Below, piece after piece: positions 1-56,318 of a stretch of 56,318 bases of DNA; the stretch's first letter is position 1; each line of letters starts with the position of its first letter. The stretch lies in NCBI GenBank assembly GCA_021820105.1, contig JAKAED010000005.1, positions 1 to 56,318 of the forward strand, read 5' to 3'. The notes under the pieces were generated by a model, which worked only from the letters and a program-made list of their open reading frames with translations, did no database searches and had not been told where the DNA came from. This stretch comes from Actinomycetes bacterium (lineage in GTDB: Bacteria; Actinomycetota; Thermoleophilia; Solirubrobacterales; Solirubrobacteraceae). Position numbers and translations under genes: made by a program.

Positions 1-856
1 ATCTCTCCGCTGCAAGGTCTGGGATGAACCGCTCGATCGACAGCGTCTCGCATCGAGCAGCGACGACGGCCCGCTGGAGTTCGTCTGACTGTTCCGGAGG
101 TATGAAGGGTCCTGTGACCAGGCGGGTGCGAAAGCCACGAGCGCTGAGAGCCAGCAGGTGCGCACCCAACGCAGCCGTTAGCAGCAGGCCTCCGTCGCGA
201 CCGCCTCCGGCGCTCACCAGCACCTCAGGCGGCTCCCGCCTCACGGCCGCGGGCAGCCGGCCTCCGGGCGACACGAAGCCCGAGTAGTAGACCGGCGTGT
301 TGACCTCCACCGTTGGCCTGAAGGTCTCCTCCAAGCGCGCGAAACGGTCGTCCGCGTGAACGATGACCGCATCGAAGTAGCTGTTGAGCCGAACGGCCGC
401 CTGGTTGTCGTGGCGCTCCTGGTCAGGCTTTGCGGTGACAAGCAGGTCGCGGACGCTTGAAATGACGGCAACCCCACGGGGCTCCTGCCGGGCGGCCTGT
501 AACAGCGGCTCGAGCTCCGTGGCGAACTTTGCTCGACCGAACGGGAACAGCTCGACCATGATGGCGATGGGTCTCAGCTCGGCGTAGAGCTCGAGTAGCA
601 GTAGGCGACGCCGCTCCCAGGCCTGTTCCAGCGTGAGCGCCGGATCCAGGCTCGAAAGTCGACCGTTTCCGTCCGGCCCGATCGGCGGGAGCCGCACCAA
701 ACTGACCGCATCTGGGATGGCAAGGTCCGGTGGCACGGGTCCCCCGGCACATAACGTCACATCAAACTCACGTGAGAGCTCTCGTGCGATCGCCAGGGAC
801 CGCACCAGATGTCCCAGTCCGACTGAGTGATGGGCGTAGTACAGGATTGCCGGCAC
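1..856 (-). CDS. glycosyltransferase (GT-B, COG4671-like), C-terminus beyond the window
   Basis: The minus strand stays open from a GTG at 856 to the window edge, giving at least 284 residues with the C-terminus missing. An in-frame TGA lies just upstream at 860-862, so the start cannot be much earlier. The N-terminus (VPAILYYAHHSVGLGHLVRS) has the GxGH loop of GT-B glycosyltransferases of the MurG/COG4671 type. Around residues 205-225 come PPEVLVSAGGGRDGG and then a TRLVTGPF strand, which fits the donor-binding half. Substrate is unknown. No clear ribosome binding site is visible. It lies downstream of the EAL gene on the same strand with a 124-base gap. Confidence 0.7.
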   Translation of the reverse strand, partial: MPAILYYAHHSVGLGHLVRSLAIARELSREFDVTLCAGGPVPPDLAIPDAVSLVRLPPIGPDGNGRLSSLDPALTLEQAWERRRLLLLELYAELRPIAIMVELFPFGRAKFATELEPLLQAARQEPRGVAVISSVRDLLVTAKPDQERHDNQAAVRLNSYFDAVIVHADDRFARLEETFRPTVEVNTPVYYSGFVSPGGRLPAAVRREPPEVLVSAGGGRDGGLLLTAALGAHLLALSARGFRTRLVTGPFIPPEQSDELQRAVVAARCETLSIERFIPDLAAER

Positions 857-980
857 GAATCACAGACTGAGCCGGCTCGATGAGGCGACGATGAGATCAG
901 CGTGAGCGTCTTCTCACGATCAGAAGCAAGCTTCAGGAGAACCGCCGGAGGCGCCGGGCGGCTGAACGCACGGAACGCGC

Positions 981-2999
981 TCAGCCGAGGGCGGTCTTGA
1001 GAAACTGCTCCATCTGATCGGCCGGCAACGGCCGCGAGTATCGGTAGCCCTGCACCCGATCACAGCCGAGCCGCTCCAGCAGAGCCTCCTGCTCCGGCTC
1101 CTCGACGCCCTCGGCTACGACGTCAATCCCAAGCGCGTGGCCCATCTTGATGATGGCCTCGATGATCGCCAGGTCAGCGGTGTCACGTATACCCGCGATG
1201 AAGGACCGGTCGATCTTCAGCGCGTCGACCTCCAGCCTGCGCAGATAGCTCAGTGATGAGTAGCCCGTTCCGAAGTCATCTATCGCCACCCGGAATCCGC
1301 GGTTGCGAAGATCCTTGAGGATCGCACCCCCACCCTCCTGGTCATGAATGAGCATGCGCTCTGTGATCTCGAGCTTGACCGCAGGGGGCTGTAGGCCGGT
1401 GGCGGCGACGACGGCCTCAACCGTGCGCCCGAACCCCGGGTCGGCGAGTTGGCGTGGAGAGATATTCACGCTCGCGCGCAGCGGGACGCCGAACATGGTC
1501 TGCCAGTAAGCCACCTGCCTACAGGTCTGCTCGAGAACCCAGGCGCCGAGTTCGACGATCAAACCGTTGTCCTCCGCCGCCGCAATGAACTCGCAGGGTC
1601 CGAGGAGGCCGAGCGTCGGATGCTGCCAGCGCACCAGTGCCTCGACCACGCTCGGTTTCCTCGTGCTCAACTCGATCAGCGGCTGGTAGAAGACGGTGAA
1701 CTCTCCCCGAGCGACCGCTCCATGGAGGTCTCGCTCCAGCGCAATCTGCTGAAGTGCCGCCGCCCGAGCGGTCTGATCGAAGACCGCCACATTGTCAGGT
1801 GGGCCTGCGTTCTGCAGCGCGGTCTCAGCATCATCGAGAAGGTCCTCGGCGTGGCTGCCACGACGGCCGTACGCGACCCCGAACCGAAAGTCGATGAAAT
1901 GCTCGCCGCTGGGCAGCCGAATCGGGTTCAGCATGGCGGCATTTATGCGGGCGATCAGGCGATCTGCCGTATGCTCGCCGTCGATTGCCTCCACGACGAG
2001 CACAAACACATCCCTGGGGATGTGCGCAATCATCGCGTGGGGTTCAGCGATCCTGCGCAGCCGCTCGCCAAGCGCGGCGCTGATGGCGTCGCTCGTGCGG
2101 TTGCCGTAGGTGCTGGTCAGGAGCCATTTCCGGTCCGGTTCGATCGCCACCACAGCCAGCTCCCCGCTCACAGGGTCGACCTCCTCCAACAGACGCGCGA
2201 GGTGGTCCATCAGGTAGCGGCGGTTCGGGAGCTTCGTGACCTGGCTCTGCAGAGCGAGGTGCTGCAGCCGGCTGTTTACCTCAAGGCGCCGCACCGTACC
2301 GGAGACCGTTGCCACGACCGCCTCCACAAAACTTGCGGCCCCGGCCGGCAGCGTCCGGCCGTCCCTGGTGTGCACCACAAGCTCGGCGTCCTCCAGGTTG
2401 GGGATGAGGAAGCTGGCGGCAATTGCGCCCGGCTCCAGTTCGCCGCCGCCCTCCTCCAGCCGGGATTCGGCCACTACCTGGAGCGGCGCTCCGGCCAGCG
2501 GTCGTCCCACCACCTTGACCCACGGGACCCTGAGTGTCTGGGCAACCGTTGAGGCCGCATCCCGCAGCAACCAGTCGATCGTGGCTGCATCAAGCGCCCT
2601 GTAACCGAACTGAGCAAGGGCGGATTGTCGACGACCGTCGTCCTTGAGGCTTTCAAGGACCTCACGCAGCGCCGTGGCGTCCTCATAGCAGGCGGTCAAA
2701 CCAGTCGACGAGGGGAACAACCGGATCGTGAACCAGGGGCCGTCGCTGTGTACCTGAGCCTCGAAATCAACCCTCTCACCCGATGCCTGTGCCTCCAGGT
2801 GACGATGCTCAAAATCGGTTCCGACGAGCCACGGGAACGTCTCCCATAGAGTCCGCCCGATCAGGTCCTCCGGTGAGTATCCGGCGAGCGCAGCCAGCGC
2901 GGGGTTGGCATGGGTGAACCGCCAATCAGCATCAAACGCGCAGATCGGCTCGGCGATACGCTCGTAGGCGTCTAGTGCGGAAGTTCCCGTAGCCGTCAA
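981..2999 (-). CDS. PAS-GAF-GGDEF(degenerate)-EAL protein, likely c-di-GMP phosphodiesterase
   Basis: This is a 672-residue cytoplasmic signalling protein. Residues about 6-110 form a PAS domain, 128-240 a GAF-like region, 255-405 a GGDEF domain and 415-665 an EAL domain. The GGDEF signature is replaced by PRDVF (about 329-333), so cyclase activity is unlikely and the domain may only sense GTP. The EAL domain keeps its catalytic motifs: EAL at 453-455, KLEITERML, DDFGTGYSS, DALKIDRSFI and AEGVEE. I infer hydrolysis of cyclic di-GMP. The start is TTG at 2999 with no clear ribosome binding site. The gene is divergent from the LOV sensor gene across only 34 bases, so the two probably share a control region. 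Confidence 0.9.
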   Translation of the reverse strand: MTATGTSALDAYERIAEPICAFDADWRFTHANPALAALAGYSPEDLIGRTLWETFPWLVGTDFEHRHLEAQASGERVDFEAQVHSDGPWFTIRLFPSSTGLTACYEDATALREVLESLKDDGRRQSALAQFGYRALDAATIDWLLRDAASTVAQTLRVPWVKVVGRPLAGAPLQVVAESRLEEGGGELEPGAIAASFLIPNLEDAELVVHTRDGRTLPAGAASFVEAVVATVSGTVRRLEVNSRLQHLALQSQVTKLPNRRYLMDHLARLLEEVDPVSGELAVVAIEPDRKWLLTSTYGNRTSDAISAALGERLRRIAEPHAMIAHIPRDVFVLVVEAIDGEHTADRLIARINAAMLNPIRLPSGEHFIDFRFGVAYGRRGSHAEDLLDDAETALQNAGPPDNVAVFDQTARAAALQQIALERDLHGAVARGEFTVFYQPLIELSTRKPSVVEALVRWQHPTLGLLGPCEFIAAAEDNGLIVELGAWVLEQTCRQVAYWQTMFGVPLRASVNISPRQLADPGFGRTVEAVVAATGLQPPAVKLEITERMLIHDQEGGGAILKDLRNRGFRVAIDDFGTGYSSLSYLRRLEVDALKIDRSFIAGIRDTADLAIIEAIIKMGHALGIDVVAEGVEEPEQEALLERLGCDRVQGYRYSRPLPADQMEQFLKTALG

Positions 3000-3033
3000 G
3001 GTACGGCGATACTAAACCGACATTGTTACGGAC

Positions 3034-4026
3034 GTGACAAATTTGGCTCATCAGGCAACCCCTCCCCGCGCAGCTCCCGACGAGGCCGCCAGGGCCATTC
3101 CGGATTCACGAGCCGGCGTTCCTGAGGCGGCCCTCCGGGCGATGCTGGCTCGAACCAACCAGTCGCTTGCCAGATGCGACTCGCCCGAGGCGCTGTACCG
3201 CGAGATCTGCGAACTTGTGGTCGAGACAGCGCAGCTTCGTTTTGCCTGGATCGGCACCAGACATCTCGGCGCCGTCCGGCCAGTCGCAACCGCCGGTGCT
3301 GGGTGCGGCTATCTGGAGGAACTCGAACAGACGGGACTGATGGTGACACTTGATCCCAGTGAGTTGCGTGGCCAGGGGCCGACGGGCCGTGCGCTCAGCA
3401 CCGGTGTCAGGACGGTCGTCAATGACTTCACCACGGCACCATCAACCGCTCCCTGGCACGCAGCGGCGAGGCGAGCGGGGTTTCTCGCCTCAGCCTCCTT
3501 CCCCATCCGCGAGCGCGGGGTCATCACCGCGGCGCTCACGGCGTACGCGGACCGGATGGGGTACTTCACAGCACCTCTGGTTGAGACTCTGGGAGAGATC
3601 ATGCCAGCGCTCTCAGTCGCACTCGACCGCTTCTCACTAGAGGCGCAGTGCACGGAACAGAAGCACATGTTGGACATCTGGGAGCGAGCCCTCGCAGCAG
3701 CCGGGCACTCCTTCATCATTGCCGACGCGCTCGCCCACGACCAGCCTGTGATCTACGCGAGTCAAGCGTTTGAGGCACTGACCGGTTACGGCCCGGCCGA
3801 TATCCGCGGACGCAACTGCCGCATTCTGCAGGGCGACGAGACGGACGCGACAACGGTGCGGCGTCTAGGCGAAGCGATCAGAGCCGGCGATCCCTGCACC
3901 GTTGAGCTCCTCAACTATCGCCGTGACGGGCAACCCTTCTGGAACCAGCTGACGGTCGTACCCGTCCGGGACGAGCGGGGCACGATCACCCACTATGTGG
4001 GCGAGCAGCGCTGCATCGACCGCTGA
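3034..4026 (+). CDS. GAF-LOV blue-light sensor without an output domain
   Basis: This 330-residue protein has a GAF domain (about 40-200) followed by a LOV-type PAS domain (about 220-327). The LOV signature GRNCRILQG occupies 259-267, with the flavin-adduct cysteine at 262. The FMN-contacting residues are also present: NYRRDG (Asn294), FWNQL (Asn304) and the terminal-strand glutamine in YVGEQ (Gln325). LOV domains form a cysteinyl-flavin adduct under blue light. Nothing follows the LOV domain, so any signal must pass through protein contacts or the GAF domain. The start is GTG at 3034 without an obvious ribosome binding site. It is divergent from the EAL phosphodiesterase gene, a likely functional partner. 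Confidence 0.9.
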   Translation: MTNLAHQATPPRAAPDEAARAIPDSRAGVPEAALRAMLARTNQSLARCDSPEALYREICELVVETAQLRFAWIGTRHLGAVRPVATAGAGCGYLEELEQTGLMVTLDPSELRGQGPTGRALSTGVRTVVNDFTTAPSTAPWHAAARRAGFLASASFPIRERGVITAALTAYADRMGYFTAPLVETLGEIMPALSVALDRFSLEAQCTEQKHMLDIWERALAAAGHSFIIADALAHDQPVIYASQAFEALTGYGPADIRGRNCRILQGDETDATTVRRLGEAIRAGDPCTVELLNYRRDGQPFWNQLTVVPVRDERGTITHYVGEQRCIDR

Positions 4027-4159
4027 GCCGACAACCGAGCGAAACCGCAGGTCGATACCCGGTGTTGGCGAAGCAGCCGGGGCGCAGGTTTCACGTCAAT
4101 GCGGGTAGACCCAAGGTGAGGCCGAGGCCGAGGGACCTAAGCGTCGGGAGGAGGAGACC

Positions 4160-5674
4160 ATGACCACAGCCCCCAGCAGGACCGAGAACGGCACTGTCAG
4201 CAGCCTGATTCCCGCACGACTTGACCGCCTGCCCTGGTCGCGATTCCACACGCGGATGGTGATGGCCCTGGGAGTGGCGTGGATCCTGGACGGGCTGGAG
4301 ATCACGATCGCAGCCAATCTGAGCGCTGACTTCACCCAGCACAACACACTGGCCCTATCTGCGAGCCAGTCCGCTGACATCGCCACGTGGTATCTGATCG
4401 GCGAGGTCATCGGGGCGCTCGTCTTTGGGCGATTGTCGGATGCCCTTGGTCGCCAACGGCTGTTCATGATCACACTCGGGGTGTACCTCGTTGGCAGTGG
4501 CCTGACGGCGGCAACGCAGGCCGGCGGCGGCTGGGTAGTCTTCCTGTACGCGACCAGGGTGCTCGCCGGCAGCGGGATCGGGGGCGAGTACGCCGCCATC
4601 AACTCGGCCATCGACGAGATGATTCCCGCTCGCTACCGCGGTAGGGTGGACATCGCGGTCAATGGCACCTACTGGGCCGGCGCGCTGATCGGCACCGCGG
4701 CCACCCTGTACTTCCTCAACCGACTCTCCCCGAACCTAGGTTGGCGCCTGGCATTTCTGATCGGTCCGGCGCTCGGACTGGTGATCATCTACGTTCGCCG
4801 CAACCTGCCCGAGAGTCCTCGCTGGCAACTCATGCACGGACGCGAACAGGAGGCCGAGGATTCGATCGCACGTATCGAGCGAGAGGTGCAGGCCAGCGCC
4901 GGCGCACTGGAACCGGTCAGCGACGACCAGGCCATTGAGATCCGTCCGAGTGAGAGGATCAGCTACACGGCGCTGCTGAGCGCGCTCTTCAAGCAGTATC
5001 CAGGCCGTTCAGTGTTGACCGCGGCGTTGATGATCACCCAGTCCTTCCTCTACAACGCGATCTTCTTCACGTACGGACTGGTCTTGAAGTACTTCTTTCA
5101 CGTGCCCGCCAATCACGTCGGCTACTACTTCTTTGCGTTCGCCGCCGGCAATCTCCTCGGTCCGCTGACGATCGGCAGGCTGTTTGACTCACTGGGCCGT
5201 AAGCGGATGATCGCGGGCACGTACATACTCTCTGGCACGTTGCTCGTCATCACAGCGCTGCTGTTCCGGCAGGGAGACCTGACGGCCACGACGCAGACGC
5301 TCGCCTGGTGCGTGATCTTCTTCTTTGCCTCGGCGGGCGCCAGCGCGGGCTATCTGACGGCAAGCGAAGTCTTCCCACTCGAAGTACGCGCGCAGGCGAT
5401 TGCCGTCTTCTTCGCAATAGCCCAGTGCTTTGGCTTCCTGGGCACCCACCTGTATGGCAGCCTGATCGGCACTGGACAGGACCCAAACAAGCTGTTTGTC
5501 GGATACCTGATCGGCGCGGGCGCCATGCTGCTTGGCGGCATCGTGGCCGCCGTACTGGCGGTCAGCGCGGAGGGCAGATCATTGGAGGACATCGCGGCCC
5601 CACTGTCGATGGTGGGTAGAGCGATCAAGCACGCTGGCCGCTCCGACACGTTTGCACCCGGACAGGCGACCTGA
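4160..5674 (+). CDS. MFS transporter, sugar/metabolite:H+ symporter type
   Basis: This 504-residue integral membrane protein has about 12 hydrophobic segments. The family motif between TM2 and TM3 is present as GRLSDALGRQRLF, and it recurs in the second half as GRLFDSLGRKR. The segment PARYRGRVDIAVNGTYWAGA and the PESPRW motif after TM6 fit the metabolite:H+ symporter/sugar porter branch (COG0477, pfam00083). A central cytoplasmic loop lies at about 225-275. The start is ATG preceded by a strong GGGAGGAGGAG ribosome binding site. The substrate cannot be read from the sequence. It appears to be a single-gene unit, convergent with the GH114-type gene. Confidence 0.9.
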   Translation: MTTAPSRTENGTVSSLIPARLDRLPWSRFHTRMVMALGVAWILDGLEITIAANLSADFTQHNTLALSASQSADIATWYLIGEVIGALVFGRLSDALGRQRLFMITLGVYLVGSGLTAATQAGGGWVVFLYATRVLAGSGIGGEYAAINSAIDEMIPARYRGRVDIAVNGTYWAGALIGTAATLYFLNRLSPNLGWRLAFLIGPALGLVIIYVRRNLPESPRWQLMHGREQEAEDSIARIEREVQASAGALEPVSDDQAIEIRPSERISYTALLSALFKQYPGRSVLTAALMITQSFLYNAIFFTYGLVLKYFFHVPANHVGYYFFAFAAGNLLGPLTIGRLFDSLGRKRMIAGTYILSGTLLVITALLFRQGDLTATTQTLAWCVIFFFASAGASAGYLTASEVFPLEVRAQAIAVFFAIAQCFGFLGTHLYGSLIGTGQDPNKLFVGYLIGAGAMLLGGIVAAVLAVSAEGRSLEDIAAPLSMVGRAIKHAGRSDTFAPGQAT

Positions 5675-5715
5675 AAGAGGTGATCTCAGCGACCGGCCGC
5701 GAGCGCGCACTCCCC

Positions 5716-6480
5716 TTAGGCGCTTTGGTTCCAGCAGGGCTCGAACTTCGAACCATCAAGTCTGATGCTGAAGCGAGCGCCCATGATTCCCGCACGCTGA
5801 TCATTAGCGCAGAAGCGTGCGGGGCTCAGCGCATACTCAGCGTTCAGGACCGGCTTTCCTGCTCGGAGGTAAGGTGTGAATGCAGAGCATTCCGAGTACT
5901 GGTTGCATTGCTCATCCAGCACGCCGTCAAAGAACGGCTGCAGGGCACGCGCCTGCCCGGGGTCGTTCTTCTGGAAGACCGCAAGCCCGAGTGAGTGAAC
6001 CGCGTGCGCCACCCACTTGTCGTAGCGCAACTGCTGAGCCGCTGTCAGCGGGAACCCGGTGCGATTGCTGAAGCCGTCGATGTTGTCGGGCTCAACAGCG
6101 TCAAAGCCCTTGGCCTTGCACATGCGGAAGCGGGCCAGCATGATCGGCGCCAATGACCCCAGATGGCGGATATCGAGCCAGCGCTCGCCGGGCCATCCGT
6201 TGCCACGGCCCAGCAGCGCCCGTGGGAACCTGTGAGCGTCGGGCCTCCATTGCTCCCACGTGCCGACGTCGACGTAGCAGATGGCACGCCGGCCCTGAGC
6301 GTGCAGATCACGGATCAGAGCAGGACGGGTCTCAAAGCCATCCAGGTCGTAGGCCGCTGCGTCATGGGTCAGGCTCACCCTTCCCGTCAGTTGCCAGTAC
6401 CACGTGAGGCTCTGCGGCGGATGCCACTGCGCGTGCGCCGCCACAGGCAGCAGCAGAATGACAGCGGCTACGAGCGCCAC
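5716..6480 (-). CDS. secreted GH114-type endo-alpha-1,4-polygalactosaminidase-like protein
   Basis: The mature protein (from QWHPPQSLTWYWQL) carries family motifs: YDLDGFET, ICYVDVGTWEQWRPD, WLDIRHL, KGFDAVEPDNIDGFSN and VFQKNDP. These match the GH114/TM1410-like TIM barrel, whose members hydrolyse galactosaminogalactan-type polymers. A hydrophobic signal peptide (VALVAAVILLLPVAAHAQ) precedes it, so the protein is exported. The start is uncertain. The GTG at 6480 gives a signal peptide without basic residues; a non-standard CTG at 6492 would add a TRY n-region. The open frame runs further upstream to 6843, but that part overlaps the divergent GH3 gene and looks non-coding. Confidence 0.78.
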   Translation of the reverse strand: MALVAAVILLLPVAAHAQWHPPQSLTWYWQLTGRVSLTHDAAAYDLDGFETRPALIRDLHAQGRRAICYVDVGTWEQWRPDAHRFPRALLGRGNGWPGERWLDIRHLGSLAPIMLARFRMCKAKGFDAVEPDNIDGFSNRTGFPLTAAQQLRYDKWVAHAVHSLGLAVFQKNDPGQARALQPFFDGVLDEQCNQYSECSAFTPYLRAGKPVLNAEYALSPARFCANDQRAGIMGARFSIRLDGSKFEPCWNQSA

Positions 6481-6691
6481 GTATCTGGTCAGGTTGAGCG
6501 AACGCGTACCCAGGTAGTGTGCTGATCCCCTCTCCTCACTGTGTAACCGCAGATCGACGCAACTGCTCGTTGATGCCTTGGTAGCGCTTCTGGAGAGCAC
6601 CGGTCGATTCCTGGTCATGCCGTTCCCGGAACAGTATCTTCCGGCACTGTCCCTCCGTCTGCCCGCCACCTGCCACCATCTCTGGCGGAGT

Positions 6692-7816
6692 ATGAGAGCC
6701 AGACTCGGAGCAGCCTTGAGCCTGATCGGACTGTGCGCGGCCGTTGTCCATCCGGCGCCCGCGCTGGGGCGGCGGTCGGCTCGAGCAGACCGGCTGACGA
6801 CTCCGCCGCTGACGCTCAGCCAGCTCGCCGGCGAGCACGTCATCTTCAGCTACCGCGGCCTGACGCCGCCAAGGAGTCTGCTCGCCGCCATCAGCGCCGG
6901 CAAAGCCGCCGGTGTGATCCTGTTCAGCTCCAATATCTCGAGCAGATCTCAACTGCGGCGGGTGTCCGCGAGGCTTCAGGCAGCAGCAGCCCGCAGCTCC
7001 GTGAAAGCTCCGCTGCTGATCATGACCGATCAGGAAGGAGGCCTGGTCCGCCGTGTTCCCGGCCCGCCGGCGCCATCAGAGCAGCAGATCGGGCAATCAG
7101 CGGATCCAGGTGAGCAGGCGAAGCTTGCCGGGCGGGACGGAGGCGCGAATCTCAGAAGCGTCGGTGTGAACGTCAACCTGGCGCCGGTCCTGGGTGTGTA
7201 CCGGCACGCCGGCGATTTCCTCGATCAATACGGCCGCTCGTATGGACAGAACGCAGATCTGGTCGGGCGGCTGGGAGCAGACTTCATCGGTTCGCTACAG
7301 CGCACTGGCGTCGCCGCCACCGCAAAGCACTTCCCCGGCCTGGGCACCGCCACCGCAAGCCAGAACACGGACGAAGCTCCGGTGACGCTTGAGCTCCCGC
7401 TGCGCGAGTTGCGCGCCACCGACGAGGTCCCCTACAGGGCTGCCATTCGTGCCGGGGTGAAGCTCATCATGGTCTCCTGGGCCGTCTATCCGGCGCTGGA
7501 TCCGAAGCGTCCCGCCGGGCTCTCCGCGTCCGTGATCCAGACCGAACTCCGCCGGCGATTGGGGTTCCACGGCGTGACCATCACCGACGGTCTGGGAGCC
7601 GGTGCGCTGAGGCCATACGGAGCCACACGGAACCGAGCGATCCTGGCAACCGCCGCTGGTATGGATCTGCTCCTGTGCTCCAACAGACACGTTGATCAGG
7701 GCCTGGCCGCCGAAGCCGGGCTCGTGCGCGGATTGCAGTCCAAACAACTCAGCCGCACAGACTTCACGGCGGCGACTCAGCGGGTTCTGGCGCTGAGGCG
7801 AACCCTGATCCGCTGA
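6692..7816 (+). CDS. secreted glycoside hydrolase family 3 protein (beta-N-acetylhexosaminidase type)
   Basis: This is a 374-residue single-domain GH3 protein. The start at 6692 is chosen because it begins a signal peptide (MRARLGAALSLIGLCAAVV). Family motifs follow: GVILFSSNI, TDQEGGLVRR, NLAPVLGV, ATAKHFPGLG (the KHFPG loop) and VTITDGLGAGAL, where the Asp is the expected nucleophile. NagZ-type GH3 enzymes release N-acetylglucosamine from muropeptides or chitin fragments. The usual GHG after KHFP is GLG here, so the histidine of the NagZ acid/base loop should be checked. The gene is divergent from the GH114-type gene and 28 bases upstream of the phosphoesterase gene, probably co-transcribed with it. 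Confidence 0.88.
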   Translation: MRARLGAALSLIGLCAAVVHPAPALGRRSARADRLTTPPLTLSQLAGEHVIFSYRGLTPPRSLLAAISAGKAAGVILFSSNISSRSQLRRVSARLQAAAARSSVKAPLLIMTDQEGGLVRRVPGPPAPSEQQIGQSADPGEQAKLAGRDGGANLRSVGVNVNLAPVLGVYRHAGDFLDQYGRSYGQNADLVGRLGADFIGSLQRTGVAATAKHFPGLGTATASQNTDEAPVTLELPLRELRATDEVPYRAAIRAGVKLIMVSWAVYPALDPKRPAGLSASVIQTELRRRLGFHGVTITDGLGAGALRPYGATRNRAILATAAGMDLLLCSNRHVDQGLAAEAGLVRGLQSKQLSRTDFTAATQRVLALRRTLIR

Positions 7817-7844
7817 TTGGGCACCGCGCGCTACTTTGGTGAGA

Positions 7845-9371
7845 ATGCGGCCCGGCGCCAGCAGCGCGACCCATCCACCTGCGGGTAGCGGCTCGACGCT
7901 GAGTTCCAGATGGATCGCTGAGGACGGTGAAGGTCCACTGCGTCTCGGACAAGGTGAGCCGCTGGTGGAGCGGACCAAGCTGGGAGAGCCCCGCGAGCTG
8001 ATCAGGGAACTGGTGAGCCTCGTACATCTGACCGACGCTCACGTGCTGGACCCGTCCTCGCCGGCCCGCGTGCCCTTCCTCGCACGCTTCGGCCCGCCGG
8101 TGCAGTCGACCTTCCGTCCTCAGGAGGCGCTCACGGCGCAGGTGCTGAGCGGGGCGGTGAACGCCATCAGAGCATTCACTCCGGACCTTGTGATCCAGGG
8201 CGGCGACCTGATTGACAACGCCCAGAACAACGAACTGACGTGCGCGCTGGGGGTGTTGGGCGGCCAGCGCATCGAGCCCGGCAGCGGTGCCGACGGCTAC
8301 CACGGTGTTCAGCTGGCAGCCAACCCGGACCCGCACTACTACCGACCGGACCTGGATACGCCTCGCCACCCGGGGCTGCTCACGCAGGCCTCGCGTCCCT
8401 TCACGAGCCTGGGCCTGAAAGGCGATTGGCTACCGGTGCTGGGCGACCACGACACACTGGTCGCCGGTGAACTCGCCCCGACGCCGCTCACGCAAGCTGT
8501 GGCGGTGGGCGACCGCGCGCTGTGGGAGATGCCCACCGAGCTGAGACTGCCGACAGGTCTCCGACTGAACACGGCAGGCGTTCCCGGCGAGGAGCCCGAC
8601 ACGCAGTTGGTGGACGACTTTCTGCGCCAGGCGCTGGCTGGACCCACCCTCCGGGTGCCGCCTGACCCGGCTCGCTACGAGCTCAGCTTCGAGGAGGTGA
8701 TCGAGCGGCTATGGTCAGCCTGCCGAGCCGGCGCGCAGCCCTCGATCAGCGCTGCGACGGCCGCTGCCACGGGCCGACGGCTCGACTATGTGCGTGACCT
8801 GGGTGACCACGTGCGGATTGTGGTGCTCGACCTGGTGCGCAGAGGCGGCGGCTCCGGCGGCCTGGCTGACAGCGAGCAGGCGGCGTGGCTGGAGCAGCAA
8901 CTGCGTGAGTCCGGTACACGATGGATCATGGTCGTCTCCCACCACCCACTGCAGGATGCTGCCGGCGGCGGACCACTGCTAGGCCTGTTGGACGCCGAGC
9001 CGCGCGTGGTCGCCACAATCGCAGGTCACACACACCACAACCGCATCAGCCCGAGAGAGACCGCGGCCGGCGGCTATTGGATGATCACAACCTGTTCGCT
9101 GATCGACTTCCCGCAGCAGTGCCGGGCGCTGCGCCTGTACGCGACGTCAGGAGGCGGGATCGCGCTGCAAACGTGGATGCTCGACCATGTGGACAACGGT
9201 CCGCTGGGGCACATAGCTCGCGAACTGGCCCACCTCGATGCCGGTGATGGCCGCGCCACGCGCGCATGTGGGCGGCAGCGAGACCGCAACGCGACGCTGT
9301 TCAAATCCGCGGCTCCCGCGCGTCGGGGTCGCTCCCACCGATCAGCTTCGGGAGCTGTCGATGCGCAATGA
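7845..9371 (+). CDS. metallophosphoesterase, TIGR03767-like
   Basis: This calcineurin-like phosphoesterase has about 508 residues. Metal-binding motifs are visible in order: LVHLTDAHVLD, IQGGDLIDNAQNNE, LPVLGDHD, VSHHPL and IAGHTHHNRI. The long insertion between the first two motif pairs and the overall length match the actinobacterial TIGR03767 family, whose substrate is unknown. Three in-frame starts are close together (TTG 7836, GTG 7839, ATG 7845); ATG is given. No signal peptide is seen. The 3' end overlaps the convergent flippase-like gene by 71 bases. Confidence 0.85.
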   Translation: MRPGASSATHPPAGSGSTLSSRWIAEDGEGPLRLGQGEPLVERTKLGEPRELIRELVSLVHLTDAHVLDPSSPARVPFLARFGPPVQSTFRPQEALTAQVLSGAVNAIRAFTPDLVIQGGDLIDNAQNNELTCALGVLGGQRIEPGSGADGYHGVQLAANPDPHYYRPDLDTPRHPGLLTQASRPFTSLGLKGDWLPVLGDHDTLVAGELAPTPLTQAVAVGDRALWEMPTELRLPTGLRLNTAGVPGEEPDTQLVDDFLRQALAGPTLRVPPDPARYELSFEEVIERLWSACRAGAQPSISAATAAATGRRLDYVRDLGDHVRIVVLDLVRRGGGSGGLADSEQAAWLEQQLRESGTRWIMVVSHHPLQDAAGGGPLLGLLDAEPRVVATIAGHTHHNRISPRETAAGGYWMITTCSLIDFPQQCRALRLYATSGGGIALQTWMLDHVDNGPLGHIARELAHLDAGDGRATRACGRQRDRNATLFKSAAPARRGRSHRSASGAVDAQ

Positions 9372-10293
9372 CCGCGGGAGCGGCGATCAGCAGGAAGTTG
9401 AAGACGCGATAGAGCATCACCGCCGCGAGCGCTGGAGCGAGCGGTTCCCGCACCCAGTAGAGCGCGTAGGTCATGAGCACCTCCGTGGCCCCCGCGCCGC
9501 CGAGCGGCAGGGAGCGACGCGTGGCGGCATATCCGGTGGAGTAGGCGACGATCAACCTTCCCACCCCCAGATCGATGCCGAAGGTCCGCAGGCTCGCCCA
9601 CAGGGCGAACATGTCCGCTGCCCAGTAGGCGGTGATTCCCAGCCACGCACCCAACTTCCGGAAGGGGTTCTGGGTGACCATGCTGCGCACCGCGTAGATA
9701 CCCTCCAGCATCTCCACGATCCACCTCGACCCTGGCCACCCCAGGCGCGCCAAGCCGGCCGTCCTGCTGGGCGCACTGGCCAGCACAGCCAGCACAGCGC
9801 CCAGCGGCACCGCAAGCGCCCACGGCCACAGCAGCGAGGGCATGATGTCAGCGCCCTCAGCCAGCAGCACAATCGCGGTGATGCAGGCTGTCGGAGCAAG
9901 GATCGCCCATTCAAAACTCCCCAGCGCCATCACCCGGACCCGCGCACTGCGCGGGTCCTCGTCGATTGCCTCCAGCATCCGCCGGTCGACCCCAAAGCCA
10001 CCGTCCAGTGCGAACGGACCAAAGCCGGCCACGACAATCCGGCTGACGATCGGCAGCGACAGCGGCGCATGACCATGGATCGAGGCGACCGTGCGGTACG
10101 CGAGCGCGTAGGCGGGGTAGGTCGCGAACTCGGCGGCGGCGACGACCGCGACCCAGGCCGGGCTCACACGAGCAAAGGCCCGTCCGATCACATCAGCGCC
10201 GGTAGCGTGAGCGATCAGGATGACGGCAACCGCGGCAAGCAAAGCCGCAAACGCGGTGGAGAGCCACGGCTGATCGCGAAACGGTCCGCGCAC
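9301..10293 (-). CDS. flippase-like integral membrane protein (lysylphosphatidylglycerol synthase TM family, COG0392)
   Basis: This 330-residue, almost entirely membrane-embedded protein has about 8 hydrophobic segments. Conserved small motifs of the LPG-synthase TM/flippase-like family are seen: ALAYRTV, VSRIVVAGFGPFALDGGFG, AYSTGYAATRRSLPLGGAGATEVLM (in part) and LYRVFNFLL. Family members move lipids or lipid-linked molecules across the cytoplasmic membrane. It starts with GTG 42 bases after hpnH on the same strand, so it is the last gene of the hopanoid operon. A role in handling hopanoid lipids is inferred only from this position; no HpnN-type transporter is seen here. Confidence 0.82.
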   Translation of the reverse strand: MRGPFRDQPWLSTAFAALLAAVAVILIAHATGADVIGRAFARVSPAWVAVVAAAEFATYPAYALAYRTVASIHGHAPLSLPIVSRIVVAGFGPFALDGGFGVDRRMLEAIDEDPRSARVRVMALGSFEWAILAPTACITAIVLLAEGADIMPSLLWPWALAVPLGAVLAVLASAPSRTAGLARLGWPGSRWIVEMLEGIYAVRSMVTQNPFRKLGAWLGITAYWAADMFALWASLRTFGIDLGVGRLIVAYSTGYAATRRSLPLGGAGATEVLMTYALYWVREPLAPALAAVMLYRVFNFLLIAAPAVIAHRQLPKLIGGSDPDAREPRI

Positions 10294-10335
10294 ACCAGGA
10301 CGCTACCGCGGGCGATGGTCCTCCTCAACTGATCG

Positions 10336-11337
10336 CTACTGAAGCACAGCCCGGAGTGATTGCTTGAGCGACCGCGTTGACGCCATCACCGCCGTTGGCT
10401 CGTATCCACAATGAGCCATGCAGTTGTCGCAGCGCGGATCGTTCCCACGGCCGTACTTACTCCAGTCAGTTGTCTCCAACAGCTCCTTGTAGGTGGCGGC
10501 GTAGCCGTCAGCCATCAGATAGCAGGGACGCTGCCAGCCGAACAGTGAGTAGCTCGGGATCCCCCAGGGAGTGCACTGGTAGTCGACCTTGCCCTCCAGA
10601 AAGTCGAGGAACAGGGGCGAGTGGTTGAAGCGCCACTTCTTGCGCCGACCGTCCGCGAACGCAGCCTTGAAGAGTTCGCGCGTCTGCAGCACTCCCAGGA
10701 AGTGCTCCTGATCCGGCGCCTTCTCGTAGGCGTAAGCAGGCGAGATCATCATCTGGTCGACCTCAAGCTCATCGTTGAGGAAGTCGAGCACCGACCGAAC
10801 CGTCTCGGGCGAGTCATGCGTGAAGAACGTGGTGTTGGTCGTGACCCGGAAACCCTTGGCCTTGGCAGTCCTGATCGCCGACACAGCCTTGTCGAATACC
10901 CCCTCACGAGCGACCGAAGCGTCGTGGCGCTCACGCAGGCCATCAATGTGCACGGCCCATGAGAAATACGGCGAAGGCTTGAAGAGATCGATCTTCTTTT
11001 CCATCAGGAGCGCGTTGGTGCATAGGTAGACGAACTTCTTGCGCTTGATCAGCTGGCGGACGATCTCATCGATCTCCGGGTGGATCAGCGGCTCGCCTCC
11101 GGCGATCGAGACCATCGGCGCACCACACTCCTCAATCGCACCAACAGCCTGGTCCACCGGCATCCGGCGTCGCAGTTCGTGCTCCGGGTGCTGGATCTTG
11201 CCGCAACCCTCACACGCCAGGTTGCACTGGAAGAGCGGTTCGAGCTCGACGATCAGCGGATACTTGTCGTTGCCTTTCAGACGCTGCTTCATCAGGTAGG
11301 CGCCCATGTGGGCGGCCTGTCTCATCGGCACAGCCAT
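10336..11337 (-). CDS. hpnH: adenosyl-hopene transferase HpnH (radical SAM)
   Basis: This 333-residue radical SAM enzyme joins the 5'-deoxyadenosyl radical of SAM to hopene (diploptene), the first side-chain step of C35 hopanoids. The 4Fe-4S motif CNLACEGC (CxxxCxxC) lies at about 38-45, and the SAM-binding SIAGGEPLIHPEI follows at about 77-89. The C-terminal cysteine segment RCDNCMAHCGYEPTAV is typical of HpnH, and the length is normal. The ATG directly abuts the stop of the upstream hpnG-ispH gene (TGA-ATG), which suggests translational coupling. Family recognition is strong. Confidence 0.95.
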   Translation of the reverse strand: MAVPMRQAAHMGAYLMKQRLKGNDKYPLIVELEPLFQCNLACEGCGKIQHPEHELRRRMPVDQAVGAIEECGAPMVSIAGGEPLIHPEIDEIVRQLIKRKKFVYLCTNALLMEKKIDLFKPSPYFSWAVHIDGLRERHDASVAREGVFDKAVSAIRTAKAKGFRVTTNTTFFTHDSPETVRSVLDFLNDELEVDQMMISPAYAYEKAPDQEHFLGVLQTRELFKAAFADGRRKKWRFNHSPLFLDFLEGKVDYQCTPWGIPSYSLFGWQRPCYLMADGYAATYKELLETTDWSKYGRGNDPRCDNCMAHCGYEPTAVMASTRSLKQSLRAVLQ

Positions 11338-12948
11338 TCAGCGGCCTCCTCTGTCTAGGTTCGGCGCGGAGTCGGCGCCCGCCGGCACAGACGGACTCCT
11401 GACCTCCGGCGGTAGCTTGAACTGCATCGTCTCGGTGGCGACGGCACGCTCATCCAAGGTGACCTCACCGAGGCCGCCGAGCGCACTGATCACCCGCTCA
11501 ACCAGGGCCTCCGGTGCGGATGCCCCCGCGGTCAGGCCTACCCTGCGCACCCCGCGCAGAACCGCCGGCGGGATCTGCGCCGCATCGTCAATCAGTAGTG
11601 CCGAGCAGCCGGCGCGTTGCGCCACCTCGACCAGCCGTCGCGAATTTGATGAGTTGGGTGAGCCCACGACCAGAATCACATCACAGTCTCGGGCCAGAGC
11701 CCGAACAGCGTCCTGACGATTCTGTGTCGCGTAGCAGATGTCACTGGAGGCGGGCCCGATTGCGGCGGGGAAACGACCCCGCAGCAGGTCCACAACCTCC
11801 TCCGTCTCATCCACCGCGAGCGTCGTCTGGCTGAGGTAGGCGACCCGTTCGGGATCACGGACCTTGACGTCAGCGACCTCCTCGGCAGAACCGACGACCG
11901 TGATGTGCTGCGGAGCCTCGCCAAATGTGCCCTCCACCTCCTCATGGCCCTGATGTCCGACCAGCACGATGTCAAAGCCGGCTGCCGCAAAGCGCCGTGC
12001 CTCAGCGTGCACCTTGGAGACGAGCGGGCAGGTGGCATCGATCACCTCAAGCCCTCGCTGCTGTGCCTGTGCCCGGACCGCCGGCGAAACTCCGTGGGCG
12101 GAGAAGATCACGGTCTGCCCCTCAGGAACCTGGTCAAGCTCGTCCACGAAGATCGCCCCGCGCTCCTCCAGCGAGTGGACCACATGCGCGTTGTGGACGA
12201 TCTGCTTGCGAACGTAGACTGGAGCGCCGCGGTCTGCCAGCACCCGCTCGACGATCTCGACGGCACGCTCGACGCCGGCGCACGATGCGCGTGGCGAGGC
12301 CAGCACCACCTCCCTGGAACCGAGCGCATGCGCCCACTCCTCAACCAGTGAGCATGCGCGTCGCAGAGCCCTGTAAGCGGTTGCGGTGCCAGTGATCGTG
12401 CGCAGCGGGCGGTGCAACTCCCGGCGGTTGGTGTCCAGCACAACGCGGAGCGTGACCAGCGGACGACGGCGCGTGGCCGGCACCAGCCAGGCCGATTCCA
12501 TGTCCACGGCGATCGCACCGCTGCGGAACAGCGTCCAGCGGCGCTCCCCCACGACCAGCCGCTGACTGGAGGCGATCGGCCCGATGTGGACCTTCAGTCC
12601 GCCCCGACGCAGGACCCCGGCGAGCACGGTCGGGTCGTCGCATGGTGAGGTGCCTGTCGGTCCACGGAGCTCGCTGGCGAGCACGATGTCCCCCGGCTCC
12701 AGGTCAGGATCGAGTGCTCCACAGAAGCCGGCGATCAGGATCGGGCGGTTCCCTCCGGCGGCAGAGAGCCGCGCGGATCGGGCAGCACGGCGTGGGCCCA
12801 TGCCGACCCGGCGCACATCCGCCCAGGGGGCACCGGCGCGTACGGCCCGCGCCTCCAGCGCCAGCGGCGCCAGCACAACGATCTCATCTGAACGCTCGTG
12901 AGGGCCTGCGCCCTCCGAATGCTCAACGGCTGCCAGTGCGGTGCTCAT
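11338..12948 (-). CDS. HpnG nucleosidase - IspH (HMBPP reductase) fusion
   Basis: One 536-residue frame encodes two enzymes. Residues about 20-205 match the HpnG nucleosidase/phosphorylase fold (VVLAPLALEARAV, AGFCGALDPDLEPGD, AVDMESAW), which removes adenine from adenosylhopane. Residues about 212-510 are a complete IspH, which reduces HMBPP to IPP and DMAPP. Its Fe-S cysteines are C223 (SCAGVERAV), C307 (DATCPLV) and C405 (SDICYATQNRQD); other IspH motifs are FSAHGVSP, GHQGHEEVEGT, GSPNSSNSRRL and TAGASAPE. The ATG at 12948 is chosen because the open frame upstream of it runs into hpnE. The only oddity is the fusion itself: no stop or restart separates the domains. Confidence 0.92.
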   Translation of the reverse strand: MSTALAAVEHSEGAGPHERSDEIVVLAPLALEARAVRAGAPWADVRRVGMGPRRAARSARLSAAGGNRPILIAGFCGALDPDLEPGDIVLASELRGPTGTSPCDDPTVLAGVLRRGGLKVHIGPIASSQRLVVGERRWTLFRSGAIAVDMESAWLVPATRRRPLVTLRVVLDTNRRELHRPLRTITGTATAYRALRRACSLVEEWAHALGSREVVLASPRASCAGVERAVEIVERVLADRGAPVYVRKQIVHNAHVVHSLEERGAIFVDELDQVPEGQTVIFSAHGVSPAVRAQAQQRGLEVIDATCPLVSKVHAEARRFAAAGFDIVLVGHQGHEEVEGTFGEAPQHITVVGSAEEVADVKVRDPERVAYLSQTTLAVDETEEVVDLLRGRFPAAIGPASSDICYATQNRQDAVRALARDCDVILVVGSPNSSNSRRLVEVAQRAGCSALLIDDAAQIPPAVLRGVRRVGLTAGASAPEALVERVISALGGLGEVTLDERAVATETMQFKLPPEVRSPSVPAGADSAPNLDRGGR

Positions 12949-12979
12949 TTGACTGTTGCTACCCGATCCATGAGTGCTG

Positions 12980-14365
12980 TCAGACCTCCAGCGGAGCTCG
13001 CGTCCGGCTGACGCTGGTCGCCACGGCCATGGCTGCTTCTGCAGCCGCATGTCCGCTGCGGACCGCCCCCTCCATGGTCGCCGGCCAGCCCGTGTCAGTC
13101 CAGGCGCCCGCGAGGACCAACCCAAGAGGCTCGGCATAGGGACCCAGACGCCATGTGCGCGCGCCCGGCGCAGCGCGGAAGGTGGCGGCATGCTCCCGCG
13201 TCACGAAGAAGTCCTCAACTTCGGCCTCGGCCGCAGCCGGCAGCAGGTCGGCCAGCGCCGGTAGGTAGCGGCTCCGAAGCTCCTCGGCCGTCGCGTGCAG
13301 CTCGTCGTCGGCCGCCGAAAGCGACACGGCCAGATACTGCCCGTGGGTGACTCCGGCGCCCGCCGTACGGTCAAATACCCACTGCACCGGCGAATCGACG
13401 CTCGCAGCGAACGGATGAGGGAGCACGCGTCGGTCATAGACCACGTGCAGGTTGATGATCGGTGAACTGCCGATCCGAGCCGCCCAATCCGGCGCCAGGC
13501 CCGGCTGAGCAGGCAGCAGCTGCGCAGCCTGGGCCGGGGCCAGCGCTAGCACCACCGCGTCAGCGGTTGCGCTGAAGCCGTCGCTGGCCTCGACCCGAAA
13601 CCCGAGACGGCCGGCATCCGATCCGTCCGCGACCACCTGCCGCACGATCGCCCTAGCGGTGCTGCGCAGGTGCACGTCGACGCCCGCGCGCTGGAGCGCG
13701 GCACGGCCGCGCTCATCGTGGATCTGACCAAGTGGCCGCACGGCCCAGCCGATGTCGCCAGCCGCCGCATCGGACAGCAGTCCCACCTGAAAGACCTGTG
13801 CCGCCTGGGCCAGCGAGGCTTCGTCCACTGTGAGGTTGACCGTTGGCCGCACGATCAGCTCCCAGATCGCCTCAACAGCACGCCGGCTCTGGCGCTGGCG
13901 TCGCAGCCACGATCCAAAGGAGACAGCGTCAGCGGCGGGGTCATCCACGTTCACCTGCCGCAGTCGCTGCATCGCCCACACCAACGCGGCGCGCTCACGC
14001 CAGCCCAGATACGGATAGCGCAGCACCGAGCCGGCAAGGTGCAGTGGGGCAGGCAGCCCGGAGCGCCGCAGCCAGCCGGTGCGTCCACGGGGGGCCAGCA
14101 CCGGCACCTCAAGGCGGGGCTGCAACGTCACGAGGTCTGTGGCGCCCAGCTCCTCAAGCAGTCCACGGTATGCGCTGCAGCAGCGCAGGAAGACGTGCTG
14201 CCCGTTGTCAACGGTCATTCCCCCCCGCCTGAAGGAGTAGGCCGCACCACCCAGCCTGCCACGCGCCTCCAGCAGCGTCACGTCTGCGCCGGCCCGGGCG
14301 CAGTCAAGCGCAGCGGTGATACCGGCCAGCCCACCACCGACCACGATCACCGTCGGGGTGCTCAT
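12980..14365 (-). CDS. hpnE: hydroxysqualene dehydroxylase HpnE
   Basis: This 461-residue FAD-dependent amine-oxidase-fold protein reduces hydroxysqualene to squalene. The N-terminal Rossmann motif is VVGGGLAGITAALDCARAG, followed by the second FAD contact LLEARGRLGG and the NGQHVFLRCC segment characteristic of squalene-associated desaturase-like proteins. The C-terminal GLVLAGAWTDTGWPATMEG is the family's FAD-binding end. Its ATG overlaps the stop of hpnD by 4 bases (ATGA). The gap to the hpnG-ispH fusion is 31 bases. Confidence 0.94.
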   Translation of the reverse strand: MSTPTVIVVGGGLAGITAALDCARAGADVTLLEARGRLGGAAYSFRRGGMTVDNGQHVFLRCCSAYRGLLEELGATDLVTLQPRLEVPVLAPRGRTGWLRRSGLPAPLHLAGSVLRYPYLGWRERAALVWAMQRLRQVNVDDPAADAVSFGSWLRRQRQSRRAVEAIWELIVRPTVNLTVDEASLAQAAQVFQVGLLSDAAAGDIGWAVRPLGQIHDERGRAALQRAGVDVHLRSTARAIVRQVVADGSDAGRLGFRVEASDGFSATADAVVLALAPAQAAQLLPAQPGLAPDWAARIGSSPIINLHVVYDRRVLPHPFAASVDSPVQWVFDRTAGAGVTHGQYLAVSLSAADDELHATAEELRSRYLPALADLLPAAAEAEVEDFFVTREHAATFRAAPGARTWRLGPYAEPLGLVLAGAWTDTGWPATMEGAVRSGHAAAEAAMAVATSVSRTRAPLEV

Positions 14366-15243
14366 CGCAGGTGCTCACCTCCGACGAGCACCATGCTGCG
14401 AGCGGCCACCCAGGTCTTCTCCAACGGCGAGAGCGAGATCCGCCCACGCGTGACCTGGACCGGATCCTCCAGGATCCGGTCCAGGATGCGCCGGTAGATC
14501 CCGGTCATCGCCTGCACGCATGAGGCGCTGCGCACGTCAAGGTGATCCACCAGCCGCAGCCCGCGATCGAACCACTGAGCGGCACGCTCCGCCTCAAAGC
14601 GGATCAGGGAAGCGAGCTGTTGCTCATCGGCCAGAGCCAGATCGAGACAGCCGAAGCGCTCACGGTCCTCAGCCGGGATGTAGACGCGGCCCCGTTCACG
14701 GTCCTCAAGCACGTCACGCAGGATGTTCGTCAACTGCATCGCCACGCCCAGATCGTCCGCCAGCTGGTGCGCGTCCGGTCCGGCCTTGCCGTCACTGAAG
14801 ATCGCAAGGCACAGACGTCCCACCGAGCCCGCCACGCAACGGCAGTAGCGAACCAGCTCATCAAAGGTCTGATACTCGGCGCCCAGCACATCCAACTCCA
14901 CGCCCTCCACCAACACCTCAAGCGCATCCACCGGCAGCCGGTAGCGCTCCGTCGCGTGTGTGAGCGCCGCGATCACGTGGTCCCCCGCATCGGCCTCACC
15001 GCTCGCCACCTGCTCAAGACGCGCGCGCTCACGCGCCAGGTGCTCAATCTGCTGCTGATGGTCGAGCTCGCCGGCGTCACCGATGTCATCCACGCGCCGC
15101 GCAAAGGCGTAGGCGGCACACATAGCCTGGCGCTTGAACCGTGGCAGCAGCCTGATGCCGTAGTAGAAGTTCGCGGCCTCGCGGCGGGTTATCTGCTCGC
15201 ATTCGCGGTACGCGTATTCCAGCTCGATTGCCGCAACCGTCAT
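14362..15243 (-). CDS. hpnD: presqualene diphosphate synthase HpnD
   Basis: This is a 293-residue trans-isoprenyl diphosphate synthase of the squalene/phytoene synthase family. It condenses two farnesyl diphosphates to presqualene diphosphate. The two Asp-rich motifs are RRVDDIGDAG (about 70-79) and NILRDVLEDRERGR. LPRFKRQAMCAAYAFARR near the N-terminus is typical of HpnD. It overlaps hpnC upstream and hpnE downstream by 4 bases each, a tightly coupled trio. Confidence 0.94.
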   Translation of the reverse strand: MTVAAIELEYAYRECEQITRREAANFYYGIRLLPRFKRQAMCAAYAFARRVDDIGDAGELDHQQQIEHLARERARLEQVASGEADAGDHVIAALTHATERYRLPVDALEVLVEGVELDVLGAEYQTFDELVRYCRCVAGSVGRLCLAIFSDGKAGPDAHQLADDLGVAMQLTNILRDVLEDRERGRVYIPAEDRERFGCLDLALADEQQLASLIRFEAERAAQWFDRGLRLVDHLDVRSASCVQAMTGIYRRILDRILEDPVQVTRGRISLSPLEKTWVAARSMVLVGGEHLR

Positions 15244-16097
15244 CTTCCCGCCGCCGTTCTCAGCACCTGCCAGATGTAAGCGCGCCTGCTGATCTGCCCC
15301 CGCATGAGCACGTCGAGCGCGCGCAGACCGCCGGCCGTGAAGCCCGCGACAGCAAGTCTCGGCGCGGGCGGCAGCGTGCGCGCAAGCGGCGCGCCGCTGC
15401 CGAGCAGAGCCCTGGCCCTGGTCGCCTGCAGATCCATCATCGCGCGCAGATTGGCCGACGGCGGCAGCGCCTGCAGGTCGGCATCAGTGCAGCCAAAGCG
15501 CTCCAGATCCTCGCGCGGCATGTACACGCGGCCGCGGCTGAAATCCTCGGCGATGTCCTGCAGGTGTTCCACCACCTGCAATCCGGCACAGACACGATCA
15601 GAGAGCAGCACCCGGTCCGGGGTGGCCGCACCGAACACATAGAGCACCAGTTCGCCGACCGGCGCGGCTGAAAGCTGACAGTAGTCCAGGAGCTGCTGGA
15701 AGTTCTCGTAGCGGGTGAGCACCTGGTCCAGTCGGTTGGCCTGAATCAAGCGCTCAAACGGGCCTGCAGGCATCCGGCACTCAGCGATCGTCCGTGACAG
15801 GTCTCGCATCAACGGGTGCTGCGGCTCGCCCAGACCGGGTTGCCTGAACGCCCGGCGCAGTTCCAAAGCAACCAGCTCAAGCAGTTCACCCCGCTCCCCT
15901 GCCGACTCGTCGCCGACATCGTCCACCAGCCGGGCGAACCCGTAGATGGCGGTCAGATGACGCACCCGCCGCGGTCCCAGGATCGCGCTGGCGACGGTGA
16001 AGTTCTCATCCGCCGCCTGCGGCAGCACCTGGTCGCGGGTGGGCAGCGCGGAGATGGGAGGCAGCGCCGCGCCGGCGGCGGTGGCCACCGAGCTCAA
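15240..16097 (-). CDS. hpnC: hydroxysqualene synthase HpnC
   Basis: This squalene/phytoene synthase-family protein of about 285 residues converts presqualene diphosphate to hydroxysqualene. Visible motifs are ENFTVASAILGPRRVRHL, ARLVDDVGDE (first Asp-rich region) and HLQDIAEDFSRGRVYMP (second). The open frame reaches 16304, but that part lies inside shc and is not family-like. Candidate starts are GTG 16106, TTG 16097 and GTG 16088. TTG 16097 overlaps the shc stop and has GGGAAGG about 8 bases upstream, so it is given. The gene overlaps hpnD by 4 bases. Confidence 0.92.
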   Translation of the reverse strand: MSSVATAAGAALPPISALPTRDQVLPQAADENFTVASAILGPRRVRHLTAIYGFARLVDDVGDESAGERGELLELVALELRRAFRQPGLGEPQHPLMRDLSRTIAECRMPAGPFERLIQANRLDQVLTRYENFQQLLDYCQLSAAPVGELVLYVFGAATPDRVLLSDRVCAGLQVVEHLQDIAEDFSRGRVYMPREDLERFGCTDADLQALPPSANLRAMMDLQATRARALLGSGAPLARTLPPAPRLAVAGFTAGGLRALDVLMRGQISRRAYIWQVLRTAAGR

Positions 16098-18004
16098 AGC
16101 ACGCACCTTCCCAGCGCCATGATCGGGAAGACCAGGCGATACAGGTGGTACTTGATGTAGAAGTCGGATGGGAATCCAGTACCCGTGTGGTGAAGCTCGT
16201 CCCAGCCTCCGTCGTCGAGCTGACTGCTCACAAGCCACTGCACGCCACGCCGCACCGCCACCGAGTGACGCTGCCCGGCCGCCTCCAGCGCGAGCAGCGC
16301 CCAAGCGGTCTGGGACGGGGTACTCGCCCCGCGGCCGATCCAGTCCGGATCATCGTAGGAGCGGCAATCCTCACCCCAGCCGCCGTCGTCGTTCTGATGG
16401 CGCTCCAACCACCGGACGGCGCGCCTGATCGCCGTGTGCGTGACGGGCACGCCGGCGGCGATCAGCGCGGGCACGGCGGCGCCGGTCCCGTAGACATGGT
16501 TGACGCCCCAGCGCCCGAACCAGGAGCCACCCGACTCCTGGTTTTCCAACAGCCAACGCACTCCACCCTGGGTCAGCGGGTCGCCGCCGCGTCCCACCAG
16601 CGCCAACATCTCGACGATGTGGGCGGTCACGTCGGCGCTGGGCGGGTCGATCACCTCACCGAAGTCGCAGAACGGCAGGTCACGGATGAGCTTGCGGCAG
16701 TTGTCGACATCAAACGCTCCCCAGCCGCCATCGGAGCTGCGCATGCCCTCAAGCCAGCTGACGCCCCTATCGATCGCAGCCCGCAGCCGCGCCGGTTCAG
16801 GATGCGCGACCGTGTTCAGGGCGATCACAACCTCGGCGGTGTCGTCAATGTCCGGGTAGTTGGCGTTGGCGAACTCAAACGCCCAGCCGCCGGGCTCCAG
16901 ATCGGGTCTGCGCACGGCCCAGTCGCCGCGCTCGAGGATCTGCTGATCAAGCAGCCAGTCAGCCCCGCGCAGAACAGCCTGATCATTGCCGCGCACACCG
17001 GCGTCATGCAGCGCAATCAGCGCGAGGCAGGTGTCCCAGACAGGAGATTGGCAGGCCTCCACGCGCCGCATCGGCTCCTCGATGGTGAAGCTCTGCATGC
17101 CCGCCAGCCCGCGCCTGATCACAGGATGGTCGAGCTCATAGCCGAGCAGATGCAGCGCAATCAACGAGTACACCCAGGGAGGTTGGATCCCACCCCAGCC
17201 ACCGTCAGCCTCCTGACGATCAACGATCCAGCGCTCGAGCCGGTTCAGCGCGAGCCTACGCAGCGGGGCCGGTTGCACGCGCTGGTACACGCGCAGCATA
17301 TGGTCCACCGCAACCATCCCACGGCTCAGCAGCGAGCCTCCGCTGGGCGGCGACCACGGCTCAGGGCCATCGAGCTCCTCAAGCGTGAATGGCAGCGGCC
17401 GCACGGGGCGGAAACAGAGCACAACGGAGAGCGCCGCAACCGTCTGACGCGCCCAACAGGCAAAGTCGTAGAGGTTCAGCGGAAACCACTTCGGCAGGAA
17501 GATCATCTCCGGCAGCAGCGCCGGAACCTGACTCCAGGGCCACGCCCCGAACAGCGCCAGCCAGATGTGGGTGAACACGCGGGCCTTCTGCAGACCACCG
17601 GCCTGCCGGATGTGTGCTGCTGCCGCCGCCATATGAGGCTGCTGCGGTTCATCGCCCGCAAGCCGGAGCGCCACGTAGGCCTCAATGGTGGTCGAAAGCT
17701 CGGCTGGCCCACCATGAAAGTTGCTCCAGGTGCCGTCTGGGCGCTGGTGCGAGCGGATCCAGTCGGCGCAGCGAGCGGTCACATCCGGCTCGCGGATGCC
17801 GAGGAACTCACGCAACAGCATGTCCTCGGCGTCCATCGTGACGTTGGTCTCGAGCTCGCCCTTCCACCAGCCGTCGGCGTGCTGCAACGACCGGAGTTTC
17901 TCAACGGCGCGCGCCAATGCAGCCGCAGCATCGCCCGACACGCCGGCCGCTGCTTCGCTCTGCTTCAGGGGTGGTTGGTCACGCTGGCGGCTCAGGGCAT
18001 CCAT
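16094..18004 (-). CDS. shc: squalene-hopene cyclase
   Basis: This 636-residue cyclase converts squalene to hopene at the membrane. The catalytic DxDD motif is DIDDTA (about 385-390), and the ACQSPVWDT segment lies ahead of it. Several QW repeats are present (for example QEADGGWGG, SSDGGWGAF, QNDDGGWGE, QLDDGGWDE). Length matches bacterial cyclases. ATG 18004 is preferred; an in-frame TTG at 18034 would add 10 residues. It is the first gene of the minus-strand hopanoid operon and is divergent from hpnO across 32 bases, so both promoters must be very compact or the transcripts leaderless. Confidence 0.96.
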   Translation of the reverse strand: MDALSRQRDQPPLKQSEAAAGVSGDAAAALARAVEKLRSLQHADGWWKGELETNVTMDAEDMLLREFLGIREPDVTARCADWIRSHQRPDGTWSNFHGGPAELSTTIEAYVALRLAGDEPQQPHMAAAAAHIRQAGGLQKARVFTHIWLALFGAWPWSQVPALLPEMIFLPKWFPLNLYDFACWARQTVAALSVVLCFRPVRPLPFTLEELDGPEPWSPPSGGSLLSRGMVAVDHMLRVYQRVQPAPLRRLALNRLERWIVDRQEADGGWGGIQPPWVYSLIALHLLGYELDHPVIRRGLAGMQSFTIEEPMRRVEACQSPVWDTCLALIALHDAGVRGNDQAVLRGADWLLDQQILERGDWAVRRPDLEPGGWAFEFANANYPDIDDTAEVVIALNTVAHPEPARLRAAIDRGVSWLEGMRSSDGGWGAFDVDNCRKLIRDLPFCDFGEVIDPPSADVTAHIVEMLALVGRGGDPLTQGGVRWLLENQESGGSWFGRWGVNHVYGTGAAVPALIAAGVPVTHTAIRRAVRWLERHQNDDGGWGEDCRSYDDPDWIGRGASTPSQTAWALLALEAAGQRHSVAVRRGVQWLVSSQLDDGGWDELHHTGTGFPSDFYIKYHLYRLVFPIMALGRCVL

Positions 18005-18036
18005 ACTGTTGGCGTCCGTGTCTCTTGTACCCAAAA

Positions 18037-19464
18037 ATGGCAGTTCCAGCCCCCAACTCCAGCGGCTCCCATAAGCCTGAGATTAACGACGTTGCGAAAC
18101 TCCGTGCCGCACACAGTGGCATGGGGCTCGCGCTGAACCAGCGTTACCTCAACCGGCAACTGGGTCGCGTGCTCCAGACGCTCGACTTTGATCGTGAGTG
18201 GGTCCGGGGTGAGGGACCGTACCTGATCGACACCCGAGGCCAACGGTACCTCGACCTGTACGCCGGGTACGGCGTGTTCGGACTGGGGCGCAACCATCCG
18301 TTCGTGAAGGCGCAGATGCACGCGCTCCTGGACAGCGATCCGCCGAGCCTGCCGCAGCTGGGCACCTCGACTCTGGCTGGCCTGCTGGCGCAGAGCCTGG
18401 TTCAGCGCGCTCCGCGCTCGATCGACGCGGCGCTGCTGACCAGCTCCGGCACCGAGTCCGTTGAGGGCGCGCTGAAGCTCGCGCGTGCCGCCACCGGCCG
18501 CCCGCGCATCCTGTTCTGCGAGCGAGGCTTTCACGGACTCACCTACGGATCTCTGTCGGTCAACGGCAATGAGGAGTTTCGCGAGCGCTTCGGGCCGCTG
18601 CTGCCGGGCTGCGAGGCCGTGCCGTTCGGGGACATCGAGGCGCTCGAACGTGAACTGGACTCGGGTGACGTGGCGGCCTTCATCGTCGAACCGATCCAGG
18701 GCAAGGGGGTCTATGTCGCGCCCGACTGGTATCTGGCCGCCGCGCAGGAGCGCTGTCATGCCGCCGGCGCGCTGCTGATCCTGGACGAGGTGCAGACCGG
18801 CCTTGGCCGGACCGGCAGGTTCCTGGCGCTGGAGCACTGGGACGTGCAGCCGGACATGATCACCCTCTCAAAGGCGCTCTCCGGCGGATATGTGCCGGTC
18901 GGCGCGTTGCTCGCAAGCCGTGCGGTGTTTGATGCGACCTTCGACTCCATGGAGCGCAGCGTGGTCCACGGCTCAACGTTTGGTGGCAACGACTTTGCGG
19001 CCGGTGCCGGTCTGGCGAGCCTGATGGCGATCGATCAGGAGGAGCTGGTCGAGCGCGCGCGCAGACTGGGCGGGCTGCTGATGGAGCTCACGCACCCGCT
19101 GCTCGAGCGCTTTGAGATCGTGCACGACATCCGGGGTCTCGGGCTGATGTGGGGTCTCGAGCTGGGCCCCCCCTCCGGGCGTATCGGCCGGCGCGTATGG
19201 GAGGCGATCGAGCGCCGGCAGCCCGGGCTCTTCGCGCAGCTGATCACGGTGCCGCTGTTTCGCGAGCACAGGATTCTCACCCAGGTTGCCGGCCATCACA
19301 TGAACGTGATCAAGGCTCTGCCGCCGCTGACCATCCCCGAGGAGGAGTTGCGCAGGTTCGTGTCGGCACTGGAGCACGTGCTGGCTGAGGCCGAGTCGGG
19401 ATTGCTGCGCGGCTACGCGAACTTCGGTCTCGACCTGGGCCGGCGGCTGCTGTTCGCGCGCTAG
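18037..19464 (+). CDS. hpnO: class III aminotransferase HpnO (aminobacteriohopanetriol synthesis)
   Basis: This 475-residue PLP enzyme belongs to the acetylornithine/4-aminobutyrate class III family. Motifs are SSGTESVEGALKLAR, ERGFHGLTYGSLS, LILDEVQTGLGRTG with the PLP-binding Asp, and TLSKALSGGYVPVGAL with the PLP lysine. The divergent position next to shc supports assignment as HpnO, which transaminates the hopanoid side chain to aminotriol. By sequence alone it could be another class III transaminase. The start at ATG 18037 is uncertain; MGLALNQRYLNRQ at 18121 is an alternative that leaves room for a promoter. It overlaps the convergent PilZ gene by 4 bases. Confidence 0.85.
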   Translation: MAVPAPNSSGSHKPEINDVAKLRAAHSGMGLALNQRYLNRQLGRVLQTLDFDREWVRGEGPYLIDTRGQRYLDLYAGYGVFGLGRNHPFVKAQMHALLDSDPPSLPQLGTSTLAGLLAQSLVQRAPRSIDAALLTSSGTESVEGALKLARAATGRPRILFCERGFHGLTYGSLSVNGNEEFRERFGPLLPGCEAVPFGDIEALERELDSGDVAAFIVEPIQGKGVYVAPDWYLAAAQERCHAAGALLILDEVQTGLGRTGRFLALEHWDVQPDMITLSKALSGGYVPVGALLASRAVFDATFDSMERSVVHGSTFGGNDFAAGAGLASLMAIDQEELVERARRLGGLLMELTHPLLERFEIVHDIRGLGLMWGLELGPPSGRIGRRVWEAIERRQPGLFAQLITVPLFREHRILTQVAGHHMNVIKALPPLTIPEEELRRFVSALEHVLAEAESGLLRGYANFGLDLGRRLLFAR

Positions 19465-19904
19465 CGCTGCAGCCAGCCGCGCCGGCGATCAAGCGCGGCC
19501 GGACGGCGCGCCAGCAGGAGCAGCCGCTGCTGACCATGTACAAGCTCGCGCACGGCTCTTGTCTCGCTCGGTTCGAGCGCGACAAAGCGCAGCCCGGTGA
19601 AGCCGTCTCCCACCCGCACCACCTCGGCACACAGCCCAACCTCGCGCGGCTTCAGAGTCGCTCCGTAGGTGGGAATCTCAAGCCGGAACTCAACCTGAAC
19701 CCCGGGTGTGCAGGGCAACTCCCGGTCGAGTCGCAGACCCAGAACCGAGATGTCCACAAGCTCGCAGTAGAGCTCCATCGGGTCGTCCACGAAGACGGCC
19801 AGGCTCATCGCGATGCGGAACGCTTCACGACGCTGCTCCCCGGAGCGGCGCTCCTCCAATTCGACCCCGTACGGATTCGGGGTTCCTTCTGAGCCGGGTT
19901 CCAT
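19461..19904 (-). CDS. PilZ-domain protein, putative c-di-GMP receptor
   Basis: This protein of about 147 residues has a single PilZ domain. The c-di-GMP-binding motifs are the arginine cluster RREAFR (about 24-29) and DISVLGLRL (the D/NxSxxG motif). FTGLRFVAL near the end is typical of the closing strand. The ATG at 19904 is chosen because the frame upstream lacks domain character. It converges on hpnO with a 4-base overlap, so it is probably an independent transcript, divergent from the LLM oxidoreductase. With the EAL protein at 1-3 kb it indicates c-di-GMP signalling in the organism. Confidence 0.85.
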   Translation of the reverse strand: MEPGSEGTPNPYGVELEERRSGEQRREAFRIAMSLAVFVDDPMELYCELVDISVLGLRLDRELPCTPGVQVEFRLEIPTYGATLKPREVGLCAEVVRVGDGFTGLRFVALEPSETRAVRELVHGQQRLLLLARRPAALDRRRGWLQR

Positions 19905-20050
19905 CAGGTCATCTGTCTCGATCTTGGGCAACCGCTGCAGGATCGCGCATTCTGGACCGCACCGCCACCTGCGCAACGCCGAACCCATTCCCCCCATGTG
20001 TCGGGACCGCCCCGCCAATGTGCCGCGAAGTTCGTTAGCTTCGCCTGCAC

Positions 20051-20941
20051 ATGACCAATTGGGGGGTATTGCTGCCGACGTTCGATCCGCTGCGCCTGGG
20101 CGAACCCTTTGTGGTGTCGGAGGCAGCGAAACTGGCTGAAGCTTCGGGTTTTGACTCGATCTGGGCCGGCGATCACCTCAAGTGCCCGGCGCCCGTGCTG
20201 GATGCGACCAGCTGTCTGGCGGTGGCCGCCGCCGTCACACAGCGTGCAGCGCTTGGGTTCAGCGTGATGCTGCTGGGCCTGCGCCCGCTGGCCTGGACCG
20301 CCAAGCAGCTGGCGACACTGCAGCACGTCTCGAACAACCGCATACGCCTGGGCGTCGGAGTTGGCGGTGAATTTCCGCAGGAGTATGCGGCCGCGGAGGT
20401 TAGTCTCAGCCACCGCGGAGCCCGCCTGGACCGGGCCCTGACGCTGCTCCCCCAGTTCCTGCAGTCCGGCACCGAGCACTCACTGGAACCGTCCGCGCCG
20501 ATGCCTCCCGTCCTGATCGGCGGGCGCAGCGACCGCGCCCTTGAGCGCGCGGCGCAGTTTGGCGACGCGTGGCTGCCGATGTGGATCTCGCCTGAGACAC
20601 TCGCTCAGCGGAGCGAGCGTCTGTCAGCGCTTGCCGAGCAACACGCGCGCCCCACGCCGCGGCTCTCCCTGCTGGTGCTGGCACACGTCGACGAGGATCC
20701 GCAACACGCCCGTGCGCAGGCCGACCAGCATCTGCGCGGCCAGTATGGGATGGCACTTGACCGCGTTGAGCGCTGGACGGCGTTCGGCGGGGAGGAACAG
20801 GTTGCGGAGTTCCTCGAGCCATACACGCGCGTCGGTGTGAGCGAGGTGTTGCTCCTGCCGCTCGGCGCGCGCCCGCTCGAGCAGATTGAGCGGCTGGCAG
20901 CAGCCACCCGCAGAATCGGATCACTCAGTGATGTGCGCTGA
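20051..20941 (+). CDS. LLM-class (F420-dependent type) flavin oxidoreductase
   Basis: This 296-residue protein has the luciferase-like monooxygenase TIM barrel. Seen are WGVLLPTFDP at the N-terminus, AEASGFDSIWAGDHL, RIRLGVGVGGEFPQEY and VLIGGRSDRALERAAQFGDAW. The last is the cofactor-binding GG motif usual in F420-using actinobacterial members. The substrate is not readable. No ribosome binding site precedes the ATG, so a leaderless message is possible. It is followed after 18 bases by the acyl-CoA ligase, probably in one operon. Confidence 0.87.
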   Translation: MTNWGVLLPTFDPLRLGEPFVVSEAAKLAEASGFDSIWAGDHLKCPAPVLDATSCLAVAAAVTQRAALGFSVMLLGLRPLAWTAKQLATLQHVSNNRIRLGVGVGGEFPQEYAAAEVSLSHRGARLDRALTLLPQFLQSGTEHSLEPSAPMPPVLIGGRSDRALERAAQFGDAWLPMWISPETLAQRSERLSALAEQHARPTPRLSLLVLAHVDEDPQHARAQADQHLRGQYGMALDRVERWTAFGGEEQVAEFLEPYTRVGVSEVLLLPLGARPLEQIERLAAATRRIGSLSDVR

Positions 20942-20959
20942 GTCCCAGGAGGAGTGCAC

Positions 20960-22627
20960 TTGACCAGCAGCATCCAACACTACCGCTACGACCCGGAGCA
21001 GTTCCGCCGCGTCTTTGAGCATGACTTCGGCTACGTCGCCGGTGTCCGACGCAACAGCCATCGCTTCGCCTCGCATCGAGCGCTGCATGATCCTGTCAGC
21101 GGTCGCAGCTGGACCTACGCAGAGCTCTGGGAGGACACCGGCGCGCTAACCGCCGGGCTCTACGAGCGGGGCGTGCGCGCTGATGACGTCGTGGTCTTTG
21201 ATCTCTTCAACGGCCCGGAGTTCGCCCTGACGTGGATCGCGCTGCAGCGTCTTGGTGCGGTGGCCGCGCCGATCAACTTCAGGCTCGCCCCCGGCGAGAT
21301 CGCACACGTCCTGGATGACAGCCGGCCCAAGGTGTTCATCCTCGACGCTAGCCTCTCCAGTGTCTGCGCAGAGGCCCTCTGGCTGGCGGACCATCAGCCG
21401 TCGCTGGTGGTCGGCGTCGACCACGAGGATTGGAGCAGGCCGGTTGCAGCCGCACTCCCGTTTGCCGAACTGTTCGCAGGTCCAGACGCTGAGATGCCAC
21501 CGGAGCCTGGTCGCTCGATCTACGCAGAGACCACCCGTCTCTACACGTCCGGCACCACCGGCCTACCCAAGGGCGTATCGCTTCCCGATGTCGTGGAGGT
21601 CCTCTCCGCCCACGACGTGATCATGCATTTCCCGCTCACCCCCCAGGACCGAACGCTGAACATGACGCCGTGGTTTCATCGCGGCGGGCTCTACTCAGGT
21701 GGCCCAAACCCGGTGTTCTACGTGGGCGCAGAGGCCGTACCGATGCGCAGCTTCGACGCGGCCACCGTGCTGGATTGGGTTCAGGAGCATCGACTCACCT
21801 TCCTGATCGGCGCGCCGACCAACCTGGCGATGTTGAGCGCGGAGCAGCAGGCGAACCCACGCGATCTCTCCAGCCTCCACGGGATCGTGACGATGGGCTC
21901 GCCACTGGATCGCGAGGCGTGCCTGCGCTACCAGGAGCTGCTGACTCCCAGGATCTTCAACGGTTACGGGACCACGGAGGCCTTCTGGAACACGTTCCTG
22001 CGGCCGACGGACCTGCCGCAGCACGCCGGGTCGGCGGGACGCGCGTGTACCGATGACGATGTGGCGGTGGTCAAGGTCTATGAGGACCGCTTTGCCGATC
22101 CGCATGAGCTCGTGGCGCGTGATGGCGAGGAGGTGGGCGAGGTGATCGTCCGCTCGGTCAAGTCCGGTTACGCGTATGTCAACAACCATGAGGAGCAGGT
22201 GACGCGCTTCCGGGATGGTTGGCTCTACATCGGCGACCTGGCCACCTGGGATGCGGATGGTTACGTGACGATCGTCGGCCGCAAGGATGACATGATCATC
22301 ACGGGCGGTGAGAACGTCCACCCCACCCAGGTCGAGGCGGTCCTGAACGAGCACCCGGGTGTCACCGATTCTGTGGTCGTGGGCCTGCCGGACGAGCGCT
22401 GGGGCGAGCTCGTGGTCGCGTACGTGATCCCGACCGGGGAGGGACTCGACGCGCACGAACTGGAGCGCCACACACGGGCGCACCCGATGCTCGCGGACTA
22501 CAAGCGGCCGCGCGCATACCGCTTCATCGACCAGATCCCGCTCACGGCCACCGGCAAGAAGCTCCACTACAAGCTGCGCGAGCAGGTCCGCGAGGACGCG
22601 GCCGCCGGCCTCCTGGAGCGTCCGTGA
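20960..22627 (+). CDS. AMP-dependent acyl-CoA ligase / synthetase
   Basis: This adenylate-forming enzyme of about 555 residues has the P-loop-like LYTSGTTGLPKGV, the GYGTTEAFWN motif, YIGDLATWDADGYVTIVGR with the hinge, GGENVHPTQVE, and TGKKLHYKLR with the catalytic lysine. It activates a carboxylic acid as acyl-AMP and then acyl-CoA; chain specificity is unknown. TTG 20960 is preferred because AGGAGGAG lies about 6 bases upstream; GTG 20954 would overlap that ribosome binding site. Its stop overlaps the ketosynthase start (GTGA), so the two are translationally coupled. Confidence 0.9.
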   Translation: MTSSIQHYRYDPEQFRRVFEHDFGYVAGVRRNSHRFASHRALHDPVSGRSWTYAELWEDTGALTAGLYERGVRADDVVVFDLFNGPEFALTWIALQRLGAVAAPINFRLAPGEIAHVLDDSRPKVFILDASLSSVCAEALWLADHQPSLVVGVDHEDWSRPVAAALPFAELFAGPDAEMPPEPGRSIYAETTRLYTSGTTGLPKGVSLPDVVEVLSAHDVIMHFPLTPQDRTLNMTPWFHRGGLYSGGPNPVFYVGAEAVPMRSFDAATVLDWVQEHRLTFLIGAPTNLAMLSAEQQANPRDLSSLHGIVTMGSPLDREACLRYQELLTPRIFNGYGTTEAFWNTFLRPTDLPQHAGSAGRACTDDDVAVVKVYEDRFADPHELVARDGEEVGEVIVRSVKSGYAYVNNHEEQVTRFRDGWLYIGDLATWDADGYVTIVGRKDDMIITGGENVHPTQVEAVLNEHPGVTDSVVVGLPDERWGELVVAYVIPTGEGLDAHELERHTRAHPMLADYKRPRAYRFIDQIPLTATGKKLHYKLREQVREDAAAGLLERP

Positions 22628-23895
22628 CCACCGGCCCCACACGGAGCGACGACCCGGTGATCACCGGGATCGGCGCCGTCACCCCGCTCGGCCATGACGT
22701 GCAGAGCAGCTGGCAGGGACTGATCGCAGGCGTCTCGGGCGTCGACCGCATCACGCACTTCGACCCATCCGCGCTGCCGACGCAGATCGCCGCCGAGGTC
22801 AAGGGATTTGATGCGGAGGCGCTGCTGGGGATCAAGCGTGCCCGACGCTCCGCCCGCTACTCACAGTTGGCGATAGTCGCCGCTCGAGAGGCCTTTGCCG
22901 ACGCAGGACTGCAGCCCGGCGCGGGGGTCGAATCGGTCGCGGACTACGAGCGAGTGGGTGTTGTGGTGAACACCGCGGTGACTGGTATTCCGGAGACGGA
23001 GGCCAACATCGTCGGCCTGATCAACGAGGGAACGCGCGGCGTCAGCCCCTACTACGTGCCCGCGATGATCCCGAACATGCCGGCCTGCGAAGTCGCGATC
23101 GAACTGGGTCTGCATGGCCCGGTGACCGCCAGTGCGCTCGCCTGCGCCAGCGGCAACGCGGCCCTGCTCGAGGCCCGGCGCCTGATTCTGAGCGGCGAGG
23201 CGGATGTGGTGGTGGCCGGCGGCACGGACGCCGGCATCACGCCCGTGATGTTCGCCGGGCTGTCGAACATGGGGGCGCTGTCCGCCCGCAACGACGAGCC
23301 TCAGCGCGCGAGCCGGCCGTTCTCCGCCGACCGGGATGGCTTCGTCTACGGCGAGGGCTCGGTGCTGTTCGTGATCGAGTCAGCTGAACATGCACGCGAG
23401 CGCGGTGCTCGCCCATATGCGCGGTTGGCGGGTGGAGCGTTGACGACCGACGCCTTCCACATCAGCCATCCGGACCCGACCGGGCGTCAGCCACGCCGGG
23501 CGATGCGCCTGGCGCTCGAGCGCACCGGGACCGATCCCTCTGAGGTCGACTACATCTGCGCTCACGGCACGGCCACGCGCATCAACGATGCCGTGGAGAC
23601 CAGCGCCATCCGCGATGTCTTTGGCGCAGCCGCCGACGAGCTGCTCGTGAGCTCACCCAAATCCATGGTCGGTCACATGATCGGGGCCGCGGGAGCACTC
23701 TCCGCGATGGTCTGCGTGCTGGCGATGCGGGACGGTGTTGTGCCACCGACGATCAACTTGGAGACCCCCGACCCGGCCTGCGATCTGGACTACGTGCCGC
23801 TCGAGGCGCGCGAGGCGCAGGTACGGACCGCGGTGGTCAACGCCTTTGGGTTCGGCGGTCAGAACTGCGTAGCGGTGCTGAAGGCGGTCGACTAG
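22624..23895 (+). CDS. beta-ketoacyl synthase (FabF/KAS II type)
   Basis: This 423-residue condensing enzyme has the thiolase fold. The catalytic triad is in place: Cys in ALACASGNAALL, His in CAHGTATRIND, and His in KSMVGHMIGAAG. NAFGFGGQN is the C-terminal glycine motif. It elongates acyl chains with malonyl-ACP. It is coupled by a 4-base overlap to the acyl-CoA ligase and followed by a hairpin. No ACP or malonyltransferase gene is adjacent, so it may serve a dedicated lipid or small-molecule route rather than bulk fatty acid synthesis. This is inference. Confidence 0.92.
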   Translation: MTTGPTRSDDPVITGIGAVTPLGHDVQSSWQGLIAGVSGVDRITHFDPSALPTQIAAEVKGFDAEALLGIKRARRSARYSQLAIVAAREAFADAGLQPGAGVESVADYERVGVVVNTAVTGIPETEANIVGLINEGTRGVSPYYVPAMIPNMPACEVAIELGLHGPVTASALACASGNAALLEARRLILSGEADVVVAGGTDAGITPVMFAGLSNMGALSARNDEPQRASRPFSADRDGFVYGEGSVLFVIESAEHARERGARPYARLAGGALTTDAFHISHPDPTGRQPRRAMRLALERTGTDPSEVDYICAHGTATRINDAVETSAIRDVFGAAADELLVSSPKSMVGHMIGAAGALSAMVCVLAMRDGVVPPTINLETPDPACDLDYVPLEAREAQVRTAVVNAFGFGGQNCVAVLKAVD

Positions 23896-23907
23896 CGCCG
23901 CCGCTCC

Positions 23908-23933
23908 GGGGGTGGCCCCGCTTGGCCACCCCC
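23908..23933 (+). terminator. hairpin terminator after the ketosynthase gene
   Basis: GGGGGTGGCC, loop CCGCTT, GGCCACCCCC forms a perfect 10-bp stem starting 12 bases after the ketosynthase stop. There is no T-run, as is common in high-GC actinobacteria. Confidence 0.75.
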
Positions 23934-24007
23934 GTCGAGTGACCGCCCCGCCGACGGGAGCAAGGCCCTACGATTCGCCCGATCATCCAATTACCAGCGG
24001 AGCAGCG

Positions 24008-24208
24008 ATGAACGAACTCGTGGGGCTTCAGGGCACCGTCACGAACCCCACACGCGGTGCCGACGGACCTGGTGAGGTGGAGCTTCCGCTGATGGGAGTC
24101 TTCATCGCATATTCGGACGAGGCGTTGGCGCGCGGCACCGCGGTTGTCGTCTACGAGGAGATGGGTGCGCGACGGCTCCGTGTGGCCCCGATTCGAGAGG
24201 TGAACTGA
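24008..24208 (+). CDS. small NfeD-like OB-fold protein, flotillin partner
   Basis: This 66-residue protein begins at ATG 24008 (MNELVGLQGTV). It resembles the C-terminal OB-fold of NfeD (LQGTV start, beta strands, GTAVVVYEEMGARRLRVAP). NfeD proteins are routinely paired with SPFH/flotillin genes and contribute to membrane microdomains. The stop overlaps the flotillin start by one base (TGATG), supporting coupled translation. A GGAGCAGCG sequence precedes the ATG. There is no membrane segment. Similarity is by pattern and context, not a definitive domain match. Confidence 0.72.
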   Translation: MNELVGLQGTVTNPTRGADGPGEVELPLMGVFIAYSDEALARGTAVVVYEEMGARRLRVAPIREVN

Positions 24209-25374
24209 TGCTGGGAATCAGAATTCCGCGCGCCGATGAGGCGATGCTGATCAGCGGCGGACGCAGCGGGGGCACTGACGGGACCCCGTTCAGAGTCGTG
24301 ATCGGCCACCGCGCGTTTGTGACGCCGTTTCTCCGCAGCGCCGCCTTCCTCACGCTGCGCATGCAGGAGGCGACCGTGCAGGAGACCTGCCAGACGATCC
24401 AGGGGATCACCGTGAACCTCTCGGCGGTCGGTGCCTTCAAGGTCGGCGAGGACACCCAGAGCATCGTCTCCGCCGCCCAACGCTTCCTCAGCGACCAACG
24501 ACAGATGCCGGCGCTGGTCGGCCAGATCTTCGCGGGGCATCTGCGTGGGATCGTCGGCGCAATGACCGTCGAGGAGATCATCCGCGAGCGCCAGAAGCTC
24601 GCCCATGAGGTGCTGGACGCTTCCAAGGAGGAGCTTGCCCACATCGGCTTGGTCGTTGACAGCTTCCAGATCCAGTCGATTGATGATGCGGGCAGCGGTT
24701 ACATCAACGCACTGGCCGCTCCGCACAACGCAGAGGTCCAGAAGCAGGCGGCGATCGCCCAGGCGCAGGCCGATCAGGCGGCCGTGGAGGCACAGCAGAA
24801 GTCGGCACAGGCGCAGGCCCAGTATCGCCAGCAGACGGCGGAGGTGGAGGCGGCGGCCCAGGCCAAGATCAACATCGCCCAGGCCAACGCCGAGGCCGAG
24901 ACGGTCGCCGCCCAGCAGGAGTCAGAGCGACGCCAGGCCGAGGCGCGCAAGAGTGCGATCGAGGCACAGACCATCCTGGCCGAGGAACAGGCGGCGCTCA
25001 CGGCCAAGCAACTGGAGACGTCCCAGATCAAGCCCGCCGAAGCTCAGGCCAAGATCGTGAAGCTGCAGGCGGAGGCTGAGGCCGACGCAATGCGCACCAA
25101 GGCCGCCGCCGCGGCCGCCAATGACCGCATCGCGCTTGACCTGCGCTGGCTCGAGATCATGCCTGAGGTCATGGACAAGATCGCTGAGGCCTTTGCCGAT
25201 TCCAATGTGACGGTGCTGAATGGCGCCGATGGCCTCAACGAGCTGATGTCCGGCCTGGTCACGCAGGCGGTCGCGGTGTACAACACCGCCAAGCGCATGA
25301 ACGTTGAGGGCATGCCGCCCGCGCCTGAGTCCACACGAGGCGAACCTGGGCCGGGCTCCGCGACCTCCGACTGA
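24208..25374 (+). CDS. flotillin / SPFH (band 7) protein
   Basis: This 388-residue protein has an SPFH domain at about 10-165 (VVIGHRAFVTPF, LRMQEATVQE, RGIVGAMTVEEIIRERQKLA, LVVDSFQIQSIDD). A long Ala/Gln/Glu-rich coiled coil follows at about 170-320, then a C-terminal segment RIALDLRWLEIMPEVMDKIAEA typical of flotillins. Such proteins assemble into lipid-microdomain scaffolds. There is no N-terminal transmembrane helix, so attachment may depend on a hairpin, lipid or partner. The NfeD-like gene lies directly upstream and a strong hairpin follows. Hopanoids are lipid-ordering agents, so the neighbourhood may matter, but no direct link is shown. Confidence 0.93.
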   Translation: MLGIRIPRADEAMLISGGRSGGTDGTPFRVVIGHRAFVTPFLRSAAFLTLRMQEATVQETCQTIQGITVNLSAVGAFKVGEDTQSIVSAAQRFLSDQRQMPALVGQIFAGHLRGIVGAMTVEEIIRERQKLAHEVLDASKEELAHIGLVVDSFQIQSIDDAGSGYINALAAPHNAEVQKQAAIAQAQADQAAVEAQQKSAQAQAQYRQQTAEVEAAAQAKINIAQANAEAETVAAQQESERRQAEARKSAIEAQTILAEEQAALTAKQLETSQIKPAEAQAKIVKLQAEAEADAMRTKAAAAAANDRIALDLRWLEIMPEVMDKIAEAFADSNVTVLNGADGLNELMSGLVTQAVAVYNTAKRMNVEGMPPAPESTRGEPGPGSATSD

Positions 25375-25398
25375 CGCGCTGCCACCGCTTAACGCGCT

Positions 25399-25425
25399 GC
25401 GCCCGCGCCGGTTAGGCGCGGGCGC
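25399..25425 (+). terminator. hairpin terminator between convergent flotillin and membrane-protein genes
   Basis: GCGCCCGCGCC, loop GGTTA, GGCGCGGGCGC is a perfect 11-bp stem located 24 bases after the flotillin stop. It may act on both strands. Confidence 0.75.
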
Positions 25426-25512
25426 TTCGGGGTGTGACGGAGGACCCCGGCGCTCCGTCCCGCGGCCCCAAGCTCCGGTCCAGAGTCGGGGCCGCGAGTC
25501 GAAGATTGTCTG

Positions 25513-26178
25513 TCAGGAGACGTGCTCCTTGGGCTGGTCGGCCGGCTTCTTGAGCTGGTCGAACAGCCGCTCCTCAGCGCTGACCCGAGAGGCGTGGCGG
25601 AAGCCGAGGAGGGTGAGGATCAGCATGACCGCGGCGCCGACGAAGGAGGCGATCGCGCCCCAGACCATGACGGTGCCGATGGTGCCGAAGCCGTAGGCCT
25701 CAAGCAGCATCCCGCGGAGTGTGGTGCCCATGAAGGAGGTCTGCTTCAGACCGTCCAGCTGTGTGGCCTGTGCGCTGCCCGGCTTGGCTGTCATGGCGGC
25801 GGCGCTGATCTGTGAATAGACACCGTGGTACGGCATCGCGTACAGGTGCTGACCCAGGAAGTCATTTGCGTAGATCTGCGCTTCGTGGCCGGTCAGAACC
25901 TGCTTGCCGGCAAACGGCTCGAGCGCGGGAATCATCAGCTTGGCGTTGGGGAACTCCTGGTCGGTGACGGCCTTCTGGCCACCCTTGGCGTACTGCGCCT
26001 TGACCGCGTTGATCTCCGTCTGCGACGGGAAGTAGATCTTCTGCTGCGCGAGCTGATCGTGAACGTTGCTGTTGGCGAAGCTGGTGCCCCACGTCAGCAG
26101 TCCACCGGCGACCAGCAGAATGACAACCAGTGCCGCACCGACGCCCGATGCGAGCTTGTCAAAAACCTTGCGTTGCAT
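25513..26178 (-). CDS. membrane protein of unknown function with two TM segments
   Basis: This 221-residue protein has one hydrophobic segment at about 12-34 (ALVVILLVAGGLLTW) and a second at about 173-196 (VMVWGAIASFVGAAVMLILTL). They flank an extracytoplasmic region with GLKQTSFMGTTLRGMLLEAYGF at its end, and a charged cytoplasmic tail closes the protein (SAEERLFDQLKKPADQPKEH). I do not recognise the family. The ATG at 26178 is supported by AAAGGAGGAA upstream. It is transcribed alone and converges on the flotillin gene across a hairpin. Confidence 0.8.
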   Translation of the reverse strand: MQRKVFDKLASGVGAALVVILLVAGGLLTWGTSFANSNVHDQLAQQKIYFPSQTEINAVKAQYAKGGQKAVTDQEFPNAKLMIPALEPFAGKQVLTGHEAQIYANDFLGQHLYAMPYHGVYSQISAAAMTAKPGSAQATQLDGLKQTSFMGTTLRGMLLEAYGFGTIGTVMVWGAIASFVGAAVMLILTLLGFRHASRVSAEERLFDQLKKPADQPKEHVS

Positions 26179-26361
26179 TCCGGGTTCCTCCTTTTGTTCG
26201 GGGCCTTCAGTCCTCCGGTATGCATGTATATGGTCGTCGCCCGTGGTTCCCCGGGGATCAGGGGCGGGCCGCTCGATGCCGTGGCGCCCCACCCCCAGCC
26301 AGGCGGTAGTTGCGGGAGACTCAGCTAAGTAGTTCCGCGCACCTGACGCAGGAGTGCTGTC

Positions 26362-27171
26362 TCAGCCGGCCGCGCGAGCGACCATCAGATGCGTCGTGTA
26401 GTGCAGCTCGAGCTGGCCGCCGTGGGCGTCGATCACGGCGGTGACTCCTTCAAAGAGCCGGCTGCGAACATCCGGGTCAAGCGCCAGATGATCGCCATAG
26501 GTTCCGAGCAGCGACGTGTAGTCGGCAGCGTCCAGGCGCTGCGACCAGCGATACTCCGCGCCGCGGAAGTCATTGAAGGCAGAGGGATCGTGCACGTCGG
26601 CGACCCAGTCGCGCAGGAACGCCGCGTTCTCGATCTCCGTGTCGGCCATCGGACCCATCTGCGTGAGGTCGGCGCCACTGTTGGCATAGACGACGTCCAA
26701 CTCCTGACGCAAGTCGGTTCGACGCCAATGTGGCACGTGCCAGAACGCGGCCACGGTGCCGCCTGGGCGCAGCGCCTCTGAAACGCGTTGCCACCGCACC
26801 ACGGGCGTGAGCCAGTGCCATGAGGTGGCCGCGAACACGAGGTCATAGGCGCCGGGCTGGATCACAGCTGACTCCAGGTCCGCGGTCTCAACGGTCACGT
26901 CCAGGTCGGTTCCGTCGAACCGCTCCCGGATCAGATCGGCCATCGCAGGCCCCGGCTCGACCGCATGCACGCCAATCCCCCGCCAGGCGAACTGGAGCGT
27001 CGCCTGGCCGGTCCCGGCGCCGATCTCAAGCGCGCGCGCACCCTCGTGCACGCCCGCATAGGTCAGCACCGTGTGGATCAACTGCTCCGGATAGGCAGGG
27101 CGCGCGTCGTCGTATTGGAGGGCAACGGCGTCAAAGGTCGTCCGGCGGTCTGTGAAGTCGGCTGTGCTCAT
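26362..27171 (-). CDS. class I SAM-dependent methyltransferase
   Basis: This 269-residue protein has SAM motif I as ALEIGAGTGQATLQF (about 44-58), the acidic loop VHAVEPGPAM, and VFAATSWHWLTPVVRW (motif IV with post-motif), which is characteristic of a broad methyltransferase type 11/25 group. The substrate is unknown. It begins at ATG 27171 with GAGGAGCCC just upstream. It follows the Lrp regulator on the same strand after a gap of 77 bases. Confidence 0.85.
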   Translation of the reverse strand: MSTADFTDRRTTFDAVALQYDDARPAYPEQLIHTVLTYAGVHEGARALEIGAGTGQATLQFAWRGIGVHAVEPGPAMADLIRERFDGTDLDVTVETADLESAVIQPGAYDLVFAATSWHWLTPVVRWQRVSEALRPGGTVAAFWHVPHWRRTDLRQELDVVYANSGADLTQMGPMADTEIENAAFLRDWVADVHDPSAFNDFRGAEYRWSQRLDAADYTSLLGTYGDHLALDPDVRSRLFEGVTAVIDAHGGQLELHYTTHLMVARAAG

Positions 27172-27248
27172 CGGGCTCCTCTCTGTGCCCGATTAGTCGG
27201 CAGCTCTGTCAGAACCTGAACCGCCACGGGCGCACGGTGAGGCCGCGC

Positions 27249-27692
27249 CTAGCGGATCCAACGGTCCAGCACCATCAGCGTCTTGGTGCCGGTGACGCGG
27301 CCGGTTCGCCGCAGCCGGTTGACGACCGTCTTGAGATTCTCCACGTCGCTGACCCTGATGCGCAGCAGTGCGTCCGGGTCTCCGGCCATGGTGAAGACCT
27401 CCCGGATCTCAGGGATCTGCTCAACGACCGCAAGGATCTCATCGATGTCAGCGTCACCGGCAAAGCGCAGTTCGGTGAATGCCTCGATCGACGGGCCGAT
27501 TCGGGCGTGATCGAGCGCCACCGTGTAGCCGGTGATCACGCCCAGCCGTTCGAGCCGGTCGATGCGGCGCTTGACCGGTGCTGGTGAGAGGCTCACCCGC
27601 CCGGCAATGTCAGTGATGGTCCGGCGCGCATCCTCGCGCAGCAGGGCGATGATCTGCTGGTCCAGCTCGTCCAGTTCAACGTGCGCCGACAC
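27249..27692 (-). CDS. Lrp/AsnC family transcriptional regulator
   Basis: This 147-residue protein has the N-terminal winged helix-turn-helix LDELDQQIIALLREDARRTITDIAGRVS (about 7-34, in part) and a C-terminal RAM ligand-binding domain (FAGDADIDEILAVVEQIPEI, MAGDPDALLRIRV). Members sense amino acids and usually control divergent metabolic genes. It starts at GTG 27692. The divergent operon encodes an amino-acid dehydrogenase and a 2-oxoacid ferredoxin oxidoreductase, which are natural targets. The 172-base intergenic region contains dyads that could be its operators. Confidence 0.93.
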   Translation of the reverse strand: MSAHVELDELDQQIIALLREDARRTITDIAGRVSLSPAPVKRRIDRLERLGVITGYTVALDHARIGPSIEAFTELRFAGDADIDEILAVVEQIPEIREVFTMAGDPDALLRIRVSDVENLKTVVNRLRRTGRVTGTKTLMVLDRWIR

Positions 27693-27725
27693 CAGCCATC
27701 ACCTTAGCCGCAGATCTCGCTCTCC

Positions 27726-27774
27726 GCGCAAGAATTCTTATGCCTGTCGCCATCACAGCGCATGTTTCTTGCGC
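27726..27774. promoter_or_regulatory. inverted repeat in the Lrp/dehydrogenase divergent region
   Basis: GCGCAAGAA at 27726-27734 is repeated in inverse as TTCTTGCGC at 27766-27774. The 9-bp arms are perfect and separated by 31 bases, about three helical turns from arm to arm. The position between divergent genes suggests an Lrp operator pair; a DNA loop or wrapped Lrp oligomer could span it. Confidence 0.5.
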
Positions 27775-27778
27775 AGCA

Positions 27779-27792
27779 GCACGGATCCGTGC
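27779..27792. promoter_or_regulatory. 14-bp perfect palindrome upstream of the dehydrogenase gene
   Basis: GCACGGATCCGTGC is a perfect palindrome 73 bases upstream of the amino-acid dehydrogenase start and 5 bases from the longer inverted repeat. It is a candidate regulator-binding site; no specific protein can be assigned. Confidence 0.4.
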
Positions 27793-27864
27793 GTGCTGGT
27801 TGCGATCCTCAACCCCGTGCACTTTCCTTGTGACATCTGCAACCAGACGGAGGAGGCGGGTGAC

Positions 27865-28962
27865 GTGGCGTCCGTAGCCGGTTCAACGGATCATTGGCAA
27901 GGTGAGCAACTGGTGCTCTGTCGCGACGATGCGCGGGGCCTGCGGGCAGTGATCGCGATCAACGACACGACCCTGGGTCCGGGTCTTGGCGGAGTGCGCT
28001 GCGTTCGCTACCCGAGCGACACGGCCGCGATCTCAGAGGCGCAGCGACTGGCGGCTGCGATGACGCTCAAGAACGCGTTTGCCGGGCTGCCCTTCGGCGG
28101 CGCCAAGTCGGTGATCATCGCTCCCGAACGCGGAGTCGATCGGCGCGGGCTGATGCAGCGCTTTGGGGAGTTCGTGCTCAGAACCGGCGGCGCCTACCTG
28201 CCGGGCGTCGACATGGGCACCAGCGTGACGGATCTGCAGACAATGGCCGACAGCGGTGCCGAGGTCTCCTGCAACGCCGAGGACCCTTCGCCATGGACAG
28301 CCCTCGGAGTCGCCGCCGCGATCCGGGCCGCGATCGAACATGTGGATCAGCGCGACGGCATCCAGGGCACAAGGGTCCTGATCCAGGGCGCCGGACATGT
28401 CGGAGCGGCGCTCGCGCGCGACCTGGCCGCCTCTGGCGCGGAGATCGTGGTGGCCGACATAGACGCGGAGCGCGCCAGCCGGGTGGCCGCCGAGGTCGGC
28501 GGCAGCAACGTGGCGCCTGACGCGGTGATCAGCACCGCGTGCGACGTGCTGGCGCCATGCTCGGTGGCGAAGGTGATAGCGGCTGAGACGGTGCCGCAAC
28601 TCCGGTGCCGGATGTTGATCGGAGCCGCCAACGACACCCTCGCCGATGACGGTTGCGCAACCCTGCTGGCGCGGCGCGGGATCACCTACGTTCCCGATTT
28701 TGTCTCCAACGCAGGTGGCGTCATCCACATTCATGCACTCCGTGCGGAGCACACGGAGAAGCGCCTGCGCAGCGACGTCCTGCAGATCGGGAGCCGCACG
28801 CGTGAGGTGCTGGAGACGGCCGCCGGGAGTGATCACACGCCGCTGCAGATCGCCGTCGAGCGTGTGCGCCGGATCCTCGCAGACGCCCGCGTCGCTGCAG
28901 ACGGCGCGCGAAGCAGCGGCGCCGCGCGCCGTGACGATGCCCGGACCCTCAGCGCAGCATGA
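27865..28962 (+). CDS. Glu/Leu/Phe/Val dehydrogenase family amino-acid dehydrogenase
   Basis: This NAD-dependent dehydrogenase of 365 residues oxidatively deaminates an amino acid to a 2-oxoacid. The family core is clear: GPGLGGVR, MTLKNAFAGLPFGGAKSVI with the catalytic lysines, GVDMGTSVTDLQTM, the Rossmann loop IQGAGHVGAALARDLA, and VPDFVSNAGGVIH. Length and motifs favour leucine/phenylalanine/valine over glutamate. GTG 27865 is chosen because AGGAGG lies 8 bases upstream; the longer open frame overlaps the Lrp gene. It overlaps the following oxidoreductase gene by 4 bases. Confidence 0.91.
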   Translation: MASVAGSTDHWQGEQLVLCRDDARGLRAVIAINDTTLGPGLGGVRCVRYPSDTAAISEAQRLAAAMTLKNAFAGLPFGGAKSVIIAPERGVDRRGLMQRFGEFVLRTGGAYLPGVDMGTSVTDLQTMADSGAEVSCNAEDPSPWTALGVAAAIRAAIEHVDQRDGIQGTRVLIQGAGHVGAALARDLAASGAEIVVADIDAERASRVAAEVGGSNVAPDAVISTACDVLAPCSVAKVIAAETVPQLRCRMLIGAANDTLADDGCATLLARRGITYVPDFVSNAGGVIHIHALRAEHTEKRLRSDVLQIGSRTREVLETAAGSDHTPLQIAVERVRRILADARVAADGARSSGAARRDDARTLSAA

Positions 28963-31900
28963 GCGTCGCCACGCCACTGCGGGAGTACACGCTGGAGGAT
29001 CGCTACACCGCGAACTCCGGACCGATCCTGCTCGACGGCATGCAGGCCCTGGTCAGGCTGATGCTGGATGTGCGCACGCTCGATCAGCGCCGCGGCCACA
29101 ACACCGGCGTGTTCGTCAGCGGCTATCCGGGGTCACCGGTCGGCGGCCTGGATCTGGAGCTGCAGAGAGCCGCCCGGCATCTGGAGGCGGCGGGGATCGT
29201 TTTCCGGCCCGGTCTCAACGAGGAACTCGCGGCGACCGCTGTCGCCGGAACCCAGCTGCTGGGCGAGCTGCCAGGAGCAACCCGCGAGGGGGTGACCGGC
29301 TTCTGGTACGGCAAGACACCTGGGCTCGATCGCGCCAGCGACGCGATCCGGCACGCCAACCTCTCCGGCACCGCCCCGCTGGGCGGTGCCGTCGCGCTGA
29401 TCGGTGACGACCCACTGGCCAAATCCTCAACCGTGCCGGGTTCGAGCGAGCAGACCTGCCGGGCGCTGTCGGTGCCGGTGCTCGCACCCGGCACGATCGC
29501 GGAGCTCCTGGCGCTCGGCCTACAAGCCGTCGAGCTCTCCCGCTACGCGGGGGTGTGGGCGGGGTTGAAGATCGTCACCGACCTTGCCGACTCCTCGGGC
29601 ATGGCTGAGGCGGGGGCGTCGCTTCAGTCGCTTCCGGAACTCACGCCACGCACGCCGCATTCGCCGCCGGTGCTGCTGGCGCCCAGCAACCTTCAGGCCG
29701 AGCGAGACCTCTTCCAGGTACGGCTGGAGCGAGCCAGAGAGTACGCGGTGACGGCGCAGCTGAACCGAGTGGTGTTCGAGCCGCAGCGGCCTCGGCTGGC
29801 CCTGTTCGGTGTGGGCATCACGCAGCAGGCCGTGCTGCGCGCGCTGGCGGACCTCGGCTTCGACCGTGACGAGTGGGAGGCGCTGGGTCTGCGGTTGGTG
29901 CAGATCTCCATGCCCTGGCCGCTGGACGAGCGGCAGCTGCGTGAGTTCGCGGCGGGTGTCGACACGCTGCTCGTGGCGGAGGACAAGCTGCCGTTTGTCG
30001 AGACCCAGCTCAAGGAGGCGCTCTACCGTGTGCCGGGCGCGCCGTTGGTGCTGGGGCGCCACGATGCTTCGGGTCGTGAGCTGATCGCCGCCGGAGGTGC
30101 CGTGTCGGCCGACGATGTCGCGCGCGCCCTGGCGAGACTGCTGTCCAGCGAAGCGATCCCCGAGGCGCTCGGTGCCCGCCTGAGCGCGGCGCTGGAGGAT
30201 CACTCCCATCCACTTGACCGACTGGTCGTGGAGCCGGCCCGTACCCCGTACTTCTGTTCCGGCTGTCCACACAACAGCTCCACGCGCGTCGGCGCCGAGC
30301 AGCTGATCGGCGTCGGCATCGGCTGTCACACCATGGTCGCGCTCGAGTCGCACGACCGGCGCGGGCACGTGTTGGGGATGCCGCAGATGGGCGGCGAGGG
30401 TGCGCAGTGGTTCGGTCTGGCGCCCTTCTCAAGCCAGCAGCACTTCACCCAGAACCTGGGCGACGGGACCTTCCACCACTCGGGTTCCCTGGCGATTCGT
30501 GCCGCCGTGGCCGCCGGGGTCAACATCACCTACCGGCTGCTCTACAACGACGCGGTTGCAATGACCGGCGGGCAGCAGCCACAGGGCAAGCTGACGGTGC
30601 CACAGATCGTCGCGGAACTGGCGGCCGAGGGCGTGCGGCAGGTCATCATCACCACGCCGGAACCTGATCGCTACCGCGATGTGGCACTCACGCAGCTCGC
30701 GTCTGTGCGCCACCGCGACCTGCTGGCTCAGGCGCAGCGCGAACTGGCGTCCGTGCCCGGCGTCACCGTGCTCATCCACGACGATCGCTGCGCCACGGAG
30801 AAGCGGCGGATGCGCAAGCGCGGTCTGCTGGAGATGCCGGCGGAGCGGGTTTGGATCAACGAACGCGTCTGCGAGGGCTGTGGTGACTGCGGCGAGAAGT
30901 CCTCATGCCTGTCCGTCCAACCGGTGCAGACGCCCTTTGGGCGCAAGACGCAGATCCATCAGAGCTCCTGCAACCTCGACATGAGCTGTGTGAAGGGCGA
31001 CTGTCCATCCTTTGTGATCGTCAAGCCCGCGCCTGATCGGCATCGCTCGGGCACGCCCGCCGCCGGAGACGCTGCGACTGTCCCAGTCGTACCTGTGGAT
31101 CTGCCGGAGCCGGTGCTGCGCGTGCCCGCCGACGCCCTCGTCAGGATGCCCGGCGTGGGTGGGACGGGCGTGGTGACAGCCGCCGCGATCCTGCGCACCG
31201 CCGCGCACCTGGAGGGTCGCTTCGCCGCGGCCCTGGATCAGACCGGACTGGCTCAGAAGGGCGGGCCGGTGATCTCGGACCTGCGCCTGAGCTCGACCCC
31301 GATCAGCGGTCAGATTCGCGCCAGCCACGGCCGCGGCGTTGACGTCCTGCTGGGGTTTGACCTGCTCGGCGCCGTCACTCCACAGACCACCGCCACGCTG
31401 AGCGCCGAGCGGACCGTTGCGATCCTGAACGTGGACGTGACGCCGACCGCCACGATGGTCCTGGATGTGAGCGTGGCGGCGCCCGACCGGGAGCGATTGC
31501 TCACCCGCGTGCGGCGTCTTACGCGATCTGGGGAACTCCTCGCCCTCCCGGCCGAGGCCCTGTCAGAGCGGCTCTTCGGCAGCCACCTGCAGGCGAACAT
31601 GCTGCTGATCGGCGCCGCCTATCAGCACGGCTGTCTACCACTGCGCGCCGATGCGATCGAGCGGGCGATCGAGCTCAACGGCGCCTCCACCAGGGCCAAC
31701 ATCGCCGCCTTCCGCTGGGGACGTGCCGCCGTGGCCGCGCCTGAGGTGCTGCCCGATGAGTTCGGGCCGCACCGCGGTGAGAGCGAGGCGGGTACCGAGC
31801 CCGCGCTGCGGGAGTTGCTGGAGCGGCTCGAGCGCGAGCTGACGGCGTACCAGGATCGTGCGTACGGGCGAAGGTTCGTCAGTGATGTGCTGACCGTCAG

Positions 31901-32471
31901 CGCGGCGATCGACGCACGTCTCGGACCCGGGCCCGGAGCTGAGCGTCTGGCCTGCGCCTATGCGCGCGGCCTCCACAAGCTGATGGCCTACAAGGATGAG
32001 TACGAGGTCGCGCGGCTGCACCTGGACACGGTCGAGCAGGCGCGCCTGCGGTCCGAGTTTGGCCGTGACGCGACCGTTCAGGTGCTGCTGCATCCGCCGC
32101 TGCTGAGAGCGCTGGGCATGAAGCGCAAGCTGCGCCTGGGTCGGTCTGCCGTGCCGCTGTTCTCGGCGCTGCGCGCCGGGCGCCGTCTGCGCGGGGGGCC
32201 CCTTGACCCGTTCGGGCGGACCGAGGTACGGCGGCTCGAGCGAGCGCTGATCGGCGAGTACCGCCAGGTCGTCGCCGATGCCATGAAGGATCTGACGCCC
32301 CTGAACACGAGCGTCGTACAGGAGCTCCTTGAGCTGCCCGACCTGGTGCGCGGCTACGAGCAGATCAAGCTGGCCGGAGTCGAGCGGATGCGTGCGCGTG
32401 CCGTGGAGCTGAAGCGACAGCTTGAGGTCGCGACGCCTGTTCGCGAACCGGAGCTGACGGCAGCATCATGA
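28959..32471 (+). CDS. indolepyruvate:ferredoxin oxidoreductase, fused alpha-beta form
   Basis: This 1170-residue fused enzyme converts a 2-oxoacid plus CoA to acyl-CoA, CO2 and reduced ferredoxin. The pyrimidine-binding domain comes first (FVSGYPGSPVGGLDLEL). The TPP domain follows at about 425-620 (YFCSGCPHNSST, QNLGDGTFHHSG with the GDG motif). An Fe-S segment lies at about 635-690 (CEGCGDCGEKSSC, SCNLDMSCVKGDC). The gamma domain starts at about 725 (GVGGTGVVTAAAIL, TGLAQKGGPVISDL), and a C-terminal domain holds GLHKLMAYKDEYEVARL. The 4-base overlap with the dehydrogenase gene suggests that amino acids are deaminated and then oxidatively decarboxylated in sequence. Confidence 0.94.
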   Translation: MSVATPLREYTLEDRYTANSGPILLDGMQALVRLMLDVRTLDQRRGHNTGVFVSGYPGSPVGGLDLELQRAARHLEAAGIVFRPGLNEELAATAVAGTQLLGELPGATREGVTGFWYGKTPGLDRASDAIRHANLSGTAPLGGAVALIGDDPLAKSSTVPGSSEQTCRALSVPVLAPGTIAELLALGLQAVELSRYAGVWAGLKIVTDLADSSGMAEAGASLQSLPELTPRTPHSPPVLLAPSNLQAERDLFQVRLERAREYAVTAQLNRVVFEPQRPRLALFGVGITQQAVLRALADLGFDRDEWEALGLRLVQISMPWPLDERQLREFAAGVDTLLVAEDKLPFVETQLKEALYRVPGAPLVLGRHDASGRELIAAGGAVSADDVARALARLLSSEAIPEALGARLSAALEDHSHPLDRLVVEPARTPYFCSGCPHNSSTRVGAEQLIGVGIGCHTMVALESHDRRGHVLGMPQMGGEGAQWFGLAPFSSQQHFTQNLGDGTFHHSGSLAIRAAVAAGVNITYRLLYNDAVAMTGGQQPQGKLTVPQIVAELAAEGVRQVIITTPEPDRYRDVALTQLASVRHRDLLAQAQRELASVPGVTVLIHDDRCATEKRRMRKRGLLEMPAERVWINERVCEGCGDCGEKSSCLSVQPVQTPFGRKTQIHQSSCNLDMSCVKGDCPSFVIVKPAPDRHRSGTPAAGDAATVPVVPVDLPEPVLRVPADALVRMPGVGGTGVVTAAAILRTAAHLEGRFAAALDQTGLAQKGGPVISDLRLSSTPISGQIRASHGRGVDVLLGFDLLGAVTPQTTATLSAERTVAILNVDVTPTATMVLDVSVAAPDRERLLTRVRRLTRSGELLALPAEALSERLFGSHLQANMLLIGAAYQHGCLPLRADAIERAIELNGASTRANIAAFRWGRAAVAAPEVLPDEFGPHRGESEAGTEPALRELLERLERELTAYQDRAYGRRFVSDVLTVSAAIDARLGPGPGAERLACAYARGLHKLMAYKDEYEVARLHLDTVEQARLRSEFGRDATVQVLLHPPLLRALGMKRKLRLGRSAVPLFSALRAGRRLRGGPLDPFGRTEVRRLERALIGEYRQVVADAMKDLTPLNTSVVQELLELPDLVRGYEQIKLAGVERMRARAVELKRQLEVATPVREPELTAAS

Positions 32472-33677
32472 GCGCGCCCACTCCCTGCCGCCGTCGTGTG
32501 TCACCCAAAGAGCGGCACCACCGCTGAACGGAGCCTGCGCGATGGCCCAGCCATCCGTTTGGTTGACGAAGGTGACCTCCGTCGTACCCGCGTCCGAACC
32601 GCCGATCCTGGGCCAGGTGCGCCAGCTGCGGCCGCCGTTGAAGGTGGCGGTCAGGGAGCTCCGATCGCCTATGTAGAAGGCGGTCTGCGAATTCAGGGCG
32701 TAGAGGCCGTCGAGATAGCCGGAGAGCGGCATTGTGTCGTGGCATCCGGGCCCCGGGACGCACGCTGCGACGATCGTGTGCCAGTCCATGCCGTTTCCCG
32801 GCGTGCGCGCCAGGCTCTTGACCTGTGCGCCGGCACCGGGCTCGCTGCCGCACGCCAACCAGGCTGAGCCGTCGGGTGCCACTGAGAGTTCGGCGCCGAA
32901 GCCACCCGAAGCGCAGCTCACCTTCGTCACCTGCCAGGTGCCGGCGCGTGGGTTGAGCCTTTCGACCAGAACTCTCGGGGGAATCGGCCCGGTTGCCGAG
33001 ACTGGGCGCTCAGGCAGCGCGAGCATCAGCGTTCCATCGGGAGCCGCGGCCATCAGACTGGAGCTGCCGTGTTCCGCCCCAAGCGCCGCGAACGAGGAGA
33101 TGGTGTGGTCCGGCGGCTGTTCGGGGGCCCTGGTCCAGCTGCGTCCGCCGTCCGTCGTGCAGCTGAGCGTCAGACGGCAGCTCTGGGCTCCCGCATGACA
33201 GCTCGTTGTCAGTGCCCAGGTGCTTGCACCGGTACCGGCCAGGGCCGCGGTTCCCCCTGGCAACAGTGCCGTGCTCCAGGTACGTCCACGGTTGGCGCTG
33301 ACCCTCAGCCCCGGTCCGTAGGCGAACAGCACGCCGCCCTTGTCGAAGCCGAGCGTGCTGAACGCAGCGCCGTTGGCGCAGTTGGTATGAGCGAGCACGG
33401 CACCGCGGGCGCCAAAGCTCACGCCGCCATTGCCGGTCGGACGCGTGTACAGGGTGCAGCTGACGCGCCCCGCTCCATCACGTCGCGCGCGCTCGGTCTG
33501 AAAGAGCCCCACCCCCTGCGACGGCGAGCTGAACGCGACCCGGATCAGGCTGGTTGTGATCAGGGGTGGCCCCGCCGCGCCCGCCGACGAGACCTCGTTT
33601 GAAGGCGCACCTAATGACGCGCCAAAGAGGCCGCCGGTTGCGAGCATCAGATGAAGGACCCGGCGCCGACAGAGCAT
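32466..33677 (-). CDS. secreted BNR/YCF48-like repeat protein
   Basis: This 403-residue protein has an N-terminal signal sequence (MLCRRRVLHLMLATGGLFGASLGA) and repeated Asp-box-like motifs: SANRGRTWS, TTDGGRSWT, TFNGGRSWRTW and THDGGREWA. This is the pattern of sialidase/YCF48-type beta-propellers. No sialidase active-site arginines can be assigned, so it is probably a surface-exposed binding or structural protein. The ATG at 33677 is chosen because the frame upstream overlaps tRNA-Gly. It converges on the oxidoreductase gene with a 6-base overlap. Confidence 0.75.
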   Translation of the reverse strand: MLCRRRVLHLMLATGGLFGASLGAPSNEVSSAGAAGPPLITTSLIRVAFSSPSQGVGLFQTERARRDGAGRVSCTLYTRPTGNGGVSFGARGAVLAHTNCANGAAFSTLGFDKGGVLFAYGPGLRVSANRGRTWSTALLPGGTAALAGTGASTWALTTSCHAGAQSCRLTLSCTTDGGRSWTRAPEQPPDHTISSFAALGAEHGSSSLMAAAPDGTLMLALPERPVSATGPIPPRVLVERLNPRAGTWQVTKVSCASGGFGAELSVAPDGSAWLACGSEPGAGAQVKSLARTPGNGMDWHTIVAACVPGPGCHDTMPLSGYLDGLYALNSQTAFYIGDRSSLTATFNGGRSWRTWPRIGGSDAGTTEVTFVNQTDGWAIAQAPFSGGAALWVTHDGGREWARS

Positions 33678-33746
33678 CCGCAACCTCTCTGGCCGCCGCT
33701 TCGAAGATGATGTATGAGGCCCCTGGCGGGCCACCCACGGCGGGTA

Positions 33747-33817
33747 AGCGGGCGACGGGAATCGAACCCGCCCTAGAAGCTTGGAAGGCTTCGGTGCCAC
33801 CACAACACTTCGCCCGC
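33747..33817 (-). tRNA. tRNA-Gly (anticodon UCC)
   Basis: On the minus strand the 7-bp acceptor stem GCGGGCG pairs with CGCCCGC. The anticodon stem-loop is GAAGC-CUUCCAA-GCUUC with anticodon UCC. The T arm is GCGGG-UUCGAUU-CCCGU, and the discriminator is U, as usual for bacterial tRNA-Gly. CCA is not encoded. Confidence 0.95.
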
Positions 33818-33909
33818 GGTGATCAGTACAGCTTAGAGTCTCGCGGCGAGCTGGTGCGTTGTGATTGGCGGTTCGGTGATCCCGGTCCGCCCCTCTCAGC
33901 TGAGGCTCC

Positions 33910-33915
33910 TACAAT
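33910..33915 (+). promoter_or_regulatory. -10 box for tRNA-Trp
   Basis: TACAAT ends 11 bases before the mature 5' end of tRNA-Trp. No good -35 hexamer is seen at 16-18 bases upstream. Confidence 0.4.
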
Positions 33916-33926
33916 GTGCCGACCGA

Positions 33927-33999
33927 AGGGGAGTAGCACAATTGGTAGTGCACCGGTCTCCAAAACCGGGGGTTGCAGGTTCGAGTCCTGTCTCCCCTG
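33927..33999 (+). tRNA. tRNA-Trp (anticodon CCA)
   Basis: The acceptor stem AGGGGAG pairs with CTCCCCT. The anticodon stem-loop is CCGGU-CUCCAAA-ACCGG with anticodon CCA. The T arm has GGTTCGAGTCC. The discriminator is G, and CCA is not encoded. It runs opposite to tRNA-Gly. Confidence 0.96.
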
Positions 34000-34506
34000 C
34001 TTCGGAAGTACCTGCAGATGAGTAGTTTTGGCCGAGGGCCCAGACTTCTTCGATTGTGCTCGCAACCATCGGGTACGGTGCTTGGGTGCAACTCAGCGTG
34101 TTTGCGCAATGGAACCTCCGGTCCGGAAACCGGCGGTTGCGCCTCTACTGTCGGCAGGTGGCGTCTCCGATCTCGCATCGAAGGAGCGGCATCTCGCATG
34201 CTGTTGCAGTCAAGCGCCGCCTCCAGGGCAGGACGGCTGTTAGACGCGCGCGGACTTCGTCGCTGTGGACCTCGCCTTCGGCTCGGTTGAGGTGCCGCGC
34301 GCGGTTCCTGATTTGTGGTGGCCGCCGGACCGCTCCGTCTGCTCCCCTACCGCAGAGGCCTCGTGGCTCGCTGACAGGAAGCTCCTTCTGGTCGCATCCG
34401 CGCCTCGACCGCCATCACTCACGAGCACCTGCGACCCACCGTCATCAGCCCTAGCCGGTCAGTCAGCTCGCCGCTCGGCGTGAGCCCCTTGGACATCTTC
34501 AGACGC

Positions 34507-34577
34507 AAGTTGTCCAGCCATACACTCCACGCACTCTCTTTGAGTGCTGAAGTTGTCGCAAGTTGTCAGAAGTTGTC
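34507..34577. repeat. four AAGTTGTC direct repeats, three phased at 10 bp
   Basis: Exact AAGTTGTC copies lie at 34507-34514, 34550-34557, 34560-34567 and 34570-34577. The last three are spaced exactly 10 bp apart, so one DNA face presents the same motif three times. An inverted relative (CAACTT, in TTGCCAACTTCTG) follows near 34650-34663. Such arrays are typical of cooperative binding by an excisionase, arm-site integrase or replication initiator. Confidence 0.6.
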
Positions 34578-34815
34578 CGCGGCCGCGTGGAGAGGGCGGC
34601 GGCGCCTCGGCCCGACGGGTACGGGGGCTCTGGGCGCCTTCAGCCATCTGTTGCCAACTTCTGCCATCTCGCCAGCTCCCGTGCGTTTCGAGGGGGAAAC
34701 GAGGCTGCCCGGACTGTCTTGAGCTTCATTCGGGGTTGGTCTCAAATCCCCCGGATACCGCTGCCTGATGTCCTCGGTGCCGAGGAGGAGATGGCGTTGA
34801 CATCGCCTGTGCCAT

Positions 34816-34834
34816 GTGCAATTCTACATTGCAC
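34816..34834. promoter_or_regulatory. 19-bp palindrome upstream of the ABC importer genes
   Basis: GTGCAAT, spacer TCTAC, ATTGCAC is a perfect 7-bp inverted repeat. The half ACATTGCAC recurs exactly at 40573-40581 beside the SDR/GntR promoters, so it may bind the same regulator. It lies 400 bases from the importer start. Confidence 0.45.
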
Positions 34835-35142
34835 TGGCGGACTGAGAGGAGGCGTCTGGTGAAGGCTAAGGCTCGCGTGGCGGGTGGCTCTCGATGACGT
34901 GGTCATCGGGAGGGCCGGTGGCAATTGCATCGGCTGCTCCGTCGCGCGTCAAACATCCCCCTGGGCACGTGCCGCTATGTGTTCGAGTCCACGCTCGCAC
35001 GGTTGGAGCAGAAGCCGGCCGCGAGCTGGGACCTGGGCATCGGGACGAGGCGTCACGACTGCAGGCATCCGCGAATCCTGTCGGGGATCGTTTGAGCGGC
35101 GCGTTCTGGTTCGCGTCCGCCGCCGAGATTGAGGCCGGAGCG

Positions 35143-35175
35143 TTGGCACAACCCGCGTCCGCAATGTACAATGGC
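35143..35175 (+). promoter_or_regulatory. importer operon promoter with overlapping GntR-type operator
   Basis: TTGGCA (35143-35148) and TACAAT (35167-35172) are separated by 18 bases and form a good housekeeping promoter 62 bases upstream of the binding-protein start. The candidate operator occupies 35163-35175 (reverse complement GCCATTGTACATT) and covers the -10 box. Binding would block transcription. Confidence 0.6.
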
Positions 35176-35233
35176 ACCCATTGGATTGGAGCTTCCGGTG
35201 GGCGCAGGTAACTCCCAGCTCTCAAGGAGCGAT

Positions 35234-36697
35234 ATGTCCAGCATCGACGAGGAACCCCGCAGAGCGGCCGAGCTCGGCCATCTGCCCGGCGGGCACAGAT
35301 CGACATCCGCCGGCGCGCCCGGTGGACGGTACCGCAAGGTGAGCCCGCGCCGGCTCCTCATGGCGGCCGCGCTGGCGGCGGTCGCCGGCGTCAGCGCCTG
35401 CGGCGCGACCGCCGCGACGGCGACAGCCAAGAAGGCGTCCGCAGCGGCGGCGACCGATAACCCGTACGCGGGCAACATGACCTACTGGTACTGGGCCCAG
35501 AGTGACGCGCCCGGAGCCAACAAGTGGATGGCGTCGATGATCGCCAAGTACGAGAAGCTACACCCGAAGGTCCACATCAACCTCGTTCCTCAGGGTGACT
35601 CCACGCTCATCGGCGCGTTCACTGCCACCGCAGCGACCAAGAGCGGGCCGGACATTGCCACGCAATGGGCCACACTGCCCACGCTGACCCCCGCGTTCAA
35701 CGGGGACATCGCGCCGATCTCCGACTATGTCCCCAAGAAGGAGTGGTCCAAATGGATCGGAACCCAGGAGAACATGTGGAACGGCAAGCTCTGGGCGATG
35801 CCGCTCTACCTTCTGGGCTCGCCGATGGTGTGGAACAAGCAGATGTTCCGCAAAGCCGGCCTGAACCCCAACAAGCCCCCGACCGACTACGCGCAGTTGC
35901 TGAGCGATTGCAAGGCGCTGAGAGCCAAAGGCATCACGCCGATCGTCGCGGGTAACAAGGACGGGTTCATCGGCTCCTCGTTCCTGTCGTGGTCAGGCAA
36001 GGGCGACCTCAAGTCGCTGAAGGCCCTCCTGAACGTGCAGATCGGCAAGCAGAGCGCCAGCTCGCAGCTGTCGACCTTCTACAACCAGATGGCCACGCTG
36101 GTGAAGGATCGCTGCTTCAACAACGACATTGCGTCGCTCGGCGAGGTCCAGGGTTGGCAGCTGTTCCCCGAGAAGAAGGGCGCGATAACAATGAGCACCG
36201 ACGGGTTCGCTCTGCAGGCGGCAAAGGTGCTTGGTGACAAGAACGTCGGCGTTGCAGCTCCGCCGAACTTCGGCAACGGACCGCTCAAGAAGTACTACGA
36301 CACCACGCAGTCCTCAGACGAGTTCATCACGTCCTGGTCGCACCACAAGCGTGAGGCCGCGGCGTTCCTGGTCTGGCTGCACCAGCCGGCGAACCTGTCT
36401 GCCTGGTACAAGGACACGCAGGTGTTCCCGGCCGACAAGCGCTTCCCCGTCAGCAACGTCACCAACCCGATTGCGCGTAAGTTGTACAAGCTGGACATCA
36501 AGCCGTCCCTCTGGCTCGAGAACTACCTCGCACCTGAGGTCGACTCGAACGGAAGCCAGCCGGCCGGTGAGATGATCACCTCCGGCTCTGGAACGCCGTC
36601 ACAGGCGATCGCGACGTGGAATAGGGCGATCAGCGAGTGGAAGCTCGCCCACGCCGACGAGTACAAGAAATTCCAGCAGTGGGCACAAGGGTTCTAG
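35234..36697 (+). CDS. ABC sugar transporter, extracellular solute-binding lipoprotein (family 1)
   Basis: This 487-residue lipoprotein has a long N-terminal region followed by RRLLMAAALAAVAGVSACG. The lipobox VSAC fixes the lipidated cysteine at about residue 56. The mature protein has family 1 features: MTYWYWAQSD, YEKLHPKVHINLV, PDIATQWATLP, MPLYLLGSPMVWNKQMFRKAGL and AAFLVWLHQPAN near the end. It captures a sugar or related solute at the outer membrane face and delivers it to the adjacent permeases. ATG 35234 follows AAGGAGCG. It is the first gene of the importer operon. Confidence 0.92.
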   Translation: MSSIDEEPRRAAELGHLPGGHRSTSAGAPGGRYRKVSPRRLLMAAALAAVAGVSACGATAATATAKKASAAAATDNPYAGNMTYWYWAQSDAPGANKWMASMIAKYEKLHPKVHINLVPQGDSTLIGAFTATAATKSGPDIATQWATLPTLTPAFNGDIAPISDYVPKKEWSKWIGTQENMWNGKLWAMPLYLLGSPMVWNKQMFRKAGLNPNKPPTDYAQLLSDCKALRAKGITPIVAGNKDGFIGSSFLSWSGKGDLKSLKALLNVQIGKQSASSQLSTFYNQMATLVKDRCFNNDIASLGEVQGWQLFPEKKGAITMSTDGFALQAAKVLGDKNVGVAAPPNFGNGPLKKYYDTTQSSDEFITSWSHHKREAAAFLVWLHQPANLSAWYKDTQVFPADKRFPVSNVTNPIARKLYKLDIKPSLWLENYLAPEVDSNGSQPAGEMITSGSGTPSQAIATWNRAISEWKLAHADEYKKFQQWAQGF

Positions 36698-36720
36698 AGC
36701 CCCCCGCTGCAGGGATCACC

Positions 36721-37599
36721 GTGAATAGGCGGCGCCAGAGATGGCGCCGCCTATGGCCTTACGGGTTTGCTGGGCCGGCGATCGTCGCGATCGGCTTCAC
36801 GTTCCTCTACCCGCTGGTGCAGGTCATCCGGTACAGCTTCTACACCGGCTCGGCGGGCGACCAGATCTATGTTGGAACCGCGAACTACTCGTTCGTCTTC
36901 AACGACCCGACGTTTCGCATATCGCTGTTCAACAACCTCAAACTGCTCGCCACCGTGCCGGTTATGACAGCCCTGGCGCTGCTCATCGCGCTGATGCTCA
37001 ACGATCAGATCAGGGGATGGCGGCAGTACCGCGCGATCGTGTTCCTGCCCTTCATCCTGCCGGCAGCGGCCGTGGGCATCACGTTCTCCTTCCTGTTGGA
37101 GCGGAACGGGGGCATCAACACGCTGCTCTCTGACGTCGGACTCGGCTTCCTCGCGCAGGACTGGCTCGGCTCCCCGCACTTGGCGACGCCGTCGATCGGA
37201 GCCGTGATCATCTGGCAGCAGCTGGGTTTCGGCGTGGTCGTGTTCAGTGCTGCCCTGCTGGGGCTGCCGGCCGAGACCGTGGAGGCGGCCCAGATCGATG
37301 GAGCGAGCTGGTGGAAGATCCAGCGCCGGATCGTGATCCCTCAGATACGAGGCATCATCGAGTTCTTCGTTACGCTCGAGGCGATCACCGTGCTCTCGCA
37401 GGTGTTCACCTACGTCTACGTGCTCACTGCAGGTGGCCCGGCGGACTCGTCCAGCGTCCTCGAGTACTACATCTGGACCAACGGCTTCGCGCAGGGCTCC
37501 ACCGGGATCGCCTCAGCGGTGGCGGTGTTGATGCTCGGCATGGCCAGCGTCCTGATCGTGATCTACATGCGGCTGCACACAAGAAACGTGGAGATGTGA
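36721..37599 (+). CDS. ABC sugar transporter permease 1 (MalF type)
   Basis: This 292-residue membrane protein has six hydrophobic segments. The cytoplasmic EAA loop is EAAQIDGASWWKIQRRIVIP, the site that docks with the ATPase. GTG 36721 is preceded by CAGGGA at a suitable distance. The gap to the binding-protein stop is 23 bases, and its TGA overlaps the next ATG by one base. Confidence 0.92.
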   Translation: MNRRRQRWRRLWPYGFAGPAIVAIGFTFLYPLVQVIRYSFYTGSAGDQIYVGTANYSFVFNDPTFRISLFNNLKLLATVPVMTALALLIALMLNDQIRGWRQYRAIVFLPFILPAAAVGITFSFLLERNGGINTLLSDVGLGFLAQDWLGSPHLATPSIGAVIIWQQLGFGVVVFSAALLGLPAETVEAAQIDGASWWKIQRRIVIPQIRGIIEFFVTLEAITVLSQVFTYVYVLTAGGPADSSSVLEYYIWTNGFAQGSTGIASAVAVLMLGMASVLIVIYMRLHTRNVEM

Positions 37600-38426
37600 T
37601 GCGACGTCAGGTGAAGATCGGCGGAGTCCTACGCCAGGCTCTGATGCTGGTCATCTGCGCGATCTCGCTGTATCCGATCTGGTTTGCGATCCAGACCGCG
37701 CTGAAGACCAGCCGGGCTTACACGCTCAACCCAACGGGCTTTCCAGCCCACCCGACACTGCAGAACATCACCAACGTTCTGTTTCACCTGCCGGTGCCGA
37801 GGTGGGCGCTCAATAGTGCGCTCGTCACGCTCGGCTCGGTCGGAATCTCGACCATATTCGCGCTGCTCGCGGGGTATGCGATCGTGTTCGGGGGGGTGCG
37901 CGGGATGGGTTTCCTCCTGCGCGTGAACATCGGCCTGATGGTGGTGCCTCCCGTCACCCTGCTCGTCCCTATGTTCGTCCTGATGGTGAACCTCGGGCTG
38001 ATCAACACGCTTCCCTCGGTGATCATCTTCTACTCGGGCCTGATGGTGCCGTTCTCGGTGTTCTTCTTCGTCAACTTCTTCCGTCAGATCCCGGGGGAGC
38101 TGATCGAAGCCGCGACGGTCGACGGCTCGGGGCAGCTCACGACGCTGCGCCGCGTGGTGCTACCGATGTCGTTCGCGGCGACCTTCACGCTGGTGATCGT
38201 CAACGCGATCTGGGCATGGACCGAGCTGCTGATCGCGCTCGTGTTCCTCCAGAACGAGGGGAGGCTGACCCTGATGGCCGGTCTGACGCAGTTTCAGGGC
38301 CGCTACACCATTGACCAGCCGCTCGTGCTCGCCGCTGTATTGATGGCGATCGTGCCGGTTGTACTCATATATCTGGCCGGCCAGCGGTTCTTCATCCGCG
38401 GGCTGACCGCCGGCATTGGAAAGTAG
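37599..38426 (+). CDS. ABC sugar transporter permease 2 (MalG type)
   Basis: This 275-residue membrane protein of the MalG branch has about six hydrophobic segments. The EAA loop is EAATVDGSGQLTTLRRVVLP. The QGRYTIDQPLVLAA segment before the last helix and the C-terminal FIRGLTAGIGK are typical of this subunit. It starts within the stop of permease 1 (TGATG), so translation is coupled. Confidence 0.92.
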   Translation: MRRQVKIGGVLRQALMLVICAISLYPIWFAIQTALKTSRAYTLNPTGFPAHPTLQNITNVLFHLPVPRWALNSALVTLGSVGISTIFALLAGYAIVFGGVRGMGFLLRVNIGLMVVPPVTLLVPMFVLMVNLGLINTLPSVIIFYSGLMVPFSVFFFVNFFRQIPGELIEAATVDGSGQLTTLRRVVLPMSFAATFTLVIVNAIWAWTELLIALVFLQNEGRLTLMAGLTQFQGRYTIDQPLVLAAVLMAIVPVVLIYLAGQRFFIRGLTAGIGK

Positions 38427-38433
38427 GCAGGGG

Positions 38434-39594
<1,161 letters not shown>

Positions 39595-39612
39595 ATCCGG
39601 GGAAGTGCTCGG

Positions 39613-39650
39613 GCGCCTGAGCGTGCACGGCCCGTCGGCGGATCAGGCGC
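39613..39650. terminator. possible bidirectional terminator between ATPase and SDR genes
   Basis: GCGCCTGA (39613-39620) and TCAGGCGC (39643-39650) are perfect 8-bp arms with a 22-base loop between convergent genes. The right arm includes the SDR stop codon. Confidence 0.4.
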
Positions 39651-40401
39651 TCTCGGGGAGCACCTGACCGCCGTCGACCACCAGCGTCTGCCCGGTTATG
39701 TAGCCGGCTTCCGGCGCTGCGAGAAACCGGACGGCCCAGCCCACATCCTCCGGGTCGCCGAAGCGACCGAGCGGGATCGCGGCCAGCATCGCGGCCTCGT
39801 GCTCCGGACCGAGATCGTCGAAACCCGGCGTACGGATGTTGCCCGGCAGGACCGCGTTGATCGTGATGCCGGCGTCGGCCACCTCCAACGCGCCGCAGCG
39901 CATGAACCCGAGCATCGCCGCTTTGGAGGAGCCGTAGTGCGAGTAGCCGCGCTGGCCGACCAGGGAGCCCGTGATGGACGACGTCAGGACGATCCGACCG
40001 TAGTTGCGCTCTCGCATCGCTGGTAGGCAGGCCTGCACGGCGAACACCGAACCACGGACGTTGACGGCCATCAGCTCGTCGAACGTGTCAGGACGGAGCT
40101 CGTTGAGCGGAACATGCGGATAGATGCCGGCGTTGGCGGCGAGAATGTCGATCCTGCCGAAACGCTCGATCGTGCGAGCCGCGAGCGACCTCAGGTCCTC
40201 GTCACTGGTGACATCAACCTTCGCGGTCATCACATGCTCGCCCGTGGGGTCGAGCGTGTTGGCAGCGGCGTCCGCAGCTGTCTGATCCACGTCCGCGAGC
40301 ACGACGGTGGCGCCCTCCGCCCGCAGGACAGAGGCGATGCCGACGCCGATGCCCTTGGCAGCTCCAGTGATGATCGCGACCTGTCCGTTTAGCAGTTGCA
40401 T
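39643..40401 (-). CDS. short-chain dehydrogenase/reductase, probably sugar dehydrogenase
   Basis: This 252-residue classical SDR has the cofactor motif TGAAKGIG (about 13-20), then an acidic residue in VLADVD that favours NAD, NAG at about 90, the catalytic Ser in VLTSSITGS and YSHYGSSK with Tyr and Lys, and PGNIRTPG. ATG 40401 is chosen because GCGAGGAACAG precedes it and the upstream frame is not SDR-like. In the catabolic island it may oxidise an aldose or a hydroxy-acid intermediate; the exact substrate is not readable. It is divergent from the GntR gene and convergent with the ATPase gene. Confidence 0.9.
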   Translation of the reverse strand: MQLLNGQVAIITGAAKGIGVGIASVLRAEGATVVLADVDQTAADAAANTLDPTGEHVMTAKVDVTSDEDLRSLAARTIERFGRIDILAANAGIYPHVPLNELRPDTFDELMAVNVRGSVFAVQACLPAMRERNYGRIVLTSSITGSLVGQRGYSHYGSSKAAMLGFMRCGALEVADAGITINAVLPGNIRTPGFDDLGPEHEAAMLAAIPLGRFGDPEDVGWAVRFLAAPEAGYITGQTLVVDGGQVLPESA

Positions 40402-40559
40402 CTGTTCCTCGCTGCGGCTGCCGGCAATCGAGAGCGATGCAGGCCGCCGGTTAGGTTGTTGTGGCCCGCTGGCGCGCTGATCGTGACGATCGCAGTGAGC
40501 TTTGGACGTTCGCTGCGACGAGTACCAGGGCTCCGGCTCGCCTCCAGCATGGAGGACTG

Positions 40560-40593
40560 ATGGTATAATGCCACATTGCACACGTGACGTCAA
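40560..40593. promoter_or_regulatory. overlapping divergent promoters and operator, SDR/GntR
   Basis: For the SDR (minus strand), TTGACG (complement of 40588-40593) and CATTAT (complement of 40565-40570) are separated by 17 bases. For GntR (plus strand), TATAAT lies at 40564-40569 without a good -35. The operator motif at 40560-40572 (reverse complement GGCATTATACCAT) and the ACATTGCAC half-site at 40573-40581 cover both, so the regulator could repress itself and the SDR together. Confidence 0.6.
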
Positions 40594-40731
40594 ACGTCTT
40601 GCGCGCCCAGTAGTCTGTTCGAATGGCAGCCTGATCCTGAGAGTCCGATCATCGCCTCCACCGCCAGCCACATAGTCACGATCAGCGCCGGGAGCCTCCG
40701 CGACCAAGTCCGCCGCGCGCTCGAGGCCGCG

Positions 40732-41331
40732 ATGGTGTCGGGGGAGTTGGCTCCAGGTGAGCTCTACTCCGCCCCGGTCTTGGGGGAGCGCTTCGGCGTT
40801 TCAGCGACGCCTGTTCGCGAGGCGATGCTCGACCTCGCCAAGGACGGTTTCGTGGCGGCCGAGCGCAACCGCGGCTTCCGGGTGCTCGAGATGACGGATG
40901 CCGACCTGGACGAGATTTCAGAGATCAGACTGCTGCTCGAGGTGCCCTCGACGGTCGAGGTGTCCCGCACTATCAGTGAAGAGGCGCTCGATCAGTTGAG
41001 CAGGATCGCTGACGAGATCGTGCGTGCTGCCACGGTCGGAGACCTGATCGAGTACCTCGACGTGGATCGGCGCTACCACGTGGAACTCATATCCCAGCTC
41101 GGTAACCATCGGCTTACCGAGCTCGTCGACCGGCTGCGCCGGCAAACCCGGCTGCCGGGACTCGATGGTCTCCTCAGCGCCGGGCGTTTGGTCGAGTCAG
41201 CCGAAGAGCATCACCTCCTGATCAGCGCGATGCGCGCTCGCGATACCGCTCGCACGAAGAGCCTGATCACGTCGCACATCAGACACACCCGCGGGATCTG
41301 GGTGGGGCGCTCAGAGCCTAACCCGGCGTGA
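40732..41331 (+). CDS. GntR-family (FCD) transcriptional regulator
   Basis: The protein has an N-terminal winged helix-turn-helix (PVLGERFGVSATPVREAMLDL, in part, then GFVAAERNRGFRVLEM) and a C-terminal all-helical FCD domain. Metal-ligand-type residues appear in DVDRRYHVELI, EEHHLLISA and HIRHTRGIW. The ATG at 40732 gives 199 residues but cuts the first helix. The conserved LRDQVRRALEAA continues upstream in frame without a stop to 40585, where no ATG, GTG or TTG exists; only CTG 40615 or ATA/ATC codons are available. A non-standard start is therefore likely. FCD regulators bind sugar acids and similar ligands, which fits the island. Confidence 0.88.
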   Translation: MVSGELAPGELYSAPVLGERFGVSATPVREAMLDLAKDGFVAAERNRGFRVLEMTDADLDEISEIRLLLEVPSTVEVSRTISEEALDQLSRIADEIVRAATVGDLIEYLDVDRRYHVELISQLGNHRLTELVDRLRRQTRLPGLDGLLSAGRLVESAEEHHLLISAMRARDTARTKSLITSHIRHTRGIWVGRSEPNPA

Positions 41332-42694
41332 TCGTCACAGTGCGAGTCGTCGAGTAGAAGTCCAGGGCGGCCTGACCCTGCTCTCTCGGGCCGTGGCTCG
41401 AGTCCTTCTCCCCGCCGAACGGGGCGTAGAAGTCGACGCCGGTGCTCGGGGAATTGACCTTCACCAGGCCGGTGTCACAACCGGCTACGGCGTACAGGAT
41501 GCTGTGCAGGTCCTGGCCGTGGATAGAGGTGACCAGTCCATACGGCACGCTGCGGGTGATCGCCAGCGCCTGCTCGACGTCCTCAGCGTGCAGCAGGAGT
41601 GCGAGCGGCCCGAAGGTTTCCTCGCGGGCAAGCGGATCTGTGGGGTCTAGACCGGTCAGGAGTGCCGGTGGCGCGTACCAGCCTTCACCCTCCGGTGCCG
41701 GCCCGCTGGCCAGCACCGTTGCACCGCGGGCGACCCCGTCCGCTGCGGCGGACATGACGGAGTCGCGGGCGCTGCTGGTGATCACCGGACCCACGACGCT
41801 GGCGGCATCCTCTGGCGCCGCGTCGGGCAGGTTACGGATTGCTGTGACCAGCGCGTCGACGAACTCGACCTGGTCGCCGACCACGACAACCCGCCTGGTG
41901 GCGGTGCACTTCTGGCCGGCATAGCCCATGGCGGCTCCCGCGATCATGCGCGCTGTGCTCTCCGGATCGGCGCTGGGCAGCACGATGGCTGCGTTCTGGC
42001 CGCCCATCTCACATTGCGCCGGAATCGTGCGCTCCGCTGCGCGCATCGCGACCGACCGTCCGACTGCGCGCGAACCTGTGAACGACACCACGTCGGCACC
42101 GGCGATCAATGCCTCGGCCGTCTCGGCGTGCCCGTGCATCACGGTGAACAGTCCTGCCGGCAGCTCCGCTTCGAGCACCTCGCACAGCAGTGCGGCGCAC
42201 GCGGGCGACTCCGGGGACGGCTTGAGGATGACCGCGTTGCCGGCCGCAAGCGCGGGCGCAGCCTTCCAGGCTGGAATCGCCAGCGGGAAGTTCCAGGGTG
42301 TGATCAGCCCGGCGACACCGTGCGGACGTCGCTCGCTATAGAGCAAGCCGGTCAGCGAAGGTGGGTACTGATCGCCGATGGCTGCGAAGCACGACTGTGC
42401 GTAGTAGCTGAGGATCGAGATCGTCCGAGCCACCTCGCCCCGAGCCTCGGTGAGCGGCTTGCCGACCTCACGGACGACGAGTGCTGTCGCCTGATCGCTG
42501 CGGGCGAGCAGACGTTCCGCGGCGCCGGCCAGAGCCTGCGCTCGCGCCGGTGCCCCTGCGGCCCACCACTCATGCTGGGCGGACCGGGCTCGGGCGAACG
42601 CGGCGGGGATGACGGACGCTGGGGTTGTCGGGTATTCGCCGACGATCTCCCCAGGGGCCTGGGGAGAGAGGCTGATGAGGCTCTGGGCGCTCAT
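41318..42694 (-). CDS. aldehyde dehydrogenase, probably 2-oxoglutarate semialdehyde dehydrogenase
   Basis: This 458-residue enzyme has the ALDH motifs TPWNFPLAIPAWKAAPALAAGN, KPSPESP, VSFTGSRAVGRSVA, CEMGGQNAAIV with the catalytic Glu, GYAGQKCTATRR with the catalytic Cys, EETFGPLALL and APFGGEKDSSHGPREQG. EMGGQN and the GEKDSS end are seen in semialdehyde dehydrogenases of sugar-acid and hydroxyproline pathways. It would oxidise 2-oxoglutarate semialdehyde to 2-oxoglutarate. It overlaps the DapA-family gene by 4 bases and the convergent GntR gene by 14 bases. Confidence 0.9.
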   Translation of the reverse strand: MSAQSLISLSPQAPGEIVGEYPTTPASVIPAAFARARSAQHEWWAAGAPARAQALAGAAERLLARSDQATALVVREVGKPLTEARGEVARTISILSYYAQSCFAAIGDQYPPSLTGLLYSERRPHGVAGLITPWNFPLAIPAWKAAPALAAGNAVILKPSPESPACAALLCEVLEAELPAGLFTVMHGHAETAEALIAGADVVSFTGSRAVGRSVAMRAAERTIPAQCEMGGQNAAIVLPSADPESTARMIAGAAMGYAGQKCTATRRVVVVGDQVEFVDALVTAIRNLPDAAPEDAASVVGPVITSSARDSVMSAAADGVARGATVLASGPAPEGEGWYAPPALLTGLDPTDPLAREETFGPLALLLHAEDVEQALAITRSVPYGLVTSIHGQDLHSILYAVAGCDTGLVKVNSPSTGVDFYAPFGGEKDSSHGPREQGQAALDFYSTTRTVTITPG

Positions 42695-43584
42695 TGCATA
42701 CCGCTCGCCAGCGCGGATTCGGTCAGCCGCCGGATCTCCGCCTCCTGTTGATCGGACAGGCGCACGCGCGGAGGCCGTGTCGGCCCTCCGCGGAGGCCGA
42801 CGATGTCCATGGAGAGCTTGATCGCCTGGACGAACTCCGTCCGCGAGTCCCACCGCAGAAGCGGATGCAGAGCGCTGTAGAGCGGCATGGCGGTGTCGAG
42901 GTCCAGGGAGATTGCGGCGTGGTATAGAGCGATGCAAGATCGAGGGAATGCGCTCGTGTAGCCCGAGACCCACCCCTTGGCGCCTGCCAGCGCCACCTCG
43001 AGGACGGTGTCGTCCGAGCCGATCAGCACGTCGAGTCCGGGCGACAGTTCGCGGATCGCGTACGCGCGGCGAGGGTCGCCGGCGAACTCCTTGACGCCCA
43101 CGATCAGGCCGTCGCCGTGGAGGTTCGCCAGCAGCTCAGGGGTCAGATCGACCTTGGTGTCCAGCGGGTTGTTGTAGGCGATGACCGGGAGGCCAACGGC
43201 GGCGATCGCCCGGTAGTGGTCCAAGACACTGCGAACGTCCGCCCTGTAGGCGTTGGGTGGTAGCGCCATCACCGCGGGGGCTCCGAGTTCCGCAGCCTGT
43301 TCGGTCCAGCGCACCGCCTCACGAGCGCCATAGGCGCCAACGGCGGGGATCACCGCAAAGCCAGGAGGCGCGGCCGACACGGCGGTCGAGATCAACCGTG
43401 CGCGCTCACCCTCGGTAAGGGTCTGATACTCGCCCAGCGACCCGTTCGGCGTGATGCCGTCGCAGCCCGCCTCCGCGAGCCAGGCGACGTGACCTGCGTA
43501 CGCGTCGTAGTCCACATTCAATTCGGCATCGAGGCTCAGCGGGTTTGCCACCAGAACTCCATGCCATGGTTGCCTATCGGTCAT
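42691..43584 (-). CDS. DapA-family lyase/dehydratase (keto-deoxy sugar acid or hydroxyproline-pathway type)
   Basis: This 297-residue TIM-barrel enzyme of the dihydrodipicolinate synthase/N-acetylneuraminate lyase family has the Schiff-base lysine in VGVKEFAGD and the active-site tyrosine in VIAYNNP. The substrate loop is GITPNGSLGEYQTLT (GSLGE in place of the usual GTTGE). It could be a keto-deoxy-sugar-acid dehydratase making 2-oxoglutarate semialdehyde, or a pyrroline-4-hydroxy-2-carboxylate deaminase, which makes the same product. The sequence style resembles the second, the neighbours the first. ATG 43584 follows AGGAGGG. Confidence 0.88.
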   Translation of the reverse strand: MTDRQPWHGVLVANPLSLDAELNVDYDAYAGHVAWLAEAGCDGITPNGSLGEYQTLTEGERARLISTAVSAAPPGFAVIPAVGAYGAREAVRWTEQAAELGAPAVMALPPNAYRADVRSVLDHYRAIAAVGLPVIAYNNPLDTKVDLTPELLANLHGDGLIVGVKEFAGDPRRAYAIRELSPGLDVLIGSDDTVLEVALAGAKGWVSGYTSAFPRSCIALYHAAISLDLDTAMPLYSALHPLLRWDSRTEFVQAIKLSMDIVGLRGGPTRPPRVRLSDQQEAEIRRLTESALASGMQ

Positions 43585-43593
43585 CGTTCCCTC

Positions 43594-44502
43594 CTAACGG
43601 TCGCGGTCGCTCGGGAGGAGCGAACGGTGAATCGAGCAAGTGCCGGTGTGCAGTGGGTTTGAGACCTGCGCGACGCCGCAATGGGCTCCGATGCCCATGA
43701 TGATCGCGGCCTCATCGCCGGTCAGCCGCCAGTCGTCTTCCAGCCACGCCTTCAGCGCGCGAAAGGCCTGGCGGCAGGCTTCGGTCAATGAGAGCGCTGA
43801 GACGATCGTTCCCACGATCTCGTTGGTCCGGATCCGCGGTGTCGTCATCGAGCGTGGTCTGGGCACCGGTGTTGCGGTGGCCACGATCCTCAGTCCGACC
43901 TCAGGCGCGGAGACAACCTCGCCGGCTCCAATCGCTGCCTTTCCATCGCCGAAGTACAGGCAGGCGCCGTCCACCTCGACCGGCAGCGTGACGGTGGTCC
44001 CGGCTGTGATCTCCTGCACGTCGAGGTTGCCGCCGTAGTCACCCTCGCGCCGGCTCAGCACGGTCTCGCGCCCCGGCGCGGTGGCCAGGCAGCCGATCAG
44101 CGGACGCGCTGGCACGGTCCAGCCCTCGGCGATCCGTATCGAGCTGTCCTGAACCGGCACGAGCACCACGTGGTCCTCCTCTCCCCACCAGTCCTGCGGT
44201 GAGCTCGAGGTGCAGCGACTGACCACTATGTGGCCAGGCGTGGTGACGTCGAGTTCCATGATCGCGATGTCAACCGCCTGGCCGGGCCGTGCGCCGCTGA
44301 CGGCGATGGGTCCCGTCACGCCATTCAGGTTCTCGTCTACCCAGGCGATGTTCTCAGCCGTGTAACCGCTGGGATCGCTGAACCTGCCCGTGAAGCAGTC
44401 CGCGGTGAGAACCGTGAACGGCTCGCCCGGAGCCACCTCCCCGATGATCGGGTGCTCCGGGCTGTAGGTGTACTTGATCTCGTCGGGTCCGAAGGTCTGC
44501 AT
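43594..44502 (-). CDS. acetamidase/formamidase family hydrolase
   Basis: This 302-residue protein has the FmdA/AmdA family segments GEPFTVLTADCFTGRF, LNGVTGPIAVSGARPGQAVDI, CLATAPGRE, YGGNLDVQEI, LYFGDGKAAIGAGEV and the late IGAHCGVAQVSNP. Family members hydrolyse small amides. In this sugar-acid operon no amide substrate is obvious, and no SMP-30-type lactonase is seen, so it may hydrolyse a sugar lactone or amide. This is inference. ATG 44502 overlaps the enolase-superfamily stop by one base (TGATG), so it is certainly part of the operon. Confidence 0.87.
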   Translation of the reverse strand: MQTFGPDEIKYTYSPEHPIIGEVAPGEPFTVLTADCFTGRFSDPSGYTAENIAWVDENLNGVTGPIAVSGARPGQAVDIAIMELDVTTPGHIVVSRCTSSSPQDWWGEEDHVVLVPVQDSSIRIAEGWTVPARPLIGCLATAPGRETVLSRREGDYGGNLDVQEITAGTTVTLPVEVDGACLYFGDGKAAIGAGEVVSAPEVGLRIVATATPVPRPRSMTTPRIRTNEIVGTIVSALSLTEACRQAFRALKAWLEDDWRLTGDEAAIIMGIGAHCGVAQVSNPLHTGTCSIHRSLLPSDRDR

Positions 44503-45686
44503 CAGCGGCGGGCGACGTGCAGTTCGTCGGGCAGCGGCGAGACGGGTGTGACCGGTCCGTAACCCTCGAACTCTCCGTAGCGCTTGTAGATATCGCCGTA
44601 GAAGCTGAGCGCGTCGCGATCGAGCTCGACCCCCAGGCCTGGTCCCGTCGGGACGCGGATCGCTCCATCCTCGAACGTGATCTTCTCGGCGCAGAGGTCG
44701 TGGGTCAGGAAGGTCAGGAACTGCTGGTGCCCGAGCTGCGGTGAGGGCAACGTCCCGAGCACGTGGGATGTGGCGATGGTGGTGATTCCGAGGTCGGCAA
44801 AGGCGTGCTTGCAGATCGGGATGCCGGCTGTCTGGCACATCGTCGCCGCGTTGTGGAACGGGACGAGGCCACCGAGTTGGTGGGGGTCTGTGACGACCAC
44901 GTCGGCGGCGTGAGCCGCGAGCACCTGCGGAACCTGGGCGGGTAGCCAGGCCGATTGGTTGGCACCGATTCGGACGCGGCAGTTGGATTTCAGGTCGGCC
45001 AGTCCGGCGATGTCATGCATGTCGATGGGCTGCTCAACGAACTCGACGCCAACGTCCTCGAATCGCCACAGGGCGTCCCGGGCCTCGAAGACGGACCAGG
45101 CCTCGTTGGCGTCCACCCGTACCGCGACGGCATCGCCAACCTCGTCCTTGATCGCGCGGGCGAGCACGATGTCGTTGTCGAGGTCGAACCCGATCTTGAT
45201 GTAGACGGTCTTGAATCCCCGCTCGGCGCCCTCGGCTGCCTGGCGGCGTGCGGTCGCCGGCGTGCGGTCGTCAACGCCGATGAACCAGTAGAAAGGGACG
45301 CGCTCGGTGTCCAGACCCCCGAAGAACTGATGGACCGGGCAGCCGTGCGCCTTGCCGCAGATGTCCCACAAGGCCATCTCGATGCCTGCGGCTGCTCCAT
45401 TGCCCAGATACGGGTAGTGATGCCAGCCGCGATCGGAGGCACGGGCGAGGAACTGGGTTATCCGCATCGGGTCCTCGCCAACGATCCAGGGAACTGTCGC
45501 CTCGATCGCGTCCAGCACAAGCTTGATCAGCGGGCTCCCGGGGACCTCGCCGATTCCGCTGATTCCGGCGTCCGTGTGGACTTCAACCAGTGCATTGGTG
45601 AGTCCCCACATACGACCGAACCGCCAGGTTTCTGGATGCGTGAACGGGACCGAGACCGTATGTACGTCGACGCCCGTGACTTTCAT
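44502..45686 (-). CDS. enolase-superfamily sugar-acid dehydratase (glucarate dehydratase subgroup)
   Basis: This 394-residue enzyme of the mandelate racemase/muconate lactonizing superfamily has an N-terminal capping domain (about 1-125) and a TIM barrel. Metal ligands are assigned as D192 (RVDANEAW), E218 (EFVEQP) and N243 (GANQSAW). An asparagine third ligand, the DPHQLGG strand and KHAFADLGI (His294) resemble glucarate dehydratase, which uses a His-Asp dyad. The first lysine of the usual KxK is Tyr (YIKIG), leaving K164. It is shorter than typical glucarate dehydratases (about 445). I infer dehydration of an aldonic or aldaric acid. ATG 45686 follows GGAGGAG; it is the first operon gene. 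Confidence 0.88.
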   Translation of the reverse strand: MKVTGVDVHTVSVPFTHPETWRFGRMWGLTNALVEVHTDAGISGIGEVPGSPLIKLVLDAIEATVPWIVGEDPMRITQFLARASDRGWHHYPYLGNGAAAGIEMALWDICGKAHGCPVHQFFGGLDTERVPFYWFIGVDDRTPATARRQAAEGAERGFKTVYIKIGFDLDNDIVLARAIKDEVGDAVAVRVDANEAWSVFEARDALWRFEDVGVEFVEQPIDMHDIAGLADLKSNCRVRIGANQSAWLPAQVPQVLAAHAADVVVTDPHQLGGLVPFHNAATMCQTAGIPICKHAFADLGITTIATSHVLGTLPSPQLGHQQFLTFLTHDLCAEKITFEDGAIRVPTGPGLGVELDRDALSFYGDIYKRYGEFEGYGPVTPVSPLPDELHVARR

Positions 45687-45709
45687 ATGACTCCTCCAAC
45701 GATTGTGGT

Positions 45710-45725
45710 GCCATGGTACATGCTA
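45710..45725 (-). promoter_or_regulatory. operator-like motif and -10 of the enolase-superfamily operon
   Basis: GCCATGGTACATG (45710-45722) matches the motif at the importer and SDR/GntR promoters. It contains the inverted repeat CATG-GTA-CATG. A weak minus-strand -10 (TAGCAT, complement of 45720-45725) overlaps it. It lies 24 bases upstream of the start codon. Confidence 0.5.
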
Positions 45726-45744
45726 CTTGTTGGCGACGTGGATC

Positions 45745-46097
45745 GGAAAAATGTCGGGGCGAGAGGCATCGCAGCCAGGTACACGAGAACTCCCGTGGCG
45801 CGGGCGACGGTAAGCTCCGCAGCGAGATGCTCCGCAGGGCGGCGCCGACCAGGCCACACTGATCGCGGCGGCAGTGCGCGAGCATGTATCTGACGAAGTG
45901 AAGCGCCCGGTTGGCCCGGCGGTCGCCGCCGTAGTTGAGGCGGTGATGGGTCCGCTTCGGGATGTTCTTCCCCCACGAGGTCGTAGGCCCCCGCACCAAA
46001 CTGCATCGCGCCGGCCACCTGAGCGGCAGACCCCCGCAGACACGAAAGCGCAACTGACCCCAACGGTCCAAGAACACCTGCTCATCGCGCGATCCAG
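45745..46097 (-). pseudogene. IS110-family transposase C-terminal remnant
   Basis: One minus-strand frame reads HHRLNYGGDRRANRALHFV, close to the HRLNRGGDRQANRALH core of IS110-type transposase C-termini. An upstream CGGLPL fits the preceding conserved segment, and a later VARATGVLVYLA in another frame resembles the terminal helix, implying frameshifts. No start, no DEDD domain and no full-length frame are present. It is cut off at 46097 by the IS66 insertion. This identification comes from a short motif and is moderately sure. Confidence 0.55.
46090..46097. repeat. 8-bp target-site duplication, left copy
   Basis: CGATCCAG directly flanks the left terminal repeat and is repeated at 47608-47615. 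Eight bases is the duplication length expected for IS66-family insertion. Confidence 0.9.
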
Positions 46098-47607
46098 GTA
46101 AGCGTTCAGTTGGTCGGGGGGACATAACGACGCTTTGTCGAATTTTGGGGTGTGGACCGGGGTGAGGCGGAGGCGATCTATGACGCGGGGCGTGAGGCCG
46201 TGGTCGAGGTGCTGTTGCGGATGGATCGTCAGATCCAGCAGCTGACCTCGCGGGTGGAGAGGCTTGAGCGGGAGCTGCGCAAGGATTCGCGGAACTCGTC
46301 GCAGCCGCCGAGTCAGGATCAGCCGAGGCGGAAGAATCGGCCGCCGCGGCCGAAGGGGCGCTCTGGCAAGAAGCAGGGTGCTCAGCCCGGTCATGAGGGG
46401 CACGGGCGGGAGTTGTTACCGACGATGGCTGTCGATGAGGTGGTCGTGCACTGGCCGGCACAGTGCGGGTGTGGGCACGCGTTCTCGGAGGCTGAACGGG
46501 TGGGGGTCGGCGAGCCGTTCCGTCATCAGGTCGAGGAGCTGCCGGAGATCGCGACGATCGTGATCGAGCACCAGGCTCCGCGTGTTTGCTGCCCGGAGTG
46601 TGGTGCCAAGCAGCGCGCGAGGTTGCCGGCCGAGATTGCCGCCAGCGCGTTCGGGCCGCGGTTCCAGGCGGCGGTCGTGACTCTTTCGGTGCGCAACCGA
46701 GTCTCGCGGCGTGATGTTGTGGAACTGTTCGAGCAGCTGTTTCGCGCTCGGATCTCGACGGGCGCGGTCGACGCGATTCTCGCTCGTGCCGGGGATGCGC
46801 TCGAGGATCCCTTCGATGATCTGCTCGCGCGTGTCCGGCGCGCGAAGGCGATGAATATGGACGAGACCGGCTGGCGGCTGCAAGGCACCAAGCGAACCTT
46901 GTGGGGCGCGTTCACCGACCGGCACGCAGTCCTGCGAATTCGGCCGGACCGTCACGAAGATCACGCCCGCGAGCTACTGGCCGACAGCACCGCGATCGTG
47001 ACCTCCGATCGCTGGTGGGCGTATAACCACCTCCCGCTACGCCGCCGTCAGGTGTGCTGGGCGCATCTGCGCCGTGACTTCCAAGCGCACGCCGAAGGTC
47101 TCGCTGCCGAGAAGGAGTTCGGCGAGCACGGCCTGCAGATCTGCGAGGAGCTCTTCTGGTCCTGGGAGATCTACCAGCACACCGGCGAACGCCAGGAACT
47201 CAAGCGCCGGATCCGGCTGCTGCGACGCGAACTGAAGCCGATCCTGCGCAAGTACTCGGGCAAGGCGCCACGCTACAGGTACACCCGCGGGATGGCGAAG
47301 AACCTGCTGAAGGTCTGGCCCGCGCTGTGGACCTTCGCCGAGAAGCCAGCTGTGGAGCCAACCAACAACAACGCCGAACGCGCACTCCGAGGCGCGGTGA
47401 TCTACGGCAAGCTCTCGCTCGGCAGCCAATCCGAAGACGGCGAGACCCGGATCGCACGGCTGCTCTCAGCCCACACCACCTGCCGCCTCCAAGGCCGAAG
47501 CCTCTTCGACTACCTCGCCGAAGTCCTCGCCCACCACGCCCGCGGCGCTCCCGTCCCGCTCCTCGCCTGAGTCAGCACGACGCCGCCCCGACCAACTGAA
47601 CGCTTAC
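46098..47607 (+). mobile_element. intact IS66-family insertion sequence, 1510 bp
   Basis: Perfect 22-bp terminal inverted repeats bound the element (46098-46119 and 47586-47607), beginning GTAAGCGTTCAG. An 8-bp target duplication flanks it. One transposase gene fills the inside; tnpA and tnpB accessory genes are absent, as in single-gene IS66 variants. The perfect repeats and duplication suggest recent insertion. Confidence 0.93.
46152..47570 (+). CDS. IS66-family transposase (TnpC)
   Basis: This 472-residue transposase begins with a leucine-zipper-like coiled coil (about 18-45: VLLRMDRQIQQLTSRVERLE). A basic linker with the DSRNSSQPPSQD motif typical of IS66 follows, then a zinc-finger-like region (CGCGH, VCCPECGAKQ) and the DDE core. 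Catalytic candidates are D in MNMDETGWRL, D in VTSDRWWAYNHL and E in PTNNNAERALRG. CWAHLRRDF is the conserved segment after the second Asp. GTG 46152 lies 33 bases inside the left repeat. The frame is intact, so the element may still be active. Confidence 0.95.
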   Translation: MDRGEAEAIYDAGREAVVEVLLRMDRQIQQLTSRVERLERELRKDSRNSSQPPSQDQPRRKNRPPRPKGRSGKKQGAQPGHEGHGRELLPTMAVDEVVVHWPAQCGCGHAFSEAERVGVGEPFRHQVEELPEIATIVIEHQAPRVCCPECGAKQRARLPAEIAASAFGPRFQAAVVTLSVRNRVSRRDVVELFEQLFRARISTGAVDAILARAGDALEDPFDDLLARVRRAKAMNMDETGWRLQGTKRTLWGAFTDRHAVLRIRPDRHEDHARELLADSTAIVTSDRWWAYNHLPLRRRQVCWAHLRRDFQAHAEGLAAEKEFGEHGLQICEELFWSWEIYQHTGERQELKRRIRLLRRELKPILRKYSGKAPRYRYTRGMAKNLLKVWPALWTFAEKPAVEPTNNNAERALRGAVIYGKLSLGSQSEDGETRIARLLSAHTTCRLQGRSLFDYLAEVLAHHARGAPVPLLA

Positions 47608-47615
47608 CGATCCAG
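47608..47615. repeat. 8-bp target-site duplication, right copy
   Basis: CGATCCAG follows the right terminal repeat directly and equals the left copy at 46090-46097. Confidence 0.9.
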
Positions 47616-47634
47616 GTGTCGCTCCGCAGGCGAC

Positions 47635-48297
47635 TTACGCCCACGTCGCGCGCACTGCGACGAACCATCTCCCGTCAAAGAGGACCTCGGCTCCGTCGAA
47701 CTCTTTGGACAACTGGGGGCCAGTGAGATAGCGCTTGAAGACTCGATGTTCTGAGCCATCGTTGAGAACTCGCGTCTGCCACTGCTCAGCCGGGACCCCC
47801 GGCCGCATCGCGGAGTCGATGACCACAAGCTCGCCGGCCACGCGTCTTGCCTCAGCCAGGAACGCTGCGCGCTCATCATCGGGAAGATGACCGTAGAAGT
47901 GCCCGGTCAGGACGCGATCGAACGCCGCGTCGGCGAACGGCAGGCTGAGGGCGTCGCCGACGATCGCGATCCCCTCGGGCAGTCGCGATTGCGTCAGGGA
48001 CACCATCGCGCGACTCTGGTCGATGCCGACAACAAGGCCGTGAAGATGACGAGTCAGGAAGCCGCTCCCGCACGCGACGTCCAGTGTGCGACCTACAGGC
48101 AGATCACCGACGAGGCGGACGACCTGGTCGACCTCCTCATGCCAGCCAGGGCGATCCCGTGCGGCGAAGTGACCCTCGCCGAGATACCACTCGTCGTACT
48201 CAGCGGCACGCTGCTCGTAGTACTCGCCGGTCGCGTCATCGCGCGCGAACGCTGGCGGCTGCTCGACCACGCGCACGAGTATCCCAAACACCCGCAT
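47635..48297 (-). CDS. class I SAM-dependent methyltransferase
   Basis: This protein of about 220 residues opens with EYYEQRAAEYDEWYLGEGHF, a common lead-in of methyltransferase type 11/25. SAM motif I is TLDVACGSGFLTRHL, and later motifs are VVGIDQSRAMV and VLTGHFYGHLPDDER. The ATG at 48297 (MRVFGILVRVVEQ) is chosen because the upstream frame is low in methyltransferase character; internal GTG starts are possible. It ends 20 bases from the IS66 target duplication. The substrate is unknown. It is divergent from the ArsR gene. Confidence 0.82.
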   Translation of the reverse strand: MRVFGILVRVVEQPPAFARDDATGEYYEQRAAEYDEWYLGEGHFAARDRPGWHEEVDQVVRLVGDLPVGRTLDVACGSGFLTRHLHGLVVGIDQSRAMVSLTQSRLPEGIAIVGDALSLPFADAAFDRVLTGHFYGHLPDDERAAFLAEARRVAGELVVIDSAMRPGVPAEQWQTRVLNDGSEHRVFKRYLTGPQLSKEFDGAEVLFDGRWFVAVRATWA

Positions 48298-48475
48298 CGA
48301 CCAGTTGCAGTGCCAGCGGCACCGCCCGCTGGCACAAATACCGCGCAAAGGGTTGATTCGGGGCGGGGCTCGAGATACCCCCGCAGGCACGGATGCGGGA
48401 CTCGCCTTCCGGGCTCCGTTTGGCTGCTCCACCTGTCCCTTAACGTATACCCATATCGGCATGTAATGTGCTGCC

Positions 48476-48814
48476 ATGCCCCGAGCAACGACCACCTCTG
48501 ACGCGTTCAACGCCGTGGCCGAGCCACGGCGGCGGCAGATCGTCGAGTTGCTCGCCGACGGCGAGCGGCGGGTGGGAGACCTTGTGCGTGAGCTGGGGCT
48601 CGGTCAGCCGCAGGTGTCAAAGCACCTGCGAGTGCTCAGGGAAGTTGGGCTGGTCGATGTGCGCGATCAAGGGCGGCAGCGGCTCTACCGCCTCAACGGT
48701 CATGCGCTCAAGCCGATCCACGACTGGGTCAAGGGTTACGAGCGGCTCTGGTCCGAGCGGTTTGAGCTGCTGGATGACGTCCTGAAAGACCTCAACAAGG
48801 AGAAACACCAATGA
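48476..48814 (+). CDS. ArsR-family HTH regulator
   Basis: This 112-residue winged helix-turn-helix protein has FNAVAEPRRRQIVELLADGE, the recognition helix region GQPQVSKHLRVLREVGLV and the wing VRDQGRQRLYRLN. No metal-binding ELCVCDL cysteine box is present, so it is not a classical metal sensor. Its stop overlaps the SRPBCC start (ATGA). Such ArsR-AHSA1 pairs are common and usually form an autoregulated operon with the regulator acting as repressor. Confidence 0.92.
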   Translation: MPRATTTSDAFNAVAEPRRRQIVELLADGERRVGDLVRELGLGQPQVSKHLRVLREVGLVDVRDQGRQRLYRLNGHALKPIHDWVKGYERLWSERFELLDDVLKDLNKEKHQ

Positions 48815-49296
48815 CAGCGGCGACGAGCGGCACGGCGAAAGTGACCCTTCCATCCGTATACCAGATCCTGATCGAGCGTGAGTTCGCGGCGCCGGCCTCG
48901 ATGGTCTGGCGCGCGATCACCGAACCGGAGTTGGTGAGGCAGTGGTGGCACGCCAACCGCGGGGAGATCACCACGTGTGAGATAGACCTGCGAGTCGGCG
49001 GTAGCTGGCGCTACGCAATGCGTCCCTTCAGCGGGGAGGAATTCGCCTTCTACGGCGAGTTCTTGGAGATCGTTCCAAACGAGAAGATCATCCAAACGGA
49101 GACATTCGAGCCATTCCCCGACGCAACGGCGACGAACACCACCACCCTGACCGAGCGCCACGGCACAACACGGCTGCGCACACTCGTACAGCACCAGACC
49201 GCTCAGGCGCGAGACATGCACATCAACTCAGGGATGGAACCCGGGCCGCAGGACGCGTTCGACCTCCTCGAGCAAACGGCGATCTCAATCGCCTGA
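48811..49296 (+). CDS. SRPBCC (AHSA1-like) domain protein
   Basis: This 161-residue protein has the START-like fold. LIEREFAAPASMVWRAITEPELVRQWW is the typical first helix-strand unit (in part), followed by DLRVGGSWRYAM and GEFLEIVPNEKIIQTETFE. The family binds hydrophobic ligands in a deep cavity; the ligand is unknown. It is coupled to the ArsR-type regulator by a 4-base overlap. Confidence 0.9.
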   Translation: MTAATSGTAKVTLPSVYQILIEREFAAPASMVWRAITEPELVRQWWHANRGEITTCEIDLRVGGSWRYAMRPFSGEEFAFYGEFLEIVPNEKIIQTETFEPFPDATATNTTTLTERHGTTRLRTLVQHQTAQARDMHINSGMEPGPQDAFDLLEQTAISIA

Positions 49297-49667
49297 ACCC
49301 CGTTCCCAGCCGTACCGCCCCGCGACAAGACCCAGCGCGAACGCGGCTGCGGGTCGCGTACCCACCGACCCGCAACCCCGGTTTCGCCACCACTGGGACC
49401 GGCAGCTCCGGCCGCTGCACCGGCGGGGCAAGCGTCCCCGCTGGCCGCGCAAAGCTGGTCGGGCGCTAGACATCACAGCATCCTTGTCGCGAGCAGAACC
49501 GGTTGTGGGCGACATGATTAGCTGGAGGGAGGCATGGCAGACGGGTGAACGGGGCGCGACCGGAGAACTGGCCGTACTCCGGTTTGGCTAGTGCGGCGAT
49601 CGGGACTGCTCCCAGTTGTAACTTCGCGGGGCGATGTCACAAATGTGCCCTGTGTCGGGAATAGGAA
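49297..49667. other. intergenic region with a hairpin, before the sigma factor gene
   Basis: Nothing gene-like is seen in these 371 bases. A 9-bp perfect stem (TGCGGGTCG at 49348-49356, CGACCCGCA at 49366-49374) with a 9-base loop lies 52 bases after the SRPBCC gene and probably ends that transcript. The remainder should hold the sigma-factor promoter, but no clear hexamers can be named. Confidence 0.5.
49348..49374 (+). terminator. hairpin terminator after the ArsR-SRPBCC operon
   Basis: A perfect 9-bp stem (TGCGGGTCG/CGACCCGCA) with a 9-base loop and no T-run. Confidence 0.5.
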
Positions 49668-50231
49668 GTGATGCGGACAGCTGCGGATGATGAGCCTGGT
49701 CGCTTGCTTGCTCGGACCGCACGCGGTGATATGGAAGCGTTTGGGCTGTTCTACGACATCTTTGAGCGCGATCTGTTGCGGTTCTTCGTGCGCAGGACGG
49801 GCAGGGGTGATCTCGCAGCGGATCTGACCGCCGAAACGTTCGCGGCGGCGCTTGATTCTGCTGCGGCGTACCGCCCGGATGCGGGAGTTGCGCGAGCGTG
49901 GTTGTTCGGCATTGCGCGGCACGTGCTGCATGACATGTGGGAGCGCGGTCGCGTTGATGACGAGGCGCGGAGGCGACTTGGCCAGGAAGTGTTGGTGCTG
50001 ACCGACGCGACTGTGGAAGAAATCGAGCGGCTGATCGACGAGCACGGCGATTTGACCCACGCACTTGAGGATCTGCCGGTCGATCAGCGGGAGGCGGTTC
50101 GCGGCCGCGTGTTAGAGGACCGCAGCTATCGAGAGTTGGCGGTGTCGCTGCAATGCTCACAGAGCGTCGTGCGGCAGCGCGTGAGTCGAGGCCTTCGTGG
50201 CCTTCGAGAACGACTGGAGCGGAGCCTATGA
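49668..50231 (+). CDS. ECF-type sigma-70 family sigma factor
   Basis: This protein of about 187 residues has region 2 (FYDIFERDLLRFFVRRTG, DLTAETFAAALD, ARAWLFGIARHVLHDMWER) and region 4 (LEDLPVDQREAVRGRVLEDRSYRELAVSLQCSQSVVRQRVSRGL, in part), with a short linker. It directs RNA polymerase to alternative promoters. Starts GTG 49668 and ATG 49671 are adjacent, with AGGAAG just upstream. It overlaps the next gene by 4 bases (ATGA); that gene is a single-TM protein of the kind often coupled to ECF factors. Confidence 0.9.
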   Translation: MMRTAADDEPGRLLARTARGDMEAFGLFYDIFERDLLRFFVRRTGRGDLAADLTAETFAAALDSAAAYRPDAGVARAWLFGIARHVLHDMWERGRVDDEARRRLGQEVLVLTDATVEEIERLIDEHGDLTHALEDLPVDQREAVRGRVLEDRSYRELAVSLQCSQSVVRQRVSRGLRGLRERLERSL

Positions 50232-51337
50232 GTCTGCTGCCGCAGCTAAGAGAAGACCTTGTCCGCGCCGGCGCGCGGCGTTATCAGCCAGAACCCGAAC
50301 TCCGGCTTAGCACGACCGAGCGCCGCGTGCGGCTGCGCCGGGCGCATCCGCGCCACCGGTTAGCGCTCGGCGCTGGCGTCGCCGCCGCGATGGGACTCGC
50401 CATCACGGGGCTGGTCGGCTTCCAAGGCGGCGGCTTCGCGCCGACGTCTGCGATCGCGGCGATGGATGGGCTCGCCCGGGTAGCCGCCGCTCAGGATTGG
50501 CCGGGGGTCCCGCGTGCCGGCCAGTACTTCTACACAGAGTCGACCGACTTCTCGCATTGGTATGTCACCCGCGATTCCTATGGCAGCTTCGAGCTCCGCG
50601 ACTACCCGCTCGCGAGCGCCCCGAGGTGCACGGTGGACACAATGACCCGCGTGCAGGACTGGGTCGCTCACGACGGGTCTGCAGCCCAGACGACGACTCA
50701 ATACGCCCAGCGGTTCACTTCCGCGGCCGACAAAGCCAACTGTGCGGCGATTCACGTCAACGACCCGCGCATAGGCAATCCGCACGTGCCGAACTCGCTC
50801 GCGGAGACCGACCGGCCTCACACTGAGTTCTACCCCGCCGTCCCCGCCAACGCCTACATCCCTGGCATCGGAGAGCTCCCCTTCACAGGCAACTACTGGA
50901 AGACACTCTCAAGCAACCCGGCGACCCTGCTACGACAGCTCCAAAAGCAGGACCATGGCCTCGTCACGGACAACACACCAGCTGGGGAGTTCAACGCCAT
51001 CGGCGACTTCTTGAGCGAGAGTGACGCACCACCGTCCGTCCTCAGCAACGTCTTCAAGGCCGCAAAGTTGATACCCGGCATCAAGCTGCTGGGAACGCGG
51101 ACCGACCCGACCGGCCAAACCGGCATCGCGGTAGAGATGAACCACATCTTCGGGAACGAACGCTACGACTCGGTGGTCGGAGAAGAGTTGATCCTCGACC
51201 CGAAGACGGCCCGGCTGCTCGCCCAGGAATTCTTCGACAACACCACCAGCACAGTGGTCGGCTGGCAGTCCTACAAGCAGCCGAAGCTCGTCGACCACGC
51301 GCCCACAGACAAGAGCGGACTGAGCGGTTTTGGGTAG
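50228..51337 (+). CDS. single-TM protein coupled to ECF sigma factor (CU044_5270-like, possible anti-sigma)
   Basis: This 369-residue protein has a short N-terminal cytoplasmic part (1-45) and one hydrophobic segment at about 50-66 (LALGAGVAAAMGLAITG). A large extracytoplasmic domain follows, with GQYFYTESTDF, DWVAHDGS, GELPFTGNYWKTL, IAVEMNH and ELILDPKTARLLAQE. It resembles actinobacterial CU044_5270-type proteins found next to sigma factors. The last segment resembles lipoprotein-like domains that sense the envelope. A classical zinc anti-sigma motif is absent, so the anti-sigma role is inferred from coupling and topology. Confidence 0.78.
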   Translation: MSLLPQLREDLVRAGARRYQPEPELRLSTTERRVRLRRAHPRHRLALGAGVAAAMGLAITGLVGFQGGGFAPTSAIAAMDGLARVAAAQDWPGVPRAGQYFYTESTDFSHWYVTRDSYGSFELRDYPLASAPRCTVDTMTRVQDWVAHDGSAAQTTTQYAQRFTSAADKANCAAIHVNDPRIGNPHVPNSLAETDRPHTEFYPAVPANAYIPGIGELPFTGNYWKTLSSNPATLLRQLQKQDHGLVTDNTPAGEFNAIGDFLSESDAPPSVLSNVFKAAKLIPGIKLLGTRTDPTGQTGIAVEMNHIFGNERYDSVVGEELILDPKTARLLAQEFFDNTTSTVVGWQSYKQPKLVDHAPTDKSGLSGFG

Positions 51338-51446
51338 AACGGAATCACGACGCCTGCCGTAACTACGAGCCCGTGACAGTCAGAGGTGATCGCTACAGCC
51401 AGCCTCTCTGCCGAGACAGCGCCTTTCCCGGGCTCGAGCGGGAGGA

Positions 51447-51725
51447 ATGTGGTTTCGCCAGGACCCGGCGGCGCTTGTGCGCCCGACCCGCAGCCGGGCG
51501 CACAAGCCGCAGGCCGCGCATTCCACGTGTTTCGGTGCGCGGCGGGAGATGCCAGTCGGAGCGGAAGAGCGGGTGCGGCTGGAGTTGCCTTTGCGTGGCC
51601 GTGCGGTCACTTGCCGCTTGGTCGAGGCGAAGGCGACTATCGACGTTTTGCCCGCAATACGCGATACATACGTCGATAGTCCGCAGTTGGCGCCGACGCC
51701 CAAGGACACCCTCTTAGCCACATGA
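51447..51725 (+). CDS. doubtful small ORF, 92 aa
   Basis: The frame begins with MWFRQDPAALVRP and contains EERVRLELPLRGRAVTCRLV, loosely like the first strands of a PilZ-type barrel but without its binding motifs. The hairpin at 51473-51507 lies inside its 5' part, no good ribosome binding site is present, and codon use is less GC3-rich than in neighbours. It may be a remnant or not coding. Confidence 0.2.
   Translation: MWFRQDPAALVRPTRSRAHKPQAAHSTCFGARREMPVGAEERVRLELPLRGRAVTCRLVEAKATIDVLPAIRDTYVDSPQLAPTPKDTLLAT
51473..51507. terminator. strong hairpin downstream of the sigma factor operon
   Basis: GCTTGTGCGCCCG and CGGGCGCACAAGC form a perfect 13-bp stem around a 9-base loop, 135 bases after the operon. 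There is no T-run. It may act as terminator for this operon and on the opposite strand. Confidence 0.55.
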
Positions 51726-51877
51726 ACGCAACCCGCGAAACCCAGGGCGCTCGCTTGTGGGGCGAGATCCTCTTGCCGAGGTGAATGCGGGTGCTGGTCT
51801 GATGATGGGACGTGGCGTTGGGGTCGCTCGGCGCGCTTTCCTGCCGACTGCCAGCGGCGGTGGCCGGGTTTGGGTGG

Positions 51878-52477
51878 TTAGTGGGCGTGGGTGGCTGCGG
51901 CGATCGCGAAGGTTGCGAACCAGGCGATCGCGCTCACATAGAACCCGCGTTCGATAGCGCCGAACCAGCGCCCTAAGGCTGCAAGCCGGCGTGTGAGTGC
52001 CATGGCGATCAAGCAGGCAAGCATCAGCCATCCGAGCGCTCGGGAGGTGCCGGCGAGGGTGTGCCAGGCGCCGGGCTGTGAGAGGGCGCCGGCGAGTCTG
52101 AACGCGGCTGCCGTCGCGCTTCCGAATGCCGCGATCGCGAGCAGTGCGTGGATGCCCCCGGTCTGGGTGTGTGGGGTGCCGGGCCGGTCCATCGGGAACC
52201 AGCTGATCGCGGCGCGGGCCGCGGCGAACACGATGAGCATCGCGATCGTGGCGCTGCCGCGGTCGTGCAGCGCCTGAGAGACCGCTAGGGCCAGCGCGAG
52301 ACCAGCTGCGGAGAACGCGAGCGTCGCGGCGCGGTAGCCCGCCTTGTATGGCGTGATTCCGTACTGGCTGACGGCGTTGCGCAGTGGCGAGAGGCCCGTC
52401 GGCGCGATGTGCAGATACCCCAGGCTGCCGATGGTTGCCAGCAGCGCGGCGAGTGAGATCACGCCGGCAGCGGTCAC
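51878..52477 (-). CDS. DUF998-type membrane protein
   Basis: This protein of about 199 residues has six hydrophobic segments. LSPLRNAVSQYGITPYKAGYRAA after the first helix is the DUF998 signature, and AAISWFPMDRPGTPHTQTGGIH in the middle matches the family's second conserved motif. Function is unknown. GTG 52477 is given; a TTG at 52570 would place the start within the MarR palindrome and add a non-membrane leader. It is divergent from the MarR gene and probably controlled by it. Confidence 0.8.
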   Translation of the reverse strand: MTAAGVISLAALLATIGSLGYLHIAPTGLSPLRNAVSQYGITPYKAGYRAATLAFSAAGLALALAVSQALHDRGSATIAMLIVFAAARAAISWFPMDRPGTPHTQTGGIHALLAIAAFGSATAAAFRLAGALSQPGAWHTLAGTSRALGWLMLACLIAMALTRRLAALGRWFGAIERGFYVSAIAWFATFAIAAATHAH

Positions 52478-52562
52478 TGGTCCCCGCCGAGGACTGGGAT
52501 CAGGAGGCCGCAACCACGGTCTGTGGCCGGGCGGCGGCAGCCACGAGCCGCCCTTTGCAGAA

Positions 52563-52583
52563 ATATGCAACTTGGTTGCATAT
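52563..52583. promoter_or_regulatory. MarR operator, 21-bp perfect inverted repeat
   Basis: ATATGCAAC, spacer TTG, GTTGCATAT gives perfect 9-bp arms. It lies 17 bases upstream of the MarR start and between the divergent DUF998 and MarR genes. A -10-like TAGTAT at 52587-52592 would start a leaderless marR transcript at about the GTG, and the operator would cover the region just upstream of it. Confidence 0.75.
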
Positions 52584-52600
52584 AGTTAGTATCTGTCGCA

Positions 52601-53134
52601 GTGACCGGGAAGTCAAGCGCGCCATATCTGTTCGGTGATCTGCTCGCGCTCGCACGGCAAAGCTGGGTCGCACAGATGGCATCACGGCTCGAGCAACGCG
52701 GCTACCGCGACTATCGCCGCAGCGACGCCGCCGCGATGCGGTTGCTACGAGGTAACGGCATGTCAATTGGTCAACTCGGGGCGGCACTCGGGATCACGCG
52801 CCAGGCCGCCCGTAAGCTGACCGACGGGCTCGAGCGCCGCGGCTATGTCCGGATCGACCAGGATGGCCTCGACTCCCGGAGGCGGAACATCCATCTGACG
52901 CCTGAGGGTGAGGCCTATGCCCGTGCCGTGGTCGACGTGATCCACGCGCTCAACCACGAACTCGCCGAACGCGTCGAGCAAGGCCAACTCCTCGCGGCAG
53001 ATGCCGTGTTGCGCGCTGCGCTCGATGACAAGTCACGAGCGCTGGCTGACCAACGGCTTACCCGACCGCGCACCCACGCGAGGTCGAGCTCGAATGGCAG
53101 GCGCGGCTCGGGCGAGACCGATTCGTCCAGTTGA
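52601..53134 (+). CDS. MarR-family transcriptional regulator
   Basis: This 177-residue regulator has the winged helix-turn-helix SIGQLGAALGITRQAARKLTDGLERRGYVRI (about 51-82, in part), the wing QDGLDSRRRNIHLTPEG and flanking dimerisation helices. The last 25 residues (TRPRTHARSSSNGRRGSG onward) are low-complexity, and a different frame over the same bases encodes a MarR-like C-terminal helix, so the end may be shifted. It starts at GTG 52601, likely leaderless. It probably represses itself and the divergent DUF998 gene. Confidence 0.88.
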   Translation: MTGKSSAPYLFGDLLALARQSWVAQMASRLEQRGYRDYRRSDAAAMRLLRGNGMSIGQLGAALGITRQAARKLTDGLERRGYVRIDQDGLDSRRRNIHLTPEGEAYARAVVDVIHALNHELAERVEQGQLLAADAVLRAALDDKSRALADQRLTRPRTHARSSSNGRRGSGETDSSS

Positions 53135-53302
53135 AAGAATTCCTCCTCGAACTCGACCAGCCCGGCCAGAGCCAACCTCGGGTCGCGGCCGGGGCCCGTC
53201 CTCCCAATCGAGATAACTTCATGCCACCGCACCACAGCCTCACCAGCACTCCGCCATATGCGCGAGACACCTCTTGCGTGAGCGACGCAGGTTCCGACTC
53301 GT
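53050..53302 (+). pseudogene. out-of-frame MarR-like C-terminal fragment
   Basis: In a second plus frame, open from 53050 to a stop at 53300-53302, the bases read HPREVELEWQARLGRDRFVQ followed by LKEFLLELDQPG. This resembles the last dimerisation helix of MarR proteins. It has no start of its own. It covers the 3' end of the MarR gene and most of the 328-base gap after it. Either the MarR gene carries a frameshift near 53050-53080 or a fragment of another regulator lies here. The rest of the gap shows nothing gene-like. Confidence 0.35.
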
Positions 53303-53462
53303 AATCCAGATCGTGGCGTTTGCGCTGGTCATGCCGTTGCACGCTCACAACCGTGATGGGCCCAACCGGCGGCGATTGGTCGCCGTAGTCCGCCGCTCAC
53401 ACGACAGGCAGCTTCCGCGCAAACGCGTTCACCTGTGCAGTTTCTGGCGGTCGCTGGAAGGA

Positions 53463-53918
53463 TCAGTCGGCCCTATCCCAACCGTCCTCTCCGTGTGACC
53501 ACGGGACCGCCGCGTCGCGCACGAAGATCAGGCCCTCAGGGTCGAAACCGTCGGTCCATACGCCGACCTTGTTGCTGTCCGGGTAGATGGAGACAGCGGG
53601 CCCCCTGTTGACGGAGAACATCAGCACTCGCGCCGGAGTGTCTCCATGGTTCATGAGCTTGTGCGCACCTGCCGGTCCTGCCGGAAACCGCGCCAGCGCG
53701 CCCGTGTCGAGCACGCGTTCTCCTCCAGGAGTCCGCACCGCGATCGGACCAGCGACCACCAGCAGCCACTCATCCACGAACTCGTAGTGATAAGGACAGG
53801 AGCTCCGGCCTTGCTCGATCTCATAGAGAAACGAACTCAACTCGGCTGAGCCTGCCGCACCGGCGACATCGGCCCGGCCGTCGATCGCATCCTGAAACAC
53901 GTTCATGGCCTCAACCAT
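53463..53918 (-). CDS. cupin-domain protein
   Basis: This 151-residue single-domain protein has the cupin barrel. The first motif is CPYHYEFVDEWLLVVAGPIAV (His residues and Glu as metal ligands, G spaced later), and the second is AGAHKLMNHGDTPARVLMFS with its His. This is the classical two-motif arrangement. Function is unknown; a metal-dependent small-molecule role is possible. ATG 53918 is chosen because GGGAGG precedes it; the longer upstream frame is not conserved-looking. Confidence 0.83.
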   Translation of the reverse strand: MVEAMNVFQDAIDGRADVAGAAGSAELSSFLYEIEQGRSSCPYHYEFVDEWLLVVAGPIAVRTPGGERVLDTGALARFPAGPAGAHKLMNHGDTPARVLMFSVNRGPAVSIYPDSNKVGVWTDGFDPEGLIFVRDAAVPWSHGEDGWDRAD

Positions 53919-54193
53919 TCCGACCTCCCTCGTTGCCTCATATCCGAGCACATCCTCCCAGGCCCGAGGGTGGGCGTTCACGGCGTGAACGCGACTGACG
54001 GTCGAGCGCAGCGCCTGCTCGAGGACTCTGACGGCTTCATGGCGAGCGCACGCCTGGCCCTTCAGCGAAACAGACACCGAGCCAAGCCGTAACACGAGCC
54101 CAACTTCGGGACGCAACCATGATCCCTGTGCGGTACGCCTGTCCGCACGACCAACGGAAATTGACTACCCCCTCCAGGAGCAGGTGCGCGACG

Positions 54194-55810
54194 ATGACCG
54201 ATCCAGGACAAGCTCCGAGCCTGCTCGGCCGCCGTGAGTTCCTGACGCGATCACTGAAGGCCGGCGTCGGGATCGGCATCGGCTCAGTAGCTCTCGGCCG
54301 CGCTTCAGCGGCCGCCGGGAGCCCGATCGGCCGTCATTCGGCGCACATCGCCAGAGCCGGCATGGTTTCCAGCGAGCCGCTGGCGCCAACCGACGCGGTC
54401 AGCTTCGTCACGCGCCCCGATCTGACCCCGGTCGGGGTTGCAGTTCGCTCCTCAGTGGCTCGCACCGCCTCCGCGGGATCCGGCAAGTACGTCTTCTGCG
54501 CCCCCAAGTCACCGCATTTCGCGAGTCCGGCGGGAAGCGGCGCCGTCTCAAACGCCCCGTTCCCCACCGGCGCGGCCCCGGGGCTGATGATTCTCGACAC
54601 GTCGGGGGAGCTCGTGTGGTTCAAACCGATGCCCGGCCCCACGGAGATACCGTTCAACTTTCGCGTGCAGCGTTACCGCGGCCGCCCTGTCCTAACCTGG
54701 TTTCAGGGAGAGGTGCACAATGGCCACGGCGACGGCCACTATGTGCTGGCCGACAGCACCTACACGCCGTTTGCGCAGGTGCACTCGACGGAATATCCCT
54801 GCGACCTGCACGAATTCATCGTCACGGATCAGGGAACCGCGCTGCACACGGCATACGAGTCACGCCCGAGGTTCGGCCGCGCGCCACTGCTGATCGGGCA
54901 CGCTCAAGAGGTGGACATAGCCACCAACCAGCTGCTCTTCGACTGGTCGAGCTATCCCGAGGTGTCACCCAAGCTCGCCTACGTTGGCAACCAACCGGGC
55001 TTTGACGACTACTTTCACATCAACTCGATCGACCTGTGGCCGGGGTCGGGACGTGACCTCCTGGTCTCCTCTCGCAACACCAGCACGGTGTACCTGATCG
55101 ACCGTAGGACCTCGACGATACGCTGGCGGCTCGGTGGCAAGCGCAGCGATTTTGCGCTTGGGCCGGATGCCCAGTTTTACTTTCAGCATGACGCGCGCGC
55201 GCTTCCAGATGGCTCCGGGGTCAGCCTGTTCGACGACGCCAGCCATCCGTCACCTGAGACATTCGCCTCCGGCAAGGTGCTCGCGCTCAACCAGCGCTCA
55301 CGCACGGCAACGCTGCGTCGGCGCTTCGTCCACAGCGACGCGATGTTCGTGACCCCCAGCCAGGGCAACCTCCAGGTCCTGCCCAACGGCGGTCATGTCG
55401 TCGGTTGGGGCTACGTCCCCTTCTTCAGCGCCTACGCGCCATCGGCTGAGTTCGAGCCTCCGATGATCCTCGATGGACGCTTCCCCAACGGCGCCGCGAG
55501 CTACCGGACATTCCTGTTTGACTGGCTGGGCACCCCTTCGGTCGACGACCTTCGTGTCGTCGTGCAGCACACGATCGCGCCGGGACGCGTGCGCGTCTTT
55601 GTGAGCTGGAACGGCGCCACGGAGGTGGCCACCTGGCAACTCAACGCCGGGAGGGATACGAGCTCGCTGCTGCCGCAGGGCCGGTTCCCGAAGCAGGGTT
55701 TTGAGACCGTATTTGACGTCGTCGCCGAGCGAGCCAGCCACTTTCAGGTAGTCGCCCTCGACAAGAGCGGATCAGAGCTCGGCCGCAGCGTGGCGGTGAC
55801 GCTCGAGTGA
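54194..55810 (+). CDS. Tat-exported arylsulfotransferase-like protein (pfam14269/ASST family)
   Basis: This 538-residue protein begins with a twin-arginine signal (LLGRREFLTRSLKAGVGIG, cleavage near ASAAAG). The beta-propeller core shows family motifs: PGLMILDTSGELVWF, HEFIVTDQGTALHT, DDYFHINSIDLWPGSGRDLL, LLVSSRNTSTVYLIDRRTS and RWRLGGKRSDF, followed by FYFQHDARALPDG with the conserved His. ASST enzymes transfer sulfate between phenolic compounds; many actinobacterial members are uncharacterised. ATG 54194 is chosen because it begins the Tat signal. It is monocistronic and divergent from the cupin gene. Confidence 0.88.
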   Translation: MTDPGQAPSLLGRREFLTRSLKAGVGIGIGSVALGRASAAAGSPIGRHSAHIARAGMVSSEPLAPTDAVSFVTRPDLTPVGVAVRSSVARTASAGSGKYVFCAPKSPHFASPAGSGAVSNAPFPTGAAPGLMILDTSGELVWFKPMPGPTEIPFNFRVQRYRGRPVLTWFQGEVHNGHGDGHYVLADSTYTPFAQVHSTEYPCDLHEFIVTDQGTALHTAYESRPRFGRAPLLIGHAQEVDIATNQLLFDWSSYPEVSPKLAYVGNQPGFDDYFHINSIDLWPGSGRDLLVSSRNTSTVYLIDRRTSTIRWRLGGKRSDFALGPDAQFYFQHDARALPDGSGVSLFDDASHPSPETFASGKVLALNQRSRTATLRRRFVHSDAMFVTPSQGNLQVLPNGGHVVGWGYVPFFSAYAPSAEFEPPMILDGRFPNGAASYRTFLFDWLGTPSVDDLRVVVQHTIAPGRVRVFVSWNGATEVATWQLNAGRDTSSLLPQGRFPKQGFETVFDVVAERASHFQVVALDKSGSELGRSVAVTLE

Positions 55811-55840
55811 GATCCCGTGCCCGTCAGCGGACGCACCCCT

Positions 55841-56251
55841 TCAGTGCACCCTGAAACACCCGGTCGCCGGAATGCTGGCGTGGCCCTTGTCGCTCACGAG
55901 CAGCAGTTCCTTCTTGTTCTTAGTCCACATGTGCAGGTGGTTGCGCTCCATGGGTCCGCTGGTCGGGTACACGTTCTTGCCGCGGACCTTGTAGGTACCG
56001 GTGTCGATCGTCCCGAGCAGCCGACCATGCTTCTCCAACATCGCAAAGGAGTACCTGCCTGGAGTCTTGAAGAGGTAGCTGCCGGAGTAGCTGTAGGTGC
56101 CGATATTGGCCCAGCAGTCGTAGAGCCCAGGGTTAACCTGACCTGCGGACGTGCGCGCGGCGGGACGAGCGGCGGCCAGCGATGGCAGCAGCGCGAGCGC
56201 AGCGCTTGCAAGCCCGGGGACCAATACGGCGGCGCGAAGTGGGCGACTCAT
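55841..56251 (-). CDS. small secreted protein of unknown function
   Basis: This 136-residue protein has a signal peptide (MSRPLRAAVLVPGLASAALALLPSLAAA in part, cleavage near AAARP). A compact mature domain follows: GLYDCWANIGTYSYSGSY, FKTPGRYSFAML and TGTYKVRGKNVYPTSGPM. Two cysteines (in YDCW and GCFRVH) could form a disulfide. I do not recognise the family; the beta-rich pattern resembles small secreted beta-barrel or lipocalin-type folds. ATG 56251 has AGGAG upstream. It converges on the arylsulfotransferase-like gene. Confidence 0.75.
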   Translation of the reverse strand: MSRPLRAAVLVPGLASAALALLPSLAAARPAARTSAGQVNPGLYDCWANIGTYSYSGSYLFKTPGRYSFAMLEKHGRLLGTIDTGTYKVRGKNVYPTSGPMERNHLHMWTKNKKELLLVSDKGHASIPATGCFRVH

Positions 56252-56318
56252 GCTTGAAAGTACTCCTGTATGGGCGTCGGTTGTCTGGCGGCTATTTAAC
56301 CCAATTTTATGAGATTCT

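Follow-up and report, generated by a model that had tools for sequence, protein, structure and literature searches.

An HpnG-type nucleosidase and a complete IspH share one open reading frame in hopanoid operons of Actinomycetota

The hopanoid operon of a Solirubrobacteraceae genome (Actinomycetes bacterium, assembly GCA_021820105.1) contains a gene in which a single open frame of 536 codons without a stop encodes a complete IspH preceded by a divergent nucleosidase of HpnG type. The gene lies in the window, which designates the whole stretch of DNA analysed here, 56,318 nucleotides in length (contig JAKAED010000005.1, positions 1 to 56,318, forward strand). HpnG acts on adenosylhopane, the product of HpnH, from which it removes adenine, and IspH reduces HMBPP to IPP and DMAPP. 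We propose that the product is probably a two-enzyme chain, composed of an HpnG-type nucleosidase or phosphorylase and of a second, hopanoid-dedicated IspH isozyme, each of which would act independently. Hopanoids correspond in bacteria to sterols and count among the major molecular fossils, and the presence in several actinobacterial lineages of a putative C5-supply enzyme within the hopanoid operon itself bears on the tuning of lipid output.

Both halves are recognised by family profiles and by their predicted fold. In Pfam, PNP_UDP_1 (PF01048) matches residues 48-204 with 48 bits (cut-off 25.1) and LYTB (PF02401) matches residues 214-490 with 315.9 bits (cut-off 24.5), while the NCBIfam IspH model TIGR00216 (ispH_lytB) scores 318 bits, far in excess of its cut-off of 187.85. 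The top NCBIfam match of the N-terminal half is HpnG (TIGR03468), with 74.6 bits; this value is below the cut-off of 187.1, and the half is therefore named HpnG-type and not filed as TIGR03468. The low score reflects a narrow model and not the fusion, since all six unfused HpnG-type proteins that were scored (five from hopanoid clusters of other genomes, together with the second HpnG of genome G052) also fall below the cut-off, at 65-86 bits. The predicted model comprises both folds (mean pLDDT 86.1, pTM 0.80), linked by a helix of 27 residues (181-207) and four residues preceding the first IspH strand, and no additional membrane segment was found in it. The sole parts outside the two folds are short tails at residues 1-20 and 520-536, with pLDDT <50, and the low confidence of the first of these leaves the start codon uncertain by about 20 residues. 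In Foldseek, the IspH half matched E. coli IspH (9ql0_A, E 1.3e-32, 52% identity, TMt 0.93) with its three-lobed fold, and the HpnG half matched an MTA/SAH nucleosidase (6ayq_B, E 1.2e-9, 18% identity), a family that was also retrieved by profile. The first-pass annotation of this DNA, made from the letters alone, had read one uninterrupted frame with an HpnG-type nucleosidase and an IspH bearing three Fe-S cysteines; Pfam, NCBIfam and the model confirm this reading, and C223, C307 and C405, the ligands of the [4Fe-4S] cluster, are invariant in an alignment of 26 rows.

Table 1. Fused gene, its two halves and the neighbouring genes in the window
Feature	Coordinates	Strand	Basis
Fused gene, HpnG-type nucleosidase + IspH, 536 aa	11338..12948	-	open frame, Pfam/NCBIfam matches, predicted model
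HpnG-type half, residues ~22-207, long helix 181-207 at its end	12328..12885	-	profile and fold matches
IspH half, residues ~212-519, with C223, C307, C405	11392..12315	-	profile, alignment and fold matches
LPG_synthase_TM-type membrane protein, next gene after hpnH	9301..10293	-	PF03706 32.4 bits, just below cut-off 33.4
hpnH, adenosyl-hopene transferase	10336..11337	-	TIGR03470 541 bits, cut-off 225
hpnE, hydroxysqualene dehydroxylase	12980..14365	-	TIGR03467 383 bits, cut-off 283
hpnD, presqualene diphosphate synthase	14362..15243	-	TIGR03465 268 bits, best match, slightly below cut-off 278.6
hpnC, squalene synthase	15240..16034	-	TIGR03464 256 bits, cut-off 250; start uncertain, frame open to 16304
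shc (hpnF), squalene-hopene cyclase	16094..18034	-	TIGR01507 726 bits, cut-off 431
Class-III aminotransferase, divergent, hpnO-like	18121..19464	+	aminotransferase family matches; start uncertain

The gene order on the minus strand, a strand that the first reading did not give, is shc, hpnC, hpnD, hpnE, the fused gene and hpnH (Table 1); the fusion is located between hpnE and hpnH, and the first reading of a location inside a hopanoid operon is confirmed. The genes are tightly packed: hpnD and hpnE overlap by 4 nt, hpnE ends 31 nt before the ATG of the fused gene, and the TGA stop of the latter abuts the ATG of hpnH (TGAATG). The earlier idea of a joint expression of precursor supply and late tailoring is supported by the location of both halves in one frame within this operon. 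The membrane protein encoded after hpnH gave no NCBIfam match at 1e-5 and has a counterpart in only one (L075) of the 80 loci from named genomes described below. The aminotransferase on the other flank, presumably to be named hpnO, has a counterpart of 82% identity adjoining the cluster in three loci (L064, L066 and L067).

The active-site motifs of both halves are largely retained among the fused proteins. A motif survey covered 56 distinct fused IspHs (residues in E. coli IspH numbering). All 56 contain the motifs for H41, H74, C96, H124/E126, T167/T168 and C197, and 55 that for C12, the sole miss (L133) still having the Cys. GASxP is found in 53, with the Ser retained in both of the misses inspected out of three, and NSSNS in 50, with SSN retained in all three of the misses inspected out of six. 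The HMBPP-site and cluster-ligand motifs of the fused IspHs can therefore be regarded, at the level of sequence, as intact. Of 60 distinct fused rows of the HpnG half, 59 have the Glu of MES and 55 the catalytic-type Asp (three Glu, one Arg and one gap in the others); the 49 unfused HpnG rows all have both residues. The NG86 dN/dS ratios of six close pairs (dS 0.6-1.3), 0.07-0.22 for the HpnG half and 0.05-0.19 for the IspH half, indicate purifying selection on both.

The first-pass annotation had envisaged that, if this were the only ispH, an essential gene would be locked into a lipid operon. This proposition proved false: the search for a second copy, run on this draft genome of 4.0 Mb (264 contigs, 88.9% complete), located a stand-alone ispH at C189:10077-11030, which rules out the fused gene as the only ispH, and a stand-alone copy is likewise found in nearly every fused genome examined. 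In the first genome search, which covered 61 genomes including our own, the full-length fusion occurs in 18, of which 17 have a further IspH, the exception being G017. In a class sample of 349 genomes, the fusion was verified in 17 genomes at least 90% complete, a set that leaves out two further genomes with long frames (G184 and G219); two IspH matches were obtained in 16 of the 17 and one in G017. All 12 named genomes with the fusion have a further IspH, and two Amycolatopsis have two further ones. One IspH match was obtained in each of the ten unfused-HpnG hopanoid genomes of genus group g35 that are at least 90% complete. The fused IspH alone was found in G017 (90% complete), and the rule of a spare copy may thus have exceptions. 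At locus L235 (G165:C172), a second, stand-alone IspH is located at 2573-3520, around 1 kb past the hpnH of a fusion-carrying cluster, and groups with a stand-alone IspH of the same family.

A search for the two-domain architecture was then conducted among Actinobacteria. Named genomes were scanned with a profile of the HpnG half and one peptide pattern, A[VA]DMES[AS]W, and among the best 80 of 112 HpnG-relative loci 49 are fused, 29 are unfused (L094, truncated at a contig end, among them) and 2 carry an IspH remnant, proportions that are not to be read as prevalences. A hopanoid gene adjoins the fused gene in all 49 fused loci among these best 80; hpnH is directly downstream in 47 and shc or hpnE directly upstream in 47, the two others being contig ends in each case. 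The carriers include Conexibacter sp. S30A1, Amycolatopsis, Pseudonocardia, Actinopolymorpha, Phytohabitans maris, Acidimicrobiaceae and an Ilumatobacteraceae bin. Two broader searches, which score few candidates per genome and so yield lower bounds, gave at least 31 genomes with matches spanning both halves among 249 of the order of Amycolatopsis rubida (its own genome included, and one of them, G806, decayed), and an HpnG match at 1e-15 in at least 23 of 396 genomes of the phylum (five fused, 11 of one genus with unfused HpnG and seven weak). HpnG is unfused in all 11 Streptomyces-like hopanoid genomes of group f30/g145. As regards plasmids, none of the 87 matched records covered 80% of the query, and no plasmid-borne fusion was found among them. 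The fusion is old and widespread, extending over several classes of Actinomycetota; a restriction to Thermoleophilia is ruled out by the fused loci in other classes.

This distribution also bears on the reading of the gene as an artefact, that is, as a frameshift or an assembly join, which the fragmented draft state of the genome could suggest. Such an origin has a negligible probability, and a sequencing error or a frameshift or stop between the domains is excluded, since the same frame is present in complete and isolate genomes such as those of Conexibacter sp. S30A1 and Amycolatopsis rubida, in 49 of the 80 named-genome loci and in full-length matches in 18/61 genomes; the purifying selection in both halves also argues against it. 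Two loci stand apart. In Pseudonocardia sp. CNS-139 (L095, 7653-9487), one of the 49, the IspH half extends over two frames, which may be real decay or an assembly error. The decayed copy of G806 (L258, G806:C9, 6343-8256) shows altered motifs in its HpnG as well as its IspH half and resembles an orphan undergoing decay; no hopanoid gene was found in the 14 kb fetched around it, which counts against a constant location in hopanoid clusters outside the 80 named-genome loci.

The phylogeny of the IspH half sets it apart from the housekeeping enzyme. A first tree of all 121 rows contained long branches, and its labels needed 5 changes, with L061 and L098 outside. A more careful tree was built on 89 rows after removal of 32/121 (long-branched stand-alone rows, the cut row L022 and near-copies); in this tree, one clade (support 98/95) unites the fused IspHs with a single stand-alone IspH, apart from the other stand-alone IspHs, and the C189 copy of our genome clusters with those resident in the same genus. 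The stand-alone IspH of L206 and three decayed copies branch from within the fused IspHs. In the AU test, a single clade of fused rows was not rejected (p 0.66), which is not a proof of it, whereas a topology that groups the fused Solirubrobacterales copies with residents of the same genus was rejected (p 8.5e-5); a recent local duplication of the housekeeping ispH is thereby rejected as the source of the fused half. According to these trees, the fused IspHs are an old lineage, separate from the housekeeping IspHs. The HpnG tree (101 rows) is less informative as to whether the fusion arose only once: its label changes number 7 (unfused) and 10 (fused), of which 1 and 3 are forced by starred branches, and its inner forks are poorly settled, with fissions, refusions or poor resolution as possible causes. 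The label changes in the first tree and in the HpnG tree, as well as the copies that branch from within the fused IspHs, speak against a simple single origin.

The junction between the halves is nearly invariant. The distance between the last position of the HpnG profile and the PRxxC motif is 12 residues in 52 of 53 distinct fused loci and 14 in the remaining one, a count that leaves out two loci without PRxxC; the HpnG half itself has 17 different net lengths among 54 loci. The constancy of the junction would be explained by common descent, but equally by a needed geometry. It could be considered that the loss of a stop fused hpnG to an extra ispH that the operon already contained, with no gain beyond that of staying in the operon. 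The adjacent genes of this operon already overlap or abut, and the halves behave as independent units, both of which fit such a neutral event. However, the adjacent unfused hpnG/ispH pair that it predicts was not seen, the 29 unfused named-genome loci being without ispH in the fetched flanks except L099, and the fusion has been maintained with its junction fixed; we consider the neutral account unlikely. The exception itself does not represent a stand-alone IspH beside an unfused HpnG: the frame of L099 opens with the end of a decayed HpnG of the G052 type and corresponds to a fusion cut at a contig end.

Several genomes have lost or inactivated one half while retaining the other, thus providing natural dissections of the fusion. 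In Phytohabitans flavus and P. suffuscus, the HpnG is intact and the IspH is cut in frame to a short start and a C-terminal part, without the three Cys; Phytohabitans maris keeps the whole fusion. Conversely, in G052 the fused HpnG half is decayed (Asp to Arg, MES Glu to Gly), the IspH is intact and a separate intact HpnG follows shc. The locus L099 has the same gene order and the same Arg, its upstream HpnG being cut by the contig end, and these are the two Thermoleophilia with an IspH behind a decayed HpnG. G881 carries, besides an intact fusion, another IspH to which a decayed HpnG is attached. In two genomes, the IspH is accompanied by other genes of isoprenoid synthesis: G966 (L256, G966:C21, ~4967-10333) has a polyprenyl synthase, an IspH behind a decayed HpnG, dxs and ispG, and G432 (L240, G432:C1, ~4896-11117) has a polyprenyl synthase, a terpene synthase, an IspH without HpnG, dxs and ispG. 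The IspHs of G966, G432 and G881 all nest among the fused ones. Furthermore, in Acidimicrobiaceae, for example at locus L127, a dxs directly follows hpnH in the fusion-carrying cluster (10417-12288 in L127), so that one hopanoid cluster encodes the enzymes of both the first and the last MEP step; dxs is at the edge of 5 of 10 automatically fetched loci. The association of fused-lineage IspHs with dxs and ispG is the best evidence for a role in the supply of C5 units.

These cases also weaken the need for a physical coupling between the two halves. Such a coupling would mean that the IspH is dimerised via the nucleosidase, that the fusion keeps it close to Shc and HpnH at the membrane, or that one half regulates the other. 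Known MTA/SAH nucleosidases are dimers, and the constant junction, the long and rigid-looking helix with its four following residues in the predicted model and the persistence of the fusion over several classes of Actinomycetota would all be consistent with this proposal. Against it stand the loss or inactivation of either half alone in several lineages, the distance between the two steps in the pathway and the lack of an extra membrane segment in the model, and we regard a functional coupling as quite improbable.

A more specific hypothesis is that the IspH half, whose housekeeping duty the second ispH would have taken over, is the missing side-chain reductase that converts ribosylhopane to bacteriohopanetetrol, one chain cutting off adenine and then reducing the sugar. 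The half is indeed fused to the enzyme that would make ribosylhopane, all fused genomes except G017 have another IspH for HMBPP, and the enzyme for this reduction is stated not to be established in the accessible part of one article (PMC12583986). However, the HMBPP-site motifs are retained, the relatives of this lineage accompany dxs and ispG at a distance from hopanoid genes, and many hopanoid clusters are devoid of such a protein. To our knowledge, the reduction of an aldehyde or hemiacetal is foreign to the chemistry of IspH, and this function appears to us extremely improbable.

We therefore return to the two-enzyme chain. It can be hypothesised that its N-terminal half removes adenine from the adenosylhopane delivered by HpnH, whose gene is the next in the operon, and that its C-terminal half is a genuine IspH reducing HMBPP to IPP and DMAPP. 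The fused IspH would raise the supply of C5 units when the hopanoid operon is on, and the stand-alone ispH would serve the rest of the cell. The fusion would confer a fixed 1:1 synthesis and a joint inheritance with the operon, rather than channelling, which is unlikely because the two steps are far apart and non-consecutive in the pathway. The two halves probably work independently, and their co-localisation is possible.

A related fusion, not mentioned in the first-pass annotation, has been described. Among fusion events that could be random, Rao et al. (2015, Chem Sci, PMC4746011) mention, in the part of the article available to us, one of a UDP/PNP phosphorylase with IspH, reported for three strains of Frankia, and the word 'hopanoid' is absent from the text of PMC4746011. 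As in the present case, a phosphorylase-superfamily domain precedes IspH in one chain of an actinobacterium, and from this domain order, as given in the descriptions alone, it is probably the same protein. That fusion is, in the available portion, reported in one genus, whereas the one studied here is of HpnG type, lies in hopanoid operons, is widespread, belongs to one IspH lineage and is accompanied by a second ispH. The IspH-RPS1 and IspH-UbiA fusions, termed Rosetta stone proteins in the same portion of PMC4746011, also join a complete IspH to a second protein; there, however, IspH is N-terminal (UbiA being on its C-terminus) and its partner is a ribosomal S1 protein or a prenyltransferase, while here it is C-terminal. 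The stand-alone HpnG of TIGR03468 shares with our N-terminal half the best family match, the place in the operon before hpnH and the MES and Asp motifs, but differs by the absence of fusion and by a score that our half does not reach, a shortfall common to its unfused relatives of hopanoid clusters. Finally, extra MEP genes occur in terpene clusters: on a Streptomyces plasmid, an ispH adjoins the genes of a polyprenyl synthase and a P450, and G966 and G432 have the polyprenyl synthase/dxs/ispG modules; the ispH of these clusters is stand-alone or behind a decayed HpnG, without a live fused partner. No paper naming an HpnG-IspH fusion was found in the literature searched, which comprised few of the subscription journals. 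As far as searched, the identity of the partner, the breadth, the lineage and the natural dissections are new.

The consulted part of PMC13001223 names IspH as a bottleneck of the MEP pathway, and for this reason an IspH carried by a hopanoid operon may also be of relevance to the engineering of terpene yield. The natural split cases, with HpnG without IspH and IspH without HpnG, make the choice between coupling and co-expression directly testable. A word of caution for annotation is also warranted, as ispH copy counts, or naming by the longer domain, mislabel the HpnG of these clusters. Elsewhere in the window, a GH114 glycoside hydrolase frame is located at 5716-6843 (-) and a ferredoxin-oxidoreductase-type protein of 1170 aa with a POR domain at 28959-32471 (+). 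An IS66-family transposase is encoded at 46152-47570 (+), and the tRNA-Pro predicted at 46616-46710 is doubtful because it lies inside the frame of this transposase.
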